64,000 nt of DNA from an uncultured beta proteobacterium (GTDB taxonomy: Bacteria > Pseudomonadota > Gammaproteobacteria > Burkholderiales > Rhodocyclaceae), in contig CAINHS010000006.1 of NCBI GenBank assembly GCA_903848955.1, positions 1 to 64,000 on the forward strand, written 5' to 3'. A program made the translations under genes and the position numbers. Each line of letters starts with the position of its first letter. Position 1 is the stretch's first letter. The notes beneath the pieces were generated by a model. That model did no database searches, was not told where the DNA came from, and saw only the letters and a list, made by a program, of their open reading frames with translations. This document shows, piece after piece, positions 1-64,000 of this stretch.

Positions 1-119
1 GGAGTCCCCGGCATGCAAAGCACCGGCCCCCGAAGGGGAGTCCCCGGCATGCAAAGCACCGGCCCCCGAAGGGGAGTCCCCGGCATGCAAAGCACCGGCC
101 CCCGAAGGGGAGTCCCCGG
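1..119. repeat. 36-bp tandem repeat, three copies plus a partial fourth
   Basis: A 36-bp unit beginning GGAGTCCCCGG and ending CCCCCGAAGG is repeated exactly at 1-36, 37-72 and 73-108, with an 11-base partial unit at 109-119. The array is cut by the window edge, so the true copy number is unknown. Each unit contains a CCCC-GAA-GGGG hairpin at its junction with the next. The unit length is a multiple of three and the frame into tolB stays open, so the array could be mistaken for a coding extension. It lies just upstream of tolB, where tolA would be expected to end. Confidence 0.95.
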
Positions 120-143
120 TCCGGGACCTGCCGGCCGAGGCGC

Positions 144-149
144 TATAAT
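144..149 (+). promoter_or_regulatory. TATAAT -10-like hexamer immediately before tolB
   Basis: A perfect TATAAT ends only seven bases before the tolB ATG. If used, transcription would start at or next to the ATG and give a leaderless message. No convincing -35 hexamer lies 16-18 bases upstream, and the 36-bp repeat occupies that space. Weak evidence. Confidence 0.25.
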
Positions 150-156
150 TCCACCC

Positions 157-1440
157 ATGAGATTCCACCGTCTTGTTCTTTGCTGTGCCGCGTGTCTGGC
201 GCTGTGTTCCCTTGCCGCCCGCGCGCAACTCACGGTCGAGATTACCGGCGCCGGCGCCAATCGCCTGCCGGTAGCCATTGCCGACTTCACGGGCGAGCGC
301 ATCATCAGTCAGGCTTTGACCTCGGTGGTACGTGCCGACCTCGAACGCAGCGGCCTGTTCCGCCTGGTTGATGCCGGCGCCCCCCTGGCAGACAGCGCCA
401 CGCCTGTCTTTGAAGACCTCAGGACACGCGGCGCCGATGCGGTAGCCGGGGGCAGCGTGGCCATGTTCGCCGACGGCCGCTACGAAACCCGCGTGCGCCT
501 GTCCGACGTGCCGAAGCAGGCGGTGCTGGGCAACCCGGCCTACCTGCATACCGGTGCCCAGTTGCGGGCGACGGCGCATCGCATCGCCGATTTCATCTAC
601 GAGAAACTTACCGGCGAGCCCGGCGTGTTCTCGACGCGCATCGCCTACGTCGTGAAGAGTACCGGCCGCTACGAGTTGAAGATCGCCGATGCCGACGGCA
701 GCAACGATCAGGCCGCTCTGGCATCGCGCGAACCGATCATTTCTCCGGCGTGGTCGCCCGACGGCAGCAAGCTCGCCTATGTCTCGTTCGAGGCGAAGAA
801 GCCGGTGGTCTATGTGCATGACCTCGCCAGCGGCCGCCGCCACGTCGCCGCCAACTTCAAGGGATCGAATTCCGCGCCGGCCTGGTCGCCCGACGGCAAG
901 CAGCTGGCGGTGGTGCTGACCAAGGACGGATCCTCGCAACTGTATATCGTCAATGCCGACGGCAGCGGTGTGACGCGCATGGCAACTTCGTCGGGCATCG
1001 ACACCGAACCGCGCTGGTCGCCGGACCGCCAGTTCATCTACTTCACCTCGGATCGCGGCGGCAGCCCGCAGATCTACCGCATCGCAACGGGCGGCGGGGC
1101 AAGCGGAAACACGGCCGATCGGGTCACCTTCGAGGGCAGCTACAACGTCACGCCGCGGCCCTCGCCGGACGGCAAGAGCCTGGCCTTCATCGCCCGCGAC
1201 GGCGGCCGCTTCCAGCTGGCGTTGATGGATCTGGCGACCAGGCAGACCCAGATCCTGACAGACTCCGCCAAGGACGAATCGCCCAGTTTCGCCCCCAACG
1301 GCCGCATGATCCTGTATGCCACCGAGATTAACGGGCGTGGTGTCCTGGCGGCTGTCTCCAGCGACGGCCGCGTCAAGCAAAAGCTCTCCGTGCAGGCCGC
1401 CGACGTGCGGGAACCTGCCTGGGGCCCCCTGGTCAGATAG
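157..1440 (+). CDS. tolB: Tol-Pal system beta-propeller protein TolB
   Basis: Periplasmic component of the Tol-Pal complex, which keeps the outer membrane attached and constricting during division; TolB docks with Pal and TolA. The 427-residue product has a signal peptide (hydrophobic core about residues 7-22, cleavage after Ala-Arg-Ala), an N-terminal alpha/beta domain, and from about residue 190 a series of PD40 propeller blades seen as repeated W-S-P-D-G motifs. I chose ATG 157, at the signal peptide; the frame is open further upstream but only through the tandem repeat. pal and cpoB follow on the same strand. Confidence 0.96.
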   Translation: MRFHRLVLCCAACLALCSLAARAQLTVEITGAGANRLPVAIADFTGERIISQALTSVVRADLERSGLFRLVDAGAPLADSATPVFEDLRTRGADAVAGGSVAMFADGRYETRVRLSDVPKQAVLGNPAYLHTGAQLRATAHRIADFIYEKLTGEPGVFSTRIAYVVKSTGRYELKIADADGSNDQAALASREPIISPAWSPDGSKLAYVSFEAKKPVVYVHDLASGRRHVAANFKGSNSAPAWSPDGKQLAVVLTKDGSSQLYIVNADGSGVTRMATSSGIDTEPRWSPDRQFIYFTSDRGGSPQIYRIATGGGASGNTADRVTFEGSYNVTPRPSPDGKSLAFIARDGGRFQLALMDLATRQTQILTDSAKDESPSFAPNGRMILYATEINGRGVLAAVSSDGRVKQKLSVQAADVREPAWGPLVR

Positions 1441-1488
1441 AAGTCCGACAAGAAACCCGCAACCGAATTCATCAAGGAAGCCATCATC

Positions 1489-2043
1489 ATGCGCACACGC
1501 CACATCTCCCTGCCGGCCCTCGCTGCCCTGACGCTGCTGCTGGCCGCCTGCGGCTCGCAACCGCCGGCTCCCGAACAGAACCCGGCAGGCGTTGAATCGC
1601 GCAGCCCCGGCGCCATCAAGGTCGACAGCAACCCCGTCGCCAGGGTGCAGCCGGATGCCTTCGATCCCGCCAGCATTGCGGCGCTGAAAGACCCGCGCAG
1701 CCCGCTGTCCAAGCGCAGTATTTATTTCGACTACGACAGCTATGTCGTCAAGGACGAGTTTCAGGCCCTGCTGACCGCCCACGGCAAGTTTCTATCGGCC
1801 AATCCGAAAATCAGAATGCTGATTCAGGGCAACGCCGACGAACGCGGCAGCCGCGAGTACAACCTGGCGCTGGGACAGAAGCGCGCCGACGCGGTAAGAA
1901 AGGCGCTGATCCTGCTCGGCGCCCGCGACGACCAGCTTGAAGCCGTCAGTCTCGGCGAAGAAAAACCGGTCTGCACCGAAGCCAGTGAAGAGTGCTGGGG
2001 CAAGAACCGCCGGGGCGACATGCTCTACTCGGGCGAATTCTGA
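1489..2043 (+). CDS. pal: Peptidoglycan-associated lipoprotein Pal
   Basis: Outer-membrane lipoprotein that binds peptidoglycan and TolB. The 184-residue product has a lipoprotein signal with lipobox L-A-A-C (Cys21). The OmpA-like domain covers about residues 75-184, with the F-D-Y-D-S segment and the peptidoglycan-binding region N-A-D-E-R-G-S-R-E-Y-N. The length is close to the family norm of about 170-185. It lies 48 bases after tolB and two bases before cpoB, so the three are probably co-transcribed. Confidence 0.96.
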   Translation: MRTRHISLPALAALTLLLAACGSQPPAPEQNPAGVESRSPGAIKVDSNPVARVQPDAFDPASIAALKDPRSPLSKRSIYFDYDSYVVKDEFQALLTAHGKFLSANPKIRMLIQGNADERGSREYNLALGQKRADAVRKALILLGARDDQLEAVSLGEEKPVCTEASEECWGKNRRGDMLYSGEF

Positions 2044-2045
2044 AC

Positions 2046-2780
2046 ATGCGCCGCGGGCTGGCCACACTGCTCCCGGTGCTGCTGGCCACGGCGTTGTCAT
2101 TGCCCGCCCGTGCGGGTCTTTTCGACGACGACGAGGCGCGCCACCGGATCGAACAGCTGCGCGTGGAAGTGACCGAGCTCGGCAAGCGCGCCGATACCGT
2201 CAGCCGCAACCAGATCGACTTCGCCAATCAGGTCGAGGCGATCAAGGCCGATATCGCCAAATTGCGCGGCCAGATCGAAGTTCTGACCTATGGACTCGAG
2301 GCGGCGCAAAAGCGCCAGCAGGATTTTTACGTTGACCTCGACAACCGGCTGCGCAAGCTCGAACAGCCGCCCGCCGAAGTCAAGCCGGAGGCGGCGAAGC
2401 CCGACCCGGCGCTCGAAACCCGCGACTACGAAGCTGCTCTGGCTGCCCTCAAAGCGGCGAAATACAGAGAGGCGGCGATTGCCTTCCTCGCCTTCCTCAA
2501 GACCTACCCGGTCAGCACTCTGGCCGCCTCGGCCCACTACTGGGGCGGCTACGCACACGCCCAGGCCAGGGAACACGCCGCCGCTGCCGAACTCTTCGGC
2601 AAGTTTGCCGCCGGCTGGCCCAACGATGAACGGACGCCGTCCGCGCTCGAAAGCCGGGCGGAAAGCCTTGAAGCCGTCAAGGATGTGAAGGGCGCCAGGG
2701 CCACCCTGGAGCAACTCGCCGAAAAGTATCCCAACAGCGAGGCGGGCCGGAAAGCCAAGCTGAGGCTGAAAAAGAAGTAG
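2046..2780 (+). CDS. cpoB: Cell division coordinator CpoB (YbgF)
   Basis: Periplasmic TPR protein of the Tol-Pal system that links outer-membrane constriction to septal peptidoglycan synthesis. The 244-residue product has a signal peptide ending near Ala-Arg-Ala (about residue 19), an N-terminal coiled coil of about residues 25-100 (the trimerisation region of the family), and C-terminal TPR repeats from about residue 130 carrying Y-P-x-S motifs. ATG 2046 starts at the signal peptide, two bases after the pal stop. Confidence 0.92.
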   Translation: MRRGLATLLPVLLATALSLPARAGLFDDDEARHRIEQLRVEVTELGKRADTVSRNQIDFANQVEAIKADIAKLRGQIEVLTYGLEAAQKRQQDFYVDLDNRLRKLEQPPAEVKPEAAKPDPALETRDYEAALAALKAAKYREAAIAFLAFLKTYPVSTLAASAHYWGGYAHAQAREHAAAAELFGKFAAGWPNDERTPSALESRAESLEAVKDVKGARATLEQLAEKYPNSEAGRKAKLRLKKK

Positions 2781-3448
2781 TGCCGGCCGCTGCCGTGACC
2801 GAGCCGGGCGCGACACTGCGCGTCACCGAAATCTTTCACTCCATCCAGGGTGAATCCAGCCGCGTCGGGCTGCCCACGGTGTTCGTCCGCCTCACCGGCT
2901 GCCCCCTGCGCTGTGTCTGGTGCGATACCGAGTACGCCTTCAGCGGCGGCGAACTTCTGGGCATTGCCGACATCGTGCAGCGCGTTGCCGGATTCAAGTG
3001 CGCCACGGTATGCGTCACCGGCGGCGAACCGCTGGCTCAGAAAAACTGCCTGCCGCTGCTGGTTGCCCTGTGCGATGCCGGTCATTCGGTATCGCTCGAA
3101 ACCAGCGGCGCACTGGACATCGGCGGCATCGACCCGCGCGTGGCGCGCATCGTCGACCTGAAGGCGCCGGGGTCGGCAGAGCAGGCGAAAAACCGCATGC
3201 AGAATCTCGATCTGCTGACGGCCGACGACGAGGTGAAGTTCGTTCTCGCTTCGCGCGAGGACTATGACTGGGCGCTATCGGTGTGCCGTCAATGGCAGAT
3301 CCCTGAACGCTGCCCAGTATTGTTTTCGCCGGTATCGGCTCAACTCGATCCGGCGCAACTCGCACAATGGGTCCTCGACGATCGTTTGCCGGTCCGCTTC
3401 CAGCTGCAGATGCACAAGCTGTTGTGGGGCAACACCCGGGGGTGCTGA
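2780..3448 (+). CDS. queE: 7-carboxy-7-deazaguanine synthase QueE
   Basis: Radical SAM enzyme that converts carboxytetrahydropterin to 7-carboxy-7-deazaguanine in queuosine precursor synthesis. The 222-residue protein carries the cluster motif as Cys41-x3-Cys45-x2-Cys48, preceded by S-I-Q-G-E-S, which is typical of QueE. It starts with GTG overlapping the last base of the cpoB stop (TAGTG), so translation is probably coupled. queC, often the next gene in betaproteobacteria, is absent here; a palindromic repeat and the end of a convergent gene follow instead. Confidence 0.93.
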   Translation: MPAAAVTEPGATLRVTEIFHSIQGESSRVGLPTVFVRLTGCPLRCVWCDTEYAFSGGELLGIADIVQRVAGFKCATVCVTGGEPLAQKNCLPLLVALCDAGHSVSLETSGALDIGGIDPRVARIVDLKAPGSAEQAKNRMQNLDLLTADDEVKFVLASREDYDWALSVCRQWQIPERCPVLFSPVSAQLDPAQLAQWVLDDRLPVRFQLQMHKLLWGNTRGC

Positions 3449-3466
3449 TCAATTCCTGAAACCTTG

Positions 3467-3596
3467 GCCACAGAGAGCGCAGCGGACACAGAGACAGGGC
3501 GGGTCTCAAACGCTCCGGTACTTCATCCTTTCGATGCCCGGCGCATTGTCTGTGATCTCTTGCGTTTCCCTCTGTGAACTCTGTGTCCTCTGTGGC
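3467..3596. repeat. Dispersed palindromic repeat, CACAGAG type (copy A)
   Basis: A 130-bp imperfect inverted repeat. The left arm starts GCCACAGAG and the right arm ends CTCTGTGTCCTCTGTGGC; both arms are built from a 9-base periodic CACAGAG core and flank about 70 bases of unrelated sequence. It fills the gap between queE and the convergent CoA-binding protein gene. A second copy with the same termini lies at 59528-59653 and a CGCAGAG variant at 62688-62790. Confidence 0.88.
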
Positions 3597-3601
3597 TGGA
3601 A

Positions 3602-4099
3602 CTATGGTTTCCGGTCCTGGTCTGGTGACGGCGGACAGGGCGGGCGCTTGGCGGAGATCACCCCGGTATTGACGCCGGCATAGTTGAGACCGCCGAAAAG
3701 TCGCGCGTATTCGATCTTCACGCAGCGATCCATGACCACATCGAGCCCGGCGGCGGCAGCCTTGCCGGCGGCCTCGTGGTTGATTACGCCCAACTGCAGC
3801 CACAGGCACCGGGCGCCGATGCGGATCGCCTGATCGGTGATCGGCATGGCCTCCCCGGGCTTGCGGAAGACATCGACCAGATCGACTCCGACCGGAATCG
3901 CCGCAAGATCCGGATAGCATTTCTGGCCGAGAATCTCGGTGGCACGCGGATTCACCGGAATGATGGTGTAGCCGTGCTCAAGCATGTACTTGGCGGCGAA
4001 ATAGCTGGGCCGGTTCCAGTCCGGCGACAAGCCGACCACTGCAATCACGCGATTGCCCAGCAGGACTCTGCGCAGGCCGGCGATATCATCAACAATCAT
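3602..4099 (-). CDS. CoA-binding domain protein (YccU-like)
   Basis: A 165-residue single-domain Rossmann protein of the CoA-binding family found in succinyl-CoA synthetase alpha subunits; its cellular role is not established. It has the nucleotide-binding start I-A-V-V-G-L-S-P-x-x-x-R-P-S-Y near residues 17-31, the I-I-P-V-N-P segment, and the W-L-Q-L-G-V core. ATG 4099 was chosen because GAGGGGGACC lies immediately upstream. The first 11 bases overlap the end of gluQ, so the two genes are probably coupled. Confidence 0.88.
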   Translation of the reverse strand: MIVDDIAGLRRVLLGNRVIAVVGLSPDWNRPSYFAAKYMLEHGYTIIPVNPRATEILGQKCYPDLAAIPVGVDLVDVFRKPGEAMPITDQAIRIGARCLWLQLGVINHEAAGKAAAAGLDVVMDRCVKIEYARLFGGLNYAGVNTGVISAKRPPCPPSPDQDRKP

Positions 4100-5048
4100 C
4101 TGGTCCCCCTCGGCGATCCGGCGGATTATCCCACTCCGGTGCAAGATTCCGCTCGCCGCCGGGTAATGCCGGGCCGGGCGGCACGCGGCCCGGTTGCCAG
4201 TTTTCGCCGGCCCAGACCCAGATCTCGCGCACCGTGGCGCAGGCCAGTCCCGGTGGCGGCTGCTGGCCGAGAAATTCCAGCGCCGCATGCAGCGCCGCCG
4301 CAGGCCGTGAAATGTCCACGGCTTGCGCACGTGTCTGCTTTGACAGCTTTTCGCCGGCGGCATTGACCGCCACCGGCAGGTGGGCATAGGCCGGTGTCGC
4401 CACGCCGAGGCATTGTTGCAGGTAGATCTGGCGCGATGTCGAACTCAGCAGGTCGGCACCGCGCACGACATGGCTGATGCCGGCTTCGGCATCGTCGACC
4501 ACCACCGCCAGCTGATAGGCAAACAGGCCGTCGGCGCGCCGCAGGATGAAGTCGCCCACCTCGCTGGCGAGATTGCTGACGACCGGGCCCTGGATCGCAT
4601 CGTCGAAGCTGATGCGGGCATCATCCACCCGCAGGCGCCAGGCGCGCGGCGCGGCATGGCCGGCGCGGCAGGTCCCCGGATAGATCGCGGCGCCATCAGG
4701 CGCGATGGCCGAATCCGCCAGTTCGCGGCGCGTGCAGGCGCAAGGGAAGACCCGGCCGGCCGCCTTCAGCCGTTCCAGCGCCGCCGCATAGGCCTGCTCA
4801 CGACGACTTTGCCAGATCACCTCGCCATCCCAGGCAAAGCCGCAGGCCTCCAGCAGGTGAAGGATTTCTGTGGCGGCTGCCGCCGAACAGCGTGGCGCAT
4901 CGACATCTTCCATGCGCAGATGCCACTCGCCGGAATGCGCCCTGGCTTCCAGGAACGAACCCGTGGCCGCCACCAGCGAACCGAAATGCAACGGGCCCGT
5001 GGGCGATGGCGCAAAGCGGCCGCGATAAGGAAATGTCGTAGCGTTCAT
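4089..5048 (-). CDS. gluQ: Glutamyl-Q tRNA(Asp) synthetase
   Basis: Truncated glutamyl-tRNA synthetase paralogue that glutamylates queuosine at position 34 of tRNA(Asp). The 319-residue product has the class I start R-F-A-P-S-P-T-G-P-L-H-F-G-S (HIGH-equivalent), the zinc-type cysteines around C-A-C-T-R-R-E-L, and the KMSKS-equivalent K-L-S-K-Q. It lacks the anticodon-binding domain, as expected for GluQ. ATG 5048 fits the family N-terminus. The presence of queE nearby is consistent with a queuosine-using cell. Confidence 0.93.
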   Translation of the reverse strand: MNATTFPYRGRFAPSPTGPLHFGSLVAATGSFLEARAHSGEWHLRMEDVDAPRCSAAAATEILHLLEACGFAWDGEVIWQSRREQAYAAALERLKAAGRVFPCACTRRELADSAIAPDGAAIYPGTCRAGHAAPRAWRLRVDDARISFDDAIQGPVVSNLASEVGDFILRRADGLFAYQLAVVVDDAEAGISHVVRGADLLSSTSRQIYLQQCLGVATPAYAHLPVAVNAAGEKLSKQTRAQAVDISRPAAALHAALEFLGQQPPPGLACATVREIWVWAGENWQPGRVPPGPALPGGERNLAPEWDNPPDRRGGPDDC

Positions 5049-5116
5049 CGGACACAGTGATAGCACGCCTTGAGGCAAAACGGTAGCATCCGGTTCATTT
5101 GAACAGGGAGGTAGCC

Positions 5117-5524
5117 ATGGCCGCGCTGGAACTCAACGCCGACAACTTTCAACAGGTCATCAATGACAATGCCAATGTAATCATCGATTTCTGGGCGCCA
5201 TGGTGCGCGCCCTGCCGCGGTTTTGCGCCGGTCTTCGAGGCGGCATCTGAAAAGTACGCGGCTGCTTTCGCTTTGAGTGACGGGACTTCGCCTTCGGGGG
5301 CCGTCATTTTCGCCAAGGTGAACACCGAGGAGCAGCAGGGAATTGCCGCCGCCTTCAACATCCGTTCGATCCCGACCCTGATGGTCTTTCGCGACCAGAT
5401 CATCATTTATTCGGAAGCGGGAGCATTGCCTGCCTCCGCTTTTGAACAGCTGATCGGGAAGGCCATGGCGCTCGACATGGACACGGTGCGCGCGGAAATC
5501 GCCGGACAAGCCGGGGCTGCCTGA
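5117..5524 (+). CDS. Thioredoxin family protein
   Basis: A 135-residue cytoplasmic thioredoxin-fold protein with the active site W-C30-A-P-C33. It is longer than the usual 105-110 residues because of an insertion of about 12 residues between helix 2 and strand 3 (around residues 53-66) and a C-terminal extension. The cis-proline region reads R-S-I-P-T-L-M. ATG 5117 follows GGGAGG, six bases away. It is convergent with rpoH. The substrate cannot be told from sequence. Confidence 0.88.
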   Translation: MAALELNADNFQQVINDNANVIIDFWAPWCAPCRGFAPVFEAASEKYAAAFALSDGTSPSGAVIFAKVNTEEQQGIAAAFNIRSIPTLMVFRDQIIIYSEAGALPASAFEQLIGKAMALDMDTVRAEIAGQAGAA

Positions 5525-5567
5525 ACCGGCCTGACGCCATCCCCGCCGGCAGCGGCGGTGCTAGAGC

Positions 5568-6461
5568 CTAAGCGAGCTGGCCCTTCATCTTCTGCATGGC
5601 CTTGACTTCAATCTGGCGGATGCGTTCCGCCGACACGCCGTATTCGGCGGCCAGTTCATGCAGTGTTGCCGCTTCTTCGCCATCGGCCACCAGCCAGCGC
5701 CTCTGGACGATGGCGCGGCTGCGGGCGTCGAGGCTTGCCAGCGCCGAGCTCAGGCCTTCGTCCTGCAAGCGGTCATATTGCTTGCGCTCGAGTACCGCCG
5801 AGGGTTCGATACTGCGGTCCGCGGTGAGGTAGGCGATGGGCGCGTAGCTGTCCTCGTCGTCGTCCGACGCGGGATCCAGCGACACGTCGGCACCGGTCAG
5901 GCGCGTTTCCATTTCGACAACTTCCTCGGGCTTGACGCCAAGGCGCTTGGCCACAGCGATCACTTCTTCGCTGCCCAGCGTGTTGAAACCCTGCCGTGAA
6001 TCCGCGTCCTGGGCCAGGGATGCCTTGATGCTGCGCAGATTGAAGAACAGCTTGCGCTGCGCCTTGGTCGTCGCGATCTTGACCAGACGCCAGTTCTTCA
6101 GGATGTACTCGTGAATTTCGGCCTTGATCCAGTGCATGGCAAACGACACCAGCCGCACACCGCGATCCGGATCGAAACGTTTGACCGCCTTCATCAAGCC
6201 GATGTTGCCTTCCTGAATCAGGTCGGCGTGGGGCAGGCCGTAGCCCAGATAGCCACGCGCGATGGCGATCACCAGACGCAGATGCGACGTCACCAGCTGG
6301 CGCGCCGCATCCAGATCATCTTCATCACGAAAGCGGCGGGTCAGCGCCTGCTCCTCCGCCAGACTCAGCATCGGTACGCGATTGGCGGCCGAGATGAATG
6401 CCTCGATGCTGCCGCCGGCGGCCAGCATCGGGAAATGATCAAGAGACACGGTATGACTCAT
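5568..6461 (-). CDS. rpoH: RNA polymerase sigma factor RpoH (sigma-32)
   Basis: Heat-shock sigma factor. The 297-residue product has region 2 with L-R-L-V-I-A-I-A-R-G-Y and the core-binding segment D-L-I-Q-E-G-N-I-G-L-M-K-A-V. The RpoH-box-like Q-R-K-L-F-F-N-L-R-S distinguishes sigma-32 from other group members. Region 4.2 forms the C-terminal helix-turn-helix (G-V-S-A-E-R-I-R-Q-I-E). AAGGAGGT lies just upstream of ATG 6461. A CIRCE operator sits 24 bases before the start, so HrcA probably represses this gene. The small heat-shock gene at 20131 has a matching sigma-32 promoter. Confidence 0.96.
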   Translation of the reverse strand: MSHTVSLDHFPMLAAGGSIEAFISAANRVPMLSLAEEQALTRRFRDEDDLDAARQLVTSHLRLVIAIARGYLGYGLPHADLIQEGNIGLMKAVKRFDPDRGVRLVSFAMHWIKAEIHEYILKNWRLVKIATTKAQRKLFFNLRSIKASLAQDADSRQGFNTLGSEEVIAVAKRLGVKPEEVVEMETRLTGADVSLDPASDDDEDSYAPIAYLTADRSIEPSAVLERKQYDRLQDEGLSSALASLDARSRAIVQRRWLVADGEEAATLHELAAEYGVSAERIRQIEVKAMQKMKGQLA

Positions 6462-6485
6462 GGTACGACCTCCTTGAATACAATA

Positions 6486-6512
6486 TTAGCACTCTTGAGG
6501 TAGGAGTGCCAA
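6486..6512 (-). promoter_or_regulatory. CIRCE operator (HrcA binding site) of rpoH
   Basis: TTAGCACTC, nine bases, GAGTGCCAA: the CIRCE inverted repeat with one mismatch to the consensus right arm GAGTGCTAA and the correct 9-base spacer. It lies between the rpoH start and the candidate -10 at 6534-6539, the usual position for HrcA operators. HrcA control of rpoH has been described for betaproteobacteria. Confidence 0.9.
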
Positions 6513-6524
6513 TAAGCGGATAAG

Positions 6525-6547
6525 TTCCCGACAATTATAGTCGGGAA
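6525..6547. promoter_or_regulatory. 8-bp inverted repeat over the candidate rpoH -10 box
   Basis: TTCCCGAC, seven bases, GTCGGGAA is a perfect 8-bp inverted repeat. Its spacer includes ATTATA, which reads TATAAT on the rpoH strand (6534-6539) and would place transcription start near 6527, just upstream of CIRCE. No strong -35 box is seen. The repeat could be a second operator or an RNA hairpin at the 5' end of the message. Confidence 0.5.
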
Positions 6548-6811
6548 TAGCCGGCGCCAGGTGCAGGCCCGTCAAGCGTGGCGCGAAGGACGCCCAGCTC
6601 GGAGGCGGTGGAAAATTCAGGCTTGAGTGATGCACCGGTACAAAAGTCCATGCCGCGGCGCTGGCCAGCTATCTGAATACAGAGGAACTATTGTAGTGGA
6701 CCCGGTGAAAACCGGGATCCCGGATCGCTCCGCGGGCGGAAGTTAGATCGCCCGGCAGGCCAACGATGCAAGGGCAAAGCGCTGCCCGGACGCTGCCGGC
6801 CTGGTTTGTCC
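6548..6811. other. Intergenic stretch with no recognised gene
   Basis: Together with the rpoH regulatory sites this makes a 350-base gap. I see no ORF with a ribosome binding site, no tRNA and no convincing terminator. A 38-codon minus-strand ORF (start near 6651) exists but has no Shine-Dalgarno sequence. Confidence 0.5.
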
Positions 6812-7201
6812 TCAGACCTTGGGCGGAGTGCCTTGAGGCGGGCGCTTCGACTTCTTGAAAAAACGCTTCGCGGGTTTGGCTCCCGGCGTTTGATCCGGCC
6901 GGCGTGCCTGCTCCGGGCGCCGTCCCTGCCCCTGCCCCTGACCTTGGCCCGGCGGTCCCTGGCGCCGCCCCGGTTCCGGCTGCGATCCCTGAATGCGATT
7001 GCCCGGTGCGAGACAGATTTCGAGTTCGATGATCTCGTCCCAGATGGCATCAGTCCGCTGGTGGTCCGGGATGGCCAGAAGTTCGCGCAAACGTCGGCGC
7101 GGATCGGGAAGTTGCGGTTCGTTGCGCGCGGGTTCCGCAGCTGGCTGCTCGATGGCCGTAGGCTCGAGAGGAGGCGGTTCGATGGGTTGTTCTTCGCTCA
7201 T
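6812..7201 (-). CDS. Hypothetical protein, Pro/Gln/Arg-rich, basic C-terminus
   Basis: A 129-residue protein of unknown function. A proline/glutamate-rich N-terminus is followed by an ordered core at about residues 33-60 (R-R-R-L-R-E-L-L-A-I-P-D-H-Q-R-T-D), then a low-complexity G-Q repeat and a strongly basic tail with K-R-F-F-K-K-S-K-R. The core is the kind of segment conserved in relatives; the tail suggests nucleic-acid contact, which is inference only. Three in-frame ATGs (7228, 7207, 7201) compete and none has a strong ribosome binding site. Confidence 0.6.
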   Translation of the reverse strand: MSEEQPIEPPPLEPTAIEQPAAEPARNEPQLPDPRRRLRELLAIPDHQRTDAIWDEIIELEICLAPGNRIQGSQPEPGRRQGPPGQGQGQGQGRRPEQARRPDQTPGAKPAKRFFKKSKRPPQGTPPKV

Positions 7202-7300
7202 CCCCATATTATCGCCCGAATAAGGCATTTGGTTCCAGCGTTCGCTGCAACCCGGGGCGCACTGTGGGTTTTAAGTTACGGATGATGGCCGGCGCGGCGG

Positions 7301-7915
7301 CTATTCTCCCGCCAGCAGTCGCACCAGGTCCTGCGCGATTCGCTGCGGCGTTTCACCATGCCGCAGGTAGAGCCTGAGCCGCCCGCCCGGATCGAAGACA
7401 TAGCTGCCGGCGCTGTGATCCACCGAGTAGCTGGAGGCAGTCTGCCCCGGCTGCTTGTGATAGAACACCTTGAACTCTTTGGCGACGGCCGCCGTAGCCT
7501 GCGCGTCGCCGTAAAGGCCGAGAAATGACGGATGGAAAGCCGGCACGTAGGCCGCGAGCAGCTGTGGCGTATCGCGCTCGGGATCGACCGTGACGAATAC
7601 CACTTGCACCCGTGCGGCTTCCGCTCCCAGCGCCGCCATCAGCTCGCGCATATTGGCCAGGGTGGCGGGACAGACATCCGGGCATTGCGTGTAGCCAAAG
7701 AACATGACCACCACGCGCCCCTTGAAATCAGCCAGGCGACGCGGCTTGCCGTGGTGATCGGTGAGTGCGAAATCCTTGCCCCAGTCGGCGCCGGTCAATT
7801 CGGTGGCGTTGAACCTGGTCTGCTGGCTGCAGCCAATGGTCAGCAGCGCAAGGCACAGCAGCACGACGCGCGTCAGCGCAGCAAGGAGGGCAGGGGGACG
7901 CACGCCGATGCTCAC
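7301..7915 (-). CDS. SCO1/SenC family copper-binding lipoprotein
   Basis: Membrane-anchored thioredoxin-fold protein of the Sco family, used in copper delivery to cytochrome c oxidase or in thiol handling. The 204-residue product has a lipobox-like T-I-G-C (Cys29), the copper motif Cys78-P-D-V-Cys82-P, and the third ligand His167 in S-V-D-H-S, so all metal ligands are present. No oxidase genes lie in the window; mpl is next upstream on the same strand, 12 bases away. Confidence 0.92.
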   Translation of the reverse strand: MSIGVRPPALLAALTRVVLLCLALLTIGCSQQTRFNATELTGADWGKDFALTDHHGKPRRLADFKGRVVVMFFGYTQCPDVCPATLANMRELMAALGAEAARVQVVFVTVDPERDTPQLLAAYVPAFHPSFLGLYGDAQATAAVAKEFKVFYHKQPGQTASSYSVDHSAGSYVFDPGGRLRLYLRHGETPQRIAQDLVRLLAGE

Positions 7916-7927
7916 GGTATTGCGGCG

Positions 7928-9277
7928 TTAACCAGCCAGTGCCGCCAGCAGCTTGTCATGCACGCCGCCGAAGCCGCCATTGCTCATCACCAGGACCTGA
8001 TCGCCGGGCCGGGCATCGGCCGCCACGGCCGCCACCAGCTGCTCCAGATCGGCGAAACTGCGCGCTTTGCCGGCTAGCGGCGCCAGCGCGGCAGCGGCAT
8101 CCCAGCCCAGATTTGCGGCATAACAGTAGGTCGCGTCGGCCTCGGCCAGGCTCTCCGGCAGCAGGGCCTTCATGGTTCCCAGTTTCATGGTGTTGGAACG
8201 CGGCTCGAGGACGGCGAGGATTCTGGCGCGCCCGACGCGCTGGCGCAGACCTTCAAGCGTGACGCGAATTGCCGTCGGATGATGGGCAAAATCGTCGATC
8301 ACGGTCACGCCGCGCACCGTCCCGCGCACTTCCATCCGGCGCCGGATGCCGCTGAAGCTCGCCAGCGCCTGGAGACCGACGGCCACCGGCACGCCCGCAT
8401 GCCGTGCCGCCGCCAACGCCGCCAGGGCGTTCGCCCGGTTGTGGTCGCCGGTGAGATCGAAGCGCTCGACCCGGCCCTGCGCCCGGCCGAGCAGAGTGAC
8501 GGCAAAACCGCCGGACGAATCCGCTTCTCCCGCCTGCCAGCCCTCCGCAGTGTTGAACCATTCCACCGGCGTCCAGCAGCCACGGTCGAGTACGCGCTTC
8601 AGCGAGGCCTCCGGGGCATTCGCGAGAATCAGACCGTTGCCGGGCAAAGTCCGTACCAAATGATGGAATTGAGTCTCGATAGCTGCAAGATCAGCGAAGA
8701 TATCGGCATGATCGTACTCCAGGTTATTCAAGATCACGGTGCGCGGCTGGTAATGCACGAACTTGGAACGCTTGTCGCAGAACGCCGTGTCGTACTCGTC
8801 GGCTTCGATGACAAAGAAGGGCGAATCGGTAAGCCTGGCCGAGACGCCGAACCCTTGCGGCACGCCGCCCACCAGAAAGGAGGGGTTCAGCCCGGCCTGC
8901 TCCAGAATCCATGTCAGCATTGACGTCGTCGTTGTCTTGCCGTGGGTACCGGCTACGCCCAGCACCCAGCGACCGCACAGAATGTTCTGGGCCAGCCATT
9001 GCGGACCGGAAATATAGGGCAGGTTGCGCTCGAGAATCGACTCGAGCAGCGGATTGCCGCGTGAAATCGCATTGCCGACGACAAACAGATCCGGCTTCAG
9101 CGCCAATTGCCCGGCGTCGTAGCCGGCCACCAGGTCTATGCCCTGCTCGCCGAGTTGCGTACTCATCGGCGGATAGACATTGGCATCGCAGCCGGTAACG
9201 CGGTGTCCCGCTGCACGGGCCAGCAACGCGATGCCGCCCATGAAGGTGCCGCAGATGCCGAGGATGTGAATATGCAT
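7928..9277 (-). CDS. mpl: UDP-MurNAc:L-alanyl-gamma-D-glutamyl-meso-DAP ligase Mpl
   Basis: Murein recycling ligase that joins recovered tripeptide to UDP-MurNAc. The 449-residue Mur-ligase protein starts M-H-I-H-I-L-G-I-C-G-T-F-M-G-G, diagnostic of Mpl rather than MurC. It has the ATP-binding G-V-A-G-T-H-G-K-T-T-T-T near residue 110, the E-A-D-E-Y-D-T-A-F motif, and D-D-F-A-H-H-P-T-A in the central domain. ATG 9277 matches the family N-terminus; the frame continues upstream without support. Confidence 0.95.
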   Translation of the reverse strand: MHIHILGICGTFMGGIALLARAAGHRVTGCDANVYPPMSTQLGEQGIDLVAGYDAGQLALKPDLFVVGNAISRGNPLLESILERNLPYISGPQWLAQNILCGRWVLGVAGTHGKTTTTSMLTWILEQAGLNPSFLVGGVPQGFGVSARLTDSPFFVIEADEYDTAFCDKRSKFVHYQPRTVILNNLEYDHADIFADLAAIETQFHHLVRTLPGNGLILANAPEASLKRVLDRGCWTPVEWFNTAEGWQAGEADSSGGFAVTLLGRAQGRVERFDLTGDHNRANALAALAAARHAGVPVAVGLQALASFSGIRRRMEVRGTVRGVTVIDDFAHHPTAIRVTLEGLRQRVGRARILAVLEPRSNTMKLGTMKALLPESLAEADATYCYAANLGWDAAAALAPLAGKARSFADLEQLVAAVAADARPGDQVLVMSNGGFGGVHDKLLAALAG

Positions 9278-9385
9278 GTCACGGTTCCGTGAAATAATGA
9301 AGCAGATTCTATCCCGCCTCGGGATACGGTCCGCCGCCCCGAAGGCTGCAGACATAACCGCCCGCCGAACTTATCTCACTGCGCC

Positions 9386-9991
9386 ATGCCCCGTCGCAAG
9401 CCCGCCCCCTCCGCCTCCAGCCAGCTGCGCCGCAGCATTGCCAGCGCCGCGGCGCGCCTGATGGCCGAGGAAGGCTTCACCGACTACGGCGCCGCCAAGC
9501 GCAAGGCCGCCCGCAGTTTGGGCGCGGGCGAAGGCGAGGCGCTGCCGACCAACGATGAGATCGAGACCGAGCTGCGCAGCTGGCAGTCGCTCTACCAGGA
9601 AGACGAGCAGCGCGAGCGGGTCCATGATTTGCGCACGACCGCTCTGGAGGTGATGCAGTTGCTCGCCGACTTCAATCCCTATCTGACGGGGGGCGCGCTC
9701 GACGGCACTGCCGGCCGCTATGCCGCCGTGGAAATCGATTTGTTCGCCGACAGCAGCAAAGATGTTGAGATCGCGCTGCTATCTCACGGCATCTCCTACG
9801 ATACGATGGATAATAGGCGGATGGGTGTTGATGCCCAGTTGCGCCTGGAGTGGAATGATTTTCCGGTGCTGATCTCGGTCTTTCCGCCGGTAGCGGAGCG
9901 CCAGCAACCGAAAAATGCTCATGGCGGGCGGAGTCGCCAGCGCGGCCGCGCCAGCGCCGTGGCCGAATTGTTGAAGGAGACGGAAAAATGA
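9386..9991 (+). CDS. Conserved protein of unknown function next to mpl
   Basis: A 201-residue cytoplasmic protein. The basic N-terminus is followed by a helical segment (A-A-R-L-M-A-E-E-G-F-x-D-Y-G-A-A-K-R-K-A, about residues 22-41) and a central region with V-E-I-D-L-F-A-D and V-E-I-A-L-L-S, suggestive of a nucleotidyltransferase-like fold; this is a weak resemblance. It is divergent from mpl and its stop overlaps the next start (ATGA), tying it to the redoxin gene. Relatives beside mpl are sometimes labelled as Mur ligases by neighbourhood only; no Mur-ligase motif is present. Confidence 0.75.
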   Translation: MPRRKPAPSASSQLRRSIASAAARLMAEEGFTDYGAAKRKAARSLGAGEGEALPTNDEIETELRSWQSLYQEDEQRERVHDLRTTALEVMQLLADFNPYLTGGALDGTAGRYAAVEIDLFADSSKDVEIALLSHGISYDTMDNRRMGVDAQLRLEWNDFPVLISVFPPVAERQQPKNAHGGRSRQRGRASAVAELLKETEK

Positions 9992-10521
9992 ACCGTTCCC
10001 GGTCCTGGCTGATGCTCGGCGCCGTCGTCCTGTTTGCTGCCGCAGCCGGCTACCGGCTCGGCGCGCCGGGAACAGAGAGCGAAACGACGCCGGCGCCGAC
10101 ACAGCCGGTCTTTGCTCTGGCCCTGACCGATTTGCAGGGCCGGCCGCAAACCCTGGCGCAATGGCGCGGCAAGGTGCTCGTGGTGAACTATTGGGCCACC
10201 TGGTGCTATCCCTGCCGCCAGGAAATGCCCGGGTTTTCCCGGCTGCAGGAAAAATATCTCGGCAAAGGCGTTCAATTTGTAGGCATCAGCATCGATGATG
10301 CTCCTAAAATCATCGAATTCCAGAAAGAAACTCCTGTCGGCTATCCTCTGTTGATCGGCGACATGGGCATCATGAAAAGCAGCGCCGATCTGGGCAACTC
10401 CAGCCAGGGTTTGCCCTTTACGGCGATTTTCGATCGTCAGGGCCGGCTCTCGCTGACCAAACTGGGTCGCCTGAGCGAGGCCGAACTGGAACCTGAACTG
10501 ATCGGACTGATTTCGCGCTAA
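9988..10521 (+). CDS. TlpA-like thiol:disulfide redoxin, membrane-anchored
   Basis: A 177-residue periplasmic thioredoxin-fold protein with an N-terminal signal anchor (about residues 8-22) and active site W72-C73-Y-P-C76. The TlpA/ResA family reduces periplasmic thiols, often for cytochrome c or oxidase assembly. The cis-proline segment reads G-L-P-F-T-A-I-F. The start overlaps the preceding stop by four bases (ATGA). The eight c-type hemes encoded at 43-46 kb would need such activity, but no direct link is shown. Confidence 0.88.
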
Positions 10522-10559
10522 CTGGACAAAGTGCGTCCATTTGCGGCAAACTTGCGGTC

Positions 10560-11048
10560 ATGACCAAGCCAAAACACAGCAAAGCAAGTGGTACCGAGGC
10601 GTCGAGCGACGCTATTCTGGTACTCCACGGGCCGAACCTGAACCTTCTGGGAACCAGGGAACCCGACATCTACGGGCGTACCACGCTGGCCACGATTCAC
10701 AAGGCGATGGAAGCGCGCGCCCGGGCCATGGGTATTCGCCTCGAAAGCTTCCAGAGCAATCATGAAGGCGAGTTGATCGACCGGGTGCAGTCGGCTCGCG
10801 AGCAGGGAGTCGGCTTCATCATCATCAACCCGGCGGGTTATACCCACACCAGCGTTGCCTTGCGCGATGCCCTGGCGGCAGTGGCCATCCCGTTCATCGA
10901 AGTTCATCTGTCGAATGTGCATGCGCGGGAGCCTTTCCGCCGGCACTCGTATTTTTCGGATATCGCCATCGGCGTTATCTCCGGTCTTGGCGCACAAGGC
11001 TACGAACTGGCGCTGGAAGCGGCGCTGGCTCGTTTGCGCGCCAGCTAG
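10560..11048 (+). CDS. aroQ: 3-dehydroquinate dehydratase, type II
   Basis: Shikimate pathway enzyme that dehydrates 3-dehydroquinate. The 162-residue protein has the type II signature [14 protein letters not shown], the lid region (S-N-H-E-G), N-P-A-G-Y-T-H-T-S, and the catalytic-His segment E-V-H-L-S-N. An extra 17 or so residues precede the conserved start. The aroQ-accB-accC order is common in proteobacteria. Confidence 0.95.
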
Positions 11049-11061
11049 ACCCGTCTGATCA

Positions 11062-11081
11062 GTGGCGGCCGCGGCCGCCAC
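11062..11081. promoter_or_regulatory. Perfect 20-bp palindrome in the accB leader
   Basis: GTGGCGGCCG followed by its exact reverse complement lies between aroQ and the accB ribosome binding site (GGAGG at 11089-11094). It contains a NotI-type GCGGCCGC core. It could be an operator or a short RNA stem; no T-tract follows, so it is not an intrinsic terminator. Confidence 0.4.
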
Positions 11082-11104
11082 CCTTGTTGGAGGAATAAGT
11101 CCCC

Positions 11105-11566
11105 ATGGACCTGAGAAAACTCAAGACCCTGATTGATCTCGTGCAGAACTCCGGTATCTCGGAGCTCGAAATCAGCGAGGGCGAAGAAAAAATCCGCATC
11201 GCCAAGCATTTCAGCGCTGCCCCGGTTGCCACTACCGTCCATATGCCGGTCGCAACCATGGCGCCGGGCGCGGCTCCCGCCGCTGCGACGCCGGCGCAGA
11301 TTGCCGTCGCCGAGACGGCCCCTGTCCAGCAGGGCCACGTCATGAAGGCGCCGATGGTGGGAACCTTCTATCGATCGAGCGGCCCGGATGCCGCCTCCTT
11401 CGCCGAGGTGGGCCAGACGGTGAAGGCGGGCGATACCATCTGCATCATCGAGGCGATGAAACTGATGAACGAGATCGAAGCGGATATTTCCGGCGTGATC
11501 ATGGCCATCCAGGTCGAGAATGGCCAGGCGGTGGAGTACGGCCAGCCGATGTTCGTGATCGGCTGA
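11105..11566 (+). CDS. accB: Biotin carboxyl carrier protein of acetyl-CoA carboxylase
   Basis: Carries biotin between the carboxylase and carboxyltransferase halves of acetyl-CoA carboxylase, the first step of fatty acid synthesis. The 153-residue product has the N-terminal D-L-R-K-L-K-T-L-I helix, a flexible Ala/Pro linker at about residues 40-80, and a biotinyl domain with E-A-M-K-L (biotinylated lysine near residue 119). accC follows. Confidence 0.97.
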
Positions 11567-11629
11567 CCATGACCGCCATTGCCCCGCCCCTGCCCGCGGC
11601 CGGCGTTGCACCAGCCGCCGGAGATGCAC

Positions 11630-12994
11630 ATGTTTGGTAAGGTATTGATCGCCAACCGCGGCGAGATCGCACTCCGCGTACTGCGTGCCTGCCGCGAACT
11701 CGGGGTGCGCACGGTAGCCGTGCACTCCGAAGCCGATACCGAGGCCAAATACGTCAAGCTCGCCGACGAATCGGTGTGTATCGGTCCGGCCTCATCGGCG
11801 CAGAGCTATCTCAACATCCCGGCCATCATTTCCGCCGCTGAAGTCACCGACGCCGAGGCCATCCATCCCGGCTACGGTTTCCTGTCGGAAAATGCCGACT
11901 TCGCCGAGCGCGTCGAGAAGTCGGGCTTCGCCTTCATCGGTCCGCGTCCCGAGACCATCCGTCTGATGGGCGACAAGGTGAGCGCGAAGAATGCCATGCG
12001 CGATGCCGGCGTCCCCTGTGTGCCCGGTTCCGACGGCGCCTTGCCCGACGACCCCAAGGAAATTACCAAGATCGGCCGCGCCGTCGGCTACCCGGTGATC
12101 ATCAAGGCCGCCGGCGGTGGCGGCGGGCGGGGCATGCGCGTCGTGCATACCGAAGCCGCGCTGATCAACGCGGTCAACATGACCCGCAGCGAAGCCGGAG
12201 CAGCCTTCAACAACTCCACCGTGTATATGGAGAAGTTCCTCGAGAATCCGCGCCACGTCGAAATCCAGATTCTCTCCGACGCGCATCGCAATTCGGTCTA
12301 TCTGGGCGAGCGCGACTGTTCGATGCAGCGCCGGCATCAGAAAATAATCGAGGAAGCACCCGCGCCCGGCATCAACCGTCGTACGCTCGGCCGCGTCGGT
12401 GACCGTTGCGCCGAGGCCTGCCGGCGGATCAACTACCGGGGCGCAGGGACATTCGAGTTCCTCTACGAGAACAACGAGTTCTATTTCATCGAGATGAACA
12501 CCCGGGTTCAGGTTGAACACCCGGTTACCGAGTTGATCACCGGTGTCGACATCGTGCAGGCGCAGATCCGCATCGCCGCCGGAGAAAAGCTCTGGTTCAA
12601 GCAGCGTGACATCGAGATTCGCGGGCATGCCGTCGAGTGCCGCATCAACGCCGAAGACCCCTTCAAGTTCACGCCGTCGCCGGGGAAGATCACCAACTGG
12701 CACCCGCCCGGTGGCCCGGGCATCCGCGTCGATTCGCACGCATACTCCGGCTACACCGTACCGCCCCACTACGACTCGATGATCGGCAAGGTGATCGCTT
12801 ACGGCGACACGCGGGAACAGGCGATCCGGCGCATGCGGATCGCGCTGTCGGAAATGATGGTGGATGGCATCAAGACCAATATCCCCCTGCACCAGGAACT
12901 GATGCTGGACGAGCGCTTCATCAAGGGCGGCACCAGCATCCATTATCTCGAAGAAAAGCTCGCCGCCAAGAGCGAAGCCTCGAAGGGCAAGTAG
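11630..12994 (+). CDS. accC: Biotin carboxylase subunit of acetyl-CoA carboxylase
   Basis: ATP-dependent carboxylation of biotin on AccB. The 454-residue product starts [12 protein letters not shown]. It contains the glycine-rich ATP loop [10 protein letters not shown] near residue 165 and the catalytic [11 protein letters not shown] and [11 protein letters not shown] segments. ATG 11630 was preferred over ATG 11624 because GGAG lies six bases before it. Confidence 0.97.
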
Positions 12995-12999
12995 CCGGC

Positions 13000-13911
13000 A
13001 TGTGGGTCAGCGTCGCTCTGGAAACTGACGCCGCGCACGCGGATGCCCTGTCCGACGCCCTGATGGCGGCCGGCGCGATTTCCGTCAGTGTCGAGGATGC
13101 GCTGGCCGGAACCGATCTGGAAATGCCGCAATTCGGCGAACCGGATGGCATGAACAGCGGCCCGGGCACCCCGTTGTGGAGCGAAAGCCGCGTCGTGGCG
13201 CTGTTCGACCCGGCCGCCGACCTGCTCGGTCGCGTCGCTGCCGCCACGGTGGCGGCCGGCATTGACGAGCTGCCCGGGATCGAGATGGAAGACGTCGCCG
13301 AGCAGGACTGGGTGCGGCTCACCCAGTCGCAGTTCGACCCGATCCGCATCAACCCGCGCCTGTGGATCGTACCCACATGGCATGCCGCGCCCGATCCGGA
13401 TGCCATCAACCTGATACTCGATCCGGGGCTCGCCTTCGGCACCGGCTCGCATCCGACAACCTTTCTCTGCCTGCAATGGCTGAGCGAAACCCTGCGCGGC
13501 GGCGAGACCGTGCTCGACTATGGCTGCGGCTCGGGGATCCTCGGCATCGCTGCAGCAAAACTGGGTGCCGCCTCGGTACTCGGCGTCGACCTCGACGACA
13601 ATGCCCTGAGCGCGGCACGCGACAACGCCGCCAACAACGGCGTCACGCTGGACTTGCGCCATTCGCGGGAAAGGCTGGAACAGCGCTTCGACATTGTCGT
13701 CGCCAACATTCTCACCAACCCCCTCTGCGTGCTGGCGCCGCTGTTGGCAGGACGCCTCGCGCCGGGCGGGCGCCTTGCGCTGTCCGGCGTGCTGGCGGCG
13801 CAGGCGGAACAGGTAATCGCCACCTATGCACCCTTGATTGCCCTGCGCGTCGGGGCCGAACATGAAGGCTGGGTGCGCCTCGAGGGTCAAACCGGGAGCC
13901 CCCGGTGCTGA
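13000..13911 (+). CDS. prmA: Ribosomal protein L11 methyltransferase
   Basis: SAM-dependent enzyme that methylates ribosomal protein L11. The 303-residue product has an N-terminal substrate domain and a methyltransferase domain with F-G-T-G-S-H-P-T-T and motif I V-L-D-Y-G-C-G-S-G-I-L-G-I-A near residue 175, then V-A-N-I-L-T-N-P-L. ATG 13000 lies five bases after the accC stop. The accC-prmA junction is typical of betaproteobacteria. Confidence 0.95.
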   Translation: MWVSVALETDAAHADALSDALMAAGAISVSVEDALAGTDLEMPQFGEPDGMNSGPGTPLWSESRVVALFDPAADLLGRVAAATVAAGIDELPGIEMEDVAEQDWVRLTQSQFDPIRINPRLWIVPTWHAAPDPDAINLILDPGLAFGTGSHPTTFLCLQWLSETLRGGETVLDYGCGSGILGIAAAKLGAASVLGVDLDDNALSAARDNAANNGVTLDLRHSRERLEQRFDIVVANILTNPLCVLAPLLAGRLAPGGRLALSGVLAAQAEQVIATYAPLIALRVGAEHEGWVRLEGQTGSPRC

Positions 13912-14882
13912 CGCGCTGTGCCGCTTGCGGCACCCATTTCCGCGTTACCCCGGAGCAACTCAAGGCCCGTTCCGGCCGCGTGCGCTGCGGTGAATGCCAG
14001 CATGTCTTCAACGCGCTGGACAGCCTGATCGAAGAGCCGATGGCGGTGATGGTGTCGCCAGCCGCCGAATCACAAGTACCACCTGATTTTCCGGAGCCCC
14101 TCTACCACATCGCAGAGGATGCTGCGACCTATCATCCTGAAGCCGGCACGGATGAGGTCGGGGAACTGCCGCCACCCGTGCCGGATGCTGCGGAAACTCC
14201 CGACCCGGAAACGGAACAAGCGGACGATCTGCCGCCGTTGCCGGCGGCACCGGCACAGCCGCCGATCGCGGAATTCGGCGATGCGGCTGAACCCGATGCG
14301 GCCGAACTCGAAGCAGCCGAACCCGAAGCAGCCGAACCGGTTGCGGAGATCGCTGCCGACACCGCTGCGAGCGACTGGAGCGAACTGATTCCTGTGCCGC
14401 CGCGGCGGCGCCGCTGGCCGTGGGTGATCGGCAGCCTTGTCGCCCTCGGTGCGCTCGGCCTGCAGGCGGTGCTGGCGTTCCGCATCGAACTGGCGGTGTT
14501 GTGGCCCGAGAGCCGGCCGGGCCTGGTCGCCCTGTGCGACGTCGCCGGCTGCGAGGTCGGCCTGCCGGCGAAGCCTGCCCTGATCGGCATCGAGGCTTCC
14601 GACCTGCACCCCGATACCGGCCATGCCGGCCGGCTGGTGCTGAGCGCAACACTGAAGAACCGCGCCCCGTTCGCACAGCAGTTTCCTCACCTGGAACTCA
14701 CGCTCACCGACACGGCGGACAAGGCCATCGCGCGCAAGGTATTGGCGCCGGCAGACTATCTGCCGCAGAACACGAGCCCCGCGCGGGGCATGCAACCCGG
14801 CGCCGACATTGCCGTCGCCGTCGCCATCGACTCCGGCGAGATGAATGCCAGCGGCTACCGGCTCTACCTTTTTTATCCCTGA
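13905..14882 (+). CDS. Zinc-ribbon membrane protein with DUF3426 domain
   Basis: A 325-residue protein of unknown function. The N-terminal MJ0042-type zinc ribbon has two Cys pairs (C-A-A-C near residues 5-8 and C-G-E-C near 27-30). A long acidic Glu/Ala/Pro-rich linker includes an imperfect A-E-P-E-A repeat, followed by one transmembrane helix (about residues 172-193) and a DUF3426-type extracytoplasmic domain. GTG 13905 overlaps the prmA stop by seven bases. Confidence 0.88.
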   Translation: MLTRCAACGTHFRVTPEQLKARSGRVRCGECQHVFNALDSLIEEPMAVMVSPAAESQVPPDFPEPLYHIAEDAATYHPEAGTDEVGELPPPVPDAAETPDPETEQADDLPPLPAAPAQPPIAEFGDAAEPDAAELEAAEPEAAEPVAEIAADTAASDWSELIPVPPRRRRWPWVIGSLVALGALGLQAVLAFRIELAVLWPESRPGLVALCDVAGCEVGLPAKPALIGIEASDLHPDTGHAGRLVLSATLKNRAPFAQQFPHLELTLTDTADKAIARKVLAPADYLPQNTSPARGMQPGADIAVAVAIDSGEMNASGYRLYLFYP

Positions 14883-14901
14883 TCTTTTTCCGAAAGTGCG
14901 C

Positions 14902-15837
14902 ATGAAAACACTTATCTGCGGATCGCTCGCCTACGACACCATCATGGTGTTCGGCGACCGCTTCAAGAATCACATCCTGCCCGAGCAGATCCACATCCTC
15001 AACGTCTCCTTCCTGGTCCCGGACATGCGGCGCGAGTTTGGCGGTTGCGCCGGCAACATCGCCTACAACCTCAAGCTGCTTGGCGGCGAACCGCTGATCA
15101 TGGCGACCATCGGCGACGACAGCGCACCCTACCTGCACCGCCTCAAGCAGCTGGGGCTGGATGCCGGCCATGTCCGCGAGGTTGCCGGCACGTTTACCGC
15201 ACAGGCATTCATTACCACCGACCTCGACGACAACCAGATCACCGCCTTTCATCCCGGTGCCATGACGCAATCCCATCAGAACAGGATATCGGATGCGCGC
15301 GACGTGAGTCTCGGCATCATTTCGCCGGATGGTCGCGACGGCATGCTGCAGCACGCACGCGAGTTCCATGCAGCCGGCATTCCCTTCTTCTTCGATCCGG
15401 GTCAGGGCCTGCCGATGTTCGATGGCGAAGAGCTTATGGCTTTCCTCAAGCTCGCCGACTACTGCACGGTCAACGATTACGAAGCAAAGCTGCTGACGGA
15501 ACGCACCGGGCGCACCTTGGAGCAGCTGGCCGGCGAGGTCGAAGCGCTGATCGTCACCTTGGGCGGCAGCGGATCGCAAATCTACACCGGCAACCGCCGC
15601 ATCGACATCCCCGTGGCTACCCCGGAGGCGTTGATCGATCCGACCGGCTGCGGCGACGCCTACCGCGCCGGCCTGCTCTACGGCATCGGCAAGGGCTGGG
15701 ATTGGGAGAAGACCGGGCGGTTGGCTTCGCTGATGGGCTCGATCAAGATCGCACACCGCGGCGGCCAGAATCACAAGCTGACGCAGGACGATATCGCCGG
15801 GCGTTACTGCAGCGCATTCGCGGCCGATCTCTGGTAG
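14902..15837 (+). CDS. PfkB-family sugar/nucleoside kinase
   Basis: A 311-residue ribokinase-fold kinase. The N-terminal G-G-C-A-G-N-I-A-Y-N-L substrate motif and the C-terminal D-P-T-G-C-G-D-A-Y-R-A-G motif with catalytic Asp are intact. The pattern is close to proteins called adenosine kinase or carbohydrate kinase in this lineage; the substrate cannot be settled from sequence. It starts 19 bases after the zinc-ribbon gene. Confidence 0.9.
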   Translation: MKTLICGSLAYDTIMVFGDRFKNHILPEQIHILNVSFLVPDMRREFGGCAGNIAYNLKLLGGEPLIMATIGDDSAPYLHRLKQLGLDAGHVREVAGTFTAQAFITTDLDDNQITAFHPGAMTQSHQNRISDARDVSLGIISPDGRDGMLQHAREFHAAGIPFFFDPGQGLPMFDGEELMAFLKLADYCTVNDYEAKLLTERTGRTLEQLAGEVEALIVTLGGSGSQIYTGNRRIDIPVATPEALIDPTGCGDAYRAGLLYGIGKGWDWEKTGRLASLMGSIKIAHRGGQNHKLTQDDIAGRYCSAFAADLW

Positions 15838-15911
15838 ACCAAAGCCGCGGCCGTCATCGCGGTCCGCGTCGGGCGCAGCTCGCCTTTTTCCCCGTGGCTT
15901 GGAGTTCGCAC

Positions 15912-16346
15912 ATGCATCGATTCATCGCACTGGCGACTGCGTGCCTGTTGTTCGCGGTCTTCACCGACGCGGCCCTGGCAGCCAAAAGAACCGGAAGTGC
16001 CGGATCAAGCCACGGCGCGAAATCGAGCCAGGCCGGCAAGACCCGGTCCGCTGCAAGCAGCGGGGTCCATGCATCAAGCCCGAAAGCGGGAATATCGCAC
16101 CGCAGCGGTTCCCGCAAGGCGGTCGCTGCCGACCGCGACAGGAACGGGAAAATTGTCCGCAGCCAGAAGGCCAAAAACGACTTCAGGACGTCCCATCCTT
16201 GTCCGTCGACGGGCAAGACCCGGGACGCCTGTCCGGGCTACGTCATCGACCACAAGCAAGCGTTAAAGCGAGGCGGTGCCGACGCGCCCGCCAACATGCA
16301 GTGGCAGACCCAGGCTACGGCGAAAGCCAAGGACGCACGCGAGTAG
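15912..16346 (+). CDS. Secreted HNH-like small protein
   Basis: A 144-residue protein with a clear signal peptide (M-H-R-F-I-A-L-A-T-A-C-L-L, cleavage after A-L-A near residue 24), a low-complexity Ser/Lys/Ala-rich middle, and a C-terminal HNH-nuclease-like segment C-P-G-Y-V-I-D-H-K-Q-A-L-K-R-G-G-x-D-x-P-x-N-M-Q-W-Q-T. The D-H...N...W-Q pattern matches small periplasmic HNH proteins; the substrate is unknown. It marks the start of the accessory region. Confidence 0.7.
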   Translation: MHRFIALATACLLFAVFTDAALAAKRTGSAGSSHGAKSSQAGKTRSAASSGVHASSPKAGISHRSGSRKAVAADRDRNGKIVRSQKAKNDFRTSHPCPSTGKTRDACPGYVIDHKQALKRGGADAPANMQWQTQATAKAKDARE

Positions 16347-16379
16347 CACGGTTGCCCGCGGCCCGTCACCGGCCTCGTG

Positions 16380-16577
16380 TTACTGCCCGAATTTGACTGC
16401 GGGCCGGCTCAGCGAGGAGATCACTTCACCTGTTTCGGTCATCGCCAGGATCGCCCAGCGTATTTGGTTGCTGGTCCGGAACCAGGCGTCAAATTCGTCT
16501 ACGGTATGGAAATACACCAGGCCGCTTGAGCCGATGTGGTTGTCGCCGTAACGAAACAAACATGAATAGTCGAACAT
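16380..16577 (-). CDS. Hypothetical protein
   Basis: A 65-residue ORF of unknown function with L-V-Y-F-H-T-V-D-E-F-D-A-W-F near its middle. ATG 16577 has GAGAGGG eight bases upstream on the minus strand, which is the main support. The frame stays open upstream to a TTG at 16685 (101 residues). Base composition is lower in GC than its neighbours, in keeping with the accessory zone. Confidence 0.45.
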   Translation of the reverse strand: MFDYSCLFRYGDNHIGSSGLVYFHTVDEFDAWFRTSNQIRWAILAMTETGEVISSLSRPAVKFGQ

Positions 16578-16754
16578 ACAGGTGGCCCTCTCCGGCACTC
16601 GCTTGATCGCTGCCTGATCAAAAGGATTGTCGGCTGATTTCTGCTTGAATTGAGTCAGATGTTGAAAAGAAAGTCCGGCCGACAACCGCCGTGGTTGCGA
16701 GGCTGCGACAGAGGCAGGCCATTTTCTGCCCGGTTTCGTCAGCGCGCCTGCCCG

Positions 16755-17090
16755 TCAGTCCGCCAGGGCCGCCTGTCGAATGGCATCGGTAGCCCACTGA
16801 TTCAGGCTCTGGCCGTGAGCAGCGGCGGCGATGGCGGCAGCTTCGTGCGTGGCAGGATCGAGCCGCAGAGAGAATTTGCCGGAGAAGTTCTTGCGCGGAT
16901 CGACCTCGCGACGCTCGCAGGCTTCGAGGAACACGCGCAGGGAGATTCCGCCCTCGTGCTTCAAGCCATCGACATCCTTGGCGTAAAAATCCGCCCCCCC
17001 ATTCAGGCCGACGAATTCTCCGCGGAACATCTGGATGTCCGGGTCAAACGAGATAACCGCCTGATAGCCGTTGATCGTCATGGTGTTCAT
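16755..17090 (-). CDS. hicB: HicB family antitoxin
   Basis: A 111-residue antitoxin with the partial RNase H fold of HicB at the N-terminus (Y-Q-A-V-I-S-F-D-P-D-I-Q-M-F-R-G-E-F) and a C-terminal ribbon-helix-helix-like DNA-binding segment (F-S-L-R-L-D-P-A-T-H-E-A). It should neutralise the adjacent toxin and repress the pair. It starts inside the last codon of hicA (ATGA overlap). Confidence 0.85.
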   Translation of the reverse strand: MNTMTINGYQAVISFDPDIQMFRGEFVGLNGGADFYAKDVDGLKHEGGISLRVFLEACERREVDPRKNFSGKFSLRLDPATHEAAAIAAAAHGQSLNQWATDAIRQAALAD

Positions 17091-17341
17091 GGTTTCACTC
17101 CATTTTCTTCCAGCCATTTGCGAACCGCTGCGACAGCACCCTTGTCAGCATCCGGGGACGGGTGAGGGCGATGAAACACACGCACCACATCGAACAGAAA
17201 CACCTCAAGGCGCGAACCTTCGCGCTCCGCAATCTCCGCACTCAACTCCCGCAACAGCATCTCGATGTCGGCCCAACGGACATTCGCCGAGACAGGCCGC
17301 ATATAGATCAGTTCCAGTGTGCGCTGGTGCTTTCTCTTCAT
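17087..17341 (-). CDS. hicA: HicA family toxin (mRNA interferase)
   Basis: An 84-residue dsRBD-like HicA protein, expected to cut mRNA. The catalytic-His region reads V-F-H57-R-P-H60-P-S-P-D-A-D-K-G-A-V, followed by the C-terminal R-K-W-L-E-E-N-G-V-K-P typical of this HicA subgroup. The order is toxin then antitoxin, with an ATGA overlap on both sides: its own start overlaps the stop of the gene at 17338-17679. Confidence 0.85.
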   Translation of the reverse strand: MKRKHQRTLELIYMRPVSANVRWADIEMLLRELSAEIAEREGSRLEVFLFDVVRVFHRPHPSPDADKGAVAAVRKWLEENGVKP

Positions 17342-17679
17342 GGGCGTATGGTAGCAAATAGTGGTATCAGGCGGCAAGCATTGTCCAATGTGGTTTTGAC
17401 TCCATGCCCGGCTCGCGGTAGAGATTGAATTCCGCTGTGCCGGTATCGCTGGTAGATGAGCTTGCAGTCCGTCTGCCCGAACAACAAGAAGCTGAAAGTA
17501 TCCGCACTGATCCCGGAGCGGACCAGCTTTTCCGTGAGCTTTTCCTTGTTACCGGCATCGCATGCTGCCACTGCCTGTGCCATCCGGTAATGAAGCAGCC
17601 ATGGATGCAGGACAACGCCACCAAAGGCCGCCACACCCAATGCGGCGCCTGCAAGGAAATACCTGGTGCTGGATTTCAT
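17338..17679 (-). CDS. Hypothetical signal-anchored protein upstream of hicAB
   Basis: A 113-residue ORF of unknown function with a hydrophobic N-terminal segment (residues 6-27, L-A-G-A-A-L-G-V-A-A-F-G-G-V-V) and a soluble remainder with two cysteines. Its stop overlaps the hicA start (ATGA), so if translated it is coupled to the toxin. No good ribosome binding site precedes ATG 17679; an upstream in-frame start extends it by 18 residues. Confidence 0.5.
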   Translation of the reverse strand: MKSSTRYFLAGAALGVAAFGGVVLHPWLLHYRMAQAVAACDAGNKEKLTEKLVRSGISADTFSFLLFGQTDCKLIYQRYRHSGIQSLPRAGHGVKTTLDNACRLIPLFATIRP

Positions 17680-17784
17680 CGATAACTGCTCAAAGTCCGA
17701 TTCGTTACCCGGTAGATGAACATCAAGTAACACTTAAAGCATTTTGGCAACGTCCCTGTAACACTTCGCCCATAGCATGGGAAC

Positions 17785-17866
17785 CGTTGAGTTACCTCCC
17801 ATTCCTCAACGTTTCATCAGCACTCCTCCCTTTCGCCCCCGACTCACCGTCGGGGGCGTCTTCTTG
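17785..17866 (+). ncRNA. Candidate small RNA with two CCUCC motifs and intrinsic terminator
   Basis: CGTTGAG (17785-17791) pairs with CTCAACG (17805-17811) around a 13-base loop that exposes CCTCC (17795-17799). A single-stranded stretch with a second CCTCC (17825-17829) follows, then a 10-bp GC-rich hairpin ending in TCTTCTT. No plus-strand gene lies upstream to own that terminator. CCUCC-loop RNAs commonly bind ribosome binding sites. A TAGCAT -10-like hexamer at 17773-17778 would start transcription near 17785, but no -35 is clear. Confidence 0.45.
17834..17865 (+). terminator. Intrinsic terminator (orphan)
   Basis: CGCCCCCGAC, loop TCACC, GTCGGGGGCG is a perfect 10-bp stem followed by TCTTCTT. 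The T-rich tail is on the plus strand only, which sets its direction. Confidence 0.75.
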
Positions 17867-17949
17867 CAGGGGTTGCAGCAGGGCCGATGGTTAGTAATGA
17901 TGCCGTAACAACCGGCCGCCACACTGGCGGCTGATAACAGGAGAAAACA

Positions 17950-18009
17950 ATGGAATGTGAAGAATTCCTGGAGCCCGTCGAAGACGAAGAATACGACGAC
18001 GATCTATAG
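17950..18009 (+). CDS. Possible 19-residue acidic microprotein
   Basis: ATG 17950 follows AGGAGAAAACA at an ideal ribosome-binding distance and opens a 19-codon frame ending in TAG. Twelve of the 19 residues are Asp or Glu (E-D-E-E-Y-D-D-D at the C-terminus), with a single Cys3. A GCCGCCA-cac-TGGCGGC hairpin (17915-17931) precedes the ribosome binding site and a weak AGCC/GGCT stem with six Ts (18042-18060) follows. No maturation enzyme is nearby. Not similar to any peptide I know. Confidence 0.3.
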   Translation: MECEEFLEPVEDEEYDDDL

Positions 18010-18144
18010 CCGCACCGGAGATAGCCGGTAACGAATGAAGCAGCCCAGCGCGGCTTTTTTGCGTCCGCTGCAGACTGCGGGAAGCGCCCGGACTCGCTTG
18101 TCGATCATCTTCCGATGATTATGTCATTACGACTATTCTTGCAC

Positions 18145-19239
<1,095 letters not shown>

Positions 19240-19259
19240 GAAATACCTTTACTAATCAA

Positions 19260-19306
19260 TGCACCATCGAGCCGAACGTCGGCATCGTCGAAGTGCCGGA
19301 TACGCG
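19260..19306 (+). pseudogene. Inverted relic of a second ychF
   Basis: Read on the plus strand this encodes [14 protein letters not shown], the same peptide as residues 35-48 of the intact minus-strand ychF. In the first 38 bases only one differs (Pro CCC versus CCG), and the next few differences are mostly at third positions. It is therefore a decayed coding fragment from another ychF allele, in opposite orientation, 21 bases from the intact gene's start. Confidence 0.8.
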
Positions 19307-19398
19307 CAATGGCGATAGCCGTAGAAATCGGGTTAGCGGGACAAAGCAGTAAAAGATGAGCAGTTGCCCAACATTTTGTAGCGGCTTTGTCGCGGAAG

Positions 19399-19710
19399 AT
19401 GCCGATTTTAACTCTCACGGAGGCACTCCTCCAAAGGCTTACTGCAACCGACAGGCGCGTCTATCGGGACAAGCTGGTGTGCGGCTTTTGTCTCCAGCTC
19501 AATAAACGCAGCCGCACTTTCCTCGTAGCCACGAGCGTTCAGGGCAAACAGTTGCGAATGACGCTCGGCCGCTGGCCTCTCGTCGGTGTCGAGGAAGCGC
19601 GTAGTTTGGCTATCACGGCGTTGCGGGATTGCCGGTCGGGTCAGATGCCGGAGCGCAGATTAATGCCGTCCCTGCCGACAGTTCGTGAGGCGATTCCGAC
19701 CTACGGCTGA
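19399..19710 (+). pseudogene. Truncated tyrosine integrase, N-terminal arm-binding part only
   Basis: A 103-residue reading frame resembling the N-terminal arm-DNA-binding domain (DUF4102 type) of phage/island integrases: L-T-x-x-L-L-Q-R-L, a V-x-G-F-x-L-Q-L-N-like segment, G-K-Q-L-R-M-T-L-G-R-W-P-L-V-G-V-E-E-A-R-S-L-A. Full integrases run to about 400 residues with a catalytic R...HxxR...Y domain; none of that is present here, so it is a remnant. GC content and codon use are lower than in the flanking genes. Confidence 0.75.
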
Positions 19711-19847
19711 GCCAGTCGATTGCAGCTGATGACCATGCCGAAGTCCCGCAACGCAACAGCGGTCAGAACAGCTTCTTGTTCCGTTTCTGCCGGAACGAAG
19801 ATTTCCCGCTCTTTGCCGCTTAACGCGACGAAAACAATCTTGAACAT
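19701..19847 (-). CDS. Small hypothetical protein (48 residues)
   Basis: ATG 19847 is preceded by GGAGGGG seven bases upstream, a very strong ribosome binding site, and opens a 48-codon frame ending in TAG. The product begins M-F-K-I-V-F-V-A-L-S-G-K-E and has an amphipathic central helix (E-T-E-Q-E-A-V-L-T-A-V-A-L-R). It is convergent with the integrase fragment, overlapping it by 10 bases. Function unknown; the fold may be a small beta-beta-alpha unit, which is a guess. Confidence 0.5.
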   Translation of the reverse strand: MFKIVFVALSGKEREIFVPAETEQEAVLTAVALRDFGMVISCNRLAQP

Positions 19848-20036
19848 GGATCACCCCTCCATTTTGCATATCCGGTACCAGCGACAATTGCGCTGGTCAT
19901 GCTATTGGATTACGGCAGTCCGGTTGTCTTCTTGAGGGCGGGACAAGGATTTGGCGGCAAAGTACCGCGACCCCAGGAAGATTGACGCTGGAGTTTCTGT
20001 CTGCGCGCATTGGGACTACCCGCTGCATTTCAAGAC

Positions 20037-20064
20037 CTTGAAACTGTTTGCGGCATCCCAATAT
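20037..20064 (+). promoter_or_regulatory. Sigma-32 heat-shock promoter of hsp20
   Basis: CTTGAAA (20037-20043), 13 bases, CCCAATAT (20057-20064) closely matches the sigma-32 consensus CTTGAAA-N12-15-CCCCATNT, with a perfect -35. Transcription would start near 20071, leaving a leader of about 60 bases before ATG 20131. Confidence 0.75.
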
Positions 20065-20101
20065 CCGGAATCACGGGCGCTCATCCGAGGCCCGTCAAAC
20101 C

Positions 20102-20126
20102 ATATCGCTTACTTTTTAAAGGATAT
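20102..20126 (+). promoter_or_regulatory. ROSE-like RNA thermometer hairpin over the hsp20 ribosome binding site
   Basis: ATATC (20102-20106) pairs with GATAT (20122-20126). After a single unpaired G (20107), CTT (20108-20110) pairs with AAG (20119-20121), so the AAAGGA Shine-Dalgarno is closed in the stem. The 5' strand contains U-C-G-C-U, the ROSE signature U(U/C)GCU, with its bulged G facing the ribosome binding site. An upstream ACGGGC/GCCCGT hairpin (20073-20095) fits the multi-hairpin layout of ROSE leaders. Confidence 0.6.
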
Positions 20127-20130
20127 TCAA

Positions 20131-20586
20131 ATGCGTACCATCGACCTATCCACTCTTTCCCGCTCTGCCATCGGTTTCGAGAATTTGGCGCGGATTCTTC
20201 AAGCACAGCGCGTTGAGCAGCAGCCGAGCTACCCGCCGTACAACATCGAACTTGTCACCGCGGACCAGTACCGGATTTCCATGGCAGTTGCCGGTTTTGA
20301 CCGCTCCGAACTCGACGTTGAGGTCGAGGGCGACACGCTCAAGATCTCCGGCTGCAAACAGAAGATCGAGCAGACTTCGACCTATCTGCACCGTGGCATC
20401 GCCACACGCGACTTCGAGCATCGCTTCAAACTCGCCGACATGGTCAATGTTGTGAGCTCGTCCCTCGATAACGGTTTGCTCAATATCTCGTTGGTGCGAG
20501 TGATCCCCGATGCTTTGAAACCGCGCAAGATCGCCATCGGCGGTGTAGAGGACAATCTGCGTGTGTTGGAGCGCAAAGCGGCCTGA
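20131..20586 (+). CDS. Small heat-shock protein Hsp20 (IbpA-like)
   Basis: A 151-residue alpha-crystallin-domain holdase. The crystallin domain spans about residues 35-130, with P-P-Y-N-I-E-L-V-T-A-D-Q-Y-R-I-S-M-A-V-A-G-F typical of IbpA, and A-x-x-x-x-G-L-L-N-I-S-L near its end. The C-terminal I-x-I motif is present as I-A-I. ATG 20131 follows AAAGGA. It lies in the insertion between ychF and pth and has its own heat-shock promoter and a likely RNA thermometer. Confidence 0.93.
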   Translation: MRTIDLSTLSRSAIGFENLARILQAQRVEQQPSYPPYNIELVTADQYRISMAVAGFDRSELDVEVEGDTLKISGCKQKIEQTSTYLHRGIATRDFEHRFKLADMVNVVSSSLDNGLLNISLVRVIPDALKPRKIAIGGVEDNLRVLERKAA

Positions 20587-20734
20587 GCGACCACCGGCGG
20601 GGCGGCCGGGTTGCCTGAGCAAGGAACCGGAGCAAGCTGCCGCCCCCAAGAGCGATGTGCTGTATTCGCACTATGTCAGCCTCAACGCGCATGACATTGC
20701 CGTACCGGCGATGCCGCATCTGAGGCTCGCGGTT

Positions 20735-21358
20735 TTATGCTTTGGTTGAAACTTCCGTTGCCGGGGGCGTCGGTTTCGAATTGATGCGTTGCGTGGCTGC
20801 GCTGAAGTCCCCCCGGGCCAGAGCCGGCCAGGCAAGCAGCGCGCGATCCAGCGCGGCGTCGATCTCGCCGCGTTCTTCCTTGCGTGGCGGCTTCAGCACA
20901 TAGTCGACGACCTCGTTGCGGTCACCGGGATGACCGATGCCGATGCGCAGCCGCCAGTAGTCCTGGGTACCCAGATGCGCGGTGATGTCCTTGAGGCCGT
21001 TGTGGCCGCCCAGGCCACCGCCGAACTTGAGCCGCATCTGCCCCGGCGGCAGGTCCAGCTCGTCGTGCATGACCAGCATTTCGGCCGGCTCGATGCGATA
21101 GAACTGGGTCAGCGCCCGCACCGACTGGCCGCAGCGGTTCATGAAGGTCTGCGGCAGGAGGAACCAGAGTTCGCCGGCGCTTTGCCCGCCGGCGCGCGCC
21201 CGGCCGGCAAGTCCGTGAAAGCGCGACTCGCGACCCGGATTGACGCCGAGTTCGCGCGCCAGGCGCTCACAAAGCCAAAACCCGGCATTGTGCCGGGTTT
21301 CAGCGTATTCGGCCCCGGGGTTACCGAGGCCGACTATCAGACGCAGCGAAGCCTGCAA
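20735..21358 (-). CDS. pth: Peptidyl-tRNA hydrolase
   Basis: Releases tRNA from peptidyl-tRNA. The 207-residue product has the family start [21 protein letters not shown] with catalytic His, F-M-N-R-C-G (usually F-M-N-x-S-G), and [13 protein letters not shown]. No ATG is available; TTG 21358, four bases after the rplY stop and preceded by AGAG, is the best start. Co-transcribed with rplY and prs. Confidence 0.92.
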
Positions 21359-21362
21359 GCGC

Positions 21363-22031
21363 TTATCTCTTGTCGGTCTTCTCGGCCTTCTTCTCGGCCT
21401 TCTTTTCGACCGGAGCCGCAGCAGCGGGGGTTGCTTCGGCCGCAGCGACTTCCTCCTCGGCCTTGCCGCCGCGGACGATGACAGTCGCCACCACGGGATC
21501 TTCGCCCTTGTGCAGCACGGCTTCCACACCGGCCGGCAGCTTGAGTTCGGAAACGTGCAGCGAATGGCCGCTGGTCATGTCCTTCAGATCGACTTCGATG
21601 AAGGCCGGCAGGTCTTTCGCCAGACAACGTACGTCGAGATCGGACATGACGTGCTGGACCATGCCACCGGAAAGCTTCACGCCCGGCGAAACATCGGCAT
21701 TGACGAAGTGCAGCGGCACTTTCTGGTGCAGTTTGTGGGCGGCATCGACACGCTGGAAATCGGCGTGCAGGATCACCGGCCGGTAGGGATGGCGCTGCAC
21801 ATCGCGCAGCAGGCACATTTCCTTCTTGCCGTCGAGATTGACGTTGAGCACGGAGGAATAGAAGGCTTCCTTGCGCAACAGCTGAAACAGCTCGTTGTGG
21901 TCGATATCGATCGACTGCGGCGTGGCCCCGCCGCCGTAAAGTATGCCGGGAACCCGGCCGGTGCGACGCAGGCGGCGGCTCGCTCCGGTGCCCTGTCCAT
22001 CGCGCTTGTTTGCATTGAATTCGAGTTGCAT
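21363..22031 (-). CDS. rplY: 50S ribosomal protein L25/general stress protein Ctc
   Basis: 5S rRNA-binding ribosomal protein of the long (TL5/Ctc) type. The 222-residue product has an N-terminal L25 domain (residues 1-95, including [16 protein letters not shown]), a C-terminal TL5 beta domain, and an Ala/Glu/Lys-rich low-complexity tail from about residue 188. It sits between prs and pth in the usual order. Confidence 0.95.
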
Positions 22032-22096
22032 GATTTACTCCAGTAGGTGCTGCAGGGTGAAATCCCTCGCCCGCGACCAGGCAAGGGGGTAAAGAA

Positions 22097-23047
22097 TCAG
22101 TCCATGAAGAGCGAGGAGACGGAAGACTCGTTGCTGATGCGCAACATCGTCTCGGCCATCAGCTCGGCAATCGAAATCTGCCGGATGCGGGGGCAGCCGC
22201 GGGCTTCTTCGGACAGCGGAATGGTGTCGGTCACGACCAGTTCGTCGAGTTCCGACTCGACGATCCTCGACACCGCGCTGCCGGACAGCACCGGATGCGT
22301 ACAGTAGGCCAGCACGCGCTTGGCGCCGTGCTCCTTGAGTGCCTGCGCCGCCTTGCACAGCGTGCCGGCAGTGTCCACCATGTCGTCCATGATGACGCAG
22401 GTGCGGCCATCGACTTCACCGATGATGTTCATGACTTCCGAGACATTGGCCTTCGGCCGCCGCTTGTCGATGATCGCCAGGTCCGACTCCAGGCGCTTGG
22501 CCAGCGCCCGGGCGCGCACCACGCCGCCGACGTCGGGCGAGACCACCAGCAGGTCCTCGTGGCGCTGCTTCCAGATGTCGCCCAGCAGGATCGGCGCGGC
22601 ATACACGTTGTCGACCGGGATATCGAAAAAGCCCTGGATCTGGTCGGCATGCAGGTCGACCGTCAGCACGCGCTGCACGCCGACGGTCTGCAGCATGTTG
22701 GCAACCACCTTGGCCGTGATCGCGACACGCGCCGAGCGCGTCCGCCTGTCCTGCCGGGCATAACCGAAATAGGGGATGGCGGCAGTGATGCGCCCGGCCG
22801 AGGCCCGCTTCAGGGCGTCCACCATCACCATCAGTTCCATCAGGTTGTCGTTGGTGGGATAACAGGTCGACTGCAATACGAAAACGTCATGGCCGCGCAC
22901 GTGCTCGAGAATTTCGCAGCTCACCTCGCCATCGGAAAAGCGACCGACATTGGCGCGTCCAAGCGAAATGTGCAGGCGCTTGACAACATCGGCCGCCAGC
23001 TTGGGATTGGCGTTGCCGGTAAACACCATCAGGCTGTCGTAGGCCAT
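22097..23047 (-). CDS. prs: Ribose-phosphate pyrophosphokinase
   Basis: Makes PRPP from ribose 5-phosphate and ATP. The 316-residue protein has the Prs landmarks [25 protein letters not shown] and the PRPP loop [12 protein letters not shown]. It is immediately downstream of tRNA-Gln and followed by rplY. Its product also serves pyrE at 52083. Confidence 0.97.
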
Positions 23048-23080
23048 GTCGGTCTGCTGTGACTAGGTTGGCAAATGAGT

Positions 23081-23157
23081 TGGCTGGGGAGGAAGGATTC
23101 GAACCTTCGCATGCTGGAATCAAAATCCAGTGCCTTAACCAACTTGGCGACTCCCCA
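23081..23157 (-). tRNA. tRNA-Gln (anticodon TTG)
   Basis: A 77-base cloverleaf with encoded CCA. The acceptor stem pairs TGGGGAG with CTCCCCA; the anticodon loop TTTTGAT between CTGGA and TCCAG gives anticodon TTG; the T-loop reads GGTTCGAATCC. The ispE-tRNA-Gln-prs order is typical of beta- and gammaproteobacteria. Confidence 0.97.
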
Positions 23158-23225
23158 ACATCGGCACCCCGCCTTGACAGCGGAGGTCGAAAGGACGCGC
23201 ATTTTCGGGGTTTTCGCTCCTGCTG

Positions 23226-24062
23226 TCAAATAATGGCGAGCGGATGCCGGTCCATTCCGGCGGCAACAAAGCCGTGCATATCCGCAGGCAGAGCGGCCAG
23301 GGCGGCCCGCGCCGCCGGCTCAGCGGCGAATTCGACGAAACAGCAGGCGCCGGAACCGCTCATCCGCGCATCGCCGCAGTGCCGCAGCCAGTCGAGATGG
23401 CGCGCCACCTCCGGGTAGAGCGCGCAGGCGACGGTTTCCAGATCATTGCGGCCGAAGCCCGGCCGCCAATCGCCGGCAGCGATGGCGGGCGTGTCGCGGC
23501 GCAGTTGCGCGGAACCGAAGATTCCGGCCGTCGGCACGGCAACGGCGGGAACCAGCAGCAGATACCAGGCCGGCGGCAGGGTGATGTCGGCAAAGCATTC
23601 GCCCACTCCTTCGGCAAAGGCCGTGCGGCCGTGGATGAAGATCGGCACATCGGCGCCCAGGGCAAGGCCTATCCGTTGCAGTTGCAATGAATCGAGTCCG
23701 GTGTGCCACAGGCGATTGAGTGCCATCAAGGTCGTCGCCGCGTCCGAACTGCCGCCACCGAGACCGCCGCCCATCGGCAATCGCTTGTCGACGTGGAGTG
23801 TGACTCCCGTGGTAACACCGGTCGCCGCGCGCAGCGCATGAGCCGCACGGACGGTGAGATTCGTTGCGCAAGGCACGCCGGGCAAGGGAGTCGCCAGCAC
23901 GATGCGGCCATCGTCGCGCGCTTCGCAGCGTAGGGTGTCGCCGAAATCGAGAAAGCGGAATACGGTTTGCAGCAAATGGTAGCCATCGGCGCGGCGTCCG
24001 ACGACATGCAGGAACAGGTTGATCTTGGCCGGGGCCGGCCAGTCGCGTTGCCAGTCGCTCAT
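23226..24062 (-). CDS. ispE: 4-diphosphocytidyl-2-C-methyl-D-erythritol kinase
   Basis: GHMP kinase of the MEP isoprenoid pathway. The 278-residue product starts with P-A-P-A-K-I-N-L-F-L-H-V-x-G-R-R-x-D-G-Y-H and has the ATP motif P-M-G-G-G-L-G-G-G-S-S-D-A-A and the C-terminal M-S-G-S-G-A-C-C-F. Its start overlaps the lolB stop (ATGA). Confidence 0.96.
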   Translation of the reverse strand: MSDWQRDWPAPAKINLFLHVVGRRADGYHLLQTVFRFLDFGDTLRCEARDDGRIVLATPLPGVPCATNLTVRAAHALRAATGVTTGVTLHVDKRLPMGGGLGGGSSDAATTLMALNRLWHTGLDSLQLQRIGLALGADVPIFIHGRTAFAEGVGECFADITLPPAWYLLLVPAVAVPTAGIFGSAQLRRDTPAIAAGDWRPGFGRNDLETVACALYPEVARHLDWLRHCGDARMSGSGACCFVEFAAEPAARAALAALPADMHGFVAAGMDRHPLAII

Positions 24063-24586
24063 TCAGGTGCGTCCCATTCATCGACGATGAGTTTGAGTCC
24101 GACATCCTCGCGGCTGGCTTCCATCACCCGCAACAGGCGGCTCCGGCGCAACACCGTGGTATCGCTGATGACGACCTGCCAGCCGTCGACTTCGCCGCTC
24201 AGGGCCGGCCGCGCGCCGCGCAGCCAGTCGGCCATTGCCTCCAGCGGCAAGGGTGCGCCGGTTACGCGCTGCGCCAGCAGCGCCAGGCTGGCGGCGAGCA
24301 CGGGCGCCTGATTCGGCTGCGTCAGGCGTGCCCCGCCGGCATCCCGGGTCAGCTCGGCCATGCCTTGTCCCAGGGGCGACATGAGCAGCACCGCATCGCT
24401 TTCCCGGGTGTGTTCCCAGCGGAATCGCAGATGGTCGCTGTGCCCGCCCTGGCGCAGGGAAATACGTCCTTCGGCAATAAAGCGCTGCAACGGCGGACCC
24501 AGCGTGAGCGCGGCAGGGGATGGCGGCGGCAAGCCGGCACAGGCCGTCAGCAACAGCGCGAGCAGGCAAGCCGGCCAGGCTTTCAA
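24059..24586 (-). CDS. lolB: Outer-membrane lipoprotein insertion protein LolB
   Basis: Outer-membrane lipoprotein that receives lipoproteins from LolA, such as the Pal, rhodanese and RlpA lipoproteins encoded in this window. The 175-residue product has a short signal with lipobox L-T-A-C, then F-I-A-E-G-R-I-S-L-R and the R-F-x-W-E-H strand typical of LolB. No ATG fits; TTG 24586, overlapping the TPR gene stop, places the signal peptide correctly. Confidence 0.9.
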   Translation of the reverse strand: MKAWPACLLALLLTACAGLPPPSPAALTLGPPLQRFIAEGRISLRQGGHSDHLRFRWEHTRESDAVLLMSPLGQGMAELTRDAGGARLTQPNQAPVLAASLALLAQRVTGAPLPLEAMADWLRGARPALSGEVDGWQVVISDTTVLRRSRLLRVMEASREDVGLKLIVDEWDAPE

Positions 24587-26277
24587 GGCACGAATCGCTT
24601 GATCGTCGTTGCCAGCGCTTCGTTGCCCGGATGAGCCTTGGTCGCCTCGCGCCAAATCGCCAATGCCTCGTTCGGCCGGCCCAGAGCCCACATCACCTCG
24701 CCGATATGGGCGGCGATCTCCGCATCCGGCTTCCTGGCATAAGCCATCTGCAGGGCCTCCAGGGCGGCCGTCAGCTTGCCCTGGCGAAACAGCAGCCAGC
24801 CCTTGCTGTCGAGAATGAAGGGGTCATCGCGCTCCAGCGACAGGGCCTTGTCGATCAACTGCGCCGCTTCTTCAAGGCGCAGATTGCGGTCGGCAAACGA
24901 ATACCCGAGCGCATTGTAGGCTTGCGCCGAGTCCGGCTTGAGGACCATCAGGCGCCGCAGATGACGCTCCAGCACATCCACATAGCCGAGCTTCTCCGCC
25001 GCCAGTGCCGTCTCGTACAGGATGTCGGGCTGATCCGGCTGAACTTCCAGCGCCTTGGCGAGGAAAGCAAACGCCTCGGCGTGCAGCCCGGCATCGCGCA
25101 GCAACTGCGCTTCGGCCACCAGCAGGCGAGTGTCCCCCGGCGTGCCGGCGCGCGCCGCCGCAAGCCGCTCGCGCGCCGCCGCAAGCTTGTTCTGGCGCAG
25201 CAATATCTGGGCTCCCCGTACCTTGGCCGGCGTCGCATGTTCGCTGGCTGCGACCAGGTCGTACCAGGCCAGGGCGTCGTCGAGACGCCCGGCTTCCTCG
25301 GCGATCTGTCCCAGGTAGAAGCGGGCCGGGTCGAGGTCGCCGCGACCGAGTTCGACGAAACGCTTGAGTGCCTGTCCGGCTTCGGCGGTGTCGTTGACTT
25401 GCAGCGAGAGTATGCCGACGGCGTAGAGCATGTCCGGATTATCCGGATTGGCCGACAGCAGGCGCCGGAATTCAACGCGCGATGCCTCGTAGCGCTTTTC
25501 CGCCACCAGTGTCCGGGCATACCCCAGGCGCACTTCCTGGGCTTCGGGATTGACCGCCAGCCAGGTTTTCAGGAAATCGATCTGCGCTGTTCCCTTGGGC
25601 AGCAGTTCCGCCTTGAACAAGGCCGCCAGTTCCCACGCCGGACGCAGTTCCAGTGCGCGATCGATCTCGCGGTGGGCGGCGGCGCCATCGCCCGCGCCGA
25701 TCGCCATCTGGGCAAGCACCAGGCGGGCTTCGGCAAGATCGGGATAAGGCCGGGCCAGTTGCTCAAACAGGCGCCGTATCGCCGCCTTGTCCGGATAACG
25801 GGCGAAAATGCGCGCCAGTCGCATCAGTGCATCACCCGTACGCGGGGCTTCCGCTGCCAGATCTCGGGCGAGGCTGACGGCCAGTTCGTCGATGCGTCCG
25901 CTCGCCAGCAGCAGCGTCGATAGCATCTGCTTTGCCTCTTGCGACGCCGGCTCCAGAGTCAGCCAAAGTCTGGACGCGTCCAGCGCGGCATCGTACTGGC
26001 GCGCGTGAAAGGCAATTTCCGCCGCCCGGCGTACGATTCGCGGATCGCGTGTGCTGGTTGCCAGATCAAGATAGGCACTGGACGACAGCCCGAACTGGCC
26101 GCGCTGAGCGGCGATTTCAGCAAGCAGGAACTGGTAGAGGATCTGTCCGGTCAGTTCCTGCTTGGGCAGCAGGTCTTCCCGTGCCTCGGCAGTCGCAAGC
26201 GCATCGGGCACCTGCGCTTCTGCACAAGCACCGGCCAACGCGAGAAACAGCGCAAGGACGAAGGAAAAAAAGTTCAT
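24583..26277 (-). CDS. Exported TPR-repeat protein
   Basis: A 564-residue protein with a signal peptide (residues 1-20, cleavage near A-C-A-E-A) followed almost entirely by tetratricopeptide repeats; the clearest are near the C-terminus (A-Y-N-A-L-G-Y-S-F-A-D-R-N, W-L-L-F-R-Q-G-K). TPR proteins at this position upstream of lolB-ispE are common in betaproteobacteria, and a role in envelope assembly is likely but unproven. ATG 26277 was chosen at the signal peptide. The coupled stop/start with lolB supports joint expression. Confidence 0.88.
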   Translation of the reverse strand: MNFFSFVLALFLALAGACAEAQVPDALATAEAREDLLPKQELTGQILYQFLLAEIAAQRGQFGLSSSAYLDLATSTRDPRIVRRAAEIAFHARQYDAALDASRLWLTLEPASQEAKQMLSTLLLASGRIDELAVSLARDLAAEAPRTGDALMRLARIFARYPDKAAIRRLFEQLARPYPDLAEARLVLAQMAIGAGDGAAAHREIDRALELRPAWELAALFKAELLPKGTAQIDFLKTWLAVNPEAQEVRLGYARTLVAEKRYEASRVEFRRLLSANPDNPDMLYAVGILSLQVNDTAEAGQALKRFVELGRGDLDPARFYLGQIAEEAGRLDDALAWYDLVAASEHATPAKVRGAQILLRQNKLAAARERLAAARAGTPGDTRLLVAEAQLLRDAGLHAEAFAFLAKALEVQPDQPDILYETALAAEKLGYVDVLERHLRRLMVLKPDSAQAYNALGYSFADRNLRLEEAAQLIDKALSLERDDPFILDSKGWLLFRQGKLTAALEALQMAYARKPDAEIAAHIGEVMWALGRPNEALAIWREATKAHPGNEALATTIKRFVP

Positions 26278-26376
26278 GGGCGTGGTACCTGAGCGGAACA
26301 CCGCTGCCAGACAGTGCGGTCACATACAATGCGGTGATGTTAGCAGTTTCATCCGATGTTTCGTGCGAGCCCCGGC

Positions 26377-27201
26377 ATGCCTGAATTGCCCGAAGTCGAG
26401 GTCACCCGTCGCGGCATTGAACCGGTACTCGCCGGCAGCCGTGTCTCCGCTGTCATCGCCCGGACACCGGCACTGCGCTATCCGCTGCCGGAAAACCTGG
26501 GGCGGATACTCGGCGGACACCGCCTGGCGGCCGTCAGCCGGCGCGGCAAATACCTGCTGCTGGATTTCGGCCACGGCCATCTGCTGATCCACCTCGGCAT
26601 GTCCGGCAGCCTGCGGCTGGTTCCGGCCGGCCTGGCGGCCGCAGCGCATGATCATTTCGATCTGGTGTTCGCCGTCCGCGGCAGACCCATGGCATTGCGC
26701 TTGCGCGATCCGCGCCGCTTCGGCGCGATTCTCTGGCTGGATGGCGATCCGTGCGCCCACCCGCTGCTGGCCTCGCTCGGCGTCGAGCCGCTGACGGCGG
26801 AGTTCAATGCCAAATGGTTAAAGGACGAACTGGCCGGTCGCTCGGCGGCGATCAAGCCGACCTTGATGGACAGCCACCGTGTCGTCGGCATCGGCAACAT
26901 CTACGCATCGGAAAGCCTGTTCCGCGCCGGCATCGATCCGCGCACCGCAGCAGGACGGATTTCCCGGCAGCGCCTGGAACGTCTCGTGCCGTCAATCAAG
27001 GCGACGCTGAACGCGGCGATCGAAGCCGGCGGCAGCAGCCTGCGCGACTTCATTCATTCGGACGGCAGTTCCGGCTACTTCCAGCAGCAGCATTTTGTCT
27101 ATGGCCGCAGCGGCGAACCCTGCCGCGTCTGCGGCCATGCCGTCAGGGAACTGCGTCAGGGGCAGCGCGCGACTTTCTTCTGCGGGCGCTGCCAGCGCTG
27201 A
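26377..27201 (+). CDS. mutM: Formamidopyrimidine-DNA glycosylase
   Basis: Base-excision repair enzyme that removes 8-oxoguanine. The 274-residue product begins M-P-E-L-P-E-V-E-V, with catalytic Pro2 and Glu3, contains the helix-two-turn-helix region N-I-Y-A-S-E-S-L-F-R-A-G-I, and ends in a zinc finger C-x2-C...C-x2-C (C-R-V-C, C-G-R-C). ATG 26377 is fixed by Pro2. Divergent from the TPR gene. Confidence 0.97.
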   Translation: MPELPEVEVTRRGIEPVLAGSRVSAVIARTPALRYPLPENLGRILGGHRLAAVSRRGKYLLLDFGHGHLLIHLGMSGSLRLVPAGLAAAAHDHFDLVFAVRGRPMALRLRDPRRFGAILWLDGDPCAHPLLASLGVEPLTAEFNAKWLKDELAGRSAAIKPTLMDSHRVVGIGNIYASESLFRAGIDPRTAAGRISRQRLERLVPSIKATLNAAIEAGGSSLRDFIHSDGSSGYFQQQHFVYGRSGEPCRVCGHAVRELRQGQRATFFCGRCQR

Positions 27202-27221
27202 CGGCGGCGACGGCTGTCCTG

Positions 27222-28524
<1,303 letters not shown>

Positions 28525-28530
28525 GACGGC

Positions 28531-29820
28531 TCAGTCGGCGGCCACAACTACCGTAACCAGGTTTTCAGCCTTCACATGACGGGCAAAGGCGGCTTTCACC
28601 TGCTCCGCCGTGACGGCCTGCACCTTCGCCGGGAATTCATCGAGGTAGGTCAAGGGCAGGCCGTAGAAGCCTATTGCTGACAGGTAGCCGAGCAGCTTGG
28701 CGTTGCTGTCCATGCGCAACGCCAGGCCATCGATCATGTTCTTCTTCGCCGCCGCGAGTTCCTTCCGGCCGGGTCCTTTGGCAATGTATCCGGTGAGCAC
28801 TTCGTCCACCACCTTGAGCGCATCGCCGACCTGCTCGCGCTTGGTTTGCAGACCGATCTCGAACGGACCCTCGAGTTTTCGCGGAGCGAAGTACGAATAC
28901 ACGCTATAGGCATAGCCGCGCTTTTCGCGGACCTCCTTCATCAGTCGCGAAACGAAGCCGCCGCCACCCAGGGTGTAGTTGCCCACCAACAGGGGAAAAT
29001 AGTCGGGATCGCTGCGGCTGATCGCCGGCAGCCCGATATGGACATGGCTCTGCGCCGCCGGATGCGCGATCTTTATGGTTGTGCGCAGCGGCTTGGTTAC
29101 CGCCGGCGGCACCAGATCGCCGCCTCCGGCCGGCAGTGCTTCGGTCAGCCGCTGGGCGATGGCTTCCGCTGCGGTCCGCGATACGTCGCCGATGATGGAA
29201 ACGATGGCGCCGGCGGCACCGTAGTGCTGACGGTGGAATGTCACCAGGTCCTCGCGCGTGATGGTCGCCACGCTCTCGGCCGTGGGACTGACGCCGTACG
29301 GGTGGCCGGGGTAGATCGCGGCGGCGAAGCGCTTGCCGGCGATGGCGTCGGGGCGCGTCTCGGCCTCGCGGATACTGGCGATGCTGCGGCCTCTTTCACG
29401 CTCCAGCGCGGCTTGCGGGAACGTCGGCGCCGAGAGGATGGTGCGCATCAGGTCGAGTGCGGCGTCGCGCTGCGGCTGGGCCGAAAGGGTGCGCAGGCTG
29501 ATGCTGGCGCGGTCGCTGTCGACCCCGCCGCCGAGGTGCGCGGCGATGTCCACCAGGCGTCCGGCGATGTGTTCTTCATCGAGGCCGGCGGCACCGGTTT
29601 CGAGCAGGCTATGCGTCAGGCCGGCAAGTCCCGATTTGCCGGCGGGAACGAATGCCGCTCCCGCGGCAAAGTCGATCTGGACATCGAGGATGGGCAGGAC
29701 GCGGGTCTCGACGAAATACACCTTGGCGCCGGAAGGCGCGGTCCAGTGCTCGATCTTTACGCCGGCCAGGGCGAGCGTCGAAACCAGGGATGACAGCAGG
29801 AGAACAATCAGGGTACGCAT
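28531..29820 (-). CDS. M16 peptidase-family protein lacking the zinc motif
   Basis: A 429-residue periplasmic insulinase-fold protein with a signal peptide (residues 1-19). Where an active M16 enzyme has HxxEH this protein reads H-S-L-L-E-T, so the zinc site is degenerate. Such proteins pair with an active partner; the gene just upstream, 29820-31184, keeps the motif. It is co-transcribed with that gene (one-base overlap) and with rsmD-coaD downstream. Confidence 0.92.
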   Translation of the reverse strand: MRTLIVLLLSSLVSTLALAGVKIEHWTAPSGAKVYFVETRVLPILDVQIDFAAGAAFVPAGKSGLAGLTHSLLETGAAGLDEEHIAGRLVDIAAHLGGGVDSDRASISLRTLSAQPQRDAALDLMRTILSAPTFPQAALERERGRSIASIREAETRPDAIAGKRFAAAIYPGHPYGVSPTAESVATITREDLVTFHRQHYGAAGAIVSIIGDVSRTAAEAIAQRLTEALPAGGGDLVPPAVTKPLRTTIKIAHPAAQSHVHIGLPAISRSDPDYFPLLVGNYTLGGGGFVSRLMKEVREKRGYAYSVYSYFAPRKLEGPFEIGLQTKREQVGDALKVVDEVLTGYIAKGPGRKELAAAKKNMIDGLALRMDSNAKLLGYLSAIGFYGLPLTYLDEFPAKVQAVTAEQVKAAFARHVKAENLVTVVVAAD

Positions 29821-31184
29821 CAGTGCCTCACTGCCACGGAGGGCTTCTTCGGTTTGCTCTTGTCGACGGGCTGCGGATCGAGTACGGCAATGCTCAGGGC
29901 ATCGTCCTTGAAGTATTTTCTCGCCACCGCCTGAACCTCTTCAGCCGTCACGCTTTTCAGCTGCTCCAGCATGGCATCGATGTCGCGCCAGGACTCGCCG
30001 GCCGCCTCGGCGCCGCCTATCTCCATGGCCTGCGCCATCAGTGAATCGCGCTTGTAGATCTGGGCGGCAATCGACTGGGTCTTGACGCGGGTGAGTTCCT
30101 CCGCCGACACGCCTTCGTCCTGAATGAGCTTGATCTCGGCTCGCAGCGCGGCTTCCAGATCGGCAATGGTTTTTCCTTCCGCCGGCTGCCCGTCGAGGAC
30201 AAAACTTGCCTCGCCGCGCAGCGTGCCGTCGTAGCCGGCGCCGGCCGATTGCGCGACGCGGCTGCCGCGCACCAGGTTGCGGGCAAATCGCGAAGCATCG
30301 TGGCCGTCGAGCACGGTTGCCAGCACGTCCAGCGCGTACGGGTCGCGATCCTTCTGCACATCGCGCAGCCTGGGCGCCTTCCACGCCATCGCCAGGTAGG
30401 GCAGCTGCGCCGGCGCCTTGACGCTCAGCCGCCGCATGCCGGCCTGCTCGGGCTCGTTCTGCGGCTTGCGTTGCGGCAAGGCGCGGGCCTTGAGCGGACC
30501 GTAGTACTTCTGCGCCAGGCGGAACACCTCGCGGTGATCGACATCGCCCACCACCACCACATAGGCATTGTTCGGCGTATACCACAGCCGGTACCAGTCG
30601 CGCGCGTCCTGCCACGTCATGTGCTCAAGATCGTCCATCCAGCCGATGATCGGACGGCGATAGGGATGCGCCTGGAACATTGCCGAGTTGAGCGCCTCGT
30701 GCACCAGCGCATGCGGGTCGTCGTCGGTGCGCAAGCGCCTTTCCTCCATCACCACCTTGATCTCGGAGGAAAACTCCTTGGCGTCCAACCGCAGATTCGC
30801 CATCCGGTCCGCTTCGAGTTTCATCATTTCCGGCAGGGCGGCCTTCGGCACGATCTGGAAGTAGGCGGTGTAGTCACGGCTGGTGAAGGCGTTGTCGCGT
30901 CCGCCGGCTTCGGCCACGCGCTTGTTGAACTCGCCTGCAGCCAGATTCCTGGTGCCCTTGAACATCAGGTGTTCCAGGGCATGGGCGACGCCCGACGTGC
31001 CGTCTTTCTCGTCCATGCTGCCGGCACGGTACCAGACCATATGCACCGCCGTCGGCGCCCGCCGGTCCTCCTTGACGATGACGCGCAAGCCGTTGGCGAG
31101 CTGGGTTTCAAAAGGGTTGGCAAGACCCGGCGCCGGTACCGCGGCGAACGCCAGCAAGCTTAAGGCTGCAAACAATGGTTTCAT
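29820..31184 (-). CDS. M16 family zinc metallopeptidase, active subunit
   Basis: A 454-residue periplasmic protein with signal peptide (M-K-P-L-F-A-A-L-S-L-L-A-F, cleavage near G-L-A) and an intact H68-A-L-E71-H72 zinc motif with the distal glutamate around residues 147-148 (V-V-M-E-E-R-R). It probably forms a heterodimer with the downstream zinc-less partner. An in-frame ATG at 31202 would add six residues; neither start has a good ribosome binding site. Divergent from ftsY. Confidence 0.93.
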   Translation of the reverse strand: MKPLFAALSLLAFAAVPAPGLANPFETQLANGLRVIVKEDRRAPTAVHMVWYRAGSMDEKDGTSGVAHALEHLMFKGTRNLAAGEFNKRVAEAGGRDNAFTSRDYTAYFQIVPKAALPEMMKLEADRMANLRLDAKEFSSEIKVVMEERRLRTDDDPHALVHEALNSAMFQAHPYRRPIIGWMDDLEHMTWQDARDWYRLWYTPNNAYVVVVGDVDHREVFRLAQKYYGPLKARALPQRKPQNEPEQAGMRRLSVKAPAQLPYLAMAWKAPRLRDVQKDRDPYALDVLATVLDGHDASRFARNLVRGSRVAQSAGAGYDGTLRGEASFVLDGQPAEGKTIADLEAALRAEIKLIQDEGVSAEELTRVKTQSIAAQIYKRDSLMAQAMEIGGAEAAGESWRDIDAMLEQLKSVTAEEVQAVARKYFKDDALSIAVLDPQPVDKSKPKKPSVAVRH

Positions 31185-31289
31185 GGACAGGGGTATCGAC
31201 ATGTGGCTGACAGGGTTGAAAAAACGGCTTCTGATAGAATTCCGGAGGCGCACATCTTAGCGCGGCTCCAGCCTCCGACCGCATTCCGC

Positions 31290-32279
31290 ATGTTTGGTTT
31301 CCTCAAGACAAAAAAGGACGACCCCGCCGCCCCGGCCGCCGAGATAACGGCCCCCCCGTCGCCGCGCACTTCGTGGCGCGAACGCCTCAAGAACGGGCTT
31401 TCCCGCACCCGCGATACCCTCAACACGCCGCTGACCGAACTTTTCAGCCGGGCGAAGATCGACGATGAACTGCTCGACGATCTGGAAACCACACTGCTGA
31501 TGGCGGATTGCGGCGTCGACGCGACGCAGTGGCTGCTGGCTGAACTCAAGGCCAGCGTCAAGCGCGACCGGCTGGAAACCCCGGCGCAACTGCGATCCGC
31601 TCTGGCCAGGGGGCTGCAGACCCTCCTCGCGCCGCTCGAGAAAACGCTCGACGCGGGCGGCCATCAACCCTTCGTGATCATGATCGCCGGCGTCAACGGC
31701 GCCGGCAAGACCACCTCCATCGGCAAGCTGGCGAAACATTTTCAGAGCCAGGGCAAGAGCGTTCTGCTGGCGGCCGGCGACACCTTCCGCGCCGCGGCGC
31801 GTGAACAGCTGACGGCCTGGGGGGAACGCAATGGCGTCACCGTCATATCCCAGGAGTCCGGCGATCCGGCAGCCGTCGTGTATGACGCCATCAGCGCCGC
31901 GCGTGCCCGCAAGATCGACGTCGTGCTCGCCGATACCGCCGGGCGCCTGCCGACCCAACTGCATCTGATGGAAGAAATTGCCAAGGTGCGCCGGGTCATC
32001 CAGAAGGCCGATGCGTCGGGTCCCCACGAAGTCCTGCTGGTACTTGACGCCAACATCGGCCAGAACGCCGTGCAGCAGGTCAAGGCCTTCGACAAGGCCA
32101 TCGGCGTCAGCGGCCTGATCATCACCAAGCTTGACGGCACGGCCAAGGGCGGTGTGCTCGCCGCCATCGCCCGCCAGTGCCCGAAGCCGGTGCGCTTCAT
32201 CGGCATCGGCGAGGGCATCGACGACCTGCAAGCCTTCCGCGCCGACGAGTTTGTCGAGGCCTTGCTCGGGTCACCTTAG
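31290..32279 (+). CDS. ftsY: Signal recognition particle receptor FtsY
   Basis: SRP-dependent targeting GTPase at the inner membrane. The 329-residue product has a short acidic A region, the N domain (residues about 40-115), and the G domain with G-V-N-G-A-G-K-T-T, D-T-F-R-A-A-A-R-E-Q-L, D-T-A-G-R and T-K-L-D-G-T-A-K-G-G. First gene of an ftsY-ftsE-ftsX operon with overlapping ends. Confidence 0.96.
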   Translation: MFGFLKTKKDDPAAPAAEITAPPSPRTSWRERLKNGLSRTRDTLNTPLTELFSRAKIDDELLDDLETTLLMADCGVDATQWLLAELKASVKRDRLETPAQLRSALARGLQTLLAPLEKTLDAGGHQPFVIMIAGVNGAGKTTSIGKLAKHFQSQGKSVLLAAGDTFRAAAREQLTAWGERNGVTVISQESGDPAAVVYDAISAARARKIDVVLADTAGRLPTQLHLMEEIAKVRRVIQKADASGPHEVLLVLDANIGQNAVQQVKAFDKAIGVSGLIITKLDGTAKGGVLAAIARQCPKPVRFIGIGEGIDDLQAFRADEFVEALLGSP

Positions 32280-32926
32280 TGATTCGCTTCGACCGCGTCT
32301 CCAAGCGCTATCCGCCCGGCGTCGATGCGCTTTCCGACCTCAGTTTCGAGGTGGCGGAGCGGGAAATGGTTGTTGTCAGCGGTCACTCGGGAGCGGGCAA
32401 GTCGACGCTGCTCAAGCTGGCTGCAGCAGTGGAAAGCTCCACCGGGGGAGCGGTTCTGGTCGGCGGCCAGAACCTGAGCGGACTCTCGCGTTCGGCCTTG
32501 CCCTACCTGCGCCGGCGCATCGGCATGGTGTTCCAGGATCAGAAGCTGCTGTTCGATCGCAGCGTATTCGAAAATGTCATGCTGCCCTTGTCGATCGCCG
32601 GCTTCCCGCCCAGGGAAGCCGCCGGCCGGGTGCGCGCGGCGCTGGACAAGGTCGGTCTTGCCAGCCGCGAAAAAGCCCTGCCGGTGATGCTCTCCGGGGG
32701 GGAACAGCAGCGCCTGGCGATCGCCCGCGCCGTGGCCAACCGTCCGCGCCTGCTGCTGGCCGATGAACCCACGGCCCATCTCGATGGCGAGACCGCGGCG
32801 GATGTGGGGCGCATCTTCAACGAATTCCACCATGTCGGCGTCACGGTGCTGATTGCCACTTATGCCAGGGAGCTGTTTCCGGCGGCGCGCTGCCTGCGGC
32901 TTGATCACGGCAAGCTGCTGCCATGA
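32279..32926 (+). CDS. ftsE: Cell division ATP-binding protein FtsE
   Basis: ABC ATPase that works with FtsX to control peptidoglycan amidases at the septum. The 215-residue product has Walker [10 protein letters not shown], signature L-S-G-G-E-Q-Q-R, and Walker [12 protein letters not shown] 32279 overlaps the final base of the ftsY stop. The switch region reads I-A-T-Y-A-R, where the usual histidine of the H-loop (A-T-H-D) appears replaced by Tyr, a departure worth noting. Confidence 0.94.
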
Positions 32927-33819
32927 AGATCTGGCTGTTTCACCATCGCGATGCCGCCCTGCTGGCCTGGCGCAGACTGACTGCCGCCCCGCTCAGCAGC
33001 CTGCTTTCCCTGCTCGCCATCGGCGTCGCGCTGGCCCTCCCGGCCGGAGGCCAGATGCTGCTCGCCAACGCGCTGCAACTGGCCGGCACGACCTCCGCCG
33101 TGCCGCAGATTTCCATCTTCATGGCGGGCAACGCAGAACGGCGGGCGGCAACCGAGATTGGAGCGCGCCTGGCCAAGTACGGCGGCGTCAAGCAGGTGCA
33201 ATTCCTGCCGCGGGAAGAGACGCTGGCGCGAATGAAAACCAGCCCCGGCCTGCGTGACGTGGTCGACGCTTTGCCGACAAACCCGTTCCCTGATGCTTTT
33301 GTCGTTACCGCCACGGATGACTACCCGGACGCGCTGGAAAGGCTCGCGGTCGAGTTCCGCCAATGGCCCAAGGTCGAGCACGTGCAGCTCGATTCGGCCT
33401 GGGTGCGCCGGCTCGATGCCCTGTTCCGGCTCGGCCGCACCGCGGTAATGCTGCTCGGCGTGCTGCTCGGTGCCGGGCTGATTGCCATCAGCTTCGGCAT
33501 TATCCGCGCGCAAGTGCTGACGCACCGGGCAGAAATCGAGGTCAGCGCGCTGCTCGGGGCCACGGACGGTTTCATCCGCCGCCCCTTCCTTTATTACGGC
33601 GTGCTGCTGGGCCTCGGCGCAGGCATCGTGGCCTGGCTGCTGGTCGGCGCCGCCGCGCTCTGGCTGCGCGCACCGCTGAGCGAACTGGTGCGGCTGTACG
33701 AACTCACTCTCGATCTGCGGGCTCTTGACGGGCGCGACACGGCCCTGCTGCTGGGCTTTGCCGCCGGCCTCGGCTGGCTGGGCGCGATGATTTCCTTGCG
33801 CCAGCATCTGCGGCAATGA
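32923..33819 (+). CDS. ftsX: Cell division protein FtsX
   Basis: A 298-residue integral membrane partner of FtsE. It has one N-terminal transmembrane segment (about residues 23-45), an extracytoplasmic domain, and three C-terminal transmembrane segments in the usual FtsX arrangement. Its ATG overlaps the ftsE stop (ATGA). In many proteobacteria rpoH follows ftsX; here rpoH is 27 kb away. Confidence 0.94.
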   Translation: MKIWLFHHRDAALLAWRRLTAAPLSSLLSLLAIGVALALPAGGQMLLANALQLAGTTSAVPQISIFMAGNAERRAATEIGARLAKYGGVKQVQFLPREETLARMKTSPGLRDVVDALPTNPFPDAFVVTATDDYPDALERLAVEFRQWPKVEHVQLDSAWVRRLDALFRLGRTAVMLLGVLLGAGLIAISFGIIRAQVLTHRAEIEVSALLGATDGFIRRPFLYYGVLLGLGAGIVAWLLVGAAALWLRAPLSELVRLYELTLDLRALDGRDTALLLGFAAGLGWLGAMISLRQHLRQ

Positions 33820-33934
33820 TGACGGGCGACAACTGGTATCCTGAATCGCGCATTTGACGGCAGCCGTCGCTGAGTTGATTGCGGGGACGAACAGGAAACT
33901 GCCGGATAACAATATTCCAGAGAGGAGACGCATC

Positions 33935-34834
33935 ATGCGCTTCGGATTTCACACGTTCATGGTTGCCCCTGAGGAATTGCAGGACATCGCCCGTACTGCG
34001 GATGAATGCGGCTGGGACAGCATCCAGGTGGCCGATGCCCCGTTTTTTCCGGAGGTCATCTCGGTTCCCTATCCGTATCACCCCGACGGCACGCGCTTCT
34101 GGCCCCTCGACATGCCGGTACTGGATCCCTGGGTGGCGATCACCGCCATGGCCTCGGTAACCAAGCGCATCCGCTTCATTCCCTCCGTTCTCAGGCTGGC
34201 GGTCCGCCAGCCTTTGCTGGAGGCCAAGAGCCTGTGCTCGGTGGCAGCGATTTCCAATGATCGCGTCGCTCTGGGCGTGGGACTGGCCTGGATGCCCGAG
34301 GAATTCAAATGGCTCAAACAGGACATGAAGACCCGCGGCGCGCGCCAGGACGAGGCCATTCAAGTGCTTCGCCTGCTGATGCAAGGCGGCATGGTCGAGT
34401 TCCACGGCAAGTACCACGACTTCGACCGACTGATAATGGCACCGGTACCCAAGAAGCGGATTCCCATCTATGTCGGAGGCACGACGAAATTCGCTTTGCG
34501 CCGTGCCGCGCGCTTCGGCGACGGCTGGATTGCCGTGATTCACACCAGGGACGAGATCAAGGGCCTCGTCGCAGAACTCAACAGACTCCGCGCCGAGTTC
34601 GGGCGCGAGAAGGAAGCCTTCGACATCATGCTGCACTGCCCGGACGTCCAGACCGTCGACGAAATCCGTCGCCTCGAGGACATCGGCATCACCGATCTGC
34701 AGATCACGCCGTGGACCCAGACCGTCCGGGCTGAAGAAGGTGTCGGCGCCATCATGCGCCAGCAGCCGCCGCTGGCGGTGAAGCAGGAAGCCATCAAGCG
34801 CTACAGCGAGGAAGTCATCGCCAGGTTTCACTAG
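33935..34834 (+). CDS. LLM-class flavin-dependent oxidoreductase
   Basis: A 299-residue luciferase-like TIM-barrel oxidoreductase, using FMN or F420. Landmarks are R-F-G-F-H-T-F at the start, V-A-L-G-V-G-L-A-W-M-P-E-E-F, and P-I-Y-V-G-G-T-T-K-F-A-L-R-R-A-A-R-F-G-D-G-W. AGAGGAG lies eight bases before ATG 33935. The substrate is unknown. A TonB-dependent receptor follows after 243 bases, so uptake and oxidation of a hydrophobic compound is a reasonable but unproven idea. Confidence 0.9.
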   Translation: MRFGFHTFMVAPEELQDIARTADECGWDSIQVADAPFFPEVISVPYPYHPDGTRFWPLDMPVLDPWVAITAMASVTKRIRFIPSVLRLAVRQPLLEAKSLCSVAAISNDRVALGVGLAWMPEEFKWLKQDMKTRGARQDEAIQVLRLLMQGGMVEFHGKYHDFDRLIMAPVPKKRIPIYVGGTTKFALRRAARFGDGWIAVIHTRDEIKGLVAELNRLRAEFGREKEAFDIMLHCPDVQTVDEIRRLEDIGITDLQITPWTQTVRAEEGVGAIMRQQPPLAVKQEAIKRYSEEVIARFH

Positions 34835-35077
34835 CGCATCCCTCCGTTGGCGGGGTCCGGCGCGGGGCATTCACGGTTTTATGCAGGGCGCCCGCCGGGC
34901 AGGCGGTCAGCAGCAGATCAGCATAGTCTGTCTGGACGATGTCCGGTGGCGGAGGGAGTTTCTATGCTCATGCGGGCGATTATTGTGGTATTTTGTCATG
35001 CCCGATGGATTTTCGGCGCCGTGCATGTTGCGACCGGATTCCTTATAGAAAGACAATGTCTTTGAGAGGAGATAGTC

Positions 35078-37483
35078 ATGATTCAATGCCGCATGGATCG
35101 ATTCCGGGTGCGCGTTCTGCCCGCAATGCTCGCCGCCGCTTTTTCCGGCGTCTGCGCCAACGCTAGCGCCCAGGCTCAGGCGCTGGAAGAAGTCATCATT
35201 ACCGCGCAAAAGCGCTCCGAGAATCTTCAGGACGTGCCGATCTCGGTCTTGTCGCTGAATGCCAAGACGCTGGAGAATCGTGGTGTCGTCAGCCTCGCCG
35301 ACGTCAACGACGGCTCGGTGGTCGGCCTCAACCTGGCCCCCTATCCCGGCAGTGCCGATGTCTTCTTCCCCACCTTCCGCGGCATCACCACGAACTCCCT
35401 TTTCGTCACCGCGCCGAACCCCATCGCCGTGCATCTCAACGGCGTGTTCCTGTCGCAACTCGTCGGCCTTTCCAATCCGGCCGCCGACCTGGAGCGCATC
35501 GAAATCCTCAAGGGCCCGCAGGGTGTGATGTCAGGCCGCAACGCCACCGGGGGCGCGCTGAACATATTCACGGCCAAGCCCACTCTCGGCGAGTTCGACT
35601 TCAAGCAGCAGATCACCTTTGCCGACCGCAAGCAATTTCTCTCCAAGACCGTCGTCAATGTTCCGCTCAGCGATACCGTGGCGGCGAAGGTTGCGTATCT
35701 CAACAGTTCGCGCGACAGCCAGGGCGTGAACAACTCGGCGCCCGGCGGCGTCAAGTTCGGCGAGCACGATTCCGATGCCTGGCGCTTCGACGTGCGCTGG
35801 AAGCCGAACAATGCGTTCACGCTCGACTACGGTTATGACTATTCGCTGTCCAAGGGCTATGACACGCCGGCGCAGTGCCTGTATGCATCGCCGACCTACG
35901 TGGCGATGGCCGCAGGCGGCGCCGGTGATCCGCGCAATGTGGCTTTCGTCAACGGCTGCCGGCCGGACAAGCAGGACAGCCTGTACTTCCCCTTTGCCAT
36001 GGGCAAGAACCGCAACGAGGCGCAGGGACACACCCTCAACCTCGAATGGATCGCCAGCCCGACCCTGACCCTGCGGTCCATCACCGGTTACCGCAAGGTC
36101 GACACGCTCAACAATTACAACTACGGCGCCTATGTCGGCGCTGCCGACGTCCGTGCCGACAGCGCACCGTTCACGGTCACCGGCGCCGGTGGCTTCACGC
36201 TTGGCACCCCGGTCAAACTGGTCAACGAAGCCTGGTCGCAGGAATTCCAGTTCCTTGGTGCGATCGCGCCCAACCTCAAATACACCGCCGGCGTCTACTA
36301 CTCGTCGGAAAAGGGCAGCCAGCACTCCGGGCCCAATGTCGGCATGTACATGCCGGGTGCCGTGGTACCCGGGGTGGATATGCTGATGATCGATGCCAAA
36401 GGCATCAACTCGGCTACCAGCAAGTCCGTCGCCATCTTCGGCCAGTTGAACTGGACGCCGGACATCCTCGACAAGAAATTGGAAATCATCCCCGGCGTCC
36501 GCTTCACCCGGGACCATCGCCGTGCCGACGGCTACAACACCGGCTGGACGATGGGCTATCCGGTGGTTGCCACCGGCGTCGGCACAGGCATACTGCCCTT
36601 TGCGGCGTTCCCGATCGCCGCGCCTGACGTGGGATTCACCAGTTCCATCGGCGACCGCACTTTCTCGCAGGCCACACCCGCGCTGTCCTTCGACTACCAC
36701 TGGAACGACAGGCTGATGAGCTACCTGAAGTTTGCCAAGGGCTATACCAGCGGCGGCTTCGATGCGGTATCCGGTGGCGCGACAGCGGCCGACTTCAGCA
36801 AGGGTTTCGACGCCGAGACCATCAAGTCGTTCGAACTCGGCTTGAAGGGCGAGTTCATGGAGCGGCGCCTGCGCACCAACATGGCCTTGTTCCAGAGCAA
36901 ATACACGAAGGAGCAGAAATCGGTGGCGCTGCCAACCGGAGGCTGGAAGACCGAGAACGTCGGCGGCTCAACCTACGAGGGCTTTGAATTCGATCTGACT
37001 GCGGCGCTCACCGAAAGGGCGCGCCTGGGCTTCAGCTATGCGACCTTGAGCCACAAGTACACGAGTTGGATCGACCCGACGACGGGAGCGGATGTGACGG
37101 CACTGCGCAAGCTGATCGTGCCCAAGGATGACTTCACCGTCAATCTTGACTATCGTTTCCCCGGCCTGGGCCTGCCGGGACGACTGGACGGCACGCTGAG
37201 CTATTTCCATCGCGACCGCACATCGACACCGCTGAACCTGGTTACGCCGAATGTGGAGTTGTATTCGACGACACCGGCTTTCGGCCTGTGGAATGCCCGT
37301 ATCGCTCTCTCGCAACTCAAGGTCGGCCCGGAAAAGCATGGCGATCTGACGGTGGCGCTGTGGGCAAAGAATCTCACCGACAAGAAGTACATCAACCTGT
37401 CCTACCAGGGTTGGACTTCGGCAGGGTCCGCTTCGTGGGGTGATCCGCGCTCGGTTGGTCTGGACCTGATCTACCAGTACTGA
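35078..37483 (+). CDS. TonB-dependent outer-membrane receptor
   Basis: An 801-residue receptor with a signal peptide (cleavage after A-S-A near residue 28), a TonB box (E-E-V-I-I-T-A-Q-K-R at about 36-45), a plug domain, and a 22-strand barrel ending in aromatic Tyr. The sequence style (A-Q-K-R-S-E-N-L-Q-D-V-P-I-S-V) belongs to the subgroup common in sphingomonads and steroid or aromatic degraders rather than classical siderophore receptors. AGAGGAG precedes ATG 35078. A strong terminator ends the gene. Confidence 0.93.
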   Translation: MIQCRMDRFRVRVLPAMLAAAFSGVCANASAQAQALEEVIITAQKRSENLQDVPISVLSLNAKTLENRGVVSLADVNDGSVVGLNLAPYPGSADVFFPTFRGITTNSLFVTAPNPIAVHLNGVFLSQLVGLSNPAADLERIEILKGPQGVMSGRNATGGALNIFTAKPTLGEFDFKQQITFADRKQFLSKTVVNVPLSDTVAAKVAYLNSSRDSQGVNNSAPGGVKFGEHDSDAWRFDVRWKPNNAFTLDYGYDYSLSKGYDTPAQCLYASPTYVAMAAGGAGDPRNVAFVNGCRPDKQDSLYFPFAMGKNRNEAQGHTLNLEWIASPTLTLRSITGYRKVDTLNNYNYGAYVGAADVRADSAPFTVTGAGGFTLGTPVKLVNEAWSQEFQFLGAIAPNLKYTAGVYYSSEKGSQHSGPNVGMYMPGAVVPGVDMLMIDAKGINSATSKSVAIFGQLNWTPDILDKKLEIIPGVRFTRDHRRADGYNTGWTMGYPVVATGVGTGILPFAAFPIAAPDVGFTSSIGDRTFSQATPALSFDYHWNDRLMSYLKFAKGYTSGGFDAVSGGATAADFSKGFDAETIKSFELGLKGEFMERRLRTNMALFQSKYTKEQKSVALPTGGWKTENVGGSTYEGFEFDLTAALTERARLGFSYATLSHKYTSWIDPTTGADVTALRKLIVPKDDFTVNLDYRFPGLGLPGRLDGTLSYFHRDRTSTPLNLVTPNVELYSTTPAFGLWNARIALSQLKVGPEKHGDLTVALWAKNLTDKKYINLSYQGWTSAGSASWGDPRSVGLDLIYQY

Positions 37484-37505
37484 AAAGCCGTGTAACTCGC
37501 AGCAG

Positions 37506-37538
37506 GGGCAGCCATGAAAATGGCTGCCCTTTTTTTTC
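37506..37538 (+). terminator. Intrinsic terminator after the TonB receptor gene
   Basis: GGGCAGCCAT, loop GAAA, ATGGCTGCCC: a perfect 10-bp stem with a tetraloop followed by eight Ts. Confidence 0.95.
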
Positions 37539-37649
37539 GGTGCGCCGGCAATTTCCGATCTCAGGGGTTTCGCCAATGCCATCAATCCGCATCCATCATC
37601 CTGTACACTGAACCGAAGAAGAGTGCCGGTTCAGGGGAGACGAGAAGGT

Positions 37650-38447
37650 ATGGGTAAGATCATTCGATTGCTGTTCCCGCTGTTGTGTCTGGCGGCGACA
37701 GCATCAGCCATCGGCGGGGATCTGGCGGCCGGTCATGAGCCGTCGTTTCCGTCGCAGGGGGTGTTGTTCGTGACGCCATTGCTGTCGGAGGCGGAGGAGG
37801 TGGAATACCGTGCCCGCATACGAACGGCAAAGGATCAGTCTGAACGGGAGCGGATACGCGCCACGCATTACGATCTGATGCGGACCCGCGCCAAGGAGCG
37901 CGGTTATGACTTGCCGGCGACCCGCCCGGCTGCGACCGGTGTGACCGGGGAGGAATTCGGCCCGAAACTGCTGGGCGAGGAGGAGCGCGCTGCCCAGCGG
38001 GCGAAGCTGCGCGCTGCCAGGATCGAAGCGTCCGCGGCGGGCCCAGCACCGGCACGGCCGGAACCCGTCGTTCAGTTGGCCAAGCCGGTCAATGCCGCAA
38101 CGGTTGCCGAAACCGGAAAGAGCAAAGCGGAGGGAGTGGCCGTTCCTTCGTCTCGCACACCGGCTCCGCTGCCGGCTTCAGTTCCGGCGCCTGCCGCCTC
38201 CGCCCAATCCGCCGCCGCGACTGGCGCCAAGGCTGCGCCGGCGGCTGAGGGGCGGCCGGCAGCGCTCCTGTTGCCCGGAATCGATACGATTTTCGGTCAG
38301 CAACTGATGAGCGAGGAGGAGAAGGCAGCGTTCCGCGCCCGCCTTCGCCGGGCCAAGACCGACGAGGAGCGCGCGGCAATCCGTGCCGAGCGTGACCGGC
38401 AGATCGACCTGCGCGCCAAAGAAAAGGGCGTGAATCTGCCCAGGTAA
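37650..38447 (+). CDS. Exported protein with repeated charged helical module
   Basis: A 265-residue protein of unknown function with a signal peptide (M-G-K-I-I-R-L-L-F-P-L-L-C-L, cleavage after A-S-A). A module of about 45 residues (L-[LM]-S-E-x-E-x-x-x-[YF]-R-A-R-[IL]-R-x-A-K ... R-A-K-E-[RK]-G-x-[DN]-L-P) occurs at about residues 40-90 and 220-265, with a shorter version at about 110-130 (L-L-G-E-E-E-R-A-A-Q-R-A-K-L-R-A-A-R). An Ala/Pro-rich linker separates them. The modules look like amphipathic helical hairpins. Confidence 0.8.
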   Translation: MGKIIRLLFPLLCLAATASAIGGDLAAGHEPSFPSQGVLFVTPLLSEAEEVEYRARIRTAKDQSERERIRATHYDLMRTRAKERGYDLPATRPAATGVTGEEFGPKLLGEEERAAQRAKLRAARIEASAAGPAPARPEPVVQLAKPVNAATVAETGKSKAEGVAVPSSRTPAPLPASVPAPAASAQSAAATGAKAAPAAEGRPAALLLPGIDTIFGQQLMSEEEKAAFRARLRRAKTDEERAAIRAERDRQIDLRAKEKGVNLPR

Positions 38448-38468
38448 AGCCGGATAAACCCCGGCACG

Positions 38469-38675
38469 CTACCCCGGTTTGAGGCTCTCCGGCGTTGCCG
38501 GCCAATGGATGACCGTATCGGCCAGGGCCACGGCATCCAGTATCCGGTCGTAGTCGCATCGCGAAAGATCCTCGACCGTCACCCGGGTGCCCAACTGAGC
38601 AAAGGCCGCCGCCAATTCATCAATCCGGCCGCGCCCGCTTTCGCCTGCATGCAGGAACAATATGTTCTGATTCAT
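38469..38675 (-). CDS. Small protein, possible DsrE/DsrH-like fold
   Basis: A 68-residue protein: beta strand N-I-L-F-L-H-A-G, helix E-L-A-A-A-F-A-Q-L, strand V-T-V-E-D-L, helix and strand A-D-T-V-I-H-W-P. This alternation resembles a cut-down DsrE/F/H fold. One cysteine (Cys40). It is the last gene of the leftward sulfur set and its start overlaps the previous stop (ATGA). The assignment rests on context and pattern only. Confidence 0.6.
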   Translation of the reverse strand: MNQNILFLHAGESGRGRIDELAAAFAQLGTRVTVEDLSRCDYDRILDAVALADTVIHWPATPESLKPG

Positions 38676-38926
38676 ATCACATACACCACGTTGGCGGCAG
38701 CCATTTCCTGTGCCAGTCGTCCGCACTGCTGCGCGGCGTCCGGAAGCTGTTCGCAGGGGACATCGGCGAAATCCAGCACTTCGCGCTGTTCGGCAATGGC
38801 CGGAGTGTCTTCGAGTTCGCCGACGACAACAACTCTGACGATGTCGCTGAGCAGGGCGAGTCCGACTGCGACGCGCAATGCTTCGACCTTGTTGTTCCTG
38901 GCAACGACCAGTATTTGTTTTGTCAT
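38672..38926 (-). CDS. Small DsrE-fold-like protein
   Basis: An 84-residue protein with Q-I-L-V-V-A-R-N-N-K-V-E-A-L-R-V-A-V-G-L-A-L-L, a strand V-R-V-V-V-V-G-E-L, two cysteines (near 58 and 68) and a final strand N-V-V-Y-V-I. It resembles DsrE-type sulfur-relay proteins but is about 40 residues shorter than DsrE or DsrF. It lies six bases after the next gene and overlaps the following one, so all three small genes are translated together. Confidence 0.65.
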   Translation of the reverse strand: MTKQILVVARNNKVEALRVAVGLALLSDIVRVVVVGELEDTPAIAEQREVLDFADVPCEQLPDAAQQCGRLAQEMAAANVVYVI

Positions 38927-38932
38927 GAGGGT

Positions 38933-39229
38933 TCAGAAGACGATGACGCGATCGCACAGGTGGGCCAGTTCGGCGTTCTGGTACTGGCTGCCCATGGTGA
39001 CGCCGGGCGCGATGTCGCCACCGCCAAAATGGTCCCAACTGTGTTCGCAGACCGTAACTTGAATAGCCCCGGCGCCAGCCAGTTCCTGCAGGGCGCGGGA
39101 ATGAGCGATGCGTACTCCGGCGTCGGTGAGAAAACAGCGAATCTGCCAGCCCCGTTTCGCCGCCGCAGCGGCCAGGCCGACCAGGTGATCTTCTTCCGCA
39201 TCACTTGCCGCAACCAGTCCCAATAGCAT
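38933..39229 (-). CDS. Small DsrE-fold-like protein
   Basis: A 98-residue protein starting L-G-L-V-A-A-S-D-A-E-E-D-H-L-V-G-L-A-A-A-A, with strand Q-I-R-C-F-L-T-D-A-G-V and a conserved-looking V-C-E-H-S-W-D whose Cys sits where DsrE-family proteins can carry an active thiol. The C-terminal strand D-R-V-I-V-F closes the fold. GGAGGAGG precedes the ATG. Likely a persulfide carrier partner of the TusA protein, by context. Confidence 0.68.
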   Translation of the reverse strand: MLLGLVAASDAEEDHLVGLAAAAAKRGWQIRCFLTDAGVRIAHSRALQELAGAGAIQVTVCEHSWDHFGGGDIAPGVTMGSQYQNAELAHLCDRVIVF

Positions 39230-39250
39230 TTGCCTTGCCTCCTCCTGCCC

Positions 39251-39382
39251 TCAATGGGCCTTGCCGGAATTGACCTGGGGCACCGCCCCGCCAGGCGCAT
39301 CGCCCGGGCCCATGGTGTAGGCCATGATGAGGCCGAGGAAGGCCAGAACAATGGCGATGACAATGGCAATGTACTTGTTCAT
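39251..39382 (-). CDS. 43-residue single-span membrane peptide
   Basis: ATG 39382 follows GGGAGAG at a good distance. The product has one transmembrane helix (residues 4-23, Y-I-A-I-V-I-A-I-V-L-A-F-L-G-L-I-M-A) and a short Gly/Pro-rich soluble tail. It lies between the TusA gene and the DsrE-like genes, in the same direction with short gaps. Function unknown; small membrane peptides in operons often stabilise a neighbouring membrane complex. Confidence 0.65.
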   Translation of the reverse strand: MNKYIAIVIAIVLAFLGLIMAYTMGPGDAPGGAVPQVNSGKAH

Positions 39383-39396
39383 GCCGCGCTCTCCCG

Positions 39397-39654
39397 CTAG
39401 CCCTTGCGAATCTGCCAGCGCATGGTCGACTTGCCCGTTTCCTTTTCTTGGGAAAGGATCTGGTCGCCATTGGCTTGGCACATGGCCGCAATCGACTCGC
39501 CCGAAGACGGATTGTCGAACACCACTTCGAGGGTATCGCCCTGTTTCAGTTTTTCCAGACCCTTCTTGGTGTACATCTGCGGGTGCGGGCAGACATAGCC
39601 TTGAATATCCAGCATGTAGCTTCCCTCGCCCATCTTCTCGAACTTGACTGCCAT
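39397..39654 (-). CDS. TusA-family sulfur carrier protein
   Basis: An 85-residue SirA/TusA-fold protein with the signature V-C22-P-H-P25 (CPxP) whose cysteine carries persulfide, then L-E-K-L-K-Q-G-D-T-L-E-V-V-F-D-N-P. TusA relatives beside YeeE/YedE transporters (TsuB in E. coli) receive sulfur from imported thiosulfate. It lies 33 bases downstream of the transporter gene. Confidence 0.9.
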   Translation of the reverse strand: MAVKFEKMGEGSYMLDIQGYVCPHPQMYTKKGLEKLKQGDTLEVVFDNPSSGESIAAMCQANGDQILSQEKETGKSTMRWQIRKG

Positions 39655-39687
39655 AGCCTATTGACCTCCAATGAATTGCAGCATTAC

Positions 39688-41154
39688 TCAGAAATCGTCA
39701 AGCGCGGCCATTTCCTTGGCCATCTTGCGCTCTATCCACCAGTTGAAGAATTTCACGCCGATCAGTCCGCCGACAGTCATGCCCAGGCCGAACAGCCAGC
39801 CGGAGGGATCGCCGTTGGTGACGGTGGCGAAAAAGGCGCCGATGTTGCAGCCCATGCCGATGCGCGCGCCTATGCCCATGAGAATGCCGCCGAAAATGGC
39901 CCAGAAGGCGATTTCCAGGCTCGGCACCTTGAACTGGAACTCGTTGTTGAGCAGCGCCATCACGGATGCGCCGCCGATCAGGGACACGGACATCCAGAGC
40001 ACCGGATTCAGCAGCGGATTCGGCACGCCATTGTCGAGACCGAAAAAGATGCTGTCCATGACGTTGTAGCCAAGTTTCTGCATCACCCATGCCGCACCTT
40101 GCGCTTCCTGGGTGGTGATATAGAAATAGCCGGGATCGAATACCGTATCCTGAATGCTGAGTCCGGCGGTGTGCCCCATGGCGGCGAGCAGTTCGCCGGC
40201 GTTGGCGATGCCCAGCCGTTGCTGCAGTCCCTGTATCACCCACATGTGCAGTCCGGCGGCAACCCCGAGCACCAGTCCGGCGATTGCAGTCCTCTTCGAT
40301 GCCGTTATCATGCTCCAGTATCCTGCCAGTTCGGTGCGGAAGCCACGGTAGGCGGCTTCCTTGCCGCGCAGGTAACCCTTGCGGTACCAGTTGAAGTAGA
40401 TGGCGGCGAGAATGATGATGGCGGGAATGATGGCGTTTACCAGTGAGTTGCCAATGAACGCCGCGGCGATCGGATTCTTGAACCCGAGCAACTCGCCGAC
40501 CGTGGTTGCGGAGAGGTTCCAGACATACCCGGCCAGGAATTGATCGTACCAGCCGTCGGAGGGCGTCACCGCCGCCGGCAATCCCTTTTCCAGGGCTGAT
40601 GCTGCCCATGTTGCGGGCACCAGGTGGTTCAACCATCCGCCGGCATCGACCAGAAATACCTGGGTGAAGCTCAGGGAAAGGACGACACACAGCGCAGCCA
40701 TGCTGCCCTCGCCGGTCTTGTAGAGGGAACCCGAGGCGCAGCCGCCGGTATAGACCATGCCGATGCCGAAAATCAGTCCGCCGACCACAGAATAGAGCCC
40801 GATGGGCGAGGCGTGGAAGGTGCTCTTGCCTGCAACGGTAACGTAGGCCGAAACCAGGCTGAACAGAACCACGGCGATCATGATGCCGACCGCCATGCGC
40901 GGGACGCCGACAGCGAACAGGTCGCGGATGGCGGATGCCATGCAGAAGCGGCCGTACTGGAGCGACATGCCGTAGATGAAGCCGAACCACAGGTAGGCGG
41001 AAAAGTAGATGTAGCGGTGATCGACAGCGAAGGAGGACAGCGAACAGAGGGCGAAGAAACCCAGCACCATGAAGGCACGGACGACGTTGCGCGGTTCGGT
41101 AACGTTCACCACGGGGGTGTCGACATTGGTCGTATTGCACGGAAGGCTGCTCAT
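39688..41154 (-). CDS. YeeE/YedE (TsuA-type) sulfur-compound transporter
   Basis: A 488-residue inner-membrane protein with about 10-12 hydrophobic helices in two inverted YeeE/YedE halves. Each half carries cysteine-glycine motifs lining the path in TsuA: G-R-F-C-M-A-S, T-G-G-C-A-S-G-S-L-Y-K and G-M-G-C-N-I-G-A-F-F. E. coli TsuA imports thiosulfate. The protein is longer than TsuA (about 350) because of a central region of about 100 residues between the halves (W-Y-D-Q-F-L-A-G-Y to the Y-R-K-G-Y-L-R-G-K-E-A-A-Y-R-G segment). Its ATG overlaps the upstream stop (ATGA). Confidence 0.92.
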   Translation of the reverse strand: MSSLPCNTTNVDTPVVNVTEPRNVVRAFMVLGFFALCSLSSFAVDHRYIYFSAYLWFGFIYGMSLQYGRFCMASAIRDLFAVGVPRMAVGIMIAVVLFSLVSAYVTVAGKSTFHASPIGLYSVVGGLIFGIGMVYTGGCASGSLYKTGEGSMAALCVVLSLSFTQVFLVDAGGWLNHLVPATWAASALEKGLPAAVTPSDGWYDQFLAGYVWNLSATTVGELLGFKNPIAAAFIGNSLVNAIIPAIIILAAIYFNWYRKGYLRGKEAAYRGFRTELAGYWSMITASKRTAIAGLVLGVAAGLHMWVIQGLQQRLGIANAGELLAAMGHTAGLSIQDTVFDPGYFYITTQEAQGAAWVMQKLGYNVMDSIFFGLDNGVPNPLLNPVLWMSVSLIGGASVMALLNNEFQFKVPSLEIAFWAIFGGILMGIGARIGMGCNIGAFFATVTNGDPSGWLFGLGMTVGGLIGVKFFNWWIERKMAKEMAALDDF

Positions 41155-41567
41155 TTCGTTGATTCTCTCCCTGTTGGCCCGGCGCTCCCGGCGCCTGTTG
41201 CCTGTCCGGGCGGCAGGCCATTCTGGCGCTTGCGTAGATAGATCTTCTGGCAATCGCCCGCCGAGACGGTGGCCAGATGATCGCAGTTGCAGTTCGGCAG
41301 CATGAAAGGAATGGTCTCTACCGCGCTCAGGTTATCGGAAACCACCTCCAGCACTGTTCCTGGCTTGGCCCTGTCAATGGTCAGCTTGGTGATCAGGACG
41401 GTACGCAGGCAGTTGTCGCCGACGAAGTTGAGCGATTTGTCCAGTTTGACCACACCTTGCCCGGGAAGATCGACCTCCCGGATTCTCGACCCGACGGGAA
41501 GAGAAAGGCGATGACGGATACCGGACAACGCACGTCCAATTGAACCAAAAAAACAGGATTGAGCCAC
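41151..41567 (-). CDS. TusA-like protein with modified active site
   Basis: A 138-residue protein with a TusA-like core at about residues 40-115 (K-L-D-K-S-L-N-F-V-G-D-N-C53-L-R-T-V-L-I-T-K). The family CPxP appears as C-L-R-T, so the cysteine is kept but both prolines are gone. A second cysteine group, P-N-C-N-C-D-H, is unusual for TusA. A 35-residue N-terminal and a basic C-terminal extension flank the core. GTG 41567 follows AAGGA at a 9-base distance. First gene after the leftward sigma-54 promoter. Confidence 0.7.
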   Translation of the reverse strand: MAQSCFFGSIGRALSGIRHRLSLPVGSRIREVDLPGQGVVKLDKSLNFVGDNCLRTVLITKLTIDRAKPGTVLEVVSDNLSAVETIPFMLPNCNCDHLATVSAGDCQKIYLRKRQNGLPPGQATGAGSAGPTGRESTK

Positions 41568-41601
41568 TCACCATTTCCTTACATGCTTGTACGTAGGCAT
41601 A

Positions 41602-41617
41602 AGCAATTTGTACGCCA
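41602..41617 (-). promoter_or_regulatory. Sigma-54 promoter (leftward, sulfur-transport genes)
   Basis: On the minus strand the sequence reads TGGCGTACAAATTGCT: TGGC at -24 and TTGCT at -12 with exactly ten bases between GG and GC, matching TGGCAC-N5-TTGCW. Transcription would start near 41590, about 23 bases before GTG 41567. Confidence 0.72.
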
Positions 41618-41664
41618 TTCATCGAGGTGCATGAATTGGCAGTGAAATGGTGAAAAGGGCGGTG

Positions 41665-41688
41665 GTTGCGCCAATTCCATATCGCAAC
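41665..41688. promoter_or_regulatory. GTTGCG/CGCAAC inverted repeat, candidate activator site
   Basis: GTTGCG, 12 bases, CGCAAC lies about 85 bases upstream of the leftward start and about 210 bases upstream of the rightward start, a range typical for enhancer sites of sigma-54 activators. Binding by the response regulator at 48712 is inference. Confidence 0.35.
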
Positions 41689-41793
41689 ACTTTGGCCGCC
41701 CATGGCCGGCAGTACTTGGATTTTGCAACATCCGATCCCGCGCCGGATTCCGGCGGCGGCTTGCAATTTGAAAGGCCGCATGCGTGCCTGATG

Positions 41794-41805
41794 AATTGTG
41801 CAATT
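41794..41805. promoter_or_regulatory. AATTGTGCAATT palindrome, candidate activator site
   Basis: An AATTG-TG-CAATT inverted repeat about 90 bases upstream of the predicted rightward sigma-54 start. The half-site TTGCAATTTG at 41761-41770 is related. Binding is inferred from position only. Confidence 0.3.
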
Positions 41806-41860
41806 GCCGGCCGCTGCGGCCGGGTTGGCTAAGTGTTGGATAGTAAATGAAGAAATGGTT

Positions 41861-41876
41861 TGGCATGGATAATGCT
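41861..41876 (+). promoter_or_regulatory. Sigma-54 promoter (rightward, rhodanese-cytochrome genes)
   Basis: TGGCATGGATAATGCT has TGGCA at -24 and TGCT at -12 with exactly ten bases between GG and GC. Transcription would start near 41888, leaving a 69-base leader before ATG 41957. The nearby sigma-54-dependent regulator gene strengthens the call. Confidence 0.75.
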
Positions 41877-41956
41877 CTTGCTCACCCGGCGGCCATGGCA
41901 GGCGTTTGTATGCGGATGGCCGAAGCAGAAATCGAAGTTTCCAAATGGGGGGGAGC

Positions 41957-43489
41957 ATGAACAATTGCGATCACATAGATGAATTCGCTCAGCGGTCCTT
42001 GAGCCGGGTTACCACGCCGCTGATGTTGATTCTGGTGGCGTTTGTCGCGGCGTGCGGCGGCGGGGGCGGCGAAGACAAGAATAGTGGCAGCTTGACCTCC
42101 AGTGCGCTCAAGGTGAGCACCGCGGCGGAAATGGCCGTCGAGTCGGCATCCGACTACAACACCAACACCTACGGGCTGATCACCGGTGCGACGCTCAAGC
42201 GCTGGAAGAACGACTGGGTCAATCAGCGTCCGGCCGGCATCACGGGCAAACTGGTCATCCTTCAGGTCACTGTCGGTGAAGCCGGCTACGAGTACATCAA
42301 GACCAATGGCACCAACGCCTTCACCTATCTCGCGGCCAGTGCCGAGTGGACCATGACGCGCTCCAACGGCATGATCAGCACGACGACCATGGTGCTTGAC
42401 GGGCCGAGCATGGATGCCCAGTTGAAGAAGTACGATATCGATCCGCAGAATGACATGATCGTCATCGCCACGGGTACCGGTACGGCCAGCAATGTCATGG
42501 GCCAGGGCCGCGCCTGGTACGCGCTTCGTTACTGGGGGGTCGATGCCAAAAACATTGCAATCCTCAATGGCGGCAACAAGTGGCAGAACGACGTCAGCCT
42601 TGGTGCGGGCGCCATGGTGGCCGCAACTGACTACAGCCTTACCGGCGCCACGCCGCCCTTGACCGGCCTGAAGTCGGTCAAGAGCCTGGCGATAGACAAC
42701 ACGGTCATGCAGGCGACCGTCGGCGACGTCATGGCCGTCGTACCGGCTACCGACAGCAACGTGAAGAGCGACGGCATCTTCCTCTGGGATGCGCGCACCA
42801 TCACCCAATACAGCGCCGGCCTGAAACGGGAGAAGCAGGATGGCACCGGCACCAGCGTCTGTGCCACCGGCGCCTACTGCGATGCGGCGGCGACCTACGA
42901 CTACATGTTATCGTTCCAGAACGGCGGAACCCGGCAGGGCCATCCCAACGGGGCCATCGACCTCAACTACCTCAATCTGGTCGATGCGGCCAAGGGAGGC
43001 AGTTTCAAGTCGAAGGCCGAACTGGCCGCTTACATGAACGGCGAAGCGGACGCCAGCGGTTACGGCATGGTGGACGGCAGCTACAATCTGGCCGGCGCCG
43101 GCAATGCCTACCAGGCGGGCGATACCGTGATCACTTACTGTGAAACCAGTCAGCGGGCGATGGTCACGGGTATGGCCAGCGCGGTCATTCTCGGCCATCC
43201 GACGCGCATCTACGACGGCGCCATGATCGAGTGGAATTCGCTGTCCTACATGAAGGATCTGCTCGGCAACTACATCCTGCCCGAGAACTCGCCATGGCGG
43301 ACGGACCTGAAATCCTTCTACCGGGCTGCCAGTTCCTTCACGCTGGTGCAGCTGCGCAAGATCATCGATCCTTTTGCCGTCAATGCGAACGGCATTATCG
43401 CTGAGGACAAGGCCTACAAGACGCCGGCGGCCAGCAGCACTTCAAGGAGTGGCGGCGGTGCCGCGCCGGCCAATCCCTGCGGCGGTTAG
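41957..43489 (+). CDS. Rhodanese-domain lipoprotein (ExtH-like)
   Basis: A 510-residue extracytoplasmic lipoprotein. The signal has lipobox V-A-A-C (Cys33) followed by a run of five Gly. Two rhodanese-like halves follow; the C-terminal one keeps the active loop C395-E-T-S-Q-R (CxxxxR) preceded by the D-T-V-I-T-Y strand, so sulfur or selenium transfer is likely. The order rhodanese lipoprotein, multiheme cytochrome, porin recalls the Geobacter ExtHIJKL conduit, where ExtH is a rhodanese lipoprotein; this likeness is by family, not by alignment. GGGGGGGAG precedes the ATG. Confidence 0.85.
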   Translation: MNNCDHIDEFAQRSLSRVTTPLMLILVAFVAACGGGGGEDKNSGSLTSSALKVSTAAEMAVESASDYNTNTYGLITGATLKRWKNDWVNQRPAGITGKLVILQVTVGEAGYEYIKTNGTNAFTYLAASAEWTMTRSNGMISTTTMVLDGPSMDAQLKKYDIDPQNDMIVIATGTGTASNVMGQGRAWYALRYWGVDAKNIAILNGGNKWQNDVSLGAGAMVAATDYSLTGATPPLTGLKSVKSLAIDNTVMQATVGDVMAVVPATDSNVKSDGIFLWDARTITQYSAGLKREKQDGTGTSVCATGAYCDAAATYDYMLSFQNGGTRQGHPNGAIDLNYLNLVDAAKGGSFKSKAELAAYMNGEADASGYGMVDGSYNLAGAGNAYQAGDTVITYCETSQRAMVTGMASAVILGHPTRIYDGAMIEWNSLSYMKDLLGNYILPENSPWRTDLKSFYRAASSFTLVQLRKIIDPFAVNANGIIAEDKAYKTPAASSTSRSGGGAAPANPCGG

Positions 43490-43550
43490 TGCTAACCTAG
43501 CCGGGTAGCGGCGCACGGGCGCTGCGCCCGGCGCGCCGGAAACGGGCAAA

Positions 43551-43585
43551 GGGTGTCGGCTGCAGAAGCTGGCACCCGTTTTTTT
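43551..43585 (+). terminator. Intrinsic terminator between rhodanese and cytochrome genes
   Basis: GGGTGTCGGCT pairs, with one or two G-T pairs, with AGCTGGCACCC around a 5-base loop; seven Ts follow. It stands 10 bases before the GTG of the five-heme cytochrome, so it could attenuate expression of the downstream genes. Confidence 0.75.
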
Positions 43586-43595
43586 CAGGATAGCA

Positions 43596-44879
43596 GTGAC
43601 TATTTCTTGGCCGGGCCGGCATTGGAGTTCGCTGCCTTTGTGGGGCCGCAGTGTCCTGCTGCTGGTCGTTCTGACCTCAGCGGCAGGCGCGGCGGCCATT
43701 TTCTATCGGGCGGCCGTCAAGGCGCCGCCGGATCCGGTGGCGCAGTTTCTCTCCGTGCATTGGGCGCAGCCCGTTCCGCCGCAAGGGGATCCGCCGCCCC
43801 GATTCACGGCTCTGGAAGCATCTTTGGCGCCCGAGTCGTGTGCCGCCTGTCATCCCGCGCAATTTGCCGACTGGAACACGAGCCTGCACAGCAGGGCGAT
43901 GGGGCCGGGGATACGCTGGCAACTGCGTGTATTCGGGCAGGGCGAAGCCAATGACTGTCTGCGCTGCCATGCGCCCTTGGCGGAGCAGAAAGCCCTGGCG
44001 GCTCTGGAATATGGCTGGGCCAATGCGCCGACGGCACCCATGCCTGACTACGTCAGCGCCGACCTGCATCTGCGCGGCAACACCTGTGCTTCCTGCCATG
44101 TCCGCCGGCACCAGGTCTTCGGACCGCCGGCGGCCCATCACGATCCGGCACCCCACGGCGGCTTTGTTGAACAGCAGGCCTTTGGCGACAGCCGTTTTTG
44201 CGCTCCCTGTCATCAGTTCCCCGCCGGTGCCCGCAGCCTGGAAGGCAAACTGATCGAGAATACCTACGAGGAGTGGCGCGCCAGTCCGTCGGCCCGCGCC
44301 GGAGTGAGTTGCCAGAGTTGCCACATGCCGGATCGCCGCCATGTCTGGCGCGGAATTCATGATCCCGACACGGTGCGCAAGGGGTTGCGCCGCGAGCTTG
44401 AACTTAAGCGTCTTGACGACGGACGGCTCGACATCCGGGCCCGCATTACGGCTCCGGGCGTAGGTCATTATTTCCCCACCTATGTGGTACCCAAGGTTCT
44501 GATCAGCTTGCACCTGGTGGGGGCAGGAGGTGAGCGGGAACTCGCCCGCCAGGTCATCGGCAGGACAGTCAGCGTGGACATGGACAAGGAATGGTCGGAC
44601 ACGCGCATTCCTCCCGGCGGCAATTCCGAACTTGCGCTGCAGGTAGCGGCGCCACCGGCGCCGTACCGTGTCGAAATGCGGCTCGAGGTGGCACCGGCGG
44701 AGCACTATGCGCGCATGTATCGCGCCATGTTGCAGCGGAATCCCGACATGGAGGCTGCGACCCTGGCGTTGCTGCGCGAAGCTCTGCGGCAGGCCGATGC
44801 CGCATCGTATCGCCTCGAGGCGGTCGTCGTGGCCGGACCGGCGAACGCCGGTGAAACCGCCCGTGCGATTGCAAATTGA
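43596..44879 (+). CDS. Five-heme cytochrome c, membrane-anchored
   Basis: A 427-residue protein with an N-terminal signal anchor (about residues 17-37) and five C-x-x-C-H heme sites at residues 82, 121, 164, 202 and 239. The C-terminal half (about 260-410) lacks heme sites and looks like a beta-sandwich domain, with H-Y-F-P-T and P-P-G-G-N-S. The first site context, C-A-A-C-H-P-A-Q-F-A-D-W, resembles cytochrome c554-type multiheme proteins. It starts with GTG after AGGA. Likely an electron carrier in the periplasm or at the outer membrane. Confidence 0.9.
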   Translation: MTISWPGRHWSSLPLWGRSVLLLVVLTSAAGAAAIFYRAAVKAPPDPVAQFLSVHWAQPVPPQGDPPPRFTALEASLAPESCAACHPAQFADWNTSLHSRAMGPGIRWQLRVFGQGEANDCLRCHAPLAEQKALAALEYGWANAPTAPMPDYVSADLHLRGNTCASCHVRRHQVFGPPAAHHDPAPHGGFVEQQAFGDSRFCAPCHQFPAGARSLEGKLIENTYEEWRASPSARAGVSCQSCHMPDRRHVWRGIHDPDTVRKGLRRELELKRLDDGRLDIRARITAPGVGHYFPTYVVPKVLISLHLVGAGGERELARQVIGRTVSVDMDKEWSDTRIPPGGNSELALQVAAPPAPYRVEMRLEVAPAEHYARMYRAMLQRNPDMEAATLALLREALRQADAASYRLEAVVVAGPANAGETARAIAN

Positions 44880-45029
44880 AATCGCCTGCCGCCCGCCACC
44901 AATTTTTGCAATGGCTATAAATCCCGTGAGTGCCGGATAACTATATGTTTTGGAAAGGGCTCACTGTAAGGCACATAACGTGCTTGTGCATTCGCGGCAG
45001 CTCGTGTGCTGTGAATCGGGAAGCTCGAC

Positions 45030-45347
45030 ATGCGGTGGATTGCGGGTTTGATCATGATTTTTCTGGGGTATGGGATGCCGGCTCATGCGGCCGCTCAATC
45101 TTCGTCGCCCCCGGATTCGCCAGTCGCGGCTGATGGTATTGATCCGCCCTCGGGCAAAGGGCGTCTGCGCTTCAAGTCACGCGGTCCCGTATGCATGTGC
45201 GGCGATGGTCTCAGCGAAAGGGATATTGAGCGAGCCATGGTGCGGCAAGGACTGGCAAAGGCGCAGGCCGATACGGGTATGCCCCGGGTTGAGGGCGGCA
45301 GGTCGGCAATGGATAAACAAACACCAAGCGGAGGAGTTGCACAATGA
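45030..45347 (+). CDS. Small secreted protein with a C-M-C motif
   Basis: A 105-residue protein with a signal peptide (residues 1-22, cleavage after A-H-A) and a single Cys pair in G-P-V-C-M-C-G-D-G-L-S-E-R-D-I-E-R-A-M. CxC pairs can bind metal or act in disulfide exchange. It is not recognised as a known family. It overlaps the next cytochrome start (ATGA), and 150 bases without a gene separate it from the five-heme cytochrome. Confidence 0.7.
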   Translation: MRWIAGLIMIFLGYGMPAHAAAQSSSPPDSPVAADGIDPPSGKGRLRFKSRGPVCMCGDGLSERDIERAMVRQGLAKAQADTGMPRVEGGRSAMDKQTPSGGVAQ

Positions 45348-45859
45348 CAATGACAATGATGATGAGAACACTGGTTTCAAGATGGCGCCGGCACAAGGCA
45401 GCACTGCTGGCGCTGTCGGCCGTTGCAGCGTTCTTCGCGATAACCGGCTTCGCCTGGCTGTCGGTTCTTGGCGAGGACGGCGGCAGTAGCGCCGAGGCCC
45501 GTCCGTTGGCCGGTTGGGGTCAGGAAGCGCTTGGCGACATCCGGCGTCATGCGGCGGCGCTATCGCCGATCGCCGACGCCAATGCATGTGGCATGGGCGC
45601 CTCATCATGCTTCAAGTGTCATAGCGGCGGCACCCGCGCCGCGGCGCCGAAAATGGATCCCAAGAGCGGCGCCTGGCACGCAGACCACAAATCGGTGAAC
45701 GGATCCTGTGTGGCGTGCCACAAGGGAAATGCGCGCCTGGTGAAGAAGGAACTGGCGCACGAGGGATTGATCAAGGATTCGCGCCAGAAAATTGAGACCT
45801 GCGAATCGTGCCACAAGACCGGCAATACCGCGGAACTTGTCAAACGTTATCAGCGATAG
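45344..45859 (+). CDS. Three-heme cytochrome c
   Basis: A 171-residue protein with an N-terminal membrane anchor (about residues 19-42) and heme sites C-F-K-C-H (89), C-V-A-C-H (122) and C-E-S-C-H (153). The histidine-rich spacing resembles small cytochrome c7/c3-type modules. Between the secreted CxC protein and the porin, it probably passes electrons through the periplasm to or from the outer membrane. Confidence 0.88.
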   Translation: MTMTMMMRTLVSRWRRHKAALLALSAVAAFFAITGFAWLSVLGEDGGSSAEARPLAGWGQEALGDIRRHAAALSPIADANACGMGASSCFKCHSGGTRAAAPKMDPKSGAWHADHKSVNGSCVACHKGNARLVKKELAHEGLIKDSRQKIETCESCHKTGNTAELVKRYQR

Positions 45860-45876
45860 TTCGAGGGGGAACGAGA

Positions 45877-47067
45877 ATGAATATGAAGACGGGCAAGAGC
45901 AAGAATTTCCGAGTTGGACTGGGCCTCCTGCAGGCCGGTACGCTACTTCTGGCGGGCTTGAGCGCGCCGGCGCTGGCGGGTCCGACCATAAACTTCAACA
46001 ATGAAAGCTACCTGACCGTCAGCTATTCGCTGCAGGTCTGGGCGCAGAATCGGGGCTACACTTCAGCCACGGATGCCGGGAGCGTCACCGAGTTCTTCCT
46101 GCGCCGCAATCGGCTCACCTTCAACGGCCAGGTCAATGACTACGTCGGTTTCTACGCCCAGCTGGAAGCGGGCAATGACGGCAAGGCCGGCGACGTGGAC
46201 AAGAGCGTCTATTATCGCGACGCCTACGTTACCCTCGATTACTCAGATCCGGCGCGCTTCATCGTCGGACGCTTCAAGAACACGTTTTCACGGGAAAACC
46301 TGGAAGCCTGCCTGGAACCCCTGACCCTGGATCGCGCCGAATGGCTGGGCTATACCCCGTACGCCGGCAGCCGCGATACCGGCGCTGCGGTCTGGGGCAA
46401 CCTTGCCAACGGCATGTTCCAGTATCGGCTGATGATGGCCAATGGCCGCCAGGGCGACAATGTCGTGAAGAAGGGTCCGCGACTCACAGCCCGCGCCCAT
46501 GTCAGCTTGCTTGATCCTGAAACCGAGTACGGCTACCTCGGCACCTATCTCGGCACCAAGCGGGTGCTTACCATCGGCGTCGCCCAGGACTTCCAGAAGG
46601 ACGTTGCCTACGGCAATTTTGCGGCCAAGACCCTGCCCAAGGACTACAAGGCATCGACGCTCGACATTTTCTATGAGCAGCCCACTGCCAGCGGCACTTA
46701 CACGCTATCCGGTGCGGTCATGCGGTACAGGACCGGCGATGCGATCAATGCCGCATCGGCAGATCCCAACCTGCCGGAGAATTCCGAACTCGGCGGGTCC
46801 TATGTGAAGGCCGGATATCTGCTGCCGGCCAAGGTTGGCATCGGCCGCTTGCAGTTTTTCGGGCGCCACGAAAATCGCGACTATCACCTGACTTCGGGCT
46901 ACGGCGACAGCAGCTGGAACAGCCTCGGCGCGAACTACTATATCGACGGACAGAAACTGAAGCTTACGGCCGAATTCGCCAAGGTGGCTTTCGACAAGCA
47001 GAATCCGACCGATCCGTCCCGGCGTGACTACAAGCAGGCAACCGTGGGATTGCAGTTCCAGTTCTAA
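45877..47067 (+). CDS. OprO/OprP-like outer-membrane porin
   Basis: A 396-residue barrel protein with a signal peptide (cleavage after A-L-A near residue 34), alternating amphipathic strands and a C-terminal Phe (G-L-Q-F-Q-F). R-R-N-R-L-T-F-N-G-Q-V and F-I-V-G-R-F-K are typical of the phosphate-selective porin O/P family, which passes anions. The Geobacter ExtI protein is also a barrel beside a rhodanese lipoprotein. GAGGGGG precedes ATG 45877. Last of the structural genes before the regulators. Confidence 0.88.
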   Translation: MNMKTGKSKNFRVGLGLLQAGTLLLAGLSAPALAGPTINFNNESYLTVSYSLQVWAQNRGYTSATDAGSVTEFFLRRNRLTFNGQVNDYVGFYAQLEAGNDGKAGDVDKSVYYRDAYVTLDYSDPARFIVGRFKNTFSRENLEACLEPLTLDRAEWLGYTPYAGSRDTGAAVWGNLANGMFQYRLMMANGRQGDNVVKKGPRLTARAHVSLLDPETEYGYLGTYLGTKRVLTIGVAQDFQKDVAYGNFAAKTLPKDYKASTLDIFYEQPTASGTYTLSGAVMRYRTGDAINAASADPNLPENSELGGSYVKAGYLLPAKVGIGRLQFFGRHENRDYHLTSGYGDSSWNSLGANYYIDGQKLKLTAEFAKVAFDKQNPTDPSRRDYKQATVGLQFQF

Positions 47068-47110
47068 GCAGAAGGGTAGTGTCCCCGGGTTGATGGACGA
47101 AAGACCTGCC

Positions 47111-47142
47111 GCAACCGACCGGCCTGCGGCAGGTTGCGGCTT
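47111..47142 (+). other. GC-rich hairpin after the porin gene
   Basis: ACCTGCCGCA pairs with TGCGGCAGGT around an 11-base loop about 40 bases after the porin stop. There is no T-tract, so it may act as an mRNA-stabilising or Rho-associated structure rather than an intrinsic terminator. Confidence 0.4.
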
Positions 47143-47172
47143 CATCCCCGGCTGAGATGCGGGCCCACGGCG

Positions 47173-47201
47173 TTGCGGTTTGGCGGGCACCCCGCTACAC
47201 T
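47173..47201 (+). promoter_or_regulatory. Possible sigma-70 promoter for the kinase-regulator pair
   Basis: TTGCGG (47173-47178), 17 bases, TACACT (47196-47201). This would let the sensor and regulator be made without sigma-54. A minimal GG-N10-GC pattern overlaps at 47181-47196 but its -12 part is poor. Confidence 0.35.
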
Positions 47202-47278
47202 GCGGAGCATGGGAAGTGCAGGCGTTGGCCGATAGCGAGGAGTACTGCCGGCACTGTTCTCATGGGAGGGTGGCGAAA

Positions 47279-48715
47279 ATGAGAATACTGGCGGCTGCTC
47301 GTGCGCGGGTCTACCCCGTGTGGTTGCTGACATTCGCCCTGGTCGTCCTCGCTCCCGTGCTTGTGCTCGGGCTGCGCACCAGCCGGATGCCGCTGCCCGA
47401 CTATCCCTACTTCACCATTGGCTTGTTCTGCGTGATGCTCGCCGCAGCCTTGAGCTATGTTCTTTCCCGCGGCCTCTTCGCCGTGCATCGGGGCATCAAA
47501 GCGGCTACCCGGGGTGACCTCAAACCGGTCAGGACATCCCCCGCCATTGCTTTCCTGTTCGGTCCGGTGATCGAGGATTTCAACACCCTGGTCGGCAATA
47601 TCGGATCCCTGTTCCGCGACATGGAGCGGAGCCAGGTCACCATTATCGGTGAGCGCAACCGGAACGACGCGATACTGCGCAGCCTGCCCGGGGTGCTGAT
47701 GACAGTGGACAGCAACTTCGAGGTGACCCTGTCCAATGATCTGGCCCAGCGCCTGTTCGGTCTTTCGGCGAGCGAACTGCTGGGACGGAATATTTTCGAC
47801 CTGCTGCAGATGAACGACGACGGCCGCGAACTGATGCGCGAAGCCTTTCTCTACGAGCAGCCGATCTGCAATCAGGACCTTGTCCTCAGCAACGGCGATA
47901 CGACCCGTCATTTCACCCTCAATCTGACGTTTTTCCGCGAGGCGAGAAACACGCACGATTACTGTGCAGCCTTCATGCTGCAGGACATCACTGATGTCAA
48001 GCGCATGCAGGACCTGATCCATCGCTCCGAAAAGTTCCTGGCCATCGGGCACCTTGCCGGTGGCGTCGCCCACGAACTCAACACGCCGCTGGGCACCATC
48101 GTCGGCTATGCGCAACTGCTCATCGAAGGGGGCGGCAACGAGGCCAGGCGTCTGGATTTTGCCCGCCGCATCTACGGCGAGGCCAAGCGCTGCTCGCGCA
48201 TCATCGAAGACCTCCGTGCCCTGGCACGCAGGGACGTATGTCGGCCGGAGACTTGCAACATCGATGCCGTCATAGGCGACGTGGTAGAAACGGTGTGCAA
48301 CTGTTCGAGCAAGAGCCACAGCGCCAGGATCACCACCGATCTGGCCGGCGATATCGCGGTGCAGGGTGGTGCCGGCCAGTTGGATATCGTGCTGGTCAAC
48401 CTCATCATGAACGCGGTGCAAGCGGCTGCAGGTGCTGCCGGAGAGCCGCTGGTGGAGATCAGCAGTATCGTGCAGGGCGACAATGTCGTGGTCAGCATCG
48501 CGGATAACGGCGAAGGCGTTCCGGCCGCGCAGCGACAGAAGATCTTCGATCCTTTTTTTACTACCAAGACCAACAGCGCCGGCATAGGGCTCGGCTTGGC
48601 GATCAGCCTGGCCATCGTCACCCGCATCGGCGGCAGCCTGCGCTGCGATTCGGATTGTCCTGATGGCGCCCGCTTCATTCTGACCCTGCCCATCGCCGCG
48701 CAGGAAAGACCATGA
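47279..48715 (+). CDS. PAS-domain sensor histidine kinase
   Basis: A 478-residue inner-membrane kinase. Two transmembrane helices (about 13-32 and 45-63) enclose a short periplasmic loop of about a dozen residues, followed by a HAMP-like linker, a PAS domain (about 128-245), a HisKA helix with H265 in G-G-V-A-H-E-L-N-T-P-L-G, and a HATPase with N-L-I-M-N-A, D-N-G-E-G-V and G-I-G-L-G-L-A. The tiny periplasmic loop suggests the signal is sensed in the membrane or through the cytoplasmic PAS domain. GGGAGGG precedes ATG 47279. Pairs with the regulator at 48712. Confidence 0.92.
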   Translation: MRILAAARARVYPVWLLTFALVVLAPVLVLGLRTSRMPLPDYPYFTIGLFCVMLAAALSYVLSRGLFAVHRGIKAATRGDLKPVRTSPAIAFLFGPVIEDFNTLVGNIGSLFRDMERSQVTIIGERNRNDAILRSLPGVLMTVDSNFEVTLSNDLAQRLFGLSASELLGRNIFDLLQMNDDGRELMREAFLYEQPICNQDLVLSNGDTTRHFTLNLTFFREARNTHDYCAAFMLQDITDVKRMQDLIHRSEKFLAIGHLAGGVAHELNTPLGTIVGYAQLLIEGGGNEARRLDFARRIYGEAKRCSRIIEDLRALARRDVCRPETCNIDAVIGDVVETVCNCSSKSHSARITTDLAGDIAVQGGAGQLDIVLVNLIMNAVQAAAGAAGEPLVEISSIVQGDNVVVSIADNGEGVPAAQRQKIFDPFFTTKTNSAGIGLGLAISLAIVTRIGGSLRCDSDCPDGARFILTLPIAAQERP

Positions 48716-50109
48716 GAACGATGGCCAATACCCGGCTTGCCGGCCCGGTGCAGGGCAGCGGCATTCGCCTGGCGATTCTGGTGGTGGAGGACGACGAGCC
48801 GATGCGGGAAATGATCGCCGCTGTCCTGGAGCCGCTGGACGCCACCGTGCTGGTGTCGAAGAACGCGCAGCATGCGATGGAAATGCTGGAGAAGCAGGAG
48901 ATTGCCGTCGTCCTCACCGATCTGCGCATGCCGCAGGCCGACGGCATCGATATTCTCAATTATTCCCGACGGTGCAACCCGCTGACCCAGGTCGTCCTGG
49001 TCACCGGTCACGCCACGGTGGAGTCGGCGATCGACGCCATGAAAGGCGGGGCTTTCGATTATCTGCGCAAGCCCTTCGAACCGGCGGACCTGCGGCGGGA
49101 GATCGGCAAGGCTCTTGAGTACTATCTGTTGAATCGTGAAAACGTAGGGCTGCGCGACTTTTCGCCTGCCGTCAGCAGCGACGACCTGGTGGGAAAGAGT
49201 TCTGCCATCAGCACGGTCAATCGTCTGATCGGGGTTGCAGCCGCCTACGAGTGCTGTGTATTGATCACGGGGGAATCGGGTACCGGCAAGGAGATCGTTT
49301 CCCGCCGCATCCACGCCGAGAGCGAACGCAAGGACCGTCCCTTCATCGCGGTGAATTGCGCCGCAATTCCGGAAACCCTGATCGAGAGCGAACTGTTTGG
49401 TTACCAGCGAGGCGCTTTCACCGGAGCGGAACACGCCAAGATCGGGCTGTTCGAGGCGGCCAGTGGCGGCACGCTGTTCCTCGACGAGATCAACAATACT
49501 TCTCTCGCATTTCAGGCCAAGCTGTTGCGGGTGCTGCAGGACGGCACGTTCTTCCGCGTCGGCGACACCAAGCCCCGCTTCGTGGATGTGCGCCTGCTGG
49601 CCGCCAGCAACAAGATGCTCAATGAACTGGTCGGCAATGGAGACTTCCGCATGGATCTCTACTATCGCCTGAAAGTGATCGAAATCGATATCCCGCCGCT
49701 GCGGGATCGCCTCAGCGACATTCCGCTGCTGGTCAATTATTTCATCGCCCGGCATTCCGTGCGCCTGAAGAAGCGCGTGAAAGGCATCAGCACCAGGGCG
49801 CTGAATATGCTGGTGCGCCACAACTGGCCTGGAAATGGTCGCGAACTGGAGAACATCATTCAGCGCATGATCATCTTTACGGCCACGGATGTTCTTGATG
49901 TCGACGTGGTGCCGCCGGAGTTGGCCGATGCGAAGGAACCGCGAACGGCGGTGGCCGACCATGTCTGGCCGCAGAAACTGGAGGAGGTGGAGATGTCCGT
50001 CATCGCCAGGACGCTGGAGGAGAACAACGGCAACCGGGCCGTGACGGCAGAGATTCTTGGCATCGACAAGTCCACTCTCTGGCGCAAGATCAAGCTGTAC
50101 AAGCTCTAG
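48712..50109 (+). CDS. Sigma-54-dependent response regulator (NtrC family)
   Basis: A 465-residue activator with a receiver domain (phospho-acceptor D70), AAA+ domain with G-E-S-G-T-G-K-E (187-194) and the sigma-54 contact G-A-F-T-G-A (234-239), and a C-terminal Fis-type helix-turn-helix (V-T-A-E-I-L-G-I-D-K-S-T-L-W-R-K-I). Its ATG overlaps the kinase stop. The two sigma-54 promoters at 41602 and 41861 are the obvious targets, by proximity. Confidence 0.94.
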   Translation: MRTMANTRLAGPVQGSGIRLAILVVEDDEPMREMIAAVLEPLDATVLVSKNAQHAMEMLEKQEIAVVLTDLRMPQADGIDILNYSRRCNPLTQVVLVTGHATVESAIDAMKGGAFDYLRKPFEPADLRREIGKALEYYLLNRENVGLRDFSPAVSSDDLVGKSSAISTVNRLIGVAAAYECCVLITGESGTGKEIVSRRIHAESERKDRPFIAVNCAAIPETLIESELFGYQRGAFTGAEHAKIGLFEAASGGTLFLDEINNTSLAFQAKLLRVLQDGTFFRVGDTKPRFVDVRLLAASNKMLNELVGNGDFRMDLYYRLKVIEIDIPPLRDRLSDIPLLVNYFIARHSVRLKKRVKGISTRALNMLVRHNWPGNGRELENIIQRMIIFTATDVLDVDVVPPELADAKEPRTAVADHVWPQKLEEVEMSVIARTLEENNGNRAVTAEILGIDKSTLWRKIKLYKL

Positions 50110-50133
50110 CCGGTTTGTCAGCCGGCCCGGTTC

Positions 50134-50445
50134 TCACCGCTGCCGGATTGACGGCAGACGGTGGTCCAGATAGTCGCGAAGCTTCAGCCATGCCTGCCAG
50201 CCGACAAAGGCGCGGCGCGCCCAGCGCCAAGCGCGTTGCGGCCGGGCTACCAGCAAGGCGACGCCCGCTGCAACGACAAGTTGCGGGTTGCGGCGCACCC
50301 AGCGGACGCCCTCGACGGCGCGGTCCGCCGCGCCAAAGACAGGGGCCAGTGCGGCGGCATGGCGACCAAAGTCGATGCGCAAACTTTCGCTGGCGATCTG
50401 CAGCCGTTGTTTCTTCAGCGCGAGTTCAAGCGCAGTCGTGCTCAC
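50134..50445 (-). CDS. YqjK-like protein
   Basis: A 103-residue protein with an N-terminal charged helix, a short hydrophobic stretch (Q-L-V-V-A-A-G-V-A-L-L-V-A) and a basic C-terminus with W-R-W-A-R-R. It matches the last gene of the yqjD-yqjE-yqjK arrangement. GTG 50445 overlaps the yqjE-like stop. Function unknown; the group is linked to stress and membrane association. Confidence 0.75.
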   Translation of the reverse strand: MSTTALELALKKQRLQIASESLRIDFGRHAAALAPVFGAADRAVEGVRWVRRNPQLVVAAGVALLVARPQRAWRWARRAFVGWQAWLKLRDYLDHRLPSIRQR

Positions 50446-50855
50446 CGGGACTCCGGCGCGCCGCTTGTCGACAGGGCCTCGCGATCCTGGCGCAGTTCCG
50501 CCAGACTGCCGGAAAAAAGTTTCGAGCCGGCGCGCGCCAGATTCATCGCCAGCATCAGGCTGGCGATCCCGGCGCCGAGGAAAAGAGCGGCGAAAACGCC
50601 CAGCGCCAGCAAGCGGTTGCTTTCCCACAGCAGCACGGTGAGAAAGATGGCGAGGAAGATCAGGCCTGCCGCGATGCAGAGAAACGCGGCGCCGCCGTAG
50701 GCCAGCAGGGAAACCAGCCGCATCCGCTCCTCGGCGAGTTCGACGCCGAGCAGTTCGAGGCGATTGTGCAGCAGGGTGACGGCGGTGCCAAGCAGTCCCC
50801 TGGTCGAAGCGAACAGACCGCCCCGCTCCGACACCTTGTCCGCGCCATCACCCAT
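50442..50855 (-). CDS. YqjE/phage-holin-III superfamily membrane protein
   Basis: A 137-residue protein with two adjacent transmembrane helices (about 51-73 and 80-105) after an amphipathic N-terminus (L-L-H-N-R-L-E-L-L-G-V-E-L-A-E-E), the typical YqjE layout. Lies between yqjD- and yqjK-like genes. Precise role unknown. Confidence 0.85.
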   Translation of the reverse strand: MGDGADKVSERGGLFASTRGLLGTAVTLLHNRLELLGVELAEERMRLVSLLAYGGAAFLCIAAGLIFLAIFLTVLLWESNRLLALGVFAALFLGAGIASLMLAMNLARAGSKLFSGSLAELRQDREALSTSGAPESR

Positions 50856-50863
50856 TGCTGTTT

Positions 50864-51175
50864 TCAGCGACGCCCGATCAGCAGGCCGACGATGAAACCG
50901 AAGCCGGCGGCGACACCCACCGAACGCCAGGGATTGTCATGCACGTAGTCGTCGGCGGCACGGCCGACCTGCTTGGCCTTGTCCACCACGGCCGCCTCGG
51001 CATCAGCCAGCTTGATCTTGGCAGCCGCCAGCCGATCCTGGGTCCTGGCGCGGATATCGGCGATTTTTTCGCCCGCCTGGCCTGCCGTGGCGCGCAGCAG
51101 TTCTTCAGTGTCGGCAATCACCAACTTTACGTCGGCAATCAGTTTTTCCTTGGTGACATCGCTCACGTCGCTCAT
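50864..51175 (-). CDS. DUF883 (ElaB/YqjD) ribosome-associated membrane protein
   Basis: A 103-residue protein: a long charged coiled coil (residues 8-75) followed by the DUF883 hallmark Y-V-H-D-N-P-W-R-S-V-G-V-A-A-G-F-G-F-I-V-G-L-L-I-G-R-R, a C-terminal membrane tail. E. coli YqjD binds stationary-phase ribosomes to the membrane. AAGGAGA lies before ATG 51175. Confidence 0.92.
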   Translation of the reverse strand: MSDVSDVTKEKLIADVKLVIADTEELLRATAGQAGEKIADIRARTQDRLAAAKIKLADAEAAVVDKAKQVGRAADDYVHDNPWRSVGVAAGFGFIVGLLIGRR

Positions 51176-51243
51176 GTTTTTCTCCTTGATTGAAGCCAAA
51201 ACGTCAGATTACCGATTTTGCTGTTGCGCTGCAATGATCTATG

Positions 51244-52056
51244 TCATGCGGGAGTCCGGTCGCAGTCAGCCAGGTCGTAATCGACCGTCAGCGGCGCATG
51301 ATCCGAAAAGCGCTGATCCTTGTACACGCCCACACATCGCGCCGCCGCCGCCAGACCCGGCGTGGCTATCTGGTAGTCGAGCCGCCAGCCGACGTTCTTG
51401 GCCCAGGCCTGGCCGCGATTCGACCACCAGGTGTAGGCCTCGCCGGTCGCCTCAGGCAACAGCCGGCGATGCACATCCACCCAGCCCAGGTCGGCGAAGA
51501 CGGCAGACAGCCAGGCGCGTTCTTCGGGCAGGAAGCCGGAGTTCTTCTGGTTGGATTTCCAGTTCTTGAGATCGATGGCCTGGTGAGCGATGTTCCAGTC
51601 GCCGCAGAGGAGGACCTCCCGGCCGTCGCGTCCGGCCTCGCTCGCCAGCCGTTCCAGCCGCGGCCGGAACTGTTCGAGAAAGCGGAACTTGGCCTGCTGG
51701 CGCTCCTCCGAACTGGAACCTGAAGGCAGGTAGAGCGATACCACGGAGAGCTTGCCGAAGTCGGCCTGCAGGTAACGTCCTTCGGCATCGAACTCGGCAT
51801 TGCCGAAACCCTCGATGACGCGGTCGGGTACCTGCCGGGAATAGATGCCGACGCCGCTGTAGCCTTTTTTCCCGGCGGCATGAAAGCAGCCGACAAAGCC
51901 CGGCGGTTGGCGCAGCGCCGGGGTCAGATCGGCCAGTTGCGCCTTGAGTTCCTGGACGCAGACGATGTCCGCCTGCTGCGTTGCCAGCCAGTCGAAAAAG
52001 CCCTTGCCGGCGGCGGAACGGATACCATTGAGATTCAGACTGAGTACTCGGAGCAT
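51244..52056 (-). CDS. xthA: Exodeoxyribonuclease III (XthA-type)
   Basis: AP endonuclease/3'-exonuclease of base-excision repair. The 270-residue product starts [14 protein letters not shown], with Q-E-L-K-A in the metal site, G-D-W-N-I-A-H, and R-L-D-Y-Q ... S-D-H-A-P at the end, all catalytic positions of the EEP family. An in-frame ATG at 52068 would add four residues. Divergent from pyrE with starts only about 27 bases apart. Confidence 0.93.
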
Positions 52057-52082
52057 GGGCTTCCGCATGTAGAATGCGTTTG

Positions 52083-52751
52083 ATGAATGCGAACGCCGAC
52101 ATGACTGTCGCCAGCGAACTGAGCCGCGAGTTTATCGCCTTCGCCTGCGGCTTGGGGGTGTTGCGCTTTGGCGAATTCAAGACCAAGGCGGGGCGTCTCA
52201 GCCCCTATTTTTTCAATGCCGGTTTGTTCAGCGACGGCGCCTCCCTGTCGCGTCTCAGCGATTTCTATGCACGCCGCATTGTCGCCGCCGGCGTCAAGTT
52301 CGATGTGCTGTTCGGACCCGCCTACAAGGGCATCCCGCTCGCCGCCGGAGCGGCCATGGCGCTGGCAGGGCTCGGGCGCAACACGCCCTACGCCTACAAC
52401 CGCAAGGAGGCCAAGGATCATGGCGAAGGCGGCACGCTGGTCGGTGCGCCGCTCAAGGGGCGCGTCCTGATAATCGATGACGTTATTTCCGCCGGCACCT
52501 CGGTGCGCGAATCGGTGGACCTGATCCGTGACGCCGGGGCCACGCCGGCTGCGGTGGTCATTGCGCTCGATCGCCAGGAACGGGGCCAGAGCACTCTTTC
52601 GGCAGTGCAGGAAGTGGAACAGAATTACGGCATCCCCGTGATCAGTGTTGCCAGTCTGACCGATCTCGTCGATTATCTCTCCGGCCATCCGGAACTTGAA
52701 CACAAGCTTGCCGCCGTGCGCGAGTACCGCGCTCGTTACGGCATCGACTGA
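52083..52751 (+). CDS. pyrE: Orotate phosphoribosyltransferase
   Basis: Converts orotate and PRPP to OMP in pyrimidine synthesis. The 222-residue product has [16 protein letters not shown], the flexible loop [11 protein letters not shown], and PRPP motif [13 protein letters not shown]. Starts at 52074, 52083 or 52101 are possible; none has a clear ribosome binding site. The PRPP comes from Prs (22097). Confidence 0.95.
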
Positions 52752-52782
52752 TGCCAGTGAAACCCCTTCAGGGAGATACCCC

Positions 52783-53532
52783 ATGCGCCTGATTTCCGCC
52801 CTGCTGTTCGCTTCTTCGGCCGTGCTTGCCGTCAACGCCGCTGCCCAGGTACGCATCTATTGCTGCGACGACGGCAACGGCCGCAAGGTGTGCGGTGACT
52901 TTTTGCCTCCCGCCTGTCAGGGCCGGGCCTACGAGGAGCGTGACAATCGCGGCTTTGTTTCGAAGAATGTCGAAGCGCCGCTGACCGAGGCGCAGCAGGC
53001 GCGGCGCGATGCCGAAAAGACAAAGAAGGAAGAAGACAAGAAGGCGGCTGACGAAGAGCGCCGCCGCACGCTGGCCTTGATGTCGACCTATTCCAGCGAA
53101 AAGGACATCAATTCGGCGCGGGATCGGGCGTTGGCTGAACTTGACAAGAATATGAAAAATTCGCAGCAGCGGCTGGACGATGCCAACAAGCAGAAGCAGA
53201 AGCTTGAGCGGGAAAAGGAGTTCTACAAGGGCAAGACGCTGCCGGAGCCGCTCAAGGCGCAGATCCGCGAGAATGAAAAGGACCGCAAGGCGCAACAGGC
53301 GGCGGTTGATTCCCAGATCAAGTCGATGGAAGAGATCCGTACCCGCTTCGCCGACGAGCGCAAGCGCTATCTTGAACTGACGGGCAAGAAGTCGACAGAA
53401 GCCGTCGCCGTCGAACCCGCGGCTGAACCCAAGCCTGCCGAGAAGCCGGCACCTGCACCGGCACCGGCAGCGGCGCCGGCAGCGGCACCGGCAGCGGCAC
53501 CAGCACCAGCCAATCCCGCCGCGAAGAAGTAA
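52783..53532 (+). CDS. Secreted coiled-coil protein with Ala/Pro tail
   Basis: A 249-residue protein with signal peptide (residues 1-22, cleavage after A-A-A), a short Cys-containing segment (C-C-D-D-G-N-G-R-K-V-C-G-D and a further Cys), a long Lys/Glu-rich coiled coil (about 70-205), and a low-complexity A-P/A-A-P tail. Betaproteobacterial relatives of unknown role share this plan. Its stop directly abuts the gatB stop on the other strand. Confidence 0.8.
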   Translation: MRLISALLFASSAVLAVNAAAQVRIYCCDDGNGRKVCGDFLPPACQGRAYEERDNRGFVSKNVEAPLTEAQQARRDAEKTKKEEDKKAADEERRRTLALMSTYSSEKDINSARDRALAELDKNMKNSQQRLDDANKQKQKLEREKEFYKGKTLPEPLKAQIRENEKDRKAQQAAVDSQIKSMEEIRTRFADERKRYLELTGKKSTEAVAVEPAAEPKPAEKPAPAPAPAAAPAAAPAAAPAPANPAAKK

Positions 53533-54984
53533 TCAGCCGCCGAGTTTTTTCTTCAGCAGGTCGGTGACCTGCTGCGGATTGGCCTTGCCCCGGGTGGCCT
53601 TCATGGCCTGTCCGACCAGAGCGTTGAAGGCCTTTTCCTTGCCGGCACGGTATTCCTCGACCGACTTCGCGTTGGCAGCCAGCACTTCGTCGACCAGGGC
53701 TTCGATTGCCCCGGTGTCGGTGATCTGCTTCCAGCCTTTCGCTTCGATGACGGCATCGGCATCCTTGCCTTCGCCGGCCCAGAGCGCATCGAAGACATCC
53801 CTGGCGATCTTGTTCGAGATCGTGTTGTCGGCGATCCGGCGCACGACGCCGGCGAGTTGCTGCGCCGACAGGGGCGAGGCGACGATCCCGAGCCCTTCCT
53901 TGTTCAGTCGTGCCGCCAGTTCGCCCATGACCCAGTTGGCGACGGGCTTGGCATTCTCCCGGCCGGCCGAGGCCAGCGCCGCTTCGAAGTAGGCCGCCAT
54001 TTCGCGCGACGCGGTCAGGGTTGCCGCGTCGTAGGCGGACAGGCCGAGTTCGCCGGCGAAGCGCTGCTGCATGGCCTGCGGCAGTTCCGGCAGCCCGCCG
54101 CCGACCTCGGCAATCCAGTCGTCCCCGATTTCCAGCGGCAGCAGGTCGGGATCCGGGAAGTAGCGGTAGTCGTGCGCGTCTTCCTTGCTGCGCATTGAGC
54201 GCGTTTCGCCGGTATCGGGATCGAACAGCACAGTGGCCTGCTGAATGGCGCGGCCCTCCTCGATCTCGTTGATCTGCCACTGCACCTCGAAGTCGATCGC
54301 CTGCTGCATGAAGCGGAAGGAGTTGAGGTTCTTGATCTCGCGCCGCGTGCCGAGTTCCTTTTGCCCCATCGGCCGCACCGACACATTGGCGTCGCAGCGG
54401 AACGATCCCTCCTGCATATTGCCGTCGCAGATGCCGATCCATTGCACCAGTGCGTGCAGCGTCCGGGCGTAGGCGACCGCCTCGGCGGAAGAGCGCATGT
54501 CGGGCTCGGTGACGATTTCCAGCAGCGGCGTGCCGGCGCGGTTCAGATCGATGCCGGTGCGGCCGTGGAAATCCTCGTGCAGCGACTTGCCGGCATCCTC
54601 TTCGAGATGGGCGCGCGTCAGCTGCACGAATTTTTCCGTCGCCGTTGCGCCGGAGCCGACGGTGATTGCCAGGCCGCCGCCGGACACCACCGGGATCTCG
54701 AACTGGCTGATCTGGTAGCCCTTGGGCAGGTCGGGGTAGAAATAGTTTTTGCGCGCGAAAATCGAGCGCGGCGCGATCTTCGCTCCGACCGCAAGGCCGA
54801 ACTTGATGGCGCAGACCACGGCCTCGCGATTCAGCACCGGCAGGACGCCGGGCAGGGCGATATCCACCGCGTTGGCCTGCACGTTCGGCGCGGCGCCGAA
54901 GGCGATGCTGCTGCCGGAGAATATCTTCGACTTGGTTTGCAGTTGGGCATGGGTTTCCAGCCCGATGACGACTTCCCAGTTCAT
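53533..54984 (-). CDS. gatB: Asp-tRNA(Asn)/Glu-tRNA(Gln) amidotransferase subunit B
   Basis: tRNA-binding and kinase subunit of the GatCAB amidotransferase, which corrects Glu-tRNA(Gln) and Asp-tRNA(Asn). The 483-residue product starts [10 protein letters not shown], has [13 protein letters not shown] and the C-terminal YqeY-like tail. It overlaps gatA by four bases. Confidence 0.97.
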
Positions 54985-56450
54985 TCCAGCCCCCCCGGCA
55001 TGCGCGTGTGCCAGTCAGTGGCTTTCTGGTACCGGTGTGCCACATTTAGCATTTTCGCCTCGCCGAACCAGTTGCCGATGATCTGCAGGCCGACCGGCAT
55101 GTTGTTGTTGCCGAAGCCGCAGGGCAGCGACATGCCGGGCAATCCGGCGAGGTTGGTGGAGATGGTGTAGATGTCGGCAAGGTACATCTGCACCGGATCG
55201 GCACTCTTGGCGCCGAAGGCGAAAGCCACCGAGGGCGAGGTCGGACCCATGATGACGTCGCACTCCTTGAACGCGGCGACGAAGTCGCCGGCGATGAGGC
55301 GGCGGATCTTCTGCGCCTGCAGGTAGTAGGCGTCGTAGTAGCCGTGCGACAGAACGTAGGTGCCGATCAGGATGCGGCGCTTCACTTCGTCGCCGAAGCC
55401 CTGCGCCCGGCTGCGCGAGTACATCTCGGCCAGGTCGGCATACTCCGGTGCCCGGTAGCCGTAGCGCACGCCGTCGAAGCGCGACAGGTTGGAACTGGCC
55501 TCGGCCGGCGCGATGACGTAGTAGGCGGGCACCGACAGGCCCGAGTTGGGCAGGCTCACATCCACCGTGACGGCGCCCAGTTTGCGGTATTCGGCCAGCG
55601 CGGCATCGACCGCGACGCGCACGTCGGCGTCCATGCCCGCGCCGAAGAATTCCCGCGGCAGGCCGATCTTCAGGCCGGCCAGCGGCTTTTCCAGGTCGCG
55701 GCGGTAGTCCTCCTGCGGGCGTTCCAGCGAAGTGGAATCGCGGGCATCGAAGCCGGCCATGGCGTTCAGCAGCAGGGCGCAGTCTTCGGCGCTTTTCGCC
55801 ATCGGCCCGCCCTGATCGAGACTGGAAGCGAAGGCGATCATGCCGTAGCGCGACACCACGCCGTAGGTCGGTTTCAGTCCGGTCAGGCCGCACAAGGCCG
55901 CCGGCTGGCGGATCGAGCCGCCGGTATCGGTGCCCGTCGCGGCCGGGGCGAGCCGGGCGGAAATGGCCGCCGCCGAACCGCCCGAGGAGCCGCCGGGCAC
56001 GCAGGAAACGTCCCAGGGATTCTTTACCGGCCCGAAGTACGAGGTTTCGTTCGACGAGCCCATGGCGAATTCATCCATGTTCAGCTTGCCCAGCGTTACC
56101 ATGCCGGCGCCATCGAGTTTCTCGACGACGTTGGCGTCGTAGGGTGAAATGAAGTTGGCGAGGATCTTCGAACCGCAGGTCGTGCGCCAGCCCCTGGTGC
56201 AGAAGATGTCCTTGTGCGCGGCAGGGATACCGGTCAGCGCCGTGGCGCCGTCGCCTGACTTGAGCGTTGCGTCGGCGGCACGGGCCTGGGCCAGCGTCTT
56301 GTCGCGGTCGGTGGTGATGAAGGCATTTAGAGCGGGGTTGAGCTTTTCGATGCGGTCGAGGAACAGGGTCGCCAGTTCTACCGCGGACAGCTTTCTCGCT
56401 GCCAGGGCCGCGGACAGGTCCCGCAGCGATGAATTGATCAGATCACTCAT
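54981..56450 (-). CDS. gatA: Asp-tRNA(Asn)/Glu-tRNA(Gln) amidotransferase subunit A
   Basis: Amidase subunit that frees ammonia from glutamine. The 489-residue protein has the amidase signature [10 protein letters not shown], the Ser-cisSer-Lys triad (Lys in [19 protein letters not shown]), and the S-L-D-Q-G-G-P segment. Overlaps gatC at its start and gatB at its end. Confidence 0.97.
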
Positions 56451-56734
56451 TCGACAACTCGCGGTACAAGATACAGGCCGGCCTCGGTTTCCGGCGCCAC
56501 CGCCTGAAAATCGGCGCGATGGTCGGTTTCCGTCACCACGTCGGGGCGCAGGCGCTGCACCACGTCGACGGCATGCGCCATCGGCTCAATACCCGTGGTA
56601 TCAACCGCTTGCAATTGCTCGATAAAGCCCAGGATGTCGTTCAACTGGTCGCGCGTGGTTTCGCGCTCGACGGCGGAAAGTTCCAGGCGCGCCAGCCGGG
56701 CGATGCGGGCGACGTCTTCCAGATTCAGGGACAT
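56447..56734 (-). CDS. gatC: Asp-tRNA(Asn)/Glu-tRNA(Gln) amidotransferase subunit C
   Basis: Small 95-residue subunit that holds GatA and GatB together. Landmarks are [32 protein letters not shown] and the C-terminal F-Q-A-V-A-P-E. ATG 56734 was chosen at the family start; the frame extends upstream without support. Divergent from mreB. Confidence 0.94.
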
Positions 56735-56784
56735 GATGAAAAGTGGAGCTAAGTGAGGTTGGACCCGGGTGAAACAAGGCCTGA

Positions 56785-57918
<1,134 letters not shown>

Positions 57919-58011
57919 GGCCCGCCCCGTGTAGCTTGCAGGCTGGTCGCGCGGCCGCGAGGCACGGCGACTCCACCTGGTCCATCTTTCTCTGAGGGTG
58001 CATCTGCCTTG

Positions 58012-58938
58012 ATGTCCGTTGTTGGCCATGCTCCGCCACCCTTCTTCAGGCGAGGTCCGGCGCCGCTTGTGCGGCTGGCGTTCTTCGTTGCGCTGTCCCT
58101 GATCCTGCTGGTGGCCGATCTGCGCTTTCATACCCTCGAGTGGGCGCGCCTGGCGGTGGCCACGGTGGCCTGGCCCTTGCAGCGCGTGACCTGGCTGCCG
58201 ATCGATGCCGCCGGCGACGTCGGCACCTACCTGGCGCGGCAATCCACGCTCCTGAGCGAAAACGAGGAACTGCGCCGGCGCCAGCTCGGCACCGCCAATC
58301 TGTTGCTGCGGCAGCAGCATCTGGAGCAGGAGAACAAGCGCCTGCGCGCCCTGCTCGACATGCGTACCCGGCAACCGGTGGAAGGGCGCATCGCCGAGAT
58401 TCTGTATGCCGCACGCGATCCTTTCTCGCGCCGGGTGATCATCGACAAAGGTCTTCAGCATGGCATCAGTACCGGTCAGGCGGTGGTGGACGACATCGGC
58501 GTCATCGGCCAGGTGGTGCGCGTGTTCCCGCTCACCGCAGAAGTGCTGCTGCTCACCGACAAGGATCAGGCGATACCGGTCGAGGTGCAGCGCAACGGCT
58601 TGCGCGCCGTTCTGGCCGGCGCCGGCGCCGGCATGATGGAACTGCGCTTCCTGGCCGCCAATGCCGAGGTGCAGCTGGGCGACATTCTGGTGACTTCGGG
58701 ACTGGACGGCGTCTATCTTCCCGGCCTGCCGGTGGCCAAGGTGGTCAAGATCGACCGCGACAGCGCCTATTCCTTTGCCCGCATCACTTGCGCGCCGCTG
58801 GCCGGTGTCGAGCGTCACGGGTTGGCCCTGGTGCTGGGCGCACGCACCGCCTTGCCGCCGCAGCCCGACGAGGCCCCGTCGGCCGCCGACGAACCGGGTC
58901 GCGGCAAGCGCATCAAGAAGAAGGCGCGCCCGTCATGA
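58012..58938 (+). CDS. mreC: Rod shape-determining protein MreC
   Basis: A 308-residue bitopic protein: one transmembrane helix (about 22-40), a coiled coil (about 80-118, E-N-E-E-L-R-R-R-Q-L), and the beta-rich periplasmic MreC domain (D-P-F-S-R-R-V-I-I-D-K-G, G-V-I-G-Q-V-V). The C-terminal tail is basic. It activates the MrdA-RodA synthase. ATG 58012 was preferred to an overlapping TTG at 58009. Confidence 0.95.
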   Translation: MSVVGHAPPPFFRRGPAPLVRLAFFVALSLILLVADLRFHTLEWARLAVATVAWPLQRVTWLPIDAAGDVGTYLARQSTLLSENEELRRRQLGTANLLLRQQHLEQENKRLRALLDMRTRQPVEGRIAEILYAARDPFSRRVIIDKGLQHGISTGQAVVDDIGVIGQVVRVFPLTAEVLLLTDKDQAIPVEVQRNGLRAVLAGAGAGMMELRFLAANAEVQLGDILVTSGLDGVYLPGLPVAKVVKIDRDSAYSFARITCAPLAGVERHGLALVLGARTALPPQPDEAPSAADEPGRGKRIKKKARPS

Positions 58939-58985
58939 GCGCCTGTCACCGGACCCCCGGCGGGCCACCTGCAACGGAGGCATAA

Positions 58986-59507
58986 GTGCAGCCTACCCAT
59001 TCCTCGCGCCGCATTCTGCTGCCGGTCAGAAACTGGTTCATCGCGCTGACGCTGTTTCTCGCCTTGCTGCTCAACCTGATCCCTTTCGGGCGGTTGCCCG
59101 GCATTCCCGACTGGGTGGCGTTGGTGCTGGCTTTCTGGTGCGTTCATCAGCCCCTCAAGGTCGGCATGGCCGCCGCTTTCGTGCTCGGCCTGGCGATGGA
59201 CGTGGCCGATGCGAGCGTCATGGGGCAGCATGCGCTGGCTTATGTGCTGCTGGCCTTCGCCGCCGCCGGACTGTCGCGGCGCGTGCTGTGGTTCCAGCTT
59301 TCGCAGCAGGCGCTGCACGTGCTCCTTCTGTTCCTCGGCATGCAACTGGTCATGATGGCCCTGCGCATGCTGAGCGGCGCCGAGTTTCCCGGCGTACTGT
59401 GGTTTCTTTCCAGCTTCACCGCGACCCTGCTCTGGCATCCGGTGACCTATCTGCTCCTGATGCCCCAGTTCCGGCCGGAAGACAAAGACGTCCATCGTCC
59501 GATATGA
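58986..59507 (+). CDS. mreD: Rod shape-determining protein MreD
   Basis: A 173-residue inner-membrane protein with five or six hydrophobic helices and the MreD motif A-A-F-V-L-G-L-A-M-D-V-A-D-A. It starts with GTG after G-G-A-G-G about seven bases upstream. It completes MreBCD and is followed by a palindromic repeat rather than directly by mrdA. Confidence 0.92.
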   Translation: MQPTHSSRRILLPVRNWFIALTLFLALLLNLIPFGRLPGIPDWVALVLAFWCVHQPLKVGMAAAFVLGLAMDVADASVMGQHALAYVLLAFAAAGLSRRVLWFQLSQQALHVLLLFLGMQLVMMALRMLSGAEFPGVLWFLSSFTATLLWHPVTYLLLMPQFRPEDKDVHRPI

Positions 59508-59527
59508 ATCTGAAAGCCATGAATCCA

Positions 59528-59653
59528 GCCACAGAGATCACAGAGGACACAGAGATGGCAAAGCTTTGCAATACCGGTGCCCGTGGCCGGAAGGCGCTCG
59601 CAGGCTTTCGCTGCCCCGTTGTTCTTTCTCTGTGAACTCTGTGTCCTCTGTGG
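59528..59653. repeat. Dispersed palindromic repeat, CACAGAG type (copy B)
   Basis: A 126-bp inverted repeat with termini GCCACAGAG...CTCTGTGGC, the same as copy A at 3467-3596. The arms carry three CACAGAG units; the centre is unrelated to that of copy A. It lies between mreD and mrdA and ends 22 bases before the mrdA ATG, so its stem would form in the operon transcript. Confidence 0.9.
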
Positions 59654-59675
59654 CTGCTTGAGGTCTCGAGCCTGA

Positions 59676-61568
59676 ATGGAATTCAAGAACCCTCAGGAGG
59701 AACTCGAACGATTCCGTTCGCGACTGGGCGTCGCGGGAGGCTTCGTCCTGTTCTGCTTCGCCCTGTTGTTCATGCGCTTCGTCTGGCTGCAGATCATCCA
59801 GCACGACTACTACCAGACCCGCGCCGAGGACAACCGCATTTCGCTGGTGCCGATCGTGCCCAACCGGGGTCTGATCCTTGACCGCAACGGTCTGGTGCTG
59901 GCACGCAACTACTCGGCCTATACGCTGGAAATCACGCCCTCGAAGATTCCCGATCTGGAAAAGAGCATCGACGGCCTGGCGGCCATCATCGATATCCAGC
60001 CCAAGGATCGCAAACGCTTCAGGAAGCTTCTGGAAGAGAGCCGCAACTTCGAATCGCTGCCGATCCGGACCCGGCTGACCGACGAGGAGGTGGCCAAGTT
60101 CATCGCCCACCGCTACCGTTTCCCCGGCGTCGATATCAAGGCGCGCCTGTTCCGCCAGTATCCGGGCGGCGCCTTTGCTTCGCACATGCTGGGCTACATC
60201 GGACGCGTCACCGACCGCGACCTGGAAAAGATCGAGGCGAAAGATCTGGAGGCCAATTATCGCGGCACCGAGCACTTCGGCAAGACCGGACTGGAGCAGC
60301 ACTACGAGTTCGACCTGCACGGCAATACCGGCTTCGAACAGGTGGAGGTCGATGCCGGCGGCCGTGCGGTGCGCACGCTGGCCCGCACCGCACCCTTGGC
60401 CGGCAACAATCTGACGCTGACCGTCGACGCCGAGCTGCAACGGATCGCCGAGCAGGCCTTCGGCGACCGCAAGGGCGCTCTGGTTGCCATCGAACCAGCC
60501 ACCGGCGGCATTCTGGCGCTGGTCGCGGTGCCCAATTACGACCCCAATCTGTTTGTCGATGGCATCGATACGCAGAACTGGAAAGAGCTCAATGAATCTC
60601 CCGACAAGCCCATGGTCAACCGTGCGCTGAACGGCACCTATCCGCCGGGCTCGACCTTCAAGCCCTTTATGGCGCTGGGCGCGCTGACCATCGGCAAGCG
60701 TCGTCCGGAGCAGCTGATTTCGGATCCCGGCTTCTACAACTTCGGCGGCCATGTTTTCCGCGATGACAAGAAGGGCGGCCACGGCATGGTCGATATGTAC
60801 AAGTCCATCGTGCAGTCGTGCGACACCTACTACTACATGCTGGCCAACGACATGGGCATCGACAACATTTCCGCCTTCATGGGCCAGCTCGGGCTGGGCA
60901 GTCGCACCGGCATCGACATCGACGGCGAATCCGAGGGCGTGCTGCCCTCACAGGAGTGGAAGAGAAAGCACTTCAGGAAACCGGAGCAGCAAAAATGGTT
61001 TGCCGGCGAAACCATTTCGATCGGCATCGGCCAGGGCTACAACGCCTATACGCCGATCCAGCTGGCGCATGCCACGGCGATTCTGGCCAACAACGGCGTC
61101 GTGTTCCGGCCGCATCTGGTGAAGTTCATTACCGACACCCGCAGCGGCAAGCAGATCCTGATCGAGCCGAAACCGACGCGCACCCTGACGCTGAAGCCGG
61201 AGCATATCGAGGTCATCAGAAACGCCATGGTCGGCGTGAACAAGGAGGGTACCGGCGCGCGCGCCTTTGCCGGCGCAGAGTATGTTTCCGGAGGCAAGAC
61301 CGGCACCGCTCAGGTGTATTCGCTGAAGGGCGCGGAGTACAAGGCGGGAGGGGTCAAGAAGGAGTTGCGCGACCATGCCCTGTTCATCGCTTTCGCCCCC
61401 GCCGACAATCCCCGGATCGCACTCGCCGTGCTGGTCGAAAACGGCGGCTTCGGTGCCCAGGCGGCGGCTCCGATTGCGCGTCAGGTGCTGGATTACTATC
61501 TGCTCGGCAAGCGGCCGAAGGCGCCGGCGCAGCCCGATGAAGCCGCCGTCGAGGAGGATGACGAATGA
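59676..61568 (+). CDS. mrdA: Penicillin-binding protein 2 (elongasome transpeptidase)
   Basis: A 630-residue class B PBP that crosslinks lateral wall peptidoglycan with RodA. It has one N-terminal transmembrane helix (about 19-42), a dimerisation domain, and the transpeptidase domain with nucleophile S326-T-F-K, S-x-D/N region around S-C-D-T-Y-Y-Y, and K541-T-G-T. No clear ribosome binding site is seen; the palindromic repeat sits just upstream. Overlaps rodA (ATGA). Confidence 0.96.
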   Translation: MEFKNPQEELERFRSRLGVAGGFVLFCFALLFMRFVWLQIIQHDYYQTRAEDNRISLVPIVPNRGLILDRNGLVLARNYSAYTLEITPSKIPDLEKSIDGLAAIIDIQPKDRKRFRKLLEESRNFESLPIRTRLTDEEVAKFIAHRYRFPGVDIKARLFRQYPGGAFASHMLGYIGRVTDRDLEKIEAKDLEANYRGTEHFGKTGLEQHYEFDLHGNTGFEQVEVDAGGRAVRTLARTAPLAGNNLTLTVDAELQRIAEQAFGDRKGALVAIEPATGGILALVAVPNYDPNLFVDGIDTQNWKELNESPDKPMVNRALNGTYPPGSTFKPFMALGALTIGKRRPEQLISDPGFYNFGGHVFRDDKKGGHGMVDMYKSIVQSCDTYYYMLANDMGIDNISAFMGQLGLGSRTGIDIDGESEGVLPSQEWKRKHFRKPEQQKWFAGETISIGIGQGYNAYTPIQLAHATAILANNGVVFRPHLVKFITDTRSGKQILIEPKPTRTLTLKPEHIEVIRNAMVGVNKEGTGARAFAGAEYVSGGKTGTAQVYSLKGAEYKAGGVKKELRDHALFIAFAPADNPRIALAVLVENGGFGAQAAAPIARQVLDYYLLGKRPKAPAQPDEAAVEEDDE

Positions 61569-62674
61569 ATCGCGGAATCAACCTGGCGATGATTCGCGAC
61601 CTGCCGCAGCGCCTGATCGCGCCGCTCGATCCGTCCCTGATGCTGATCGCCGGACTGTTGTTGCTGATGTCCATCGGTGTGATGGGCAGCGCCTCACCGG
61701 AACGGCTCAATTCGCAGTTGATCAATGTCGCCGTCGCCCTGGTGGTGATGCGCGCCCTGGCACAAGTGCCGCCGCAGCGCCTGATGCATCTGGCCGTACC
61801 GGTTTATCTGATCGGCCTGCTGCTGCTGATCGCGGTGGCCCTGTTCGGCGACGTTTCAAAGGGCGCCCGGCGCTGGCTGAATCTCGGCTTCATGCGCGCC
61901 CAGCCTTCCGAGTTGATGAAAATCGCCGTGCCGCTCCTGCTTGCCTGGTTCTTTCAAAAACGCGAAGCCATGCCGCGCCTCAGCGACTATGGCGTTGCCG
62001 CCCTGCTGCTGGTGCTGCCGGTAGCACTCATCGCGCGCCAGCCGGATCTGGGCACGGCCGTGCTGGTGCTGGCCGCAGGCTTTTATGTGATCTTCTTTGC
62101 CGGTTTGTCGTGGAAGATCCTCATCGGCATGGCGGTCTCCGCGCTGGCGGCGGCACCCCTGGTGTGGACACTGCTTCACGACTACCAGAGAAGCCGCATC
62201 ATCACGCTGTTCGACCCGGAACAGGATCCGCTGGGCAAGGGCTTCCACATCATCCAGTCGACCATCGCCATCGGTTCCGGCGGCATCCTCGGCAAGGGCT
62301 GGCGGGCGGGCACCCAGGCGCAGCTGGAGTTCATCCCCGAGCGCCATACCGACTTCATCTTCGCCGTTTTCTCCGAGGAATTCGGTCTGATCGGCAATCT
62401 CGTGCTGCTGGTGCTCTACGCCTTGCTGATCGGCCGCGGACTGATGATCGCCGCCAATGCCGCGACGCTGTTCTCGCGGCTGCTGGCCGGCGCCGTCACG
62501 CTGATTTTCTTTACCTATGCCTTCGTCAACATGGGCATGGTCTCCGGCATCCTGCCGGTGGTCGGCGTGCCGCTGCCGCTGATAAGTTACGGCGGCACGG
62601 CGCTGGTGACGCTGTTCATCGGCATCGGCATACTCATGTCGATCCACGGCCATCGCATGCTGGTGCAGAAGTGA
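61565..62674 (+). CDS. rodA: Peptidoglycan glycosyltransferase RodA
   Basis: SEDS-family glycosyltransferase of the elongasome. The 369-residue product has about ten transmembrane helices and the family segments K-G-A-R-R-W-L-N-L-G-F-M-R-A-Q-P-S-E-L-M-K (with catalytic-region residues) and P-L-I-S-Y-G-G-T-A-L. Overlaps mrdA at its start and the rlpA GTG at its end. Confidence 0.97.
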   Translation: MNRGINLAMIRDLPQRLIAPLDPSLMLIAGLLLLMSIGVMGSASPERLNSQLINVAVALVVMRALAQVPPQRLMHLAVPVYLIGLLLLIAVALFGDVSKGARRWLNLGFMRAQPSELMKIAVPLLLAWFFQKREAMPRLSDYGVAALLLVLPVALIARQPDLGTAVLVLAAGFYVIFFAGLSWKILIGMAVSALAAAPLVWTLLHDYQRSRIITLFDPEQDPLGKGFHIIQSTIAIGSGGILGKGWRAGTQAQLEFIPERHTDFIFAVFSEEFGLIGNLVLLVLYALLIGRGLMIAANAATLFSRLLAGAVTLIFFTYAFVNMGMVSGILPVVGVPLPLISYGGTALVTLFIGIGILMSIHGHRMLVQK

Positions 62675-63726
62675 ACGGAAAAACTTCACCGCAGAGGCGC
62701 AGAGGCGCAGAGAAGGCGCAGAGAAAACCAGAAGCATTTCTTTCGCGTCTCTCTCTTGGCTTTTCCTCTGCGCCTCTGCGCCTCTGCGGTAATGTTTTTC
62801 TTGCTCTGGGCTTTTCCTGCGTTCTCGCTGCCTGCGGTACGCAGGCGCCGCGTCCCGTTGTCGATCGCGGCGAGGCTGCTCCTGCGATGCCGGCGCCGAA
62901 AGTCGAAGTCAGGAAACCGACGCCCGCCATCAAGTACAGCGGCGGCTTCTACAAGGATGATGGTCCGGGAGACAAGCCGCCGGAGGACATCGCGGCGATT
63001 CCCGATGCGGTGCCGAGACTGGAACCCTTGCACCGCTTCGCCAACAATCCGTATTCGGTGCTGGGGCGGGATTACGTGCCGCTGCGCGACGGCAAGGCCT
63101 ACAAGGCGCGCGGCATTGCGAGCTGGTACGGGCGCAAGTTTCACGGCCAGAAGACCTCCAGCGGCGAGCCCTACGACATGTACGGCATGACTGCGGCGCA
63201 TCCGACGCTGCCGATCCCGTCCTACGTTCGCGTCAGCAATCCGGCCAACGGCAAGGCCGTGGTGGTGCGCGTCAATGACCGCGGCCCCTTCCATTCCGGG
63301 CGCCTGATCGACCTGTCGTGGACGGCGGCCTGGAAGCTTGGTTATATCGGCGAGGGCAGCACCATTGTCGAGGTGGAAAGCCTGCTGCCGGGCCAGACGC
63401 CGGCCGCTTCCCCGGTAGCGGCGGCGGTCGAGGATCCGATCGCGCAGATGGCGGCGGCGGAGCCGGAACCGGTGCTGCCGCAGGTAGAGGATGCCCGCGG
63501 CCACTTTCTGCAGTTGGGCGCCTTCGGCAACCGCGACAACGCCGAGGCGCTGCGGGCGCGGTTGACGCGCGAACTCGGAAACCTTGGCGAGAAGCTGGTG
63601 ATCCAGTCCGCCGGCAAACTGTTCCGCGTCCAGCTCGGCCCTTGGCCGGACGCTGCAGCGGCGCAGATGGCCGGAGCACGCCTGCAGGAAAGCCTGGACA
63701 TGGCCCCGGTGATCATCCGGCGCTAG
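62671..63726 (+). CDS. rlpA: Septal-ring lytic transglycosylase RlpA, lipoprotein
   Basis: Outer-membrane lipoprotein that cuts glycan strands lacking stem peptides. From GTG 62671 (overlapping the rodA stop) the product is 351 residues: a lipoprotein signal ending V-L-A-A-C (Cys55), a double-psi beta-barrel domain (G-I-A-S-W-Y-G-R-K-F-H-G ... T-S-S-G-E-x-Y-D ... V-R-V-N-D-R-G-P-F), and a C-terminal SPOR domain (about 270-350). The first 40 or so residues are encoded by palindromic repeat C, giving an odd, Arg-rich, over-long n-region. A shorter start is not available as ATG in this frame. Confidence 0.9.
   Translation: MNGKTSPQRRRGAEKAQRKPEAFLSRLSLGFSSAPLRLCGNVFLALGFSCVLAACGTQAPRPVVDRGEAAPAMPAPKVEVRKPTPAIKYSGGFYKDDGPGDKPPEDIAAIPDAVPRLEPLHRFANNPYSVLGRDYVPLRDGKAYKARGIASWYGRKFHGQKTSSGEPYDMYGMTAAHPTLPIPSYVRVSNPANGKAVVVRVNDRGPFHSGRLIDLSWTAAWKLGYIGEGSTIVEVESLLPGQTPAASPVAAAVEDPIAQMAAAEPEPVLPQVEDARGHFLQLGAFGNRDNAEALRARLTRELGNLGEKLVIQSAGKLFRVQLGPWPDAAAAQMAGARLQESLDMAPVIIRR
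62688..62790. repeat. Dispersed palindromic repeat, CGCAGAG type (copy C)
   Basis: A 103-bp inverted repeat with left arm ACCGCAGAGGCGCAGAGG and right arm CCTCTGCGCCTCTGCGGT, again with 9-base periodicity (CGCAGAGG). It is a sequence variant of copies A and B. It begins 13 bases after the rodA stop and lies inside the rlpA reading frame, encoding its N-terminal region. Confidence 0.9.
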
Positions 63727-63789
63727 GGCAACGGGCCGCCGGTACCGACTTTCGCTTGAGCGCCGGGCCCGACAAGAGTGTCGGGAACA

Positions 63790-63795
63790 TATAAT
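63790..63795 (+). promoter_or_regulatory. TATAAT -10-like box upstream of dacC
   Basis: A perfect TATAAT 26 bases before the dacC ATG. The region 16-18 bases upstream has no good -35 hexamer. Suggests dacC can be transcribed separately from the rod operon. Confidence 0.35.
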
Positions 63796-63821
63796 TCCTT
63801 TCTTTGCACCCCGACTCCCCA

Positions 63822-64000
63822 ATGCGATTTCCTGCCTTTATCCTGGCGCTGCTGTCCGCTGCCGCCTGTTATGCCCAACCGGTTCCGGTGCCGGGCGTAA
63901 GTGCCCGGGCCTGGATCCTGATGGACTACGCCACCGGCCAGGTGCTGGCGGCCCAGGAGGCCGATACCCGGCTGGAGCCGGCCTCGCTGACCAAGGTGAT
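63822..64000 (+). CDS. dacC: D-alanyl-D-alanine carboxypeptidase (PBP5/6 type), partial
   Basis: Only the first 59 codons lie in the window; the gene runs off the right end. It has a signal peptide (M-R-F-P-A-F-I-L-A-L-L, cleavage after C-Y-A-Q region), then A-R-A-W-I-L-M-D-Y-A-T-G-Q-V-L-A and the start of the active site, S55-L-T-K58 (SxxK), as in low-molecular-weight PBPs that trim pentapeptides. Its position after rlpA is the usual one. Confidence 0.93.
   Translation, partial: MRFPAFILALLSAAACYAQPVPVPGVSARAWILMDYATGQVLAAQEADTRLEPASLTKV

Follow-up and report, generated by a model that had tools for sequence, protein, structure and literature searches.

An ext-type outer-membrane gene set linked to a yeeE-tusA-dsrEFH type II cluster in sulfur-oxidizing proteobacteria

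The passage of solid or polymeric sulfur across the outer membrane is a poorly understood step, and membrane proteins for elemental-sulfur transport are reported to be experimentally unconfirmed in acidophilic or neutrophilic sulfur oxidizers (PMC10045233). An island at positions 38469 to 50109 of the window (the whole 64,000-nt stretch of DNA analyzed here, from an uncultured beta proteobacterium) raises the question of whether its two halves form one unit and, if so, what this unit might carry. Using ORF translations and Pfam/NCBIfam profile searches, we found in this span every gene named in a preliminary description, namely both halves, a kinase, and a sigma-54 regulator. Comparison of loci revealed a conserved set of about 13 genes in sulfur-oxidizing bacteria.

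Linkage and gene content of the two halves

We compared 36 named beta- and gammaproteobacterial loci, fetched by ExtI alone, of which 32 reach the other half and are informative; the other 4 end inside the set. Both yeeE and tusA were present in 32/32 informative loci. In the loci found, the ext half did not occur on its own; the yeeE half occurred without ext in G145/L068 and in published YTD clusters. The two halves are one unit with conserved linkage, which supports the earlier view of a single regulated module spanning the outer membrane, periplasm, inner membrane, and cytoplasm. The divergent arrangement put forward at the same time was seen in the window and in L026, L028, and L032 but in no other locus compared; 25 of the 28 loci with DsrE genes are unidirectional, and divergence of the halves is a local variation. 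YeeE distances correlated with those of eight partners (r of 0.75 to 0.96 over 27 rows, lowest for ExtH, with kinship uncorrected and one genome entering twice). The window YeeE matched its divergent relatives at 67 to 72% and L021 at 54%, with corresponding values of 53 to 54% versus 56% for ExtH and 60 to 63% versus 63% for ExtI. Because YeeE favors the divergent relatives while ExtH does not and ExtI does not clearly do so, the histories of the halves may differ in part.

The leftward half, entirely on the minus strand, is a YTD cluster, currently named yeeE-tusA-dsrEFH type II: it contains yeeE/yedE, tusA, a dsrE-like gene, and two more small genes in one run. The preliminary label, TsuA-TusA-DsrE-like, missed the tie to this published cluster. 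Of the three small DsrE-like proteins announced, one (38933..39229) matches Pfam DsrE (8e-5); the two smallest, of 84 aa (38672..38926) and 68 aa (MNQNIL.., an ORF at 38469..38675), have no Pfam match and are considered DsrEFH type II-like from their position and the literature. The 84-aa protein has a homologue in 28/36 named loci, the remaining 8 being 4 contig-end cuts and 4 DsrE-less variants. At the place of the 68-aa protein, a small ORF (58 to 71 aa) was present in 11/11 loci checked, and tblastn recognized the protein in only two, L028 and L050. Cys61 of the DsrE-like protein is invariant (30/30); the cable-bacterial DsrEFH type II has a catalytic Cys67, each residue being numbered in its own, unaligned protein. 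A short membrane peptide (39251..39382, from translation) is apparently not conserved, as the two loci checked, L021 and L026, have no room for it.

The TusA sulfur carrier (39397..39654; Pfam TusA, 8.9e-18) has a CPHP motif whose Cys22 is kept in 34/34 sequences. At higher coordinates lies the gene for a long YeeE/YedE inner-membrane transporter of the TsuA/SoxT family (39688..41154; Pfam Sulf_transp, 2.2e-34). In a profile alignment to the TsuA structure 6leo, Cys71, Cys139, and Cys436 of this transporter fall at the positions of the three cysteines of TsuA, so that the three conserved channel cysteines of TsuA/SoxT are present. Against the NCBIfam TsuA profiles, it scored 86 bits (cut-off, 400) and 60 bits (cut-off, 645). 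A second TusA-fold protein, the product of tusA2 (41151..41567; Pfam TusA, 1.1e-7), carries Cys53 in a DNCL motif (28/28) and, unlike the other TusA, has no Pro after this Cys.

The rightward half, on the plus strand, is a shortened Geobacter-type ext set. Its first gene (41951..43489) encodes an ExtH-like tandem-rhodanese lipoprotein, assigned from NCBIfam, a structural model, and PDB matches, the best of which is a thiosulfate sulfurtransferase. The window copy scored 88 bits against ExtH (NF040901), under the curated cut-off of 200, and all 30 aligned copies matched the family by E-value (best, 1.4e-36). The rhodanese motif reported previously as C395-E-T-S-Q-R is present and starts at residue 397 by the start codon used here; besides this active-site Cys397, the protein has a lipobox Cys35 and a C-terminal Cys510 (NPCGG). 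The tail Cys (..NPCGG, ..NPCG, or ..NGCG) was found in 33/33 copies with an available C terminus, from 32 genomes, and the tail is disordered in the predicted model.

Next comes a 5-heme, ExtKL-like cytochrome (43596..44879), with five CxxCH motifs kept in 35 to 37 of 37 sequences and NF040886 scores of 43 bits in the window and 59 to 60 bits in L047 and L050, all under the curated cut-off of 250. A small exported CxC protein (45030..45347, from translation), placed like ExtJ, had no match in the NCBIfam profile search; its Cys55 and Cys57 occur in 21/21 recognized copies, the window copy included. The 3-heme cytochrome (cyt3; 45344..45859, from translation) shows weak similarity to ExtS, below the cut-off, and has an additional conserved non-heme Cys82 (36/37). 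Frames with six or more CxxCH motifs were absent from the window and from 35/36 named loci; L053 is the exception, with a 10-CxxCH frame directly before extH.

The ExtI porin (45877..47067) was identified by NCBIfam (NF040900; 332 bits, over the curated cut-off of 150), its model, and PDB matches. ExtI exceeded the cut-off in 2/250 genomes of the order (16/250 matched at 1e-20) and in 1/398 genomes of the phylum. The model has 16 strands, its best PDB matches are OprP and OprO, and Cys145 is conserved at the L3 loop position (37/38). The barrel of the MtrB conduit has 26 strands. In a porin-cytochrome conduit, the barrel must be able to house a chain of hemes; the ExtI barrel, predicted to be OprP-like with 16 strands, speaks against a cytochrome-filled conduit.

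Regulatory genes and promoter sites

The rightward half continues with a PAS sensor kinase (47180..48715; Pfam PAS, HisKA, HATPase), whose cysteines 338, 354, 359, and 375 are each kept in 31/32 sequences, and a sigma-54-dependent response regulator (48712..50109; Pfam Response_reg, Sigma54_activat with 1.8e-66, HTH_8). We located three -24/-12-like sites in the island: one for the leftward half (41602..41617, minus strand; score, 0.82), one for extH (41861..41876, plus strand; 0.86), and one for extJ-cyt3-extI (44969..44984, plus strand; 0.80). Individually they are unremarkable (0.80 to 0.86 of the maximum score, with 18 sites of at least 0.80 in 64 kb); they gain weight because their position is conserved and a motif lies upstream. 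Sites of at least 0.86 preceded tusA2 in 24/27 relative loci versus 25/540 random stretches, and occurred within 700 nt upstream of the cyt3 anchor in 25/36 loci versus 79/720 random stretches. The extH site has a similarly placed counterpart in each divergent relative: L026 and L032 (0.85) and L028 (0.78).

A motif, TTGCAAWTTGA, lies 96 to 100 nt upstream of most conserved -24/-12 sites. In the window, the putative enhancer site TTGCAATTTGA (41761..41771, plus strand) is part of the intergenic stretch between the two halves, where it precedes the site at 41861 by exactly 100 nt and stands about 145 nt away from the leftward site; a second, TTGCAAATTGA (44869..44879, plus strand), overlaps the end of the 5-heme cytochrome gene, exactly 100 nt before the site at 44969. 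The four loci without the regulator have neither -24/-12 sites nor TTGCAAWTTGA beside the genes. This pattern supports the sigma-54 control of the module that had been suggested earlier.

Possible function of the island

Within a single locus, the host genome of the window carries dsrAB together with two DsrE-type genes, one gene of the DsrC family, and one dsrL-like gene; it also has soxB. Matches to dsrA were found in 27/29 genomes with DsrE genes in the module versus 0/4 without, and soxB matched at 1e-100 or better in 27/29 hosts with DsrE genes. The two exceptions for dsrA are L041 and L050; since dsrK is missing too (none in the L041 genome, a 34% match in the L050 genome), incompleteness of the MAGs may not fully explain the gaps. 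A seven-gene core occurs in three Solimonas genomes and Rubrivivax gelatinosus, which have no dsrA, close dsrK, or true soxB, so that this core cannot depend on rDsr. The type II set may be dispensable for rDsr, because the host dsr locus has other DsrE-type genes.

We give an even chance to the proposal that the island serves a sulfane sulfur import, switched by a two-component, sigma-54 system, in sulfur-oxidizing beta- and gammaproteobacteria. The substrate, perhaps polysulfide or sulfur derived from elemental sulfur and perhaps thiosulfate, would enter through the ExtI porin. The rhodanese Cys of the outer-membrane lipoprotein ExtH would take the sulfane sulfur and its flexible C-terminal Cys arm would carry it, while the exported 5-heme and 3-heme cytochromes and the CxC protein might set the thiol redox state or swap electrons with sulfur. 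Sulfur would then pass through the three-cysteine YeeE channel to TusA, and via DsrEFH type II to DsrC for oxidation by rDsrAB. Each of the three YeeE-family cysteines is reported to be essential in SoxT1B (PMC11582611), and recombinant cable-bacterial DsrEFH type II transfers sulfur to DsrC in vitro (PMC13293266). The kinase and regulator would turn on both halves via the TTGCAAWTTGA site and the -24/-12 promoters. We infer the substrate, the direction of sulfur flow, the role of the cytochromes, and recognition of the motif by the regulator.

The island could instead function in reduction or detoxification of selenite or tellurite, as the ext cluster of Geobacter does, and YeeE/TusA would then process selenium; we regard this as unlikely. 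ExtI above its curated cut-off and the 30/30 ExtH family matches by E-value agree with it, as do YedE/TusA relatives that act in selenium metabolism according to NCBIfam names. In Geobacter, mutation of extI impairs both reductions (PMC5877670), an effect of ExtI that also counts against the import reading. The suggestion of selenite or tellurite as substrate comes from Ext homology. Yet the window has no ExtM/N-like cytochrome, the ExtKL-like cytochrome has no conserved non-heme Cys to replace selenocysteine (assessed independently of the Sec place in ExtKL), dsrA and soxB co-occur, and DsrE genes lie within the set.

Plain thiosulfate uptake, as by TsuA/TsuB, has an equally small share of our confidence: ExtI would be a thiosulfate porin and ExtH a thiosulfate sulfurtransferase, consistent with its top PDB match. 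YeeE carries the cysteines of TsuA, which imports thiosulfate (PMC11582611), but scores far under the TsuA cut-offs, and two cytochromes would be left unaccounted for. Also against it, soxB gives 27/29 hosts with DsrE genes another thiosulfate route. The cytochromes are likewise unexplained by sulfane sulfur import.

Extracellular sulfur reduction, in which polysulfide or elemental sulfur would receive electrons from the cytochromes, either in respiration or in the reductive branch of disproportionation, while the YTD half would treat the products, appears improbable to us. Multiheme cytochromes lie within the set, ExtI has relatives in Desulfurivibrio and Desulfocapsa (PMC5877670), and YTD was first tied to sulfur disproportionation, its proteins being more abundant under this condition in Desulfolithobacter (PMC9751629); this tie has, however, been judged poorly supported (PMC13293266). 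Moreover, the window host has soxB as well as dsrE and dsrL-like genes in its dsr locus, and compared with known heme conduits, the OprP-like porin, predicted to have 16 strands, is small.

Finally, chance adjacency of two unrelated operons, which the divergent halves of the window, the YTD genes without ext in G145, and the different nearest relatives of the window ExtH and YeeE might evoke, is refuted for these lineages by the 32/32 linkage, next to the 25/28 unidirectional loci with DsrE genes and the promoter type and motif common to both halves, and has almost no probability left.

Returning to sulfane sulfur import, a stronger form of the proposal is that the island is the first recognizable route to take zero-valent sulfur all the way from beyond the outer membrane into the cytoplasm. 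The porin would be cysteine-gated, the rhodanese, at the surface or in the periplasm, would have a swinging arm like that of SoxY, and redox cytochromes, the YeeE channel, and a TusA/DsrEFH relay would complete the path, all under one sulfur-sensing sigma-54 switch. We advance it tentatively and would lean against it. The island offers a defined candidate gene set, a candidate carrier Cys, a candidate pore Cys, and a promoter/motif pair, all directly testable.

Relation to known systems

The island ties together two puzzles so far described apart, the Geobacter ext genes and the YTD/DsrEFH type II genes; our literature search turned up neither expression studies nor biochemistry on the two combined. 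With YTD or yeeE-tusA-dsrEFH type II clusters (PMC9751629, PMC13293266, PMC13047784), it has in common an uninterrupted series of yeeE, tusA, and three small DsrE-like genes, to which it adds a second tusA, the ext-type outer-membrane set, and the sigma-54 two-component system. The dsr locus of its host also includes dsrE and dsrL-like genes, whereas just 4.7% of type II genomes are reported to have oxidative-type dsrAB (PMC13293266).

With the Geobacter extHIJKLMNOPQS selenite/tellurite cluster (PMC5877670), the island shares the ExtI porin, the ExtH rhodanese lipoprotein, a 5-heme ExtKL-like cytochrome, and a small protein placed like ExtJ. It differs in that its ExtH, ExtKL, and ExtS score under the cut-offs and that it is joined to YeeE/TusA. 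In Geobacter, two multiheme cytochromes, ExtM with 12 hemes and ExtN with 10, are encoded next to extHI; the window has no ExtM/N-like cytochrome, as none of its frames reaches six CxxCH motifs. Reading the ORF translations of the island surroundings, we saw no ExtO, ExtP, or ExtQ (Rieske protein, cytochrome b, and membrane protein). The conserved ..NPCGG tail may also set the island ExtH apart. If the complete zero-valent sulfur route were true, Geobacter Ext would be akin to a pathway for chalcogen import and not a selenite reductase as such.

In Desulfurivibrio dismutans (PMC12142623), a porin, secreted sulfurtransferases or rhodanese lipoproteins, and YeeE are co-localized as in the island, and polysulfide import across the outer membrane was already suggested there as a short inference. 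In the available text, that proposal does not tie in DsrEFH, cytochromes, a tail, or a promoter, and its porin is likened to ours by description. The YeeE RS05145, probably porin-adjacent by its number, was undetected by proteomics in that organism (PMC12142623), an observation against the import reading.

Lastly, the SoxYZ-SoxT and TsuA-TsuB systems (PMC11582611, PMC6067878) share with the island a three-cysteine YeeE transporter and a TusA-type acceptor, and the candidate carrier Cys of ExtH, like the carrier Cys of SoxY, lies near a Gly-rich C terminus. The C-terminal GGCGG cysteine of SoxY binds sulfur (PMC6067878), and the ExtH ..NPCGG tail resembles this arm, although the motif is not identical and ExtH is no SoxY: the island has its putative carrier arm on a tandem-rhodanese lipoprotein and includes an outer-membrane porin.

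Gene content and linkage of the two halves

We found every gene named in the preliminary description within positions 38469 to 50109 of the window, using ORF translation and searches against Pfam and NCBIfam. The host genome (G000) comprises 3.62 Mb in 151 contigs and is 99.97% complete. In NCBIfam searches, the porin scored 332 bits against the ExtI cut-off of 150 and so belongs to that family; the similarity of the rhodanese lipoprotein to ExtH (88 of 200 bits) and that of the 5-heme cytochrome to ExtKL (43 of 250 bits) stay under the cut-offs, and no NCBIfam match to ExtJ was obtained. These genes belong to the rightward half of the island (termed ext), and the leftward half (termed YTD) carries tusA2, yeeE, tusA1, and the dsrE-like genes. 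A short membrane peptide is encoded between tusA and dsrE (39251-39382), where loci L021 and L026 leave no room for it. Just outside the island lie genes for a TonB-dependent receptor with a Plug domain (35078-37483) and then for an Ala/Pro-rich, exported-looking protein without a Pfam match (37623-38447), neither of which was recognized near the module in other loci.

ExtI is rare: it scored over the cut-off in two of the 250 order genomes searched, our own included, and in one of 398 phylum genomes, which is again our own. At 1e-20, 16 of the 250 order genomes had a match, those beyond the two being weaker porins. The second order genome, G167, contains the whole set in a single orientation, with 39 to 65% protein identity. 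We then scanned the genome collection for ExtI only, with two peptide patterns that find close relatives of the window's protein and do not amount to a census, and obtained 36 loci from Thiobacillus, Rubrivivax, Solimonas, Lautropia, and less resolved beta- and gammaproteobacteria. Two loci, L052 and L055, stem from MAGs named T. denitrificans. This two-pattern scan returned no locus from Geobacter or Desulfobacterota, from which ExtI is reported in the available portion of PMC5877670.

The loci include close relatives and are thus not independent, and L021 and L029 come from one genome (G167), which is counted twice in the conservation, promoter, identity, and motif-label counts. A yeeE and a tusA gene were found in the same gene run in all 32 loci not cut by a contig end, and 28 of these share, as far as the contigs extend, the order tusA2-yeeE-tusA1-dsrE-dsrH-extH-cyt5-cyt3-extI-kinase-regulator (25 unidirectional and 3, L026, L028, and L032, in the window's divergent layout), and the small CxC gene was recognized in part of them. 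A variant with the core extH, cyt3, extI, yeeE, tusA1, and cyt5 occurs in three Solimonas loci (L040, L042, and L049), where the CxC gene is also recognized, and in Rubrivivax gelatinosus (L053); DsrE genes, tusA2, kinase, and regulator were recognized in none of the four. L053 also has a frame with ten CxxCH motifs directly before extH (5588-7021), which may encode a decaheme cytochrome of the ExtM/N kind or may be a chance frame in GC-rich DNA.

The linkage proposed in the preliminary description holds from the side of ext, which keeps yeeE and tusA in 32/32 loci, but not from that of YTD: YTD-type YeeE was detected at 1e-60 in three of the 250 order genomes, two with ext and one (G145) without. 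The G145 locus (L068, G145:C27) is a YTD cluster without ext genes whose YeeE is 61% identical to that of the window, and a gene ∼6 kb away encodes an exported protein whose start resembles a rhodanese. As for other origins of the island, carriage as virus or plasmid cargo was rejected, since ExtI was confirmed in no viral contig and plasmids gave no ExtI match at 1e-20, and chance adjacency was rejected for these lineages on the basis of the linkage in loci fetched with ExtI. The sequences suggest that the two linked halves may have recombined in the past, because the window's YeeE is much closer to those of L026, L028, and L032 (67 to 72% identity) than to that of L021 (54%), unlike ExtH (53 to 54% versus 56%).

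Sigma-54-like sites and a shared upstream motif

We scored -24/-12 sites with weights and a threshold (0.86) of our own setting. Within 300 nt upstream of the tusA2 anchor, a site reached the threshold in 24/27 loci versus 25/540 random stretches, and all 24 sites were 127 to 154 nt from the anchor. Before cyt3, the counts were 25/36 loci versus 79/720 random stretches. Before extH, they were 6/33 loci (L030, L033, L047, L050, L051, and L055) versus 32/660 in the background; the L055 site is probably coding, because it lies only 20 nt from the anchor. The extH site scored 0.86 in the window, 0.85 in L026 and L032, and 0.78 in L028. Taken alone, the three sites of the window (0.82, 0.86, and 0.80) are unremarkable. 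In the four regulator-less loci, the top-scoring sites upstream of extH and cyt3 reached 0.63 to 0.75.

The upstream sequences have in common the motif TTGCAAWTTGA, which, with one mismatch allowed, occurs twice in the 64 kb of the window, both times at a spacing of exactly 100 nt from a downstream sigma-54-like site (41761/41861 and 44869/44969). The window and the 36 named loci together gave 40 motif matches, for each of which we took the best sigma-54-like site 20 to 200 nt away. This site was 96 to 100 nt downstream in 29 cases and 118 to 121 nt downstream in 5; the other 6 were L025 (182 nt), L056 (25 nt), and single matches without a good site in L030, L046, L054, and L055. The upstream regions of the four regulator-less loci contained no match, the labels in this comparison being drawn from the motif-discovery regions. 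More independent tests are these distances and a whole-genome pattern search in 4 of the 37 module genomes, where the exact motif was found three times in G000 (two in the island), twice in G167 (one in the island), and twice each in G626 and G631 (all in the island), and its reverse not at all. The non-island matches of G000 and G167 had no sigma-54-like site of at least 0.75 within 260 nt, and no exact copy other than the shared one accompanies the leftward promoter. TTTGCAA was present in 38 of 49 upstream stretches and in 6 background stretches (background total not given). A simple palindromic enhancer was rejected, as even the commonest dyad was found in at most 4 of the 49 stretches. 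We infer that TTGCAAWTTGA is bound by the encoded regulator.

Protein features and sulfur metabolism of the hosts

ExtH was modeled with good confidence (mean pLDDT, 86.4). The PDB entries that match the model best are rhodaneses of the tandem type (Foldseek probability, 1.00; TM normalized to query length, 0.42), and residues 461 to 478 of the mature protein are disordered in it. A cysteine near the end of this tail (NPCGG, NPCG, or NGCG) was present in 33/33 copies with the C terminus present, L021 and L029 from one genome included and the truncated L058 and L059 left out. In SoxY, sulfur is carried on the cysteine of a C-terminal GGCGG, according to the accessible part of PMC6067878.

ExtI was modeled as a 16-strand barrel (mean pLDDT, 83) with OprP and OprO as the nearest structures, and on the basis of this model we rejected a cytochrome conduit through the barrel. 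Its Cys145, kept in 37/38 sequences within a highly conserved stretch, falls in a long loop after strand 5 that is modeled with low confidence (block means, 52 to 59) and that we take to correspond in position to constriction loop L3 of OprP/OprO-type porins. The kinase (47180-48715) keeps four cysteines around the end of its HisKA domain in 31/32 copies, so redox or sulfane-sulfur sensing is possible; as the basis is conserved residues only, we set aside a reading of the kinase as a proven sulfur sensor. All three cysteines of TsuA are in register in YeeE; according to the text available from PMC11582611, SoxT1B depends on every one of these cysteines, and TsuA cannot do without two of them.

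We propose that sulfur would pass from the porin to the rhodanese with its carrier arm and then via YeeE, TusA, DsrEFH, and DsrC to rDsr; in this scheme, the cytochromes and the CxC protein might reduce thiols, load sulfur onto ExtH oxidatively, or pass electrons to sulfur or take them from it. The host genome has soxB and a dsr locus (L062, G000:C15:70000-89999) with dsrAB, two DsrE-type genes, dsrM-like, dsrL-like, and DsrC-family genes, a dsrK named by its place, and a tusA nearby; the dsrE and dsrL-like genes point to the oxidative type. Two kinds of DsrE set thus coexist in this genome.

DsrA matches at 1e-20 were found in 27 of the 29 genomes with DsrE genes visible in the module and in 0/4 variant genomes, three of which are non-independent as Solimonas; this count omits 4 of the 37 module genomes with a cut locus, 3 of them with DsrA. 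The variant genomes also lacked a close DsrK and a true SoxB, the one weak SoxB match (79 bits) being of a kind seen in 6/14 control genomes. A close DsrK was likewise absent with L041 and L050, which have DsrE genes and no DsrA match. Since the core occurs without Dsr or Sox, our results suggest that the hosts share the step of delivery to TusA and differ in what becomes of the sulfur. Conversely, rDsr does not require the module, because 4 of 5 searched family relatives without ExtI have dsrA. Four Thiobacillus-type genomes (G167, G625, G627, and G636) each carry a pair of DsrA matches that exceed the cut-off and lie on separate contigs.

Comparison with known systems

Titles and abstract starts in the PubMed Central open subset yielded no paper describing the two halves as one module, its control by sigma-54, the upstream motif, or the tail of ExtH. 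Each half alone is already known, and the left half matches the YTD cluster (PMC9751629), the yeeE-tusA-dsrEFH type II of PMC13293266 (2026), as presented in the accessible portions of both papers. For Desulfurivibrio dismutans, the available text of PMC12142623 describes a porin, secreted sulfurtransferases, and YeeE as co-localized and suggests polysulfide import across the outer membrane.
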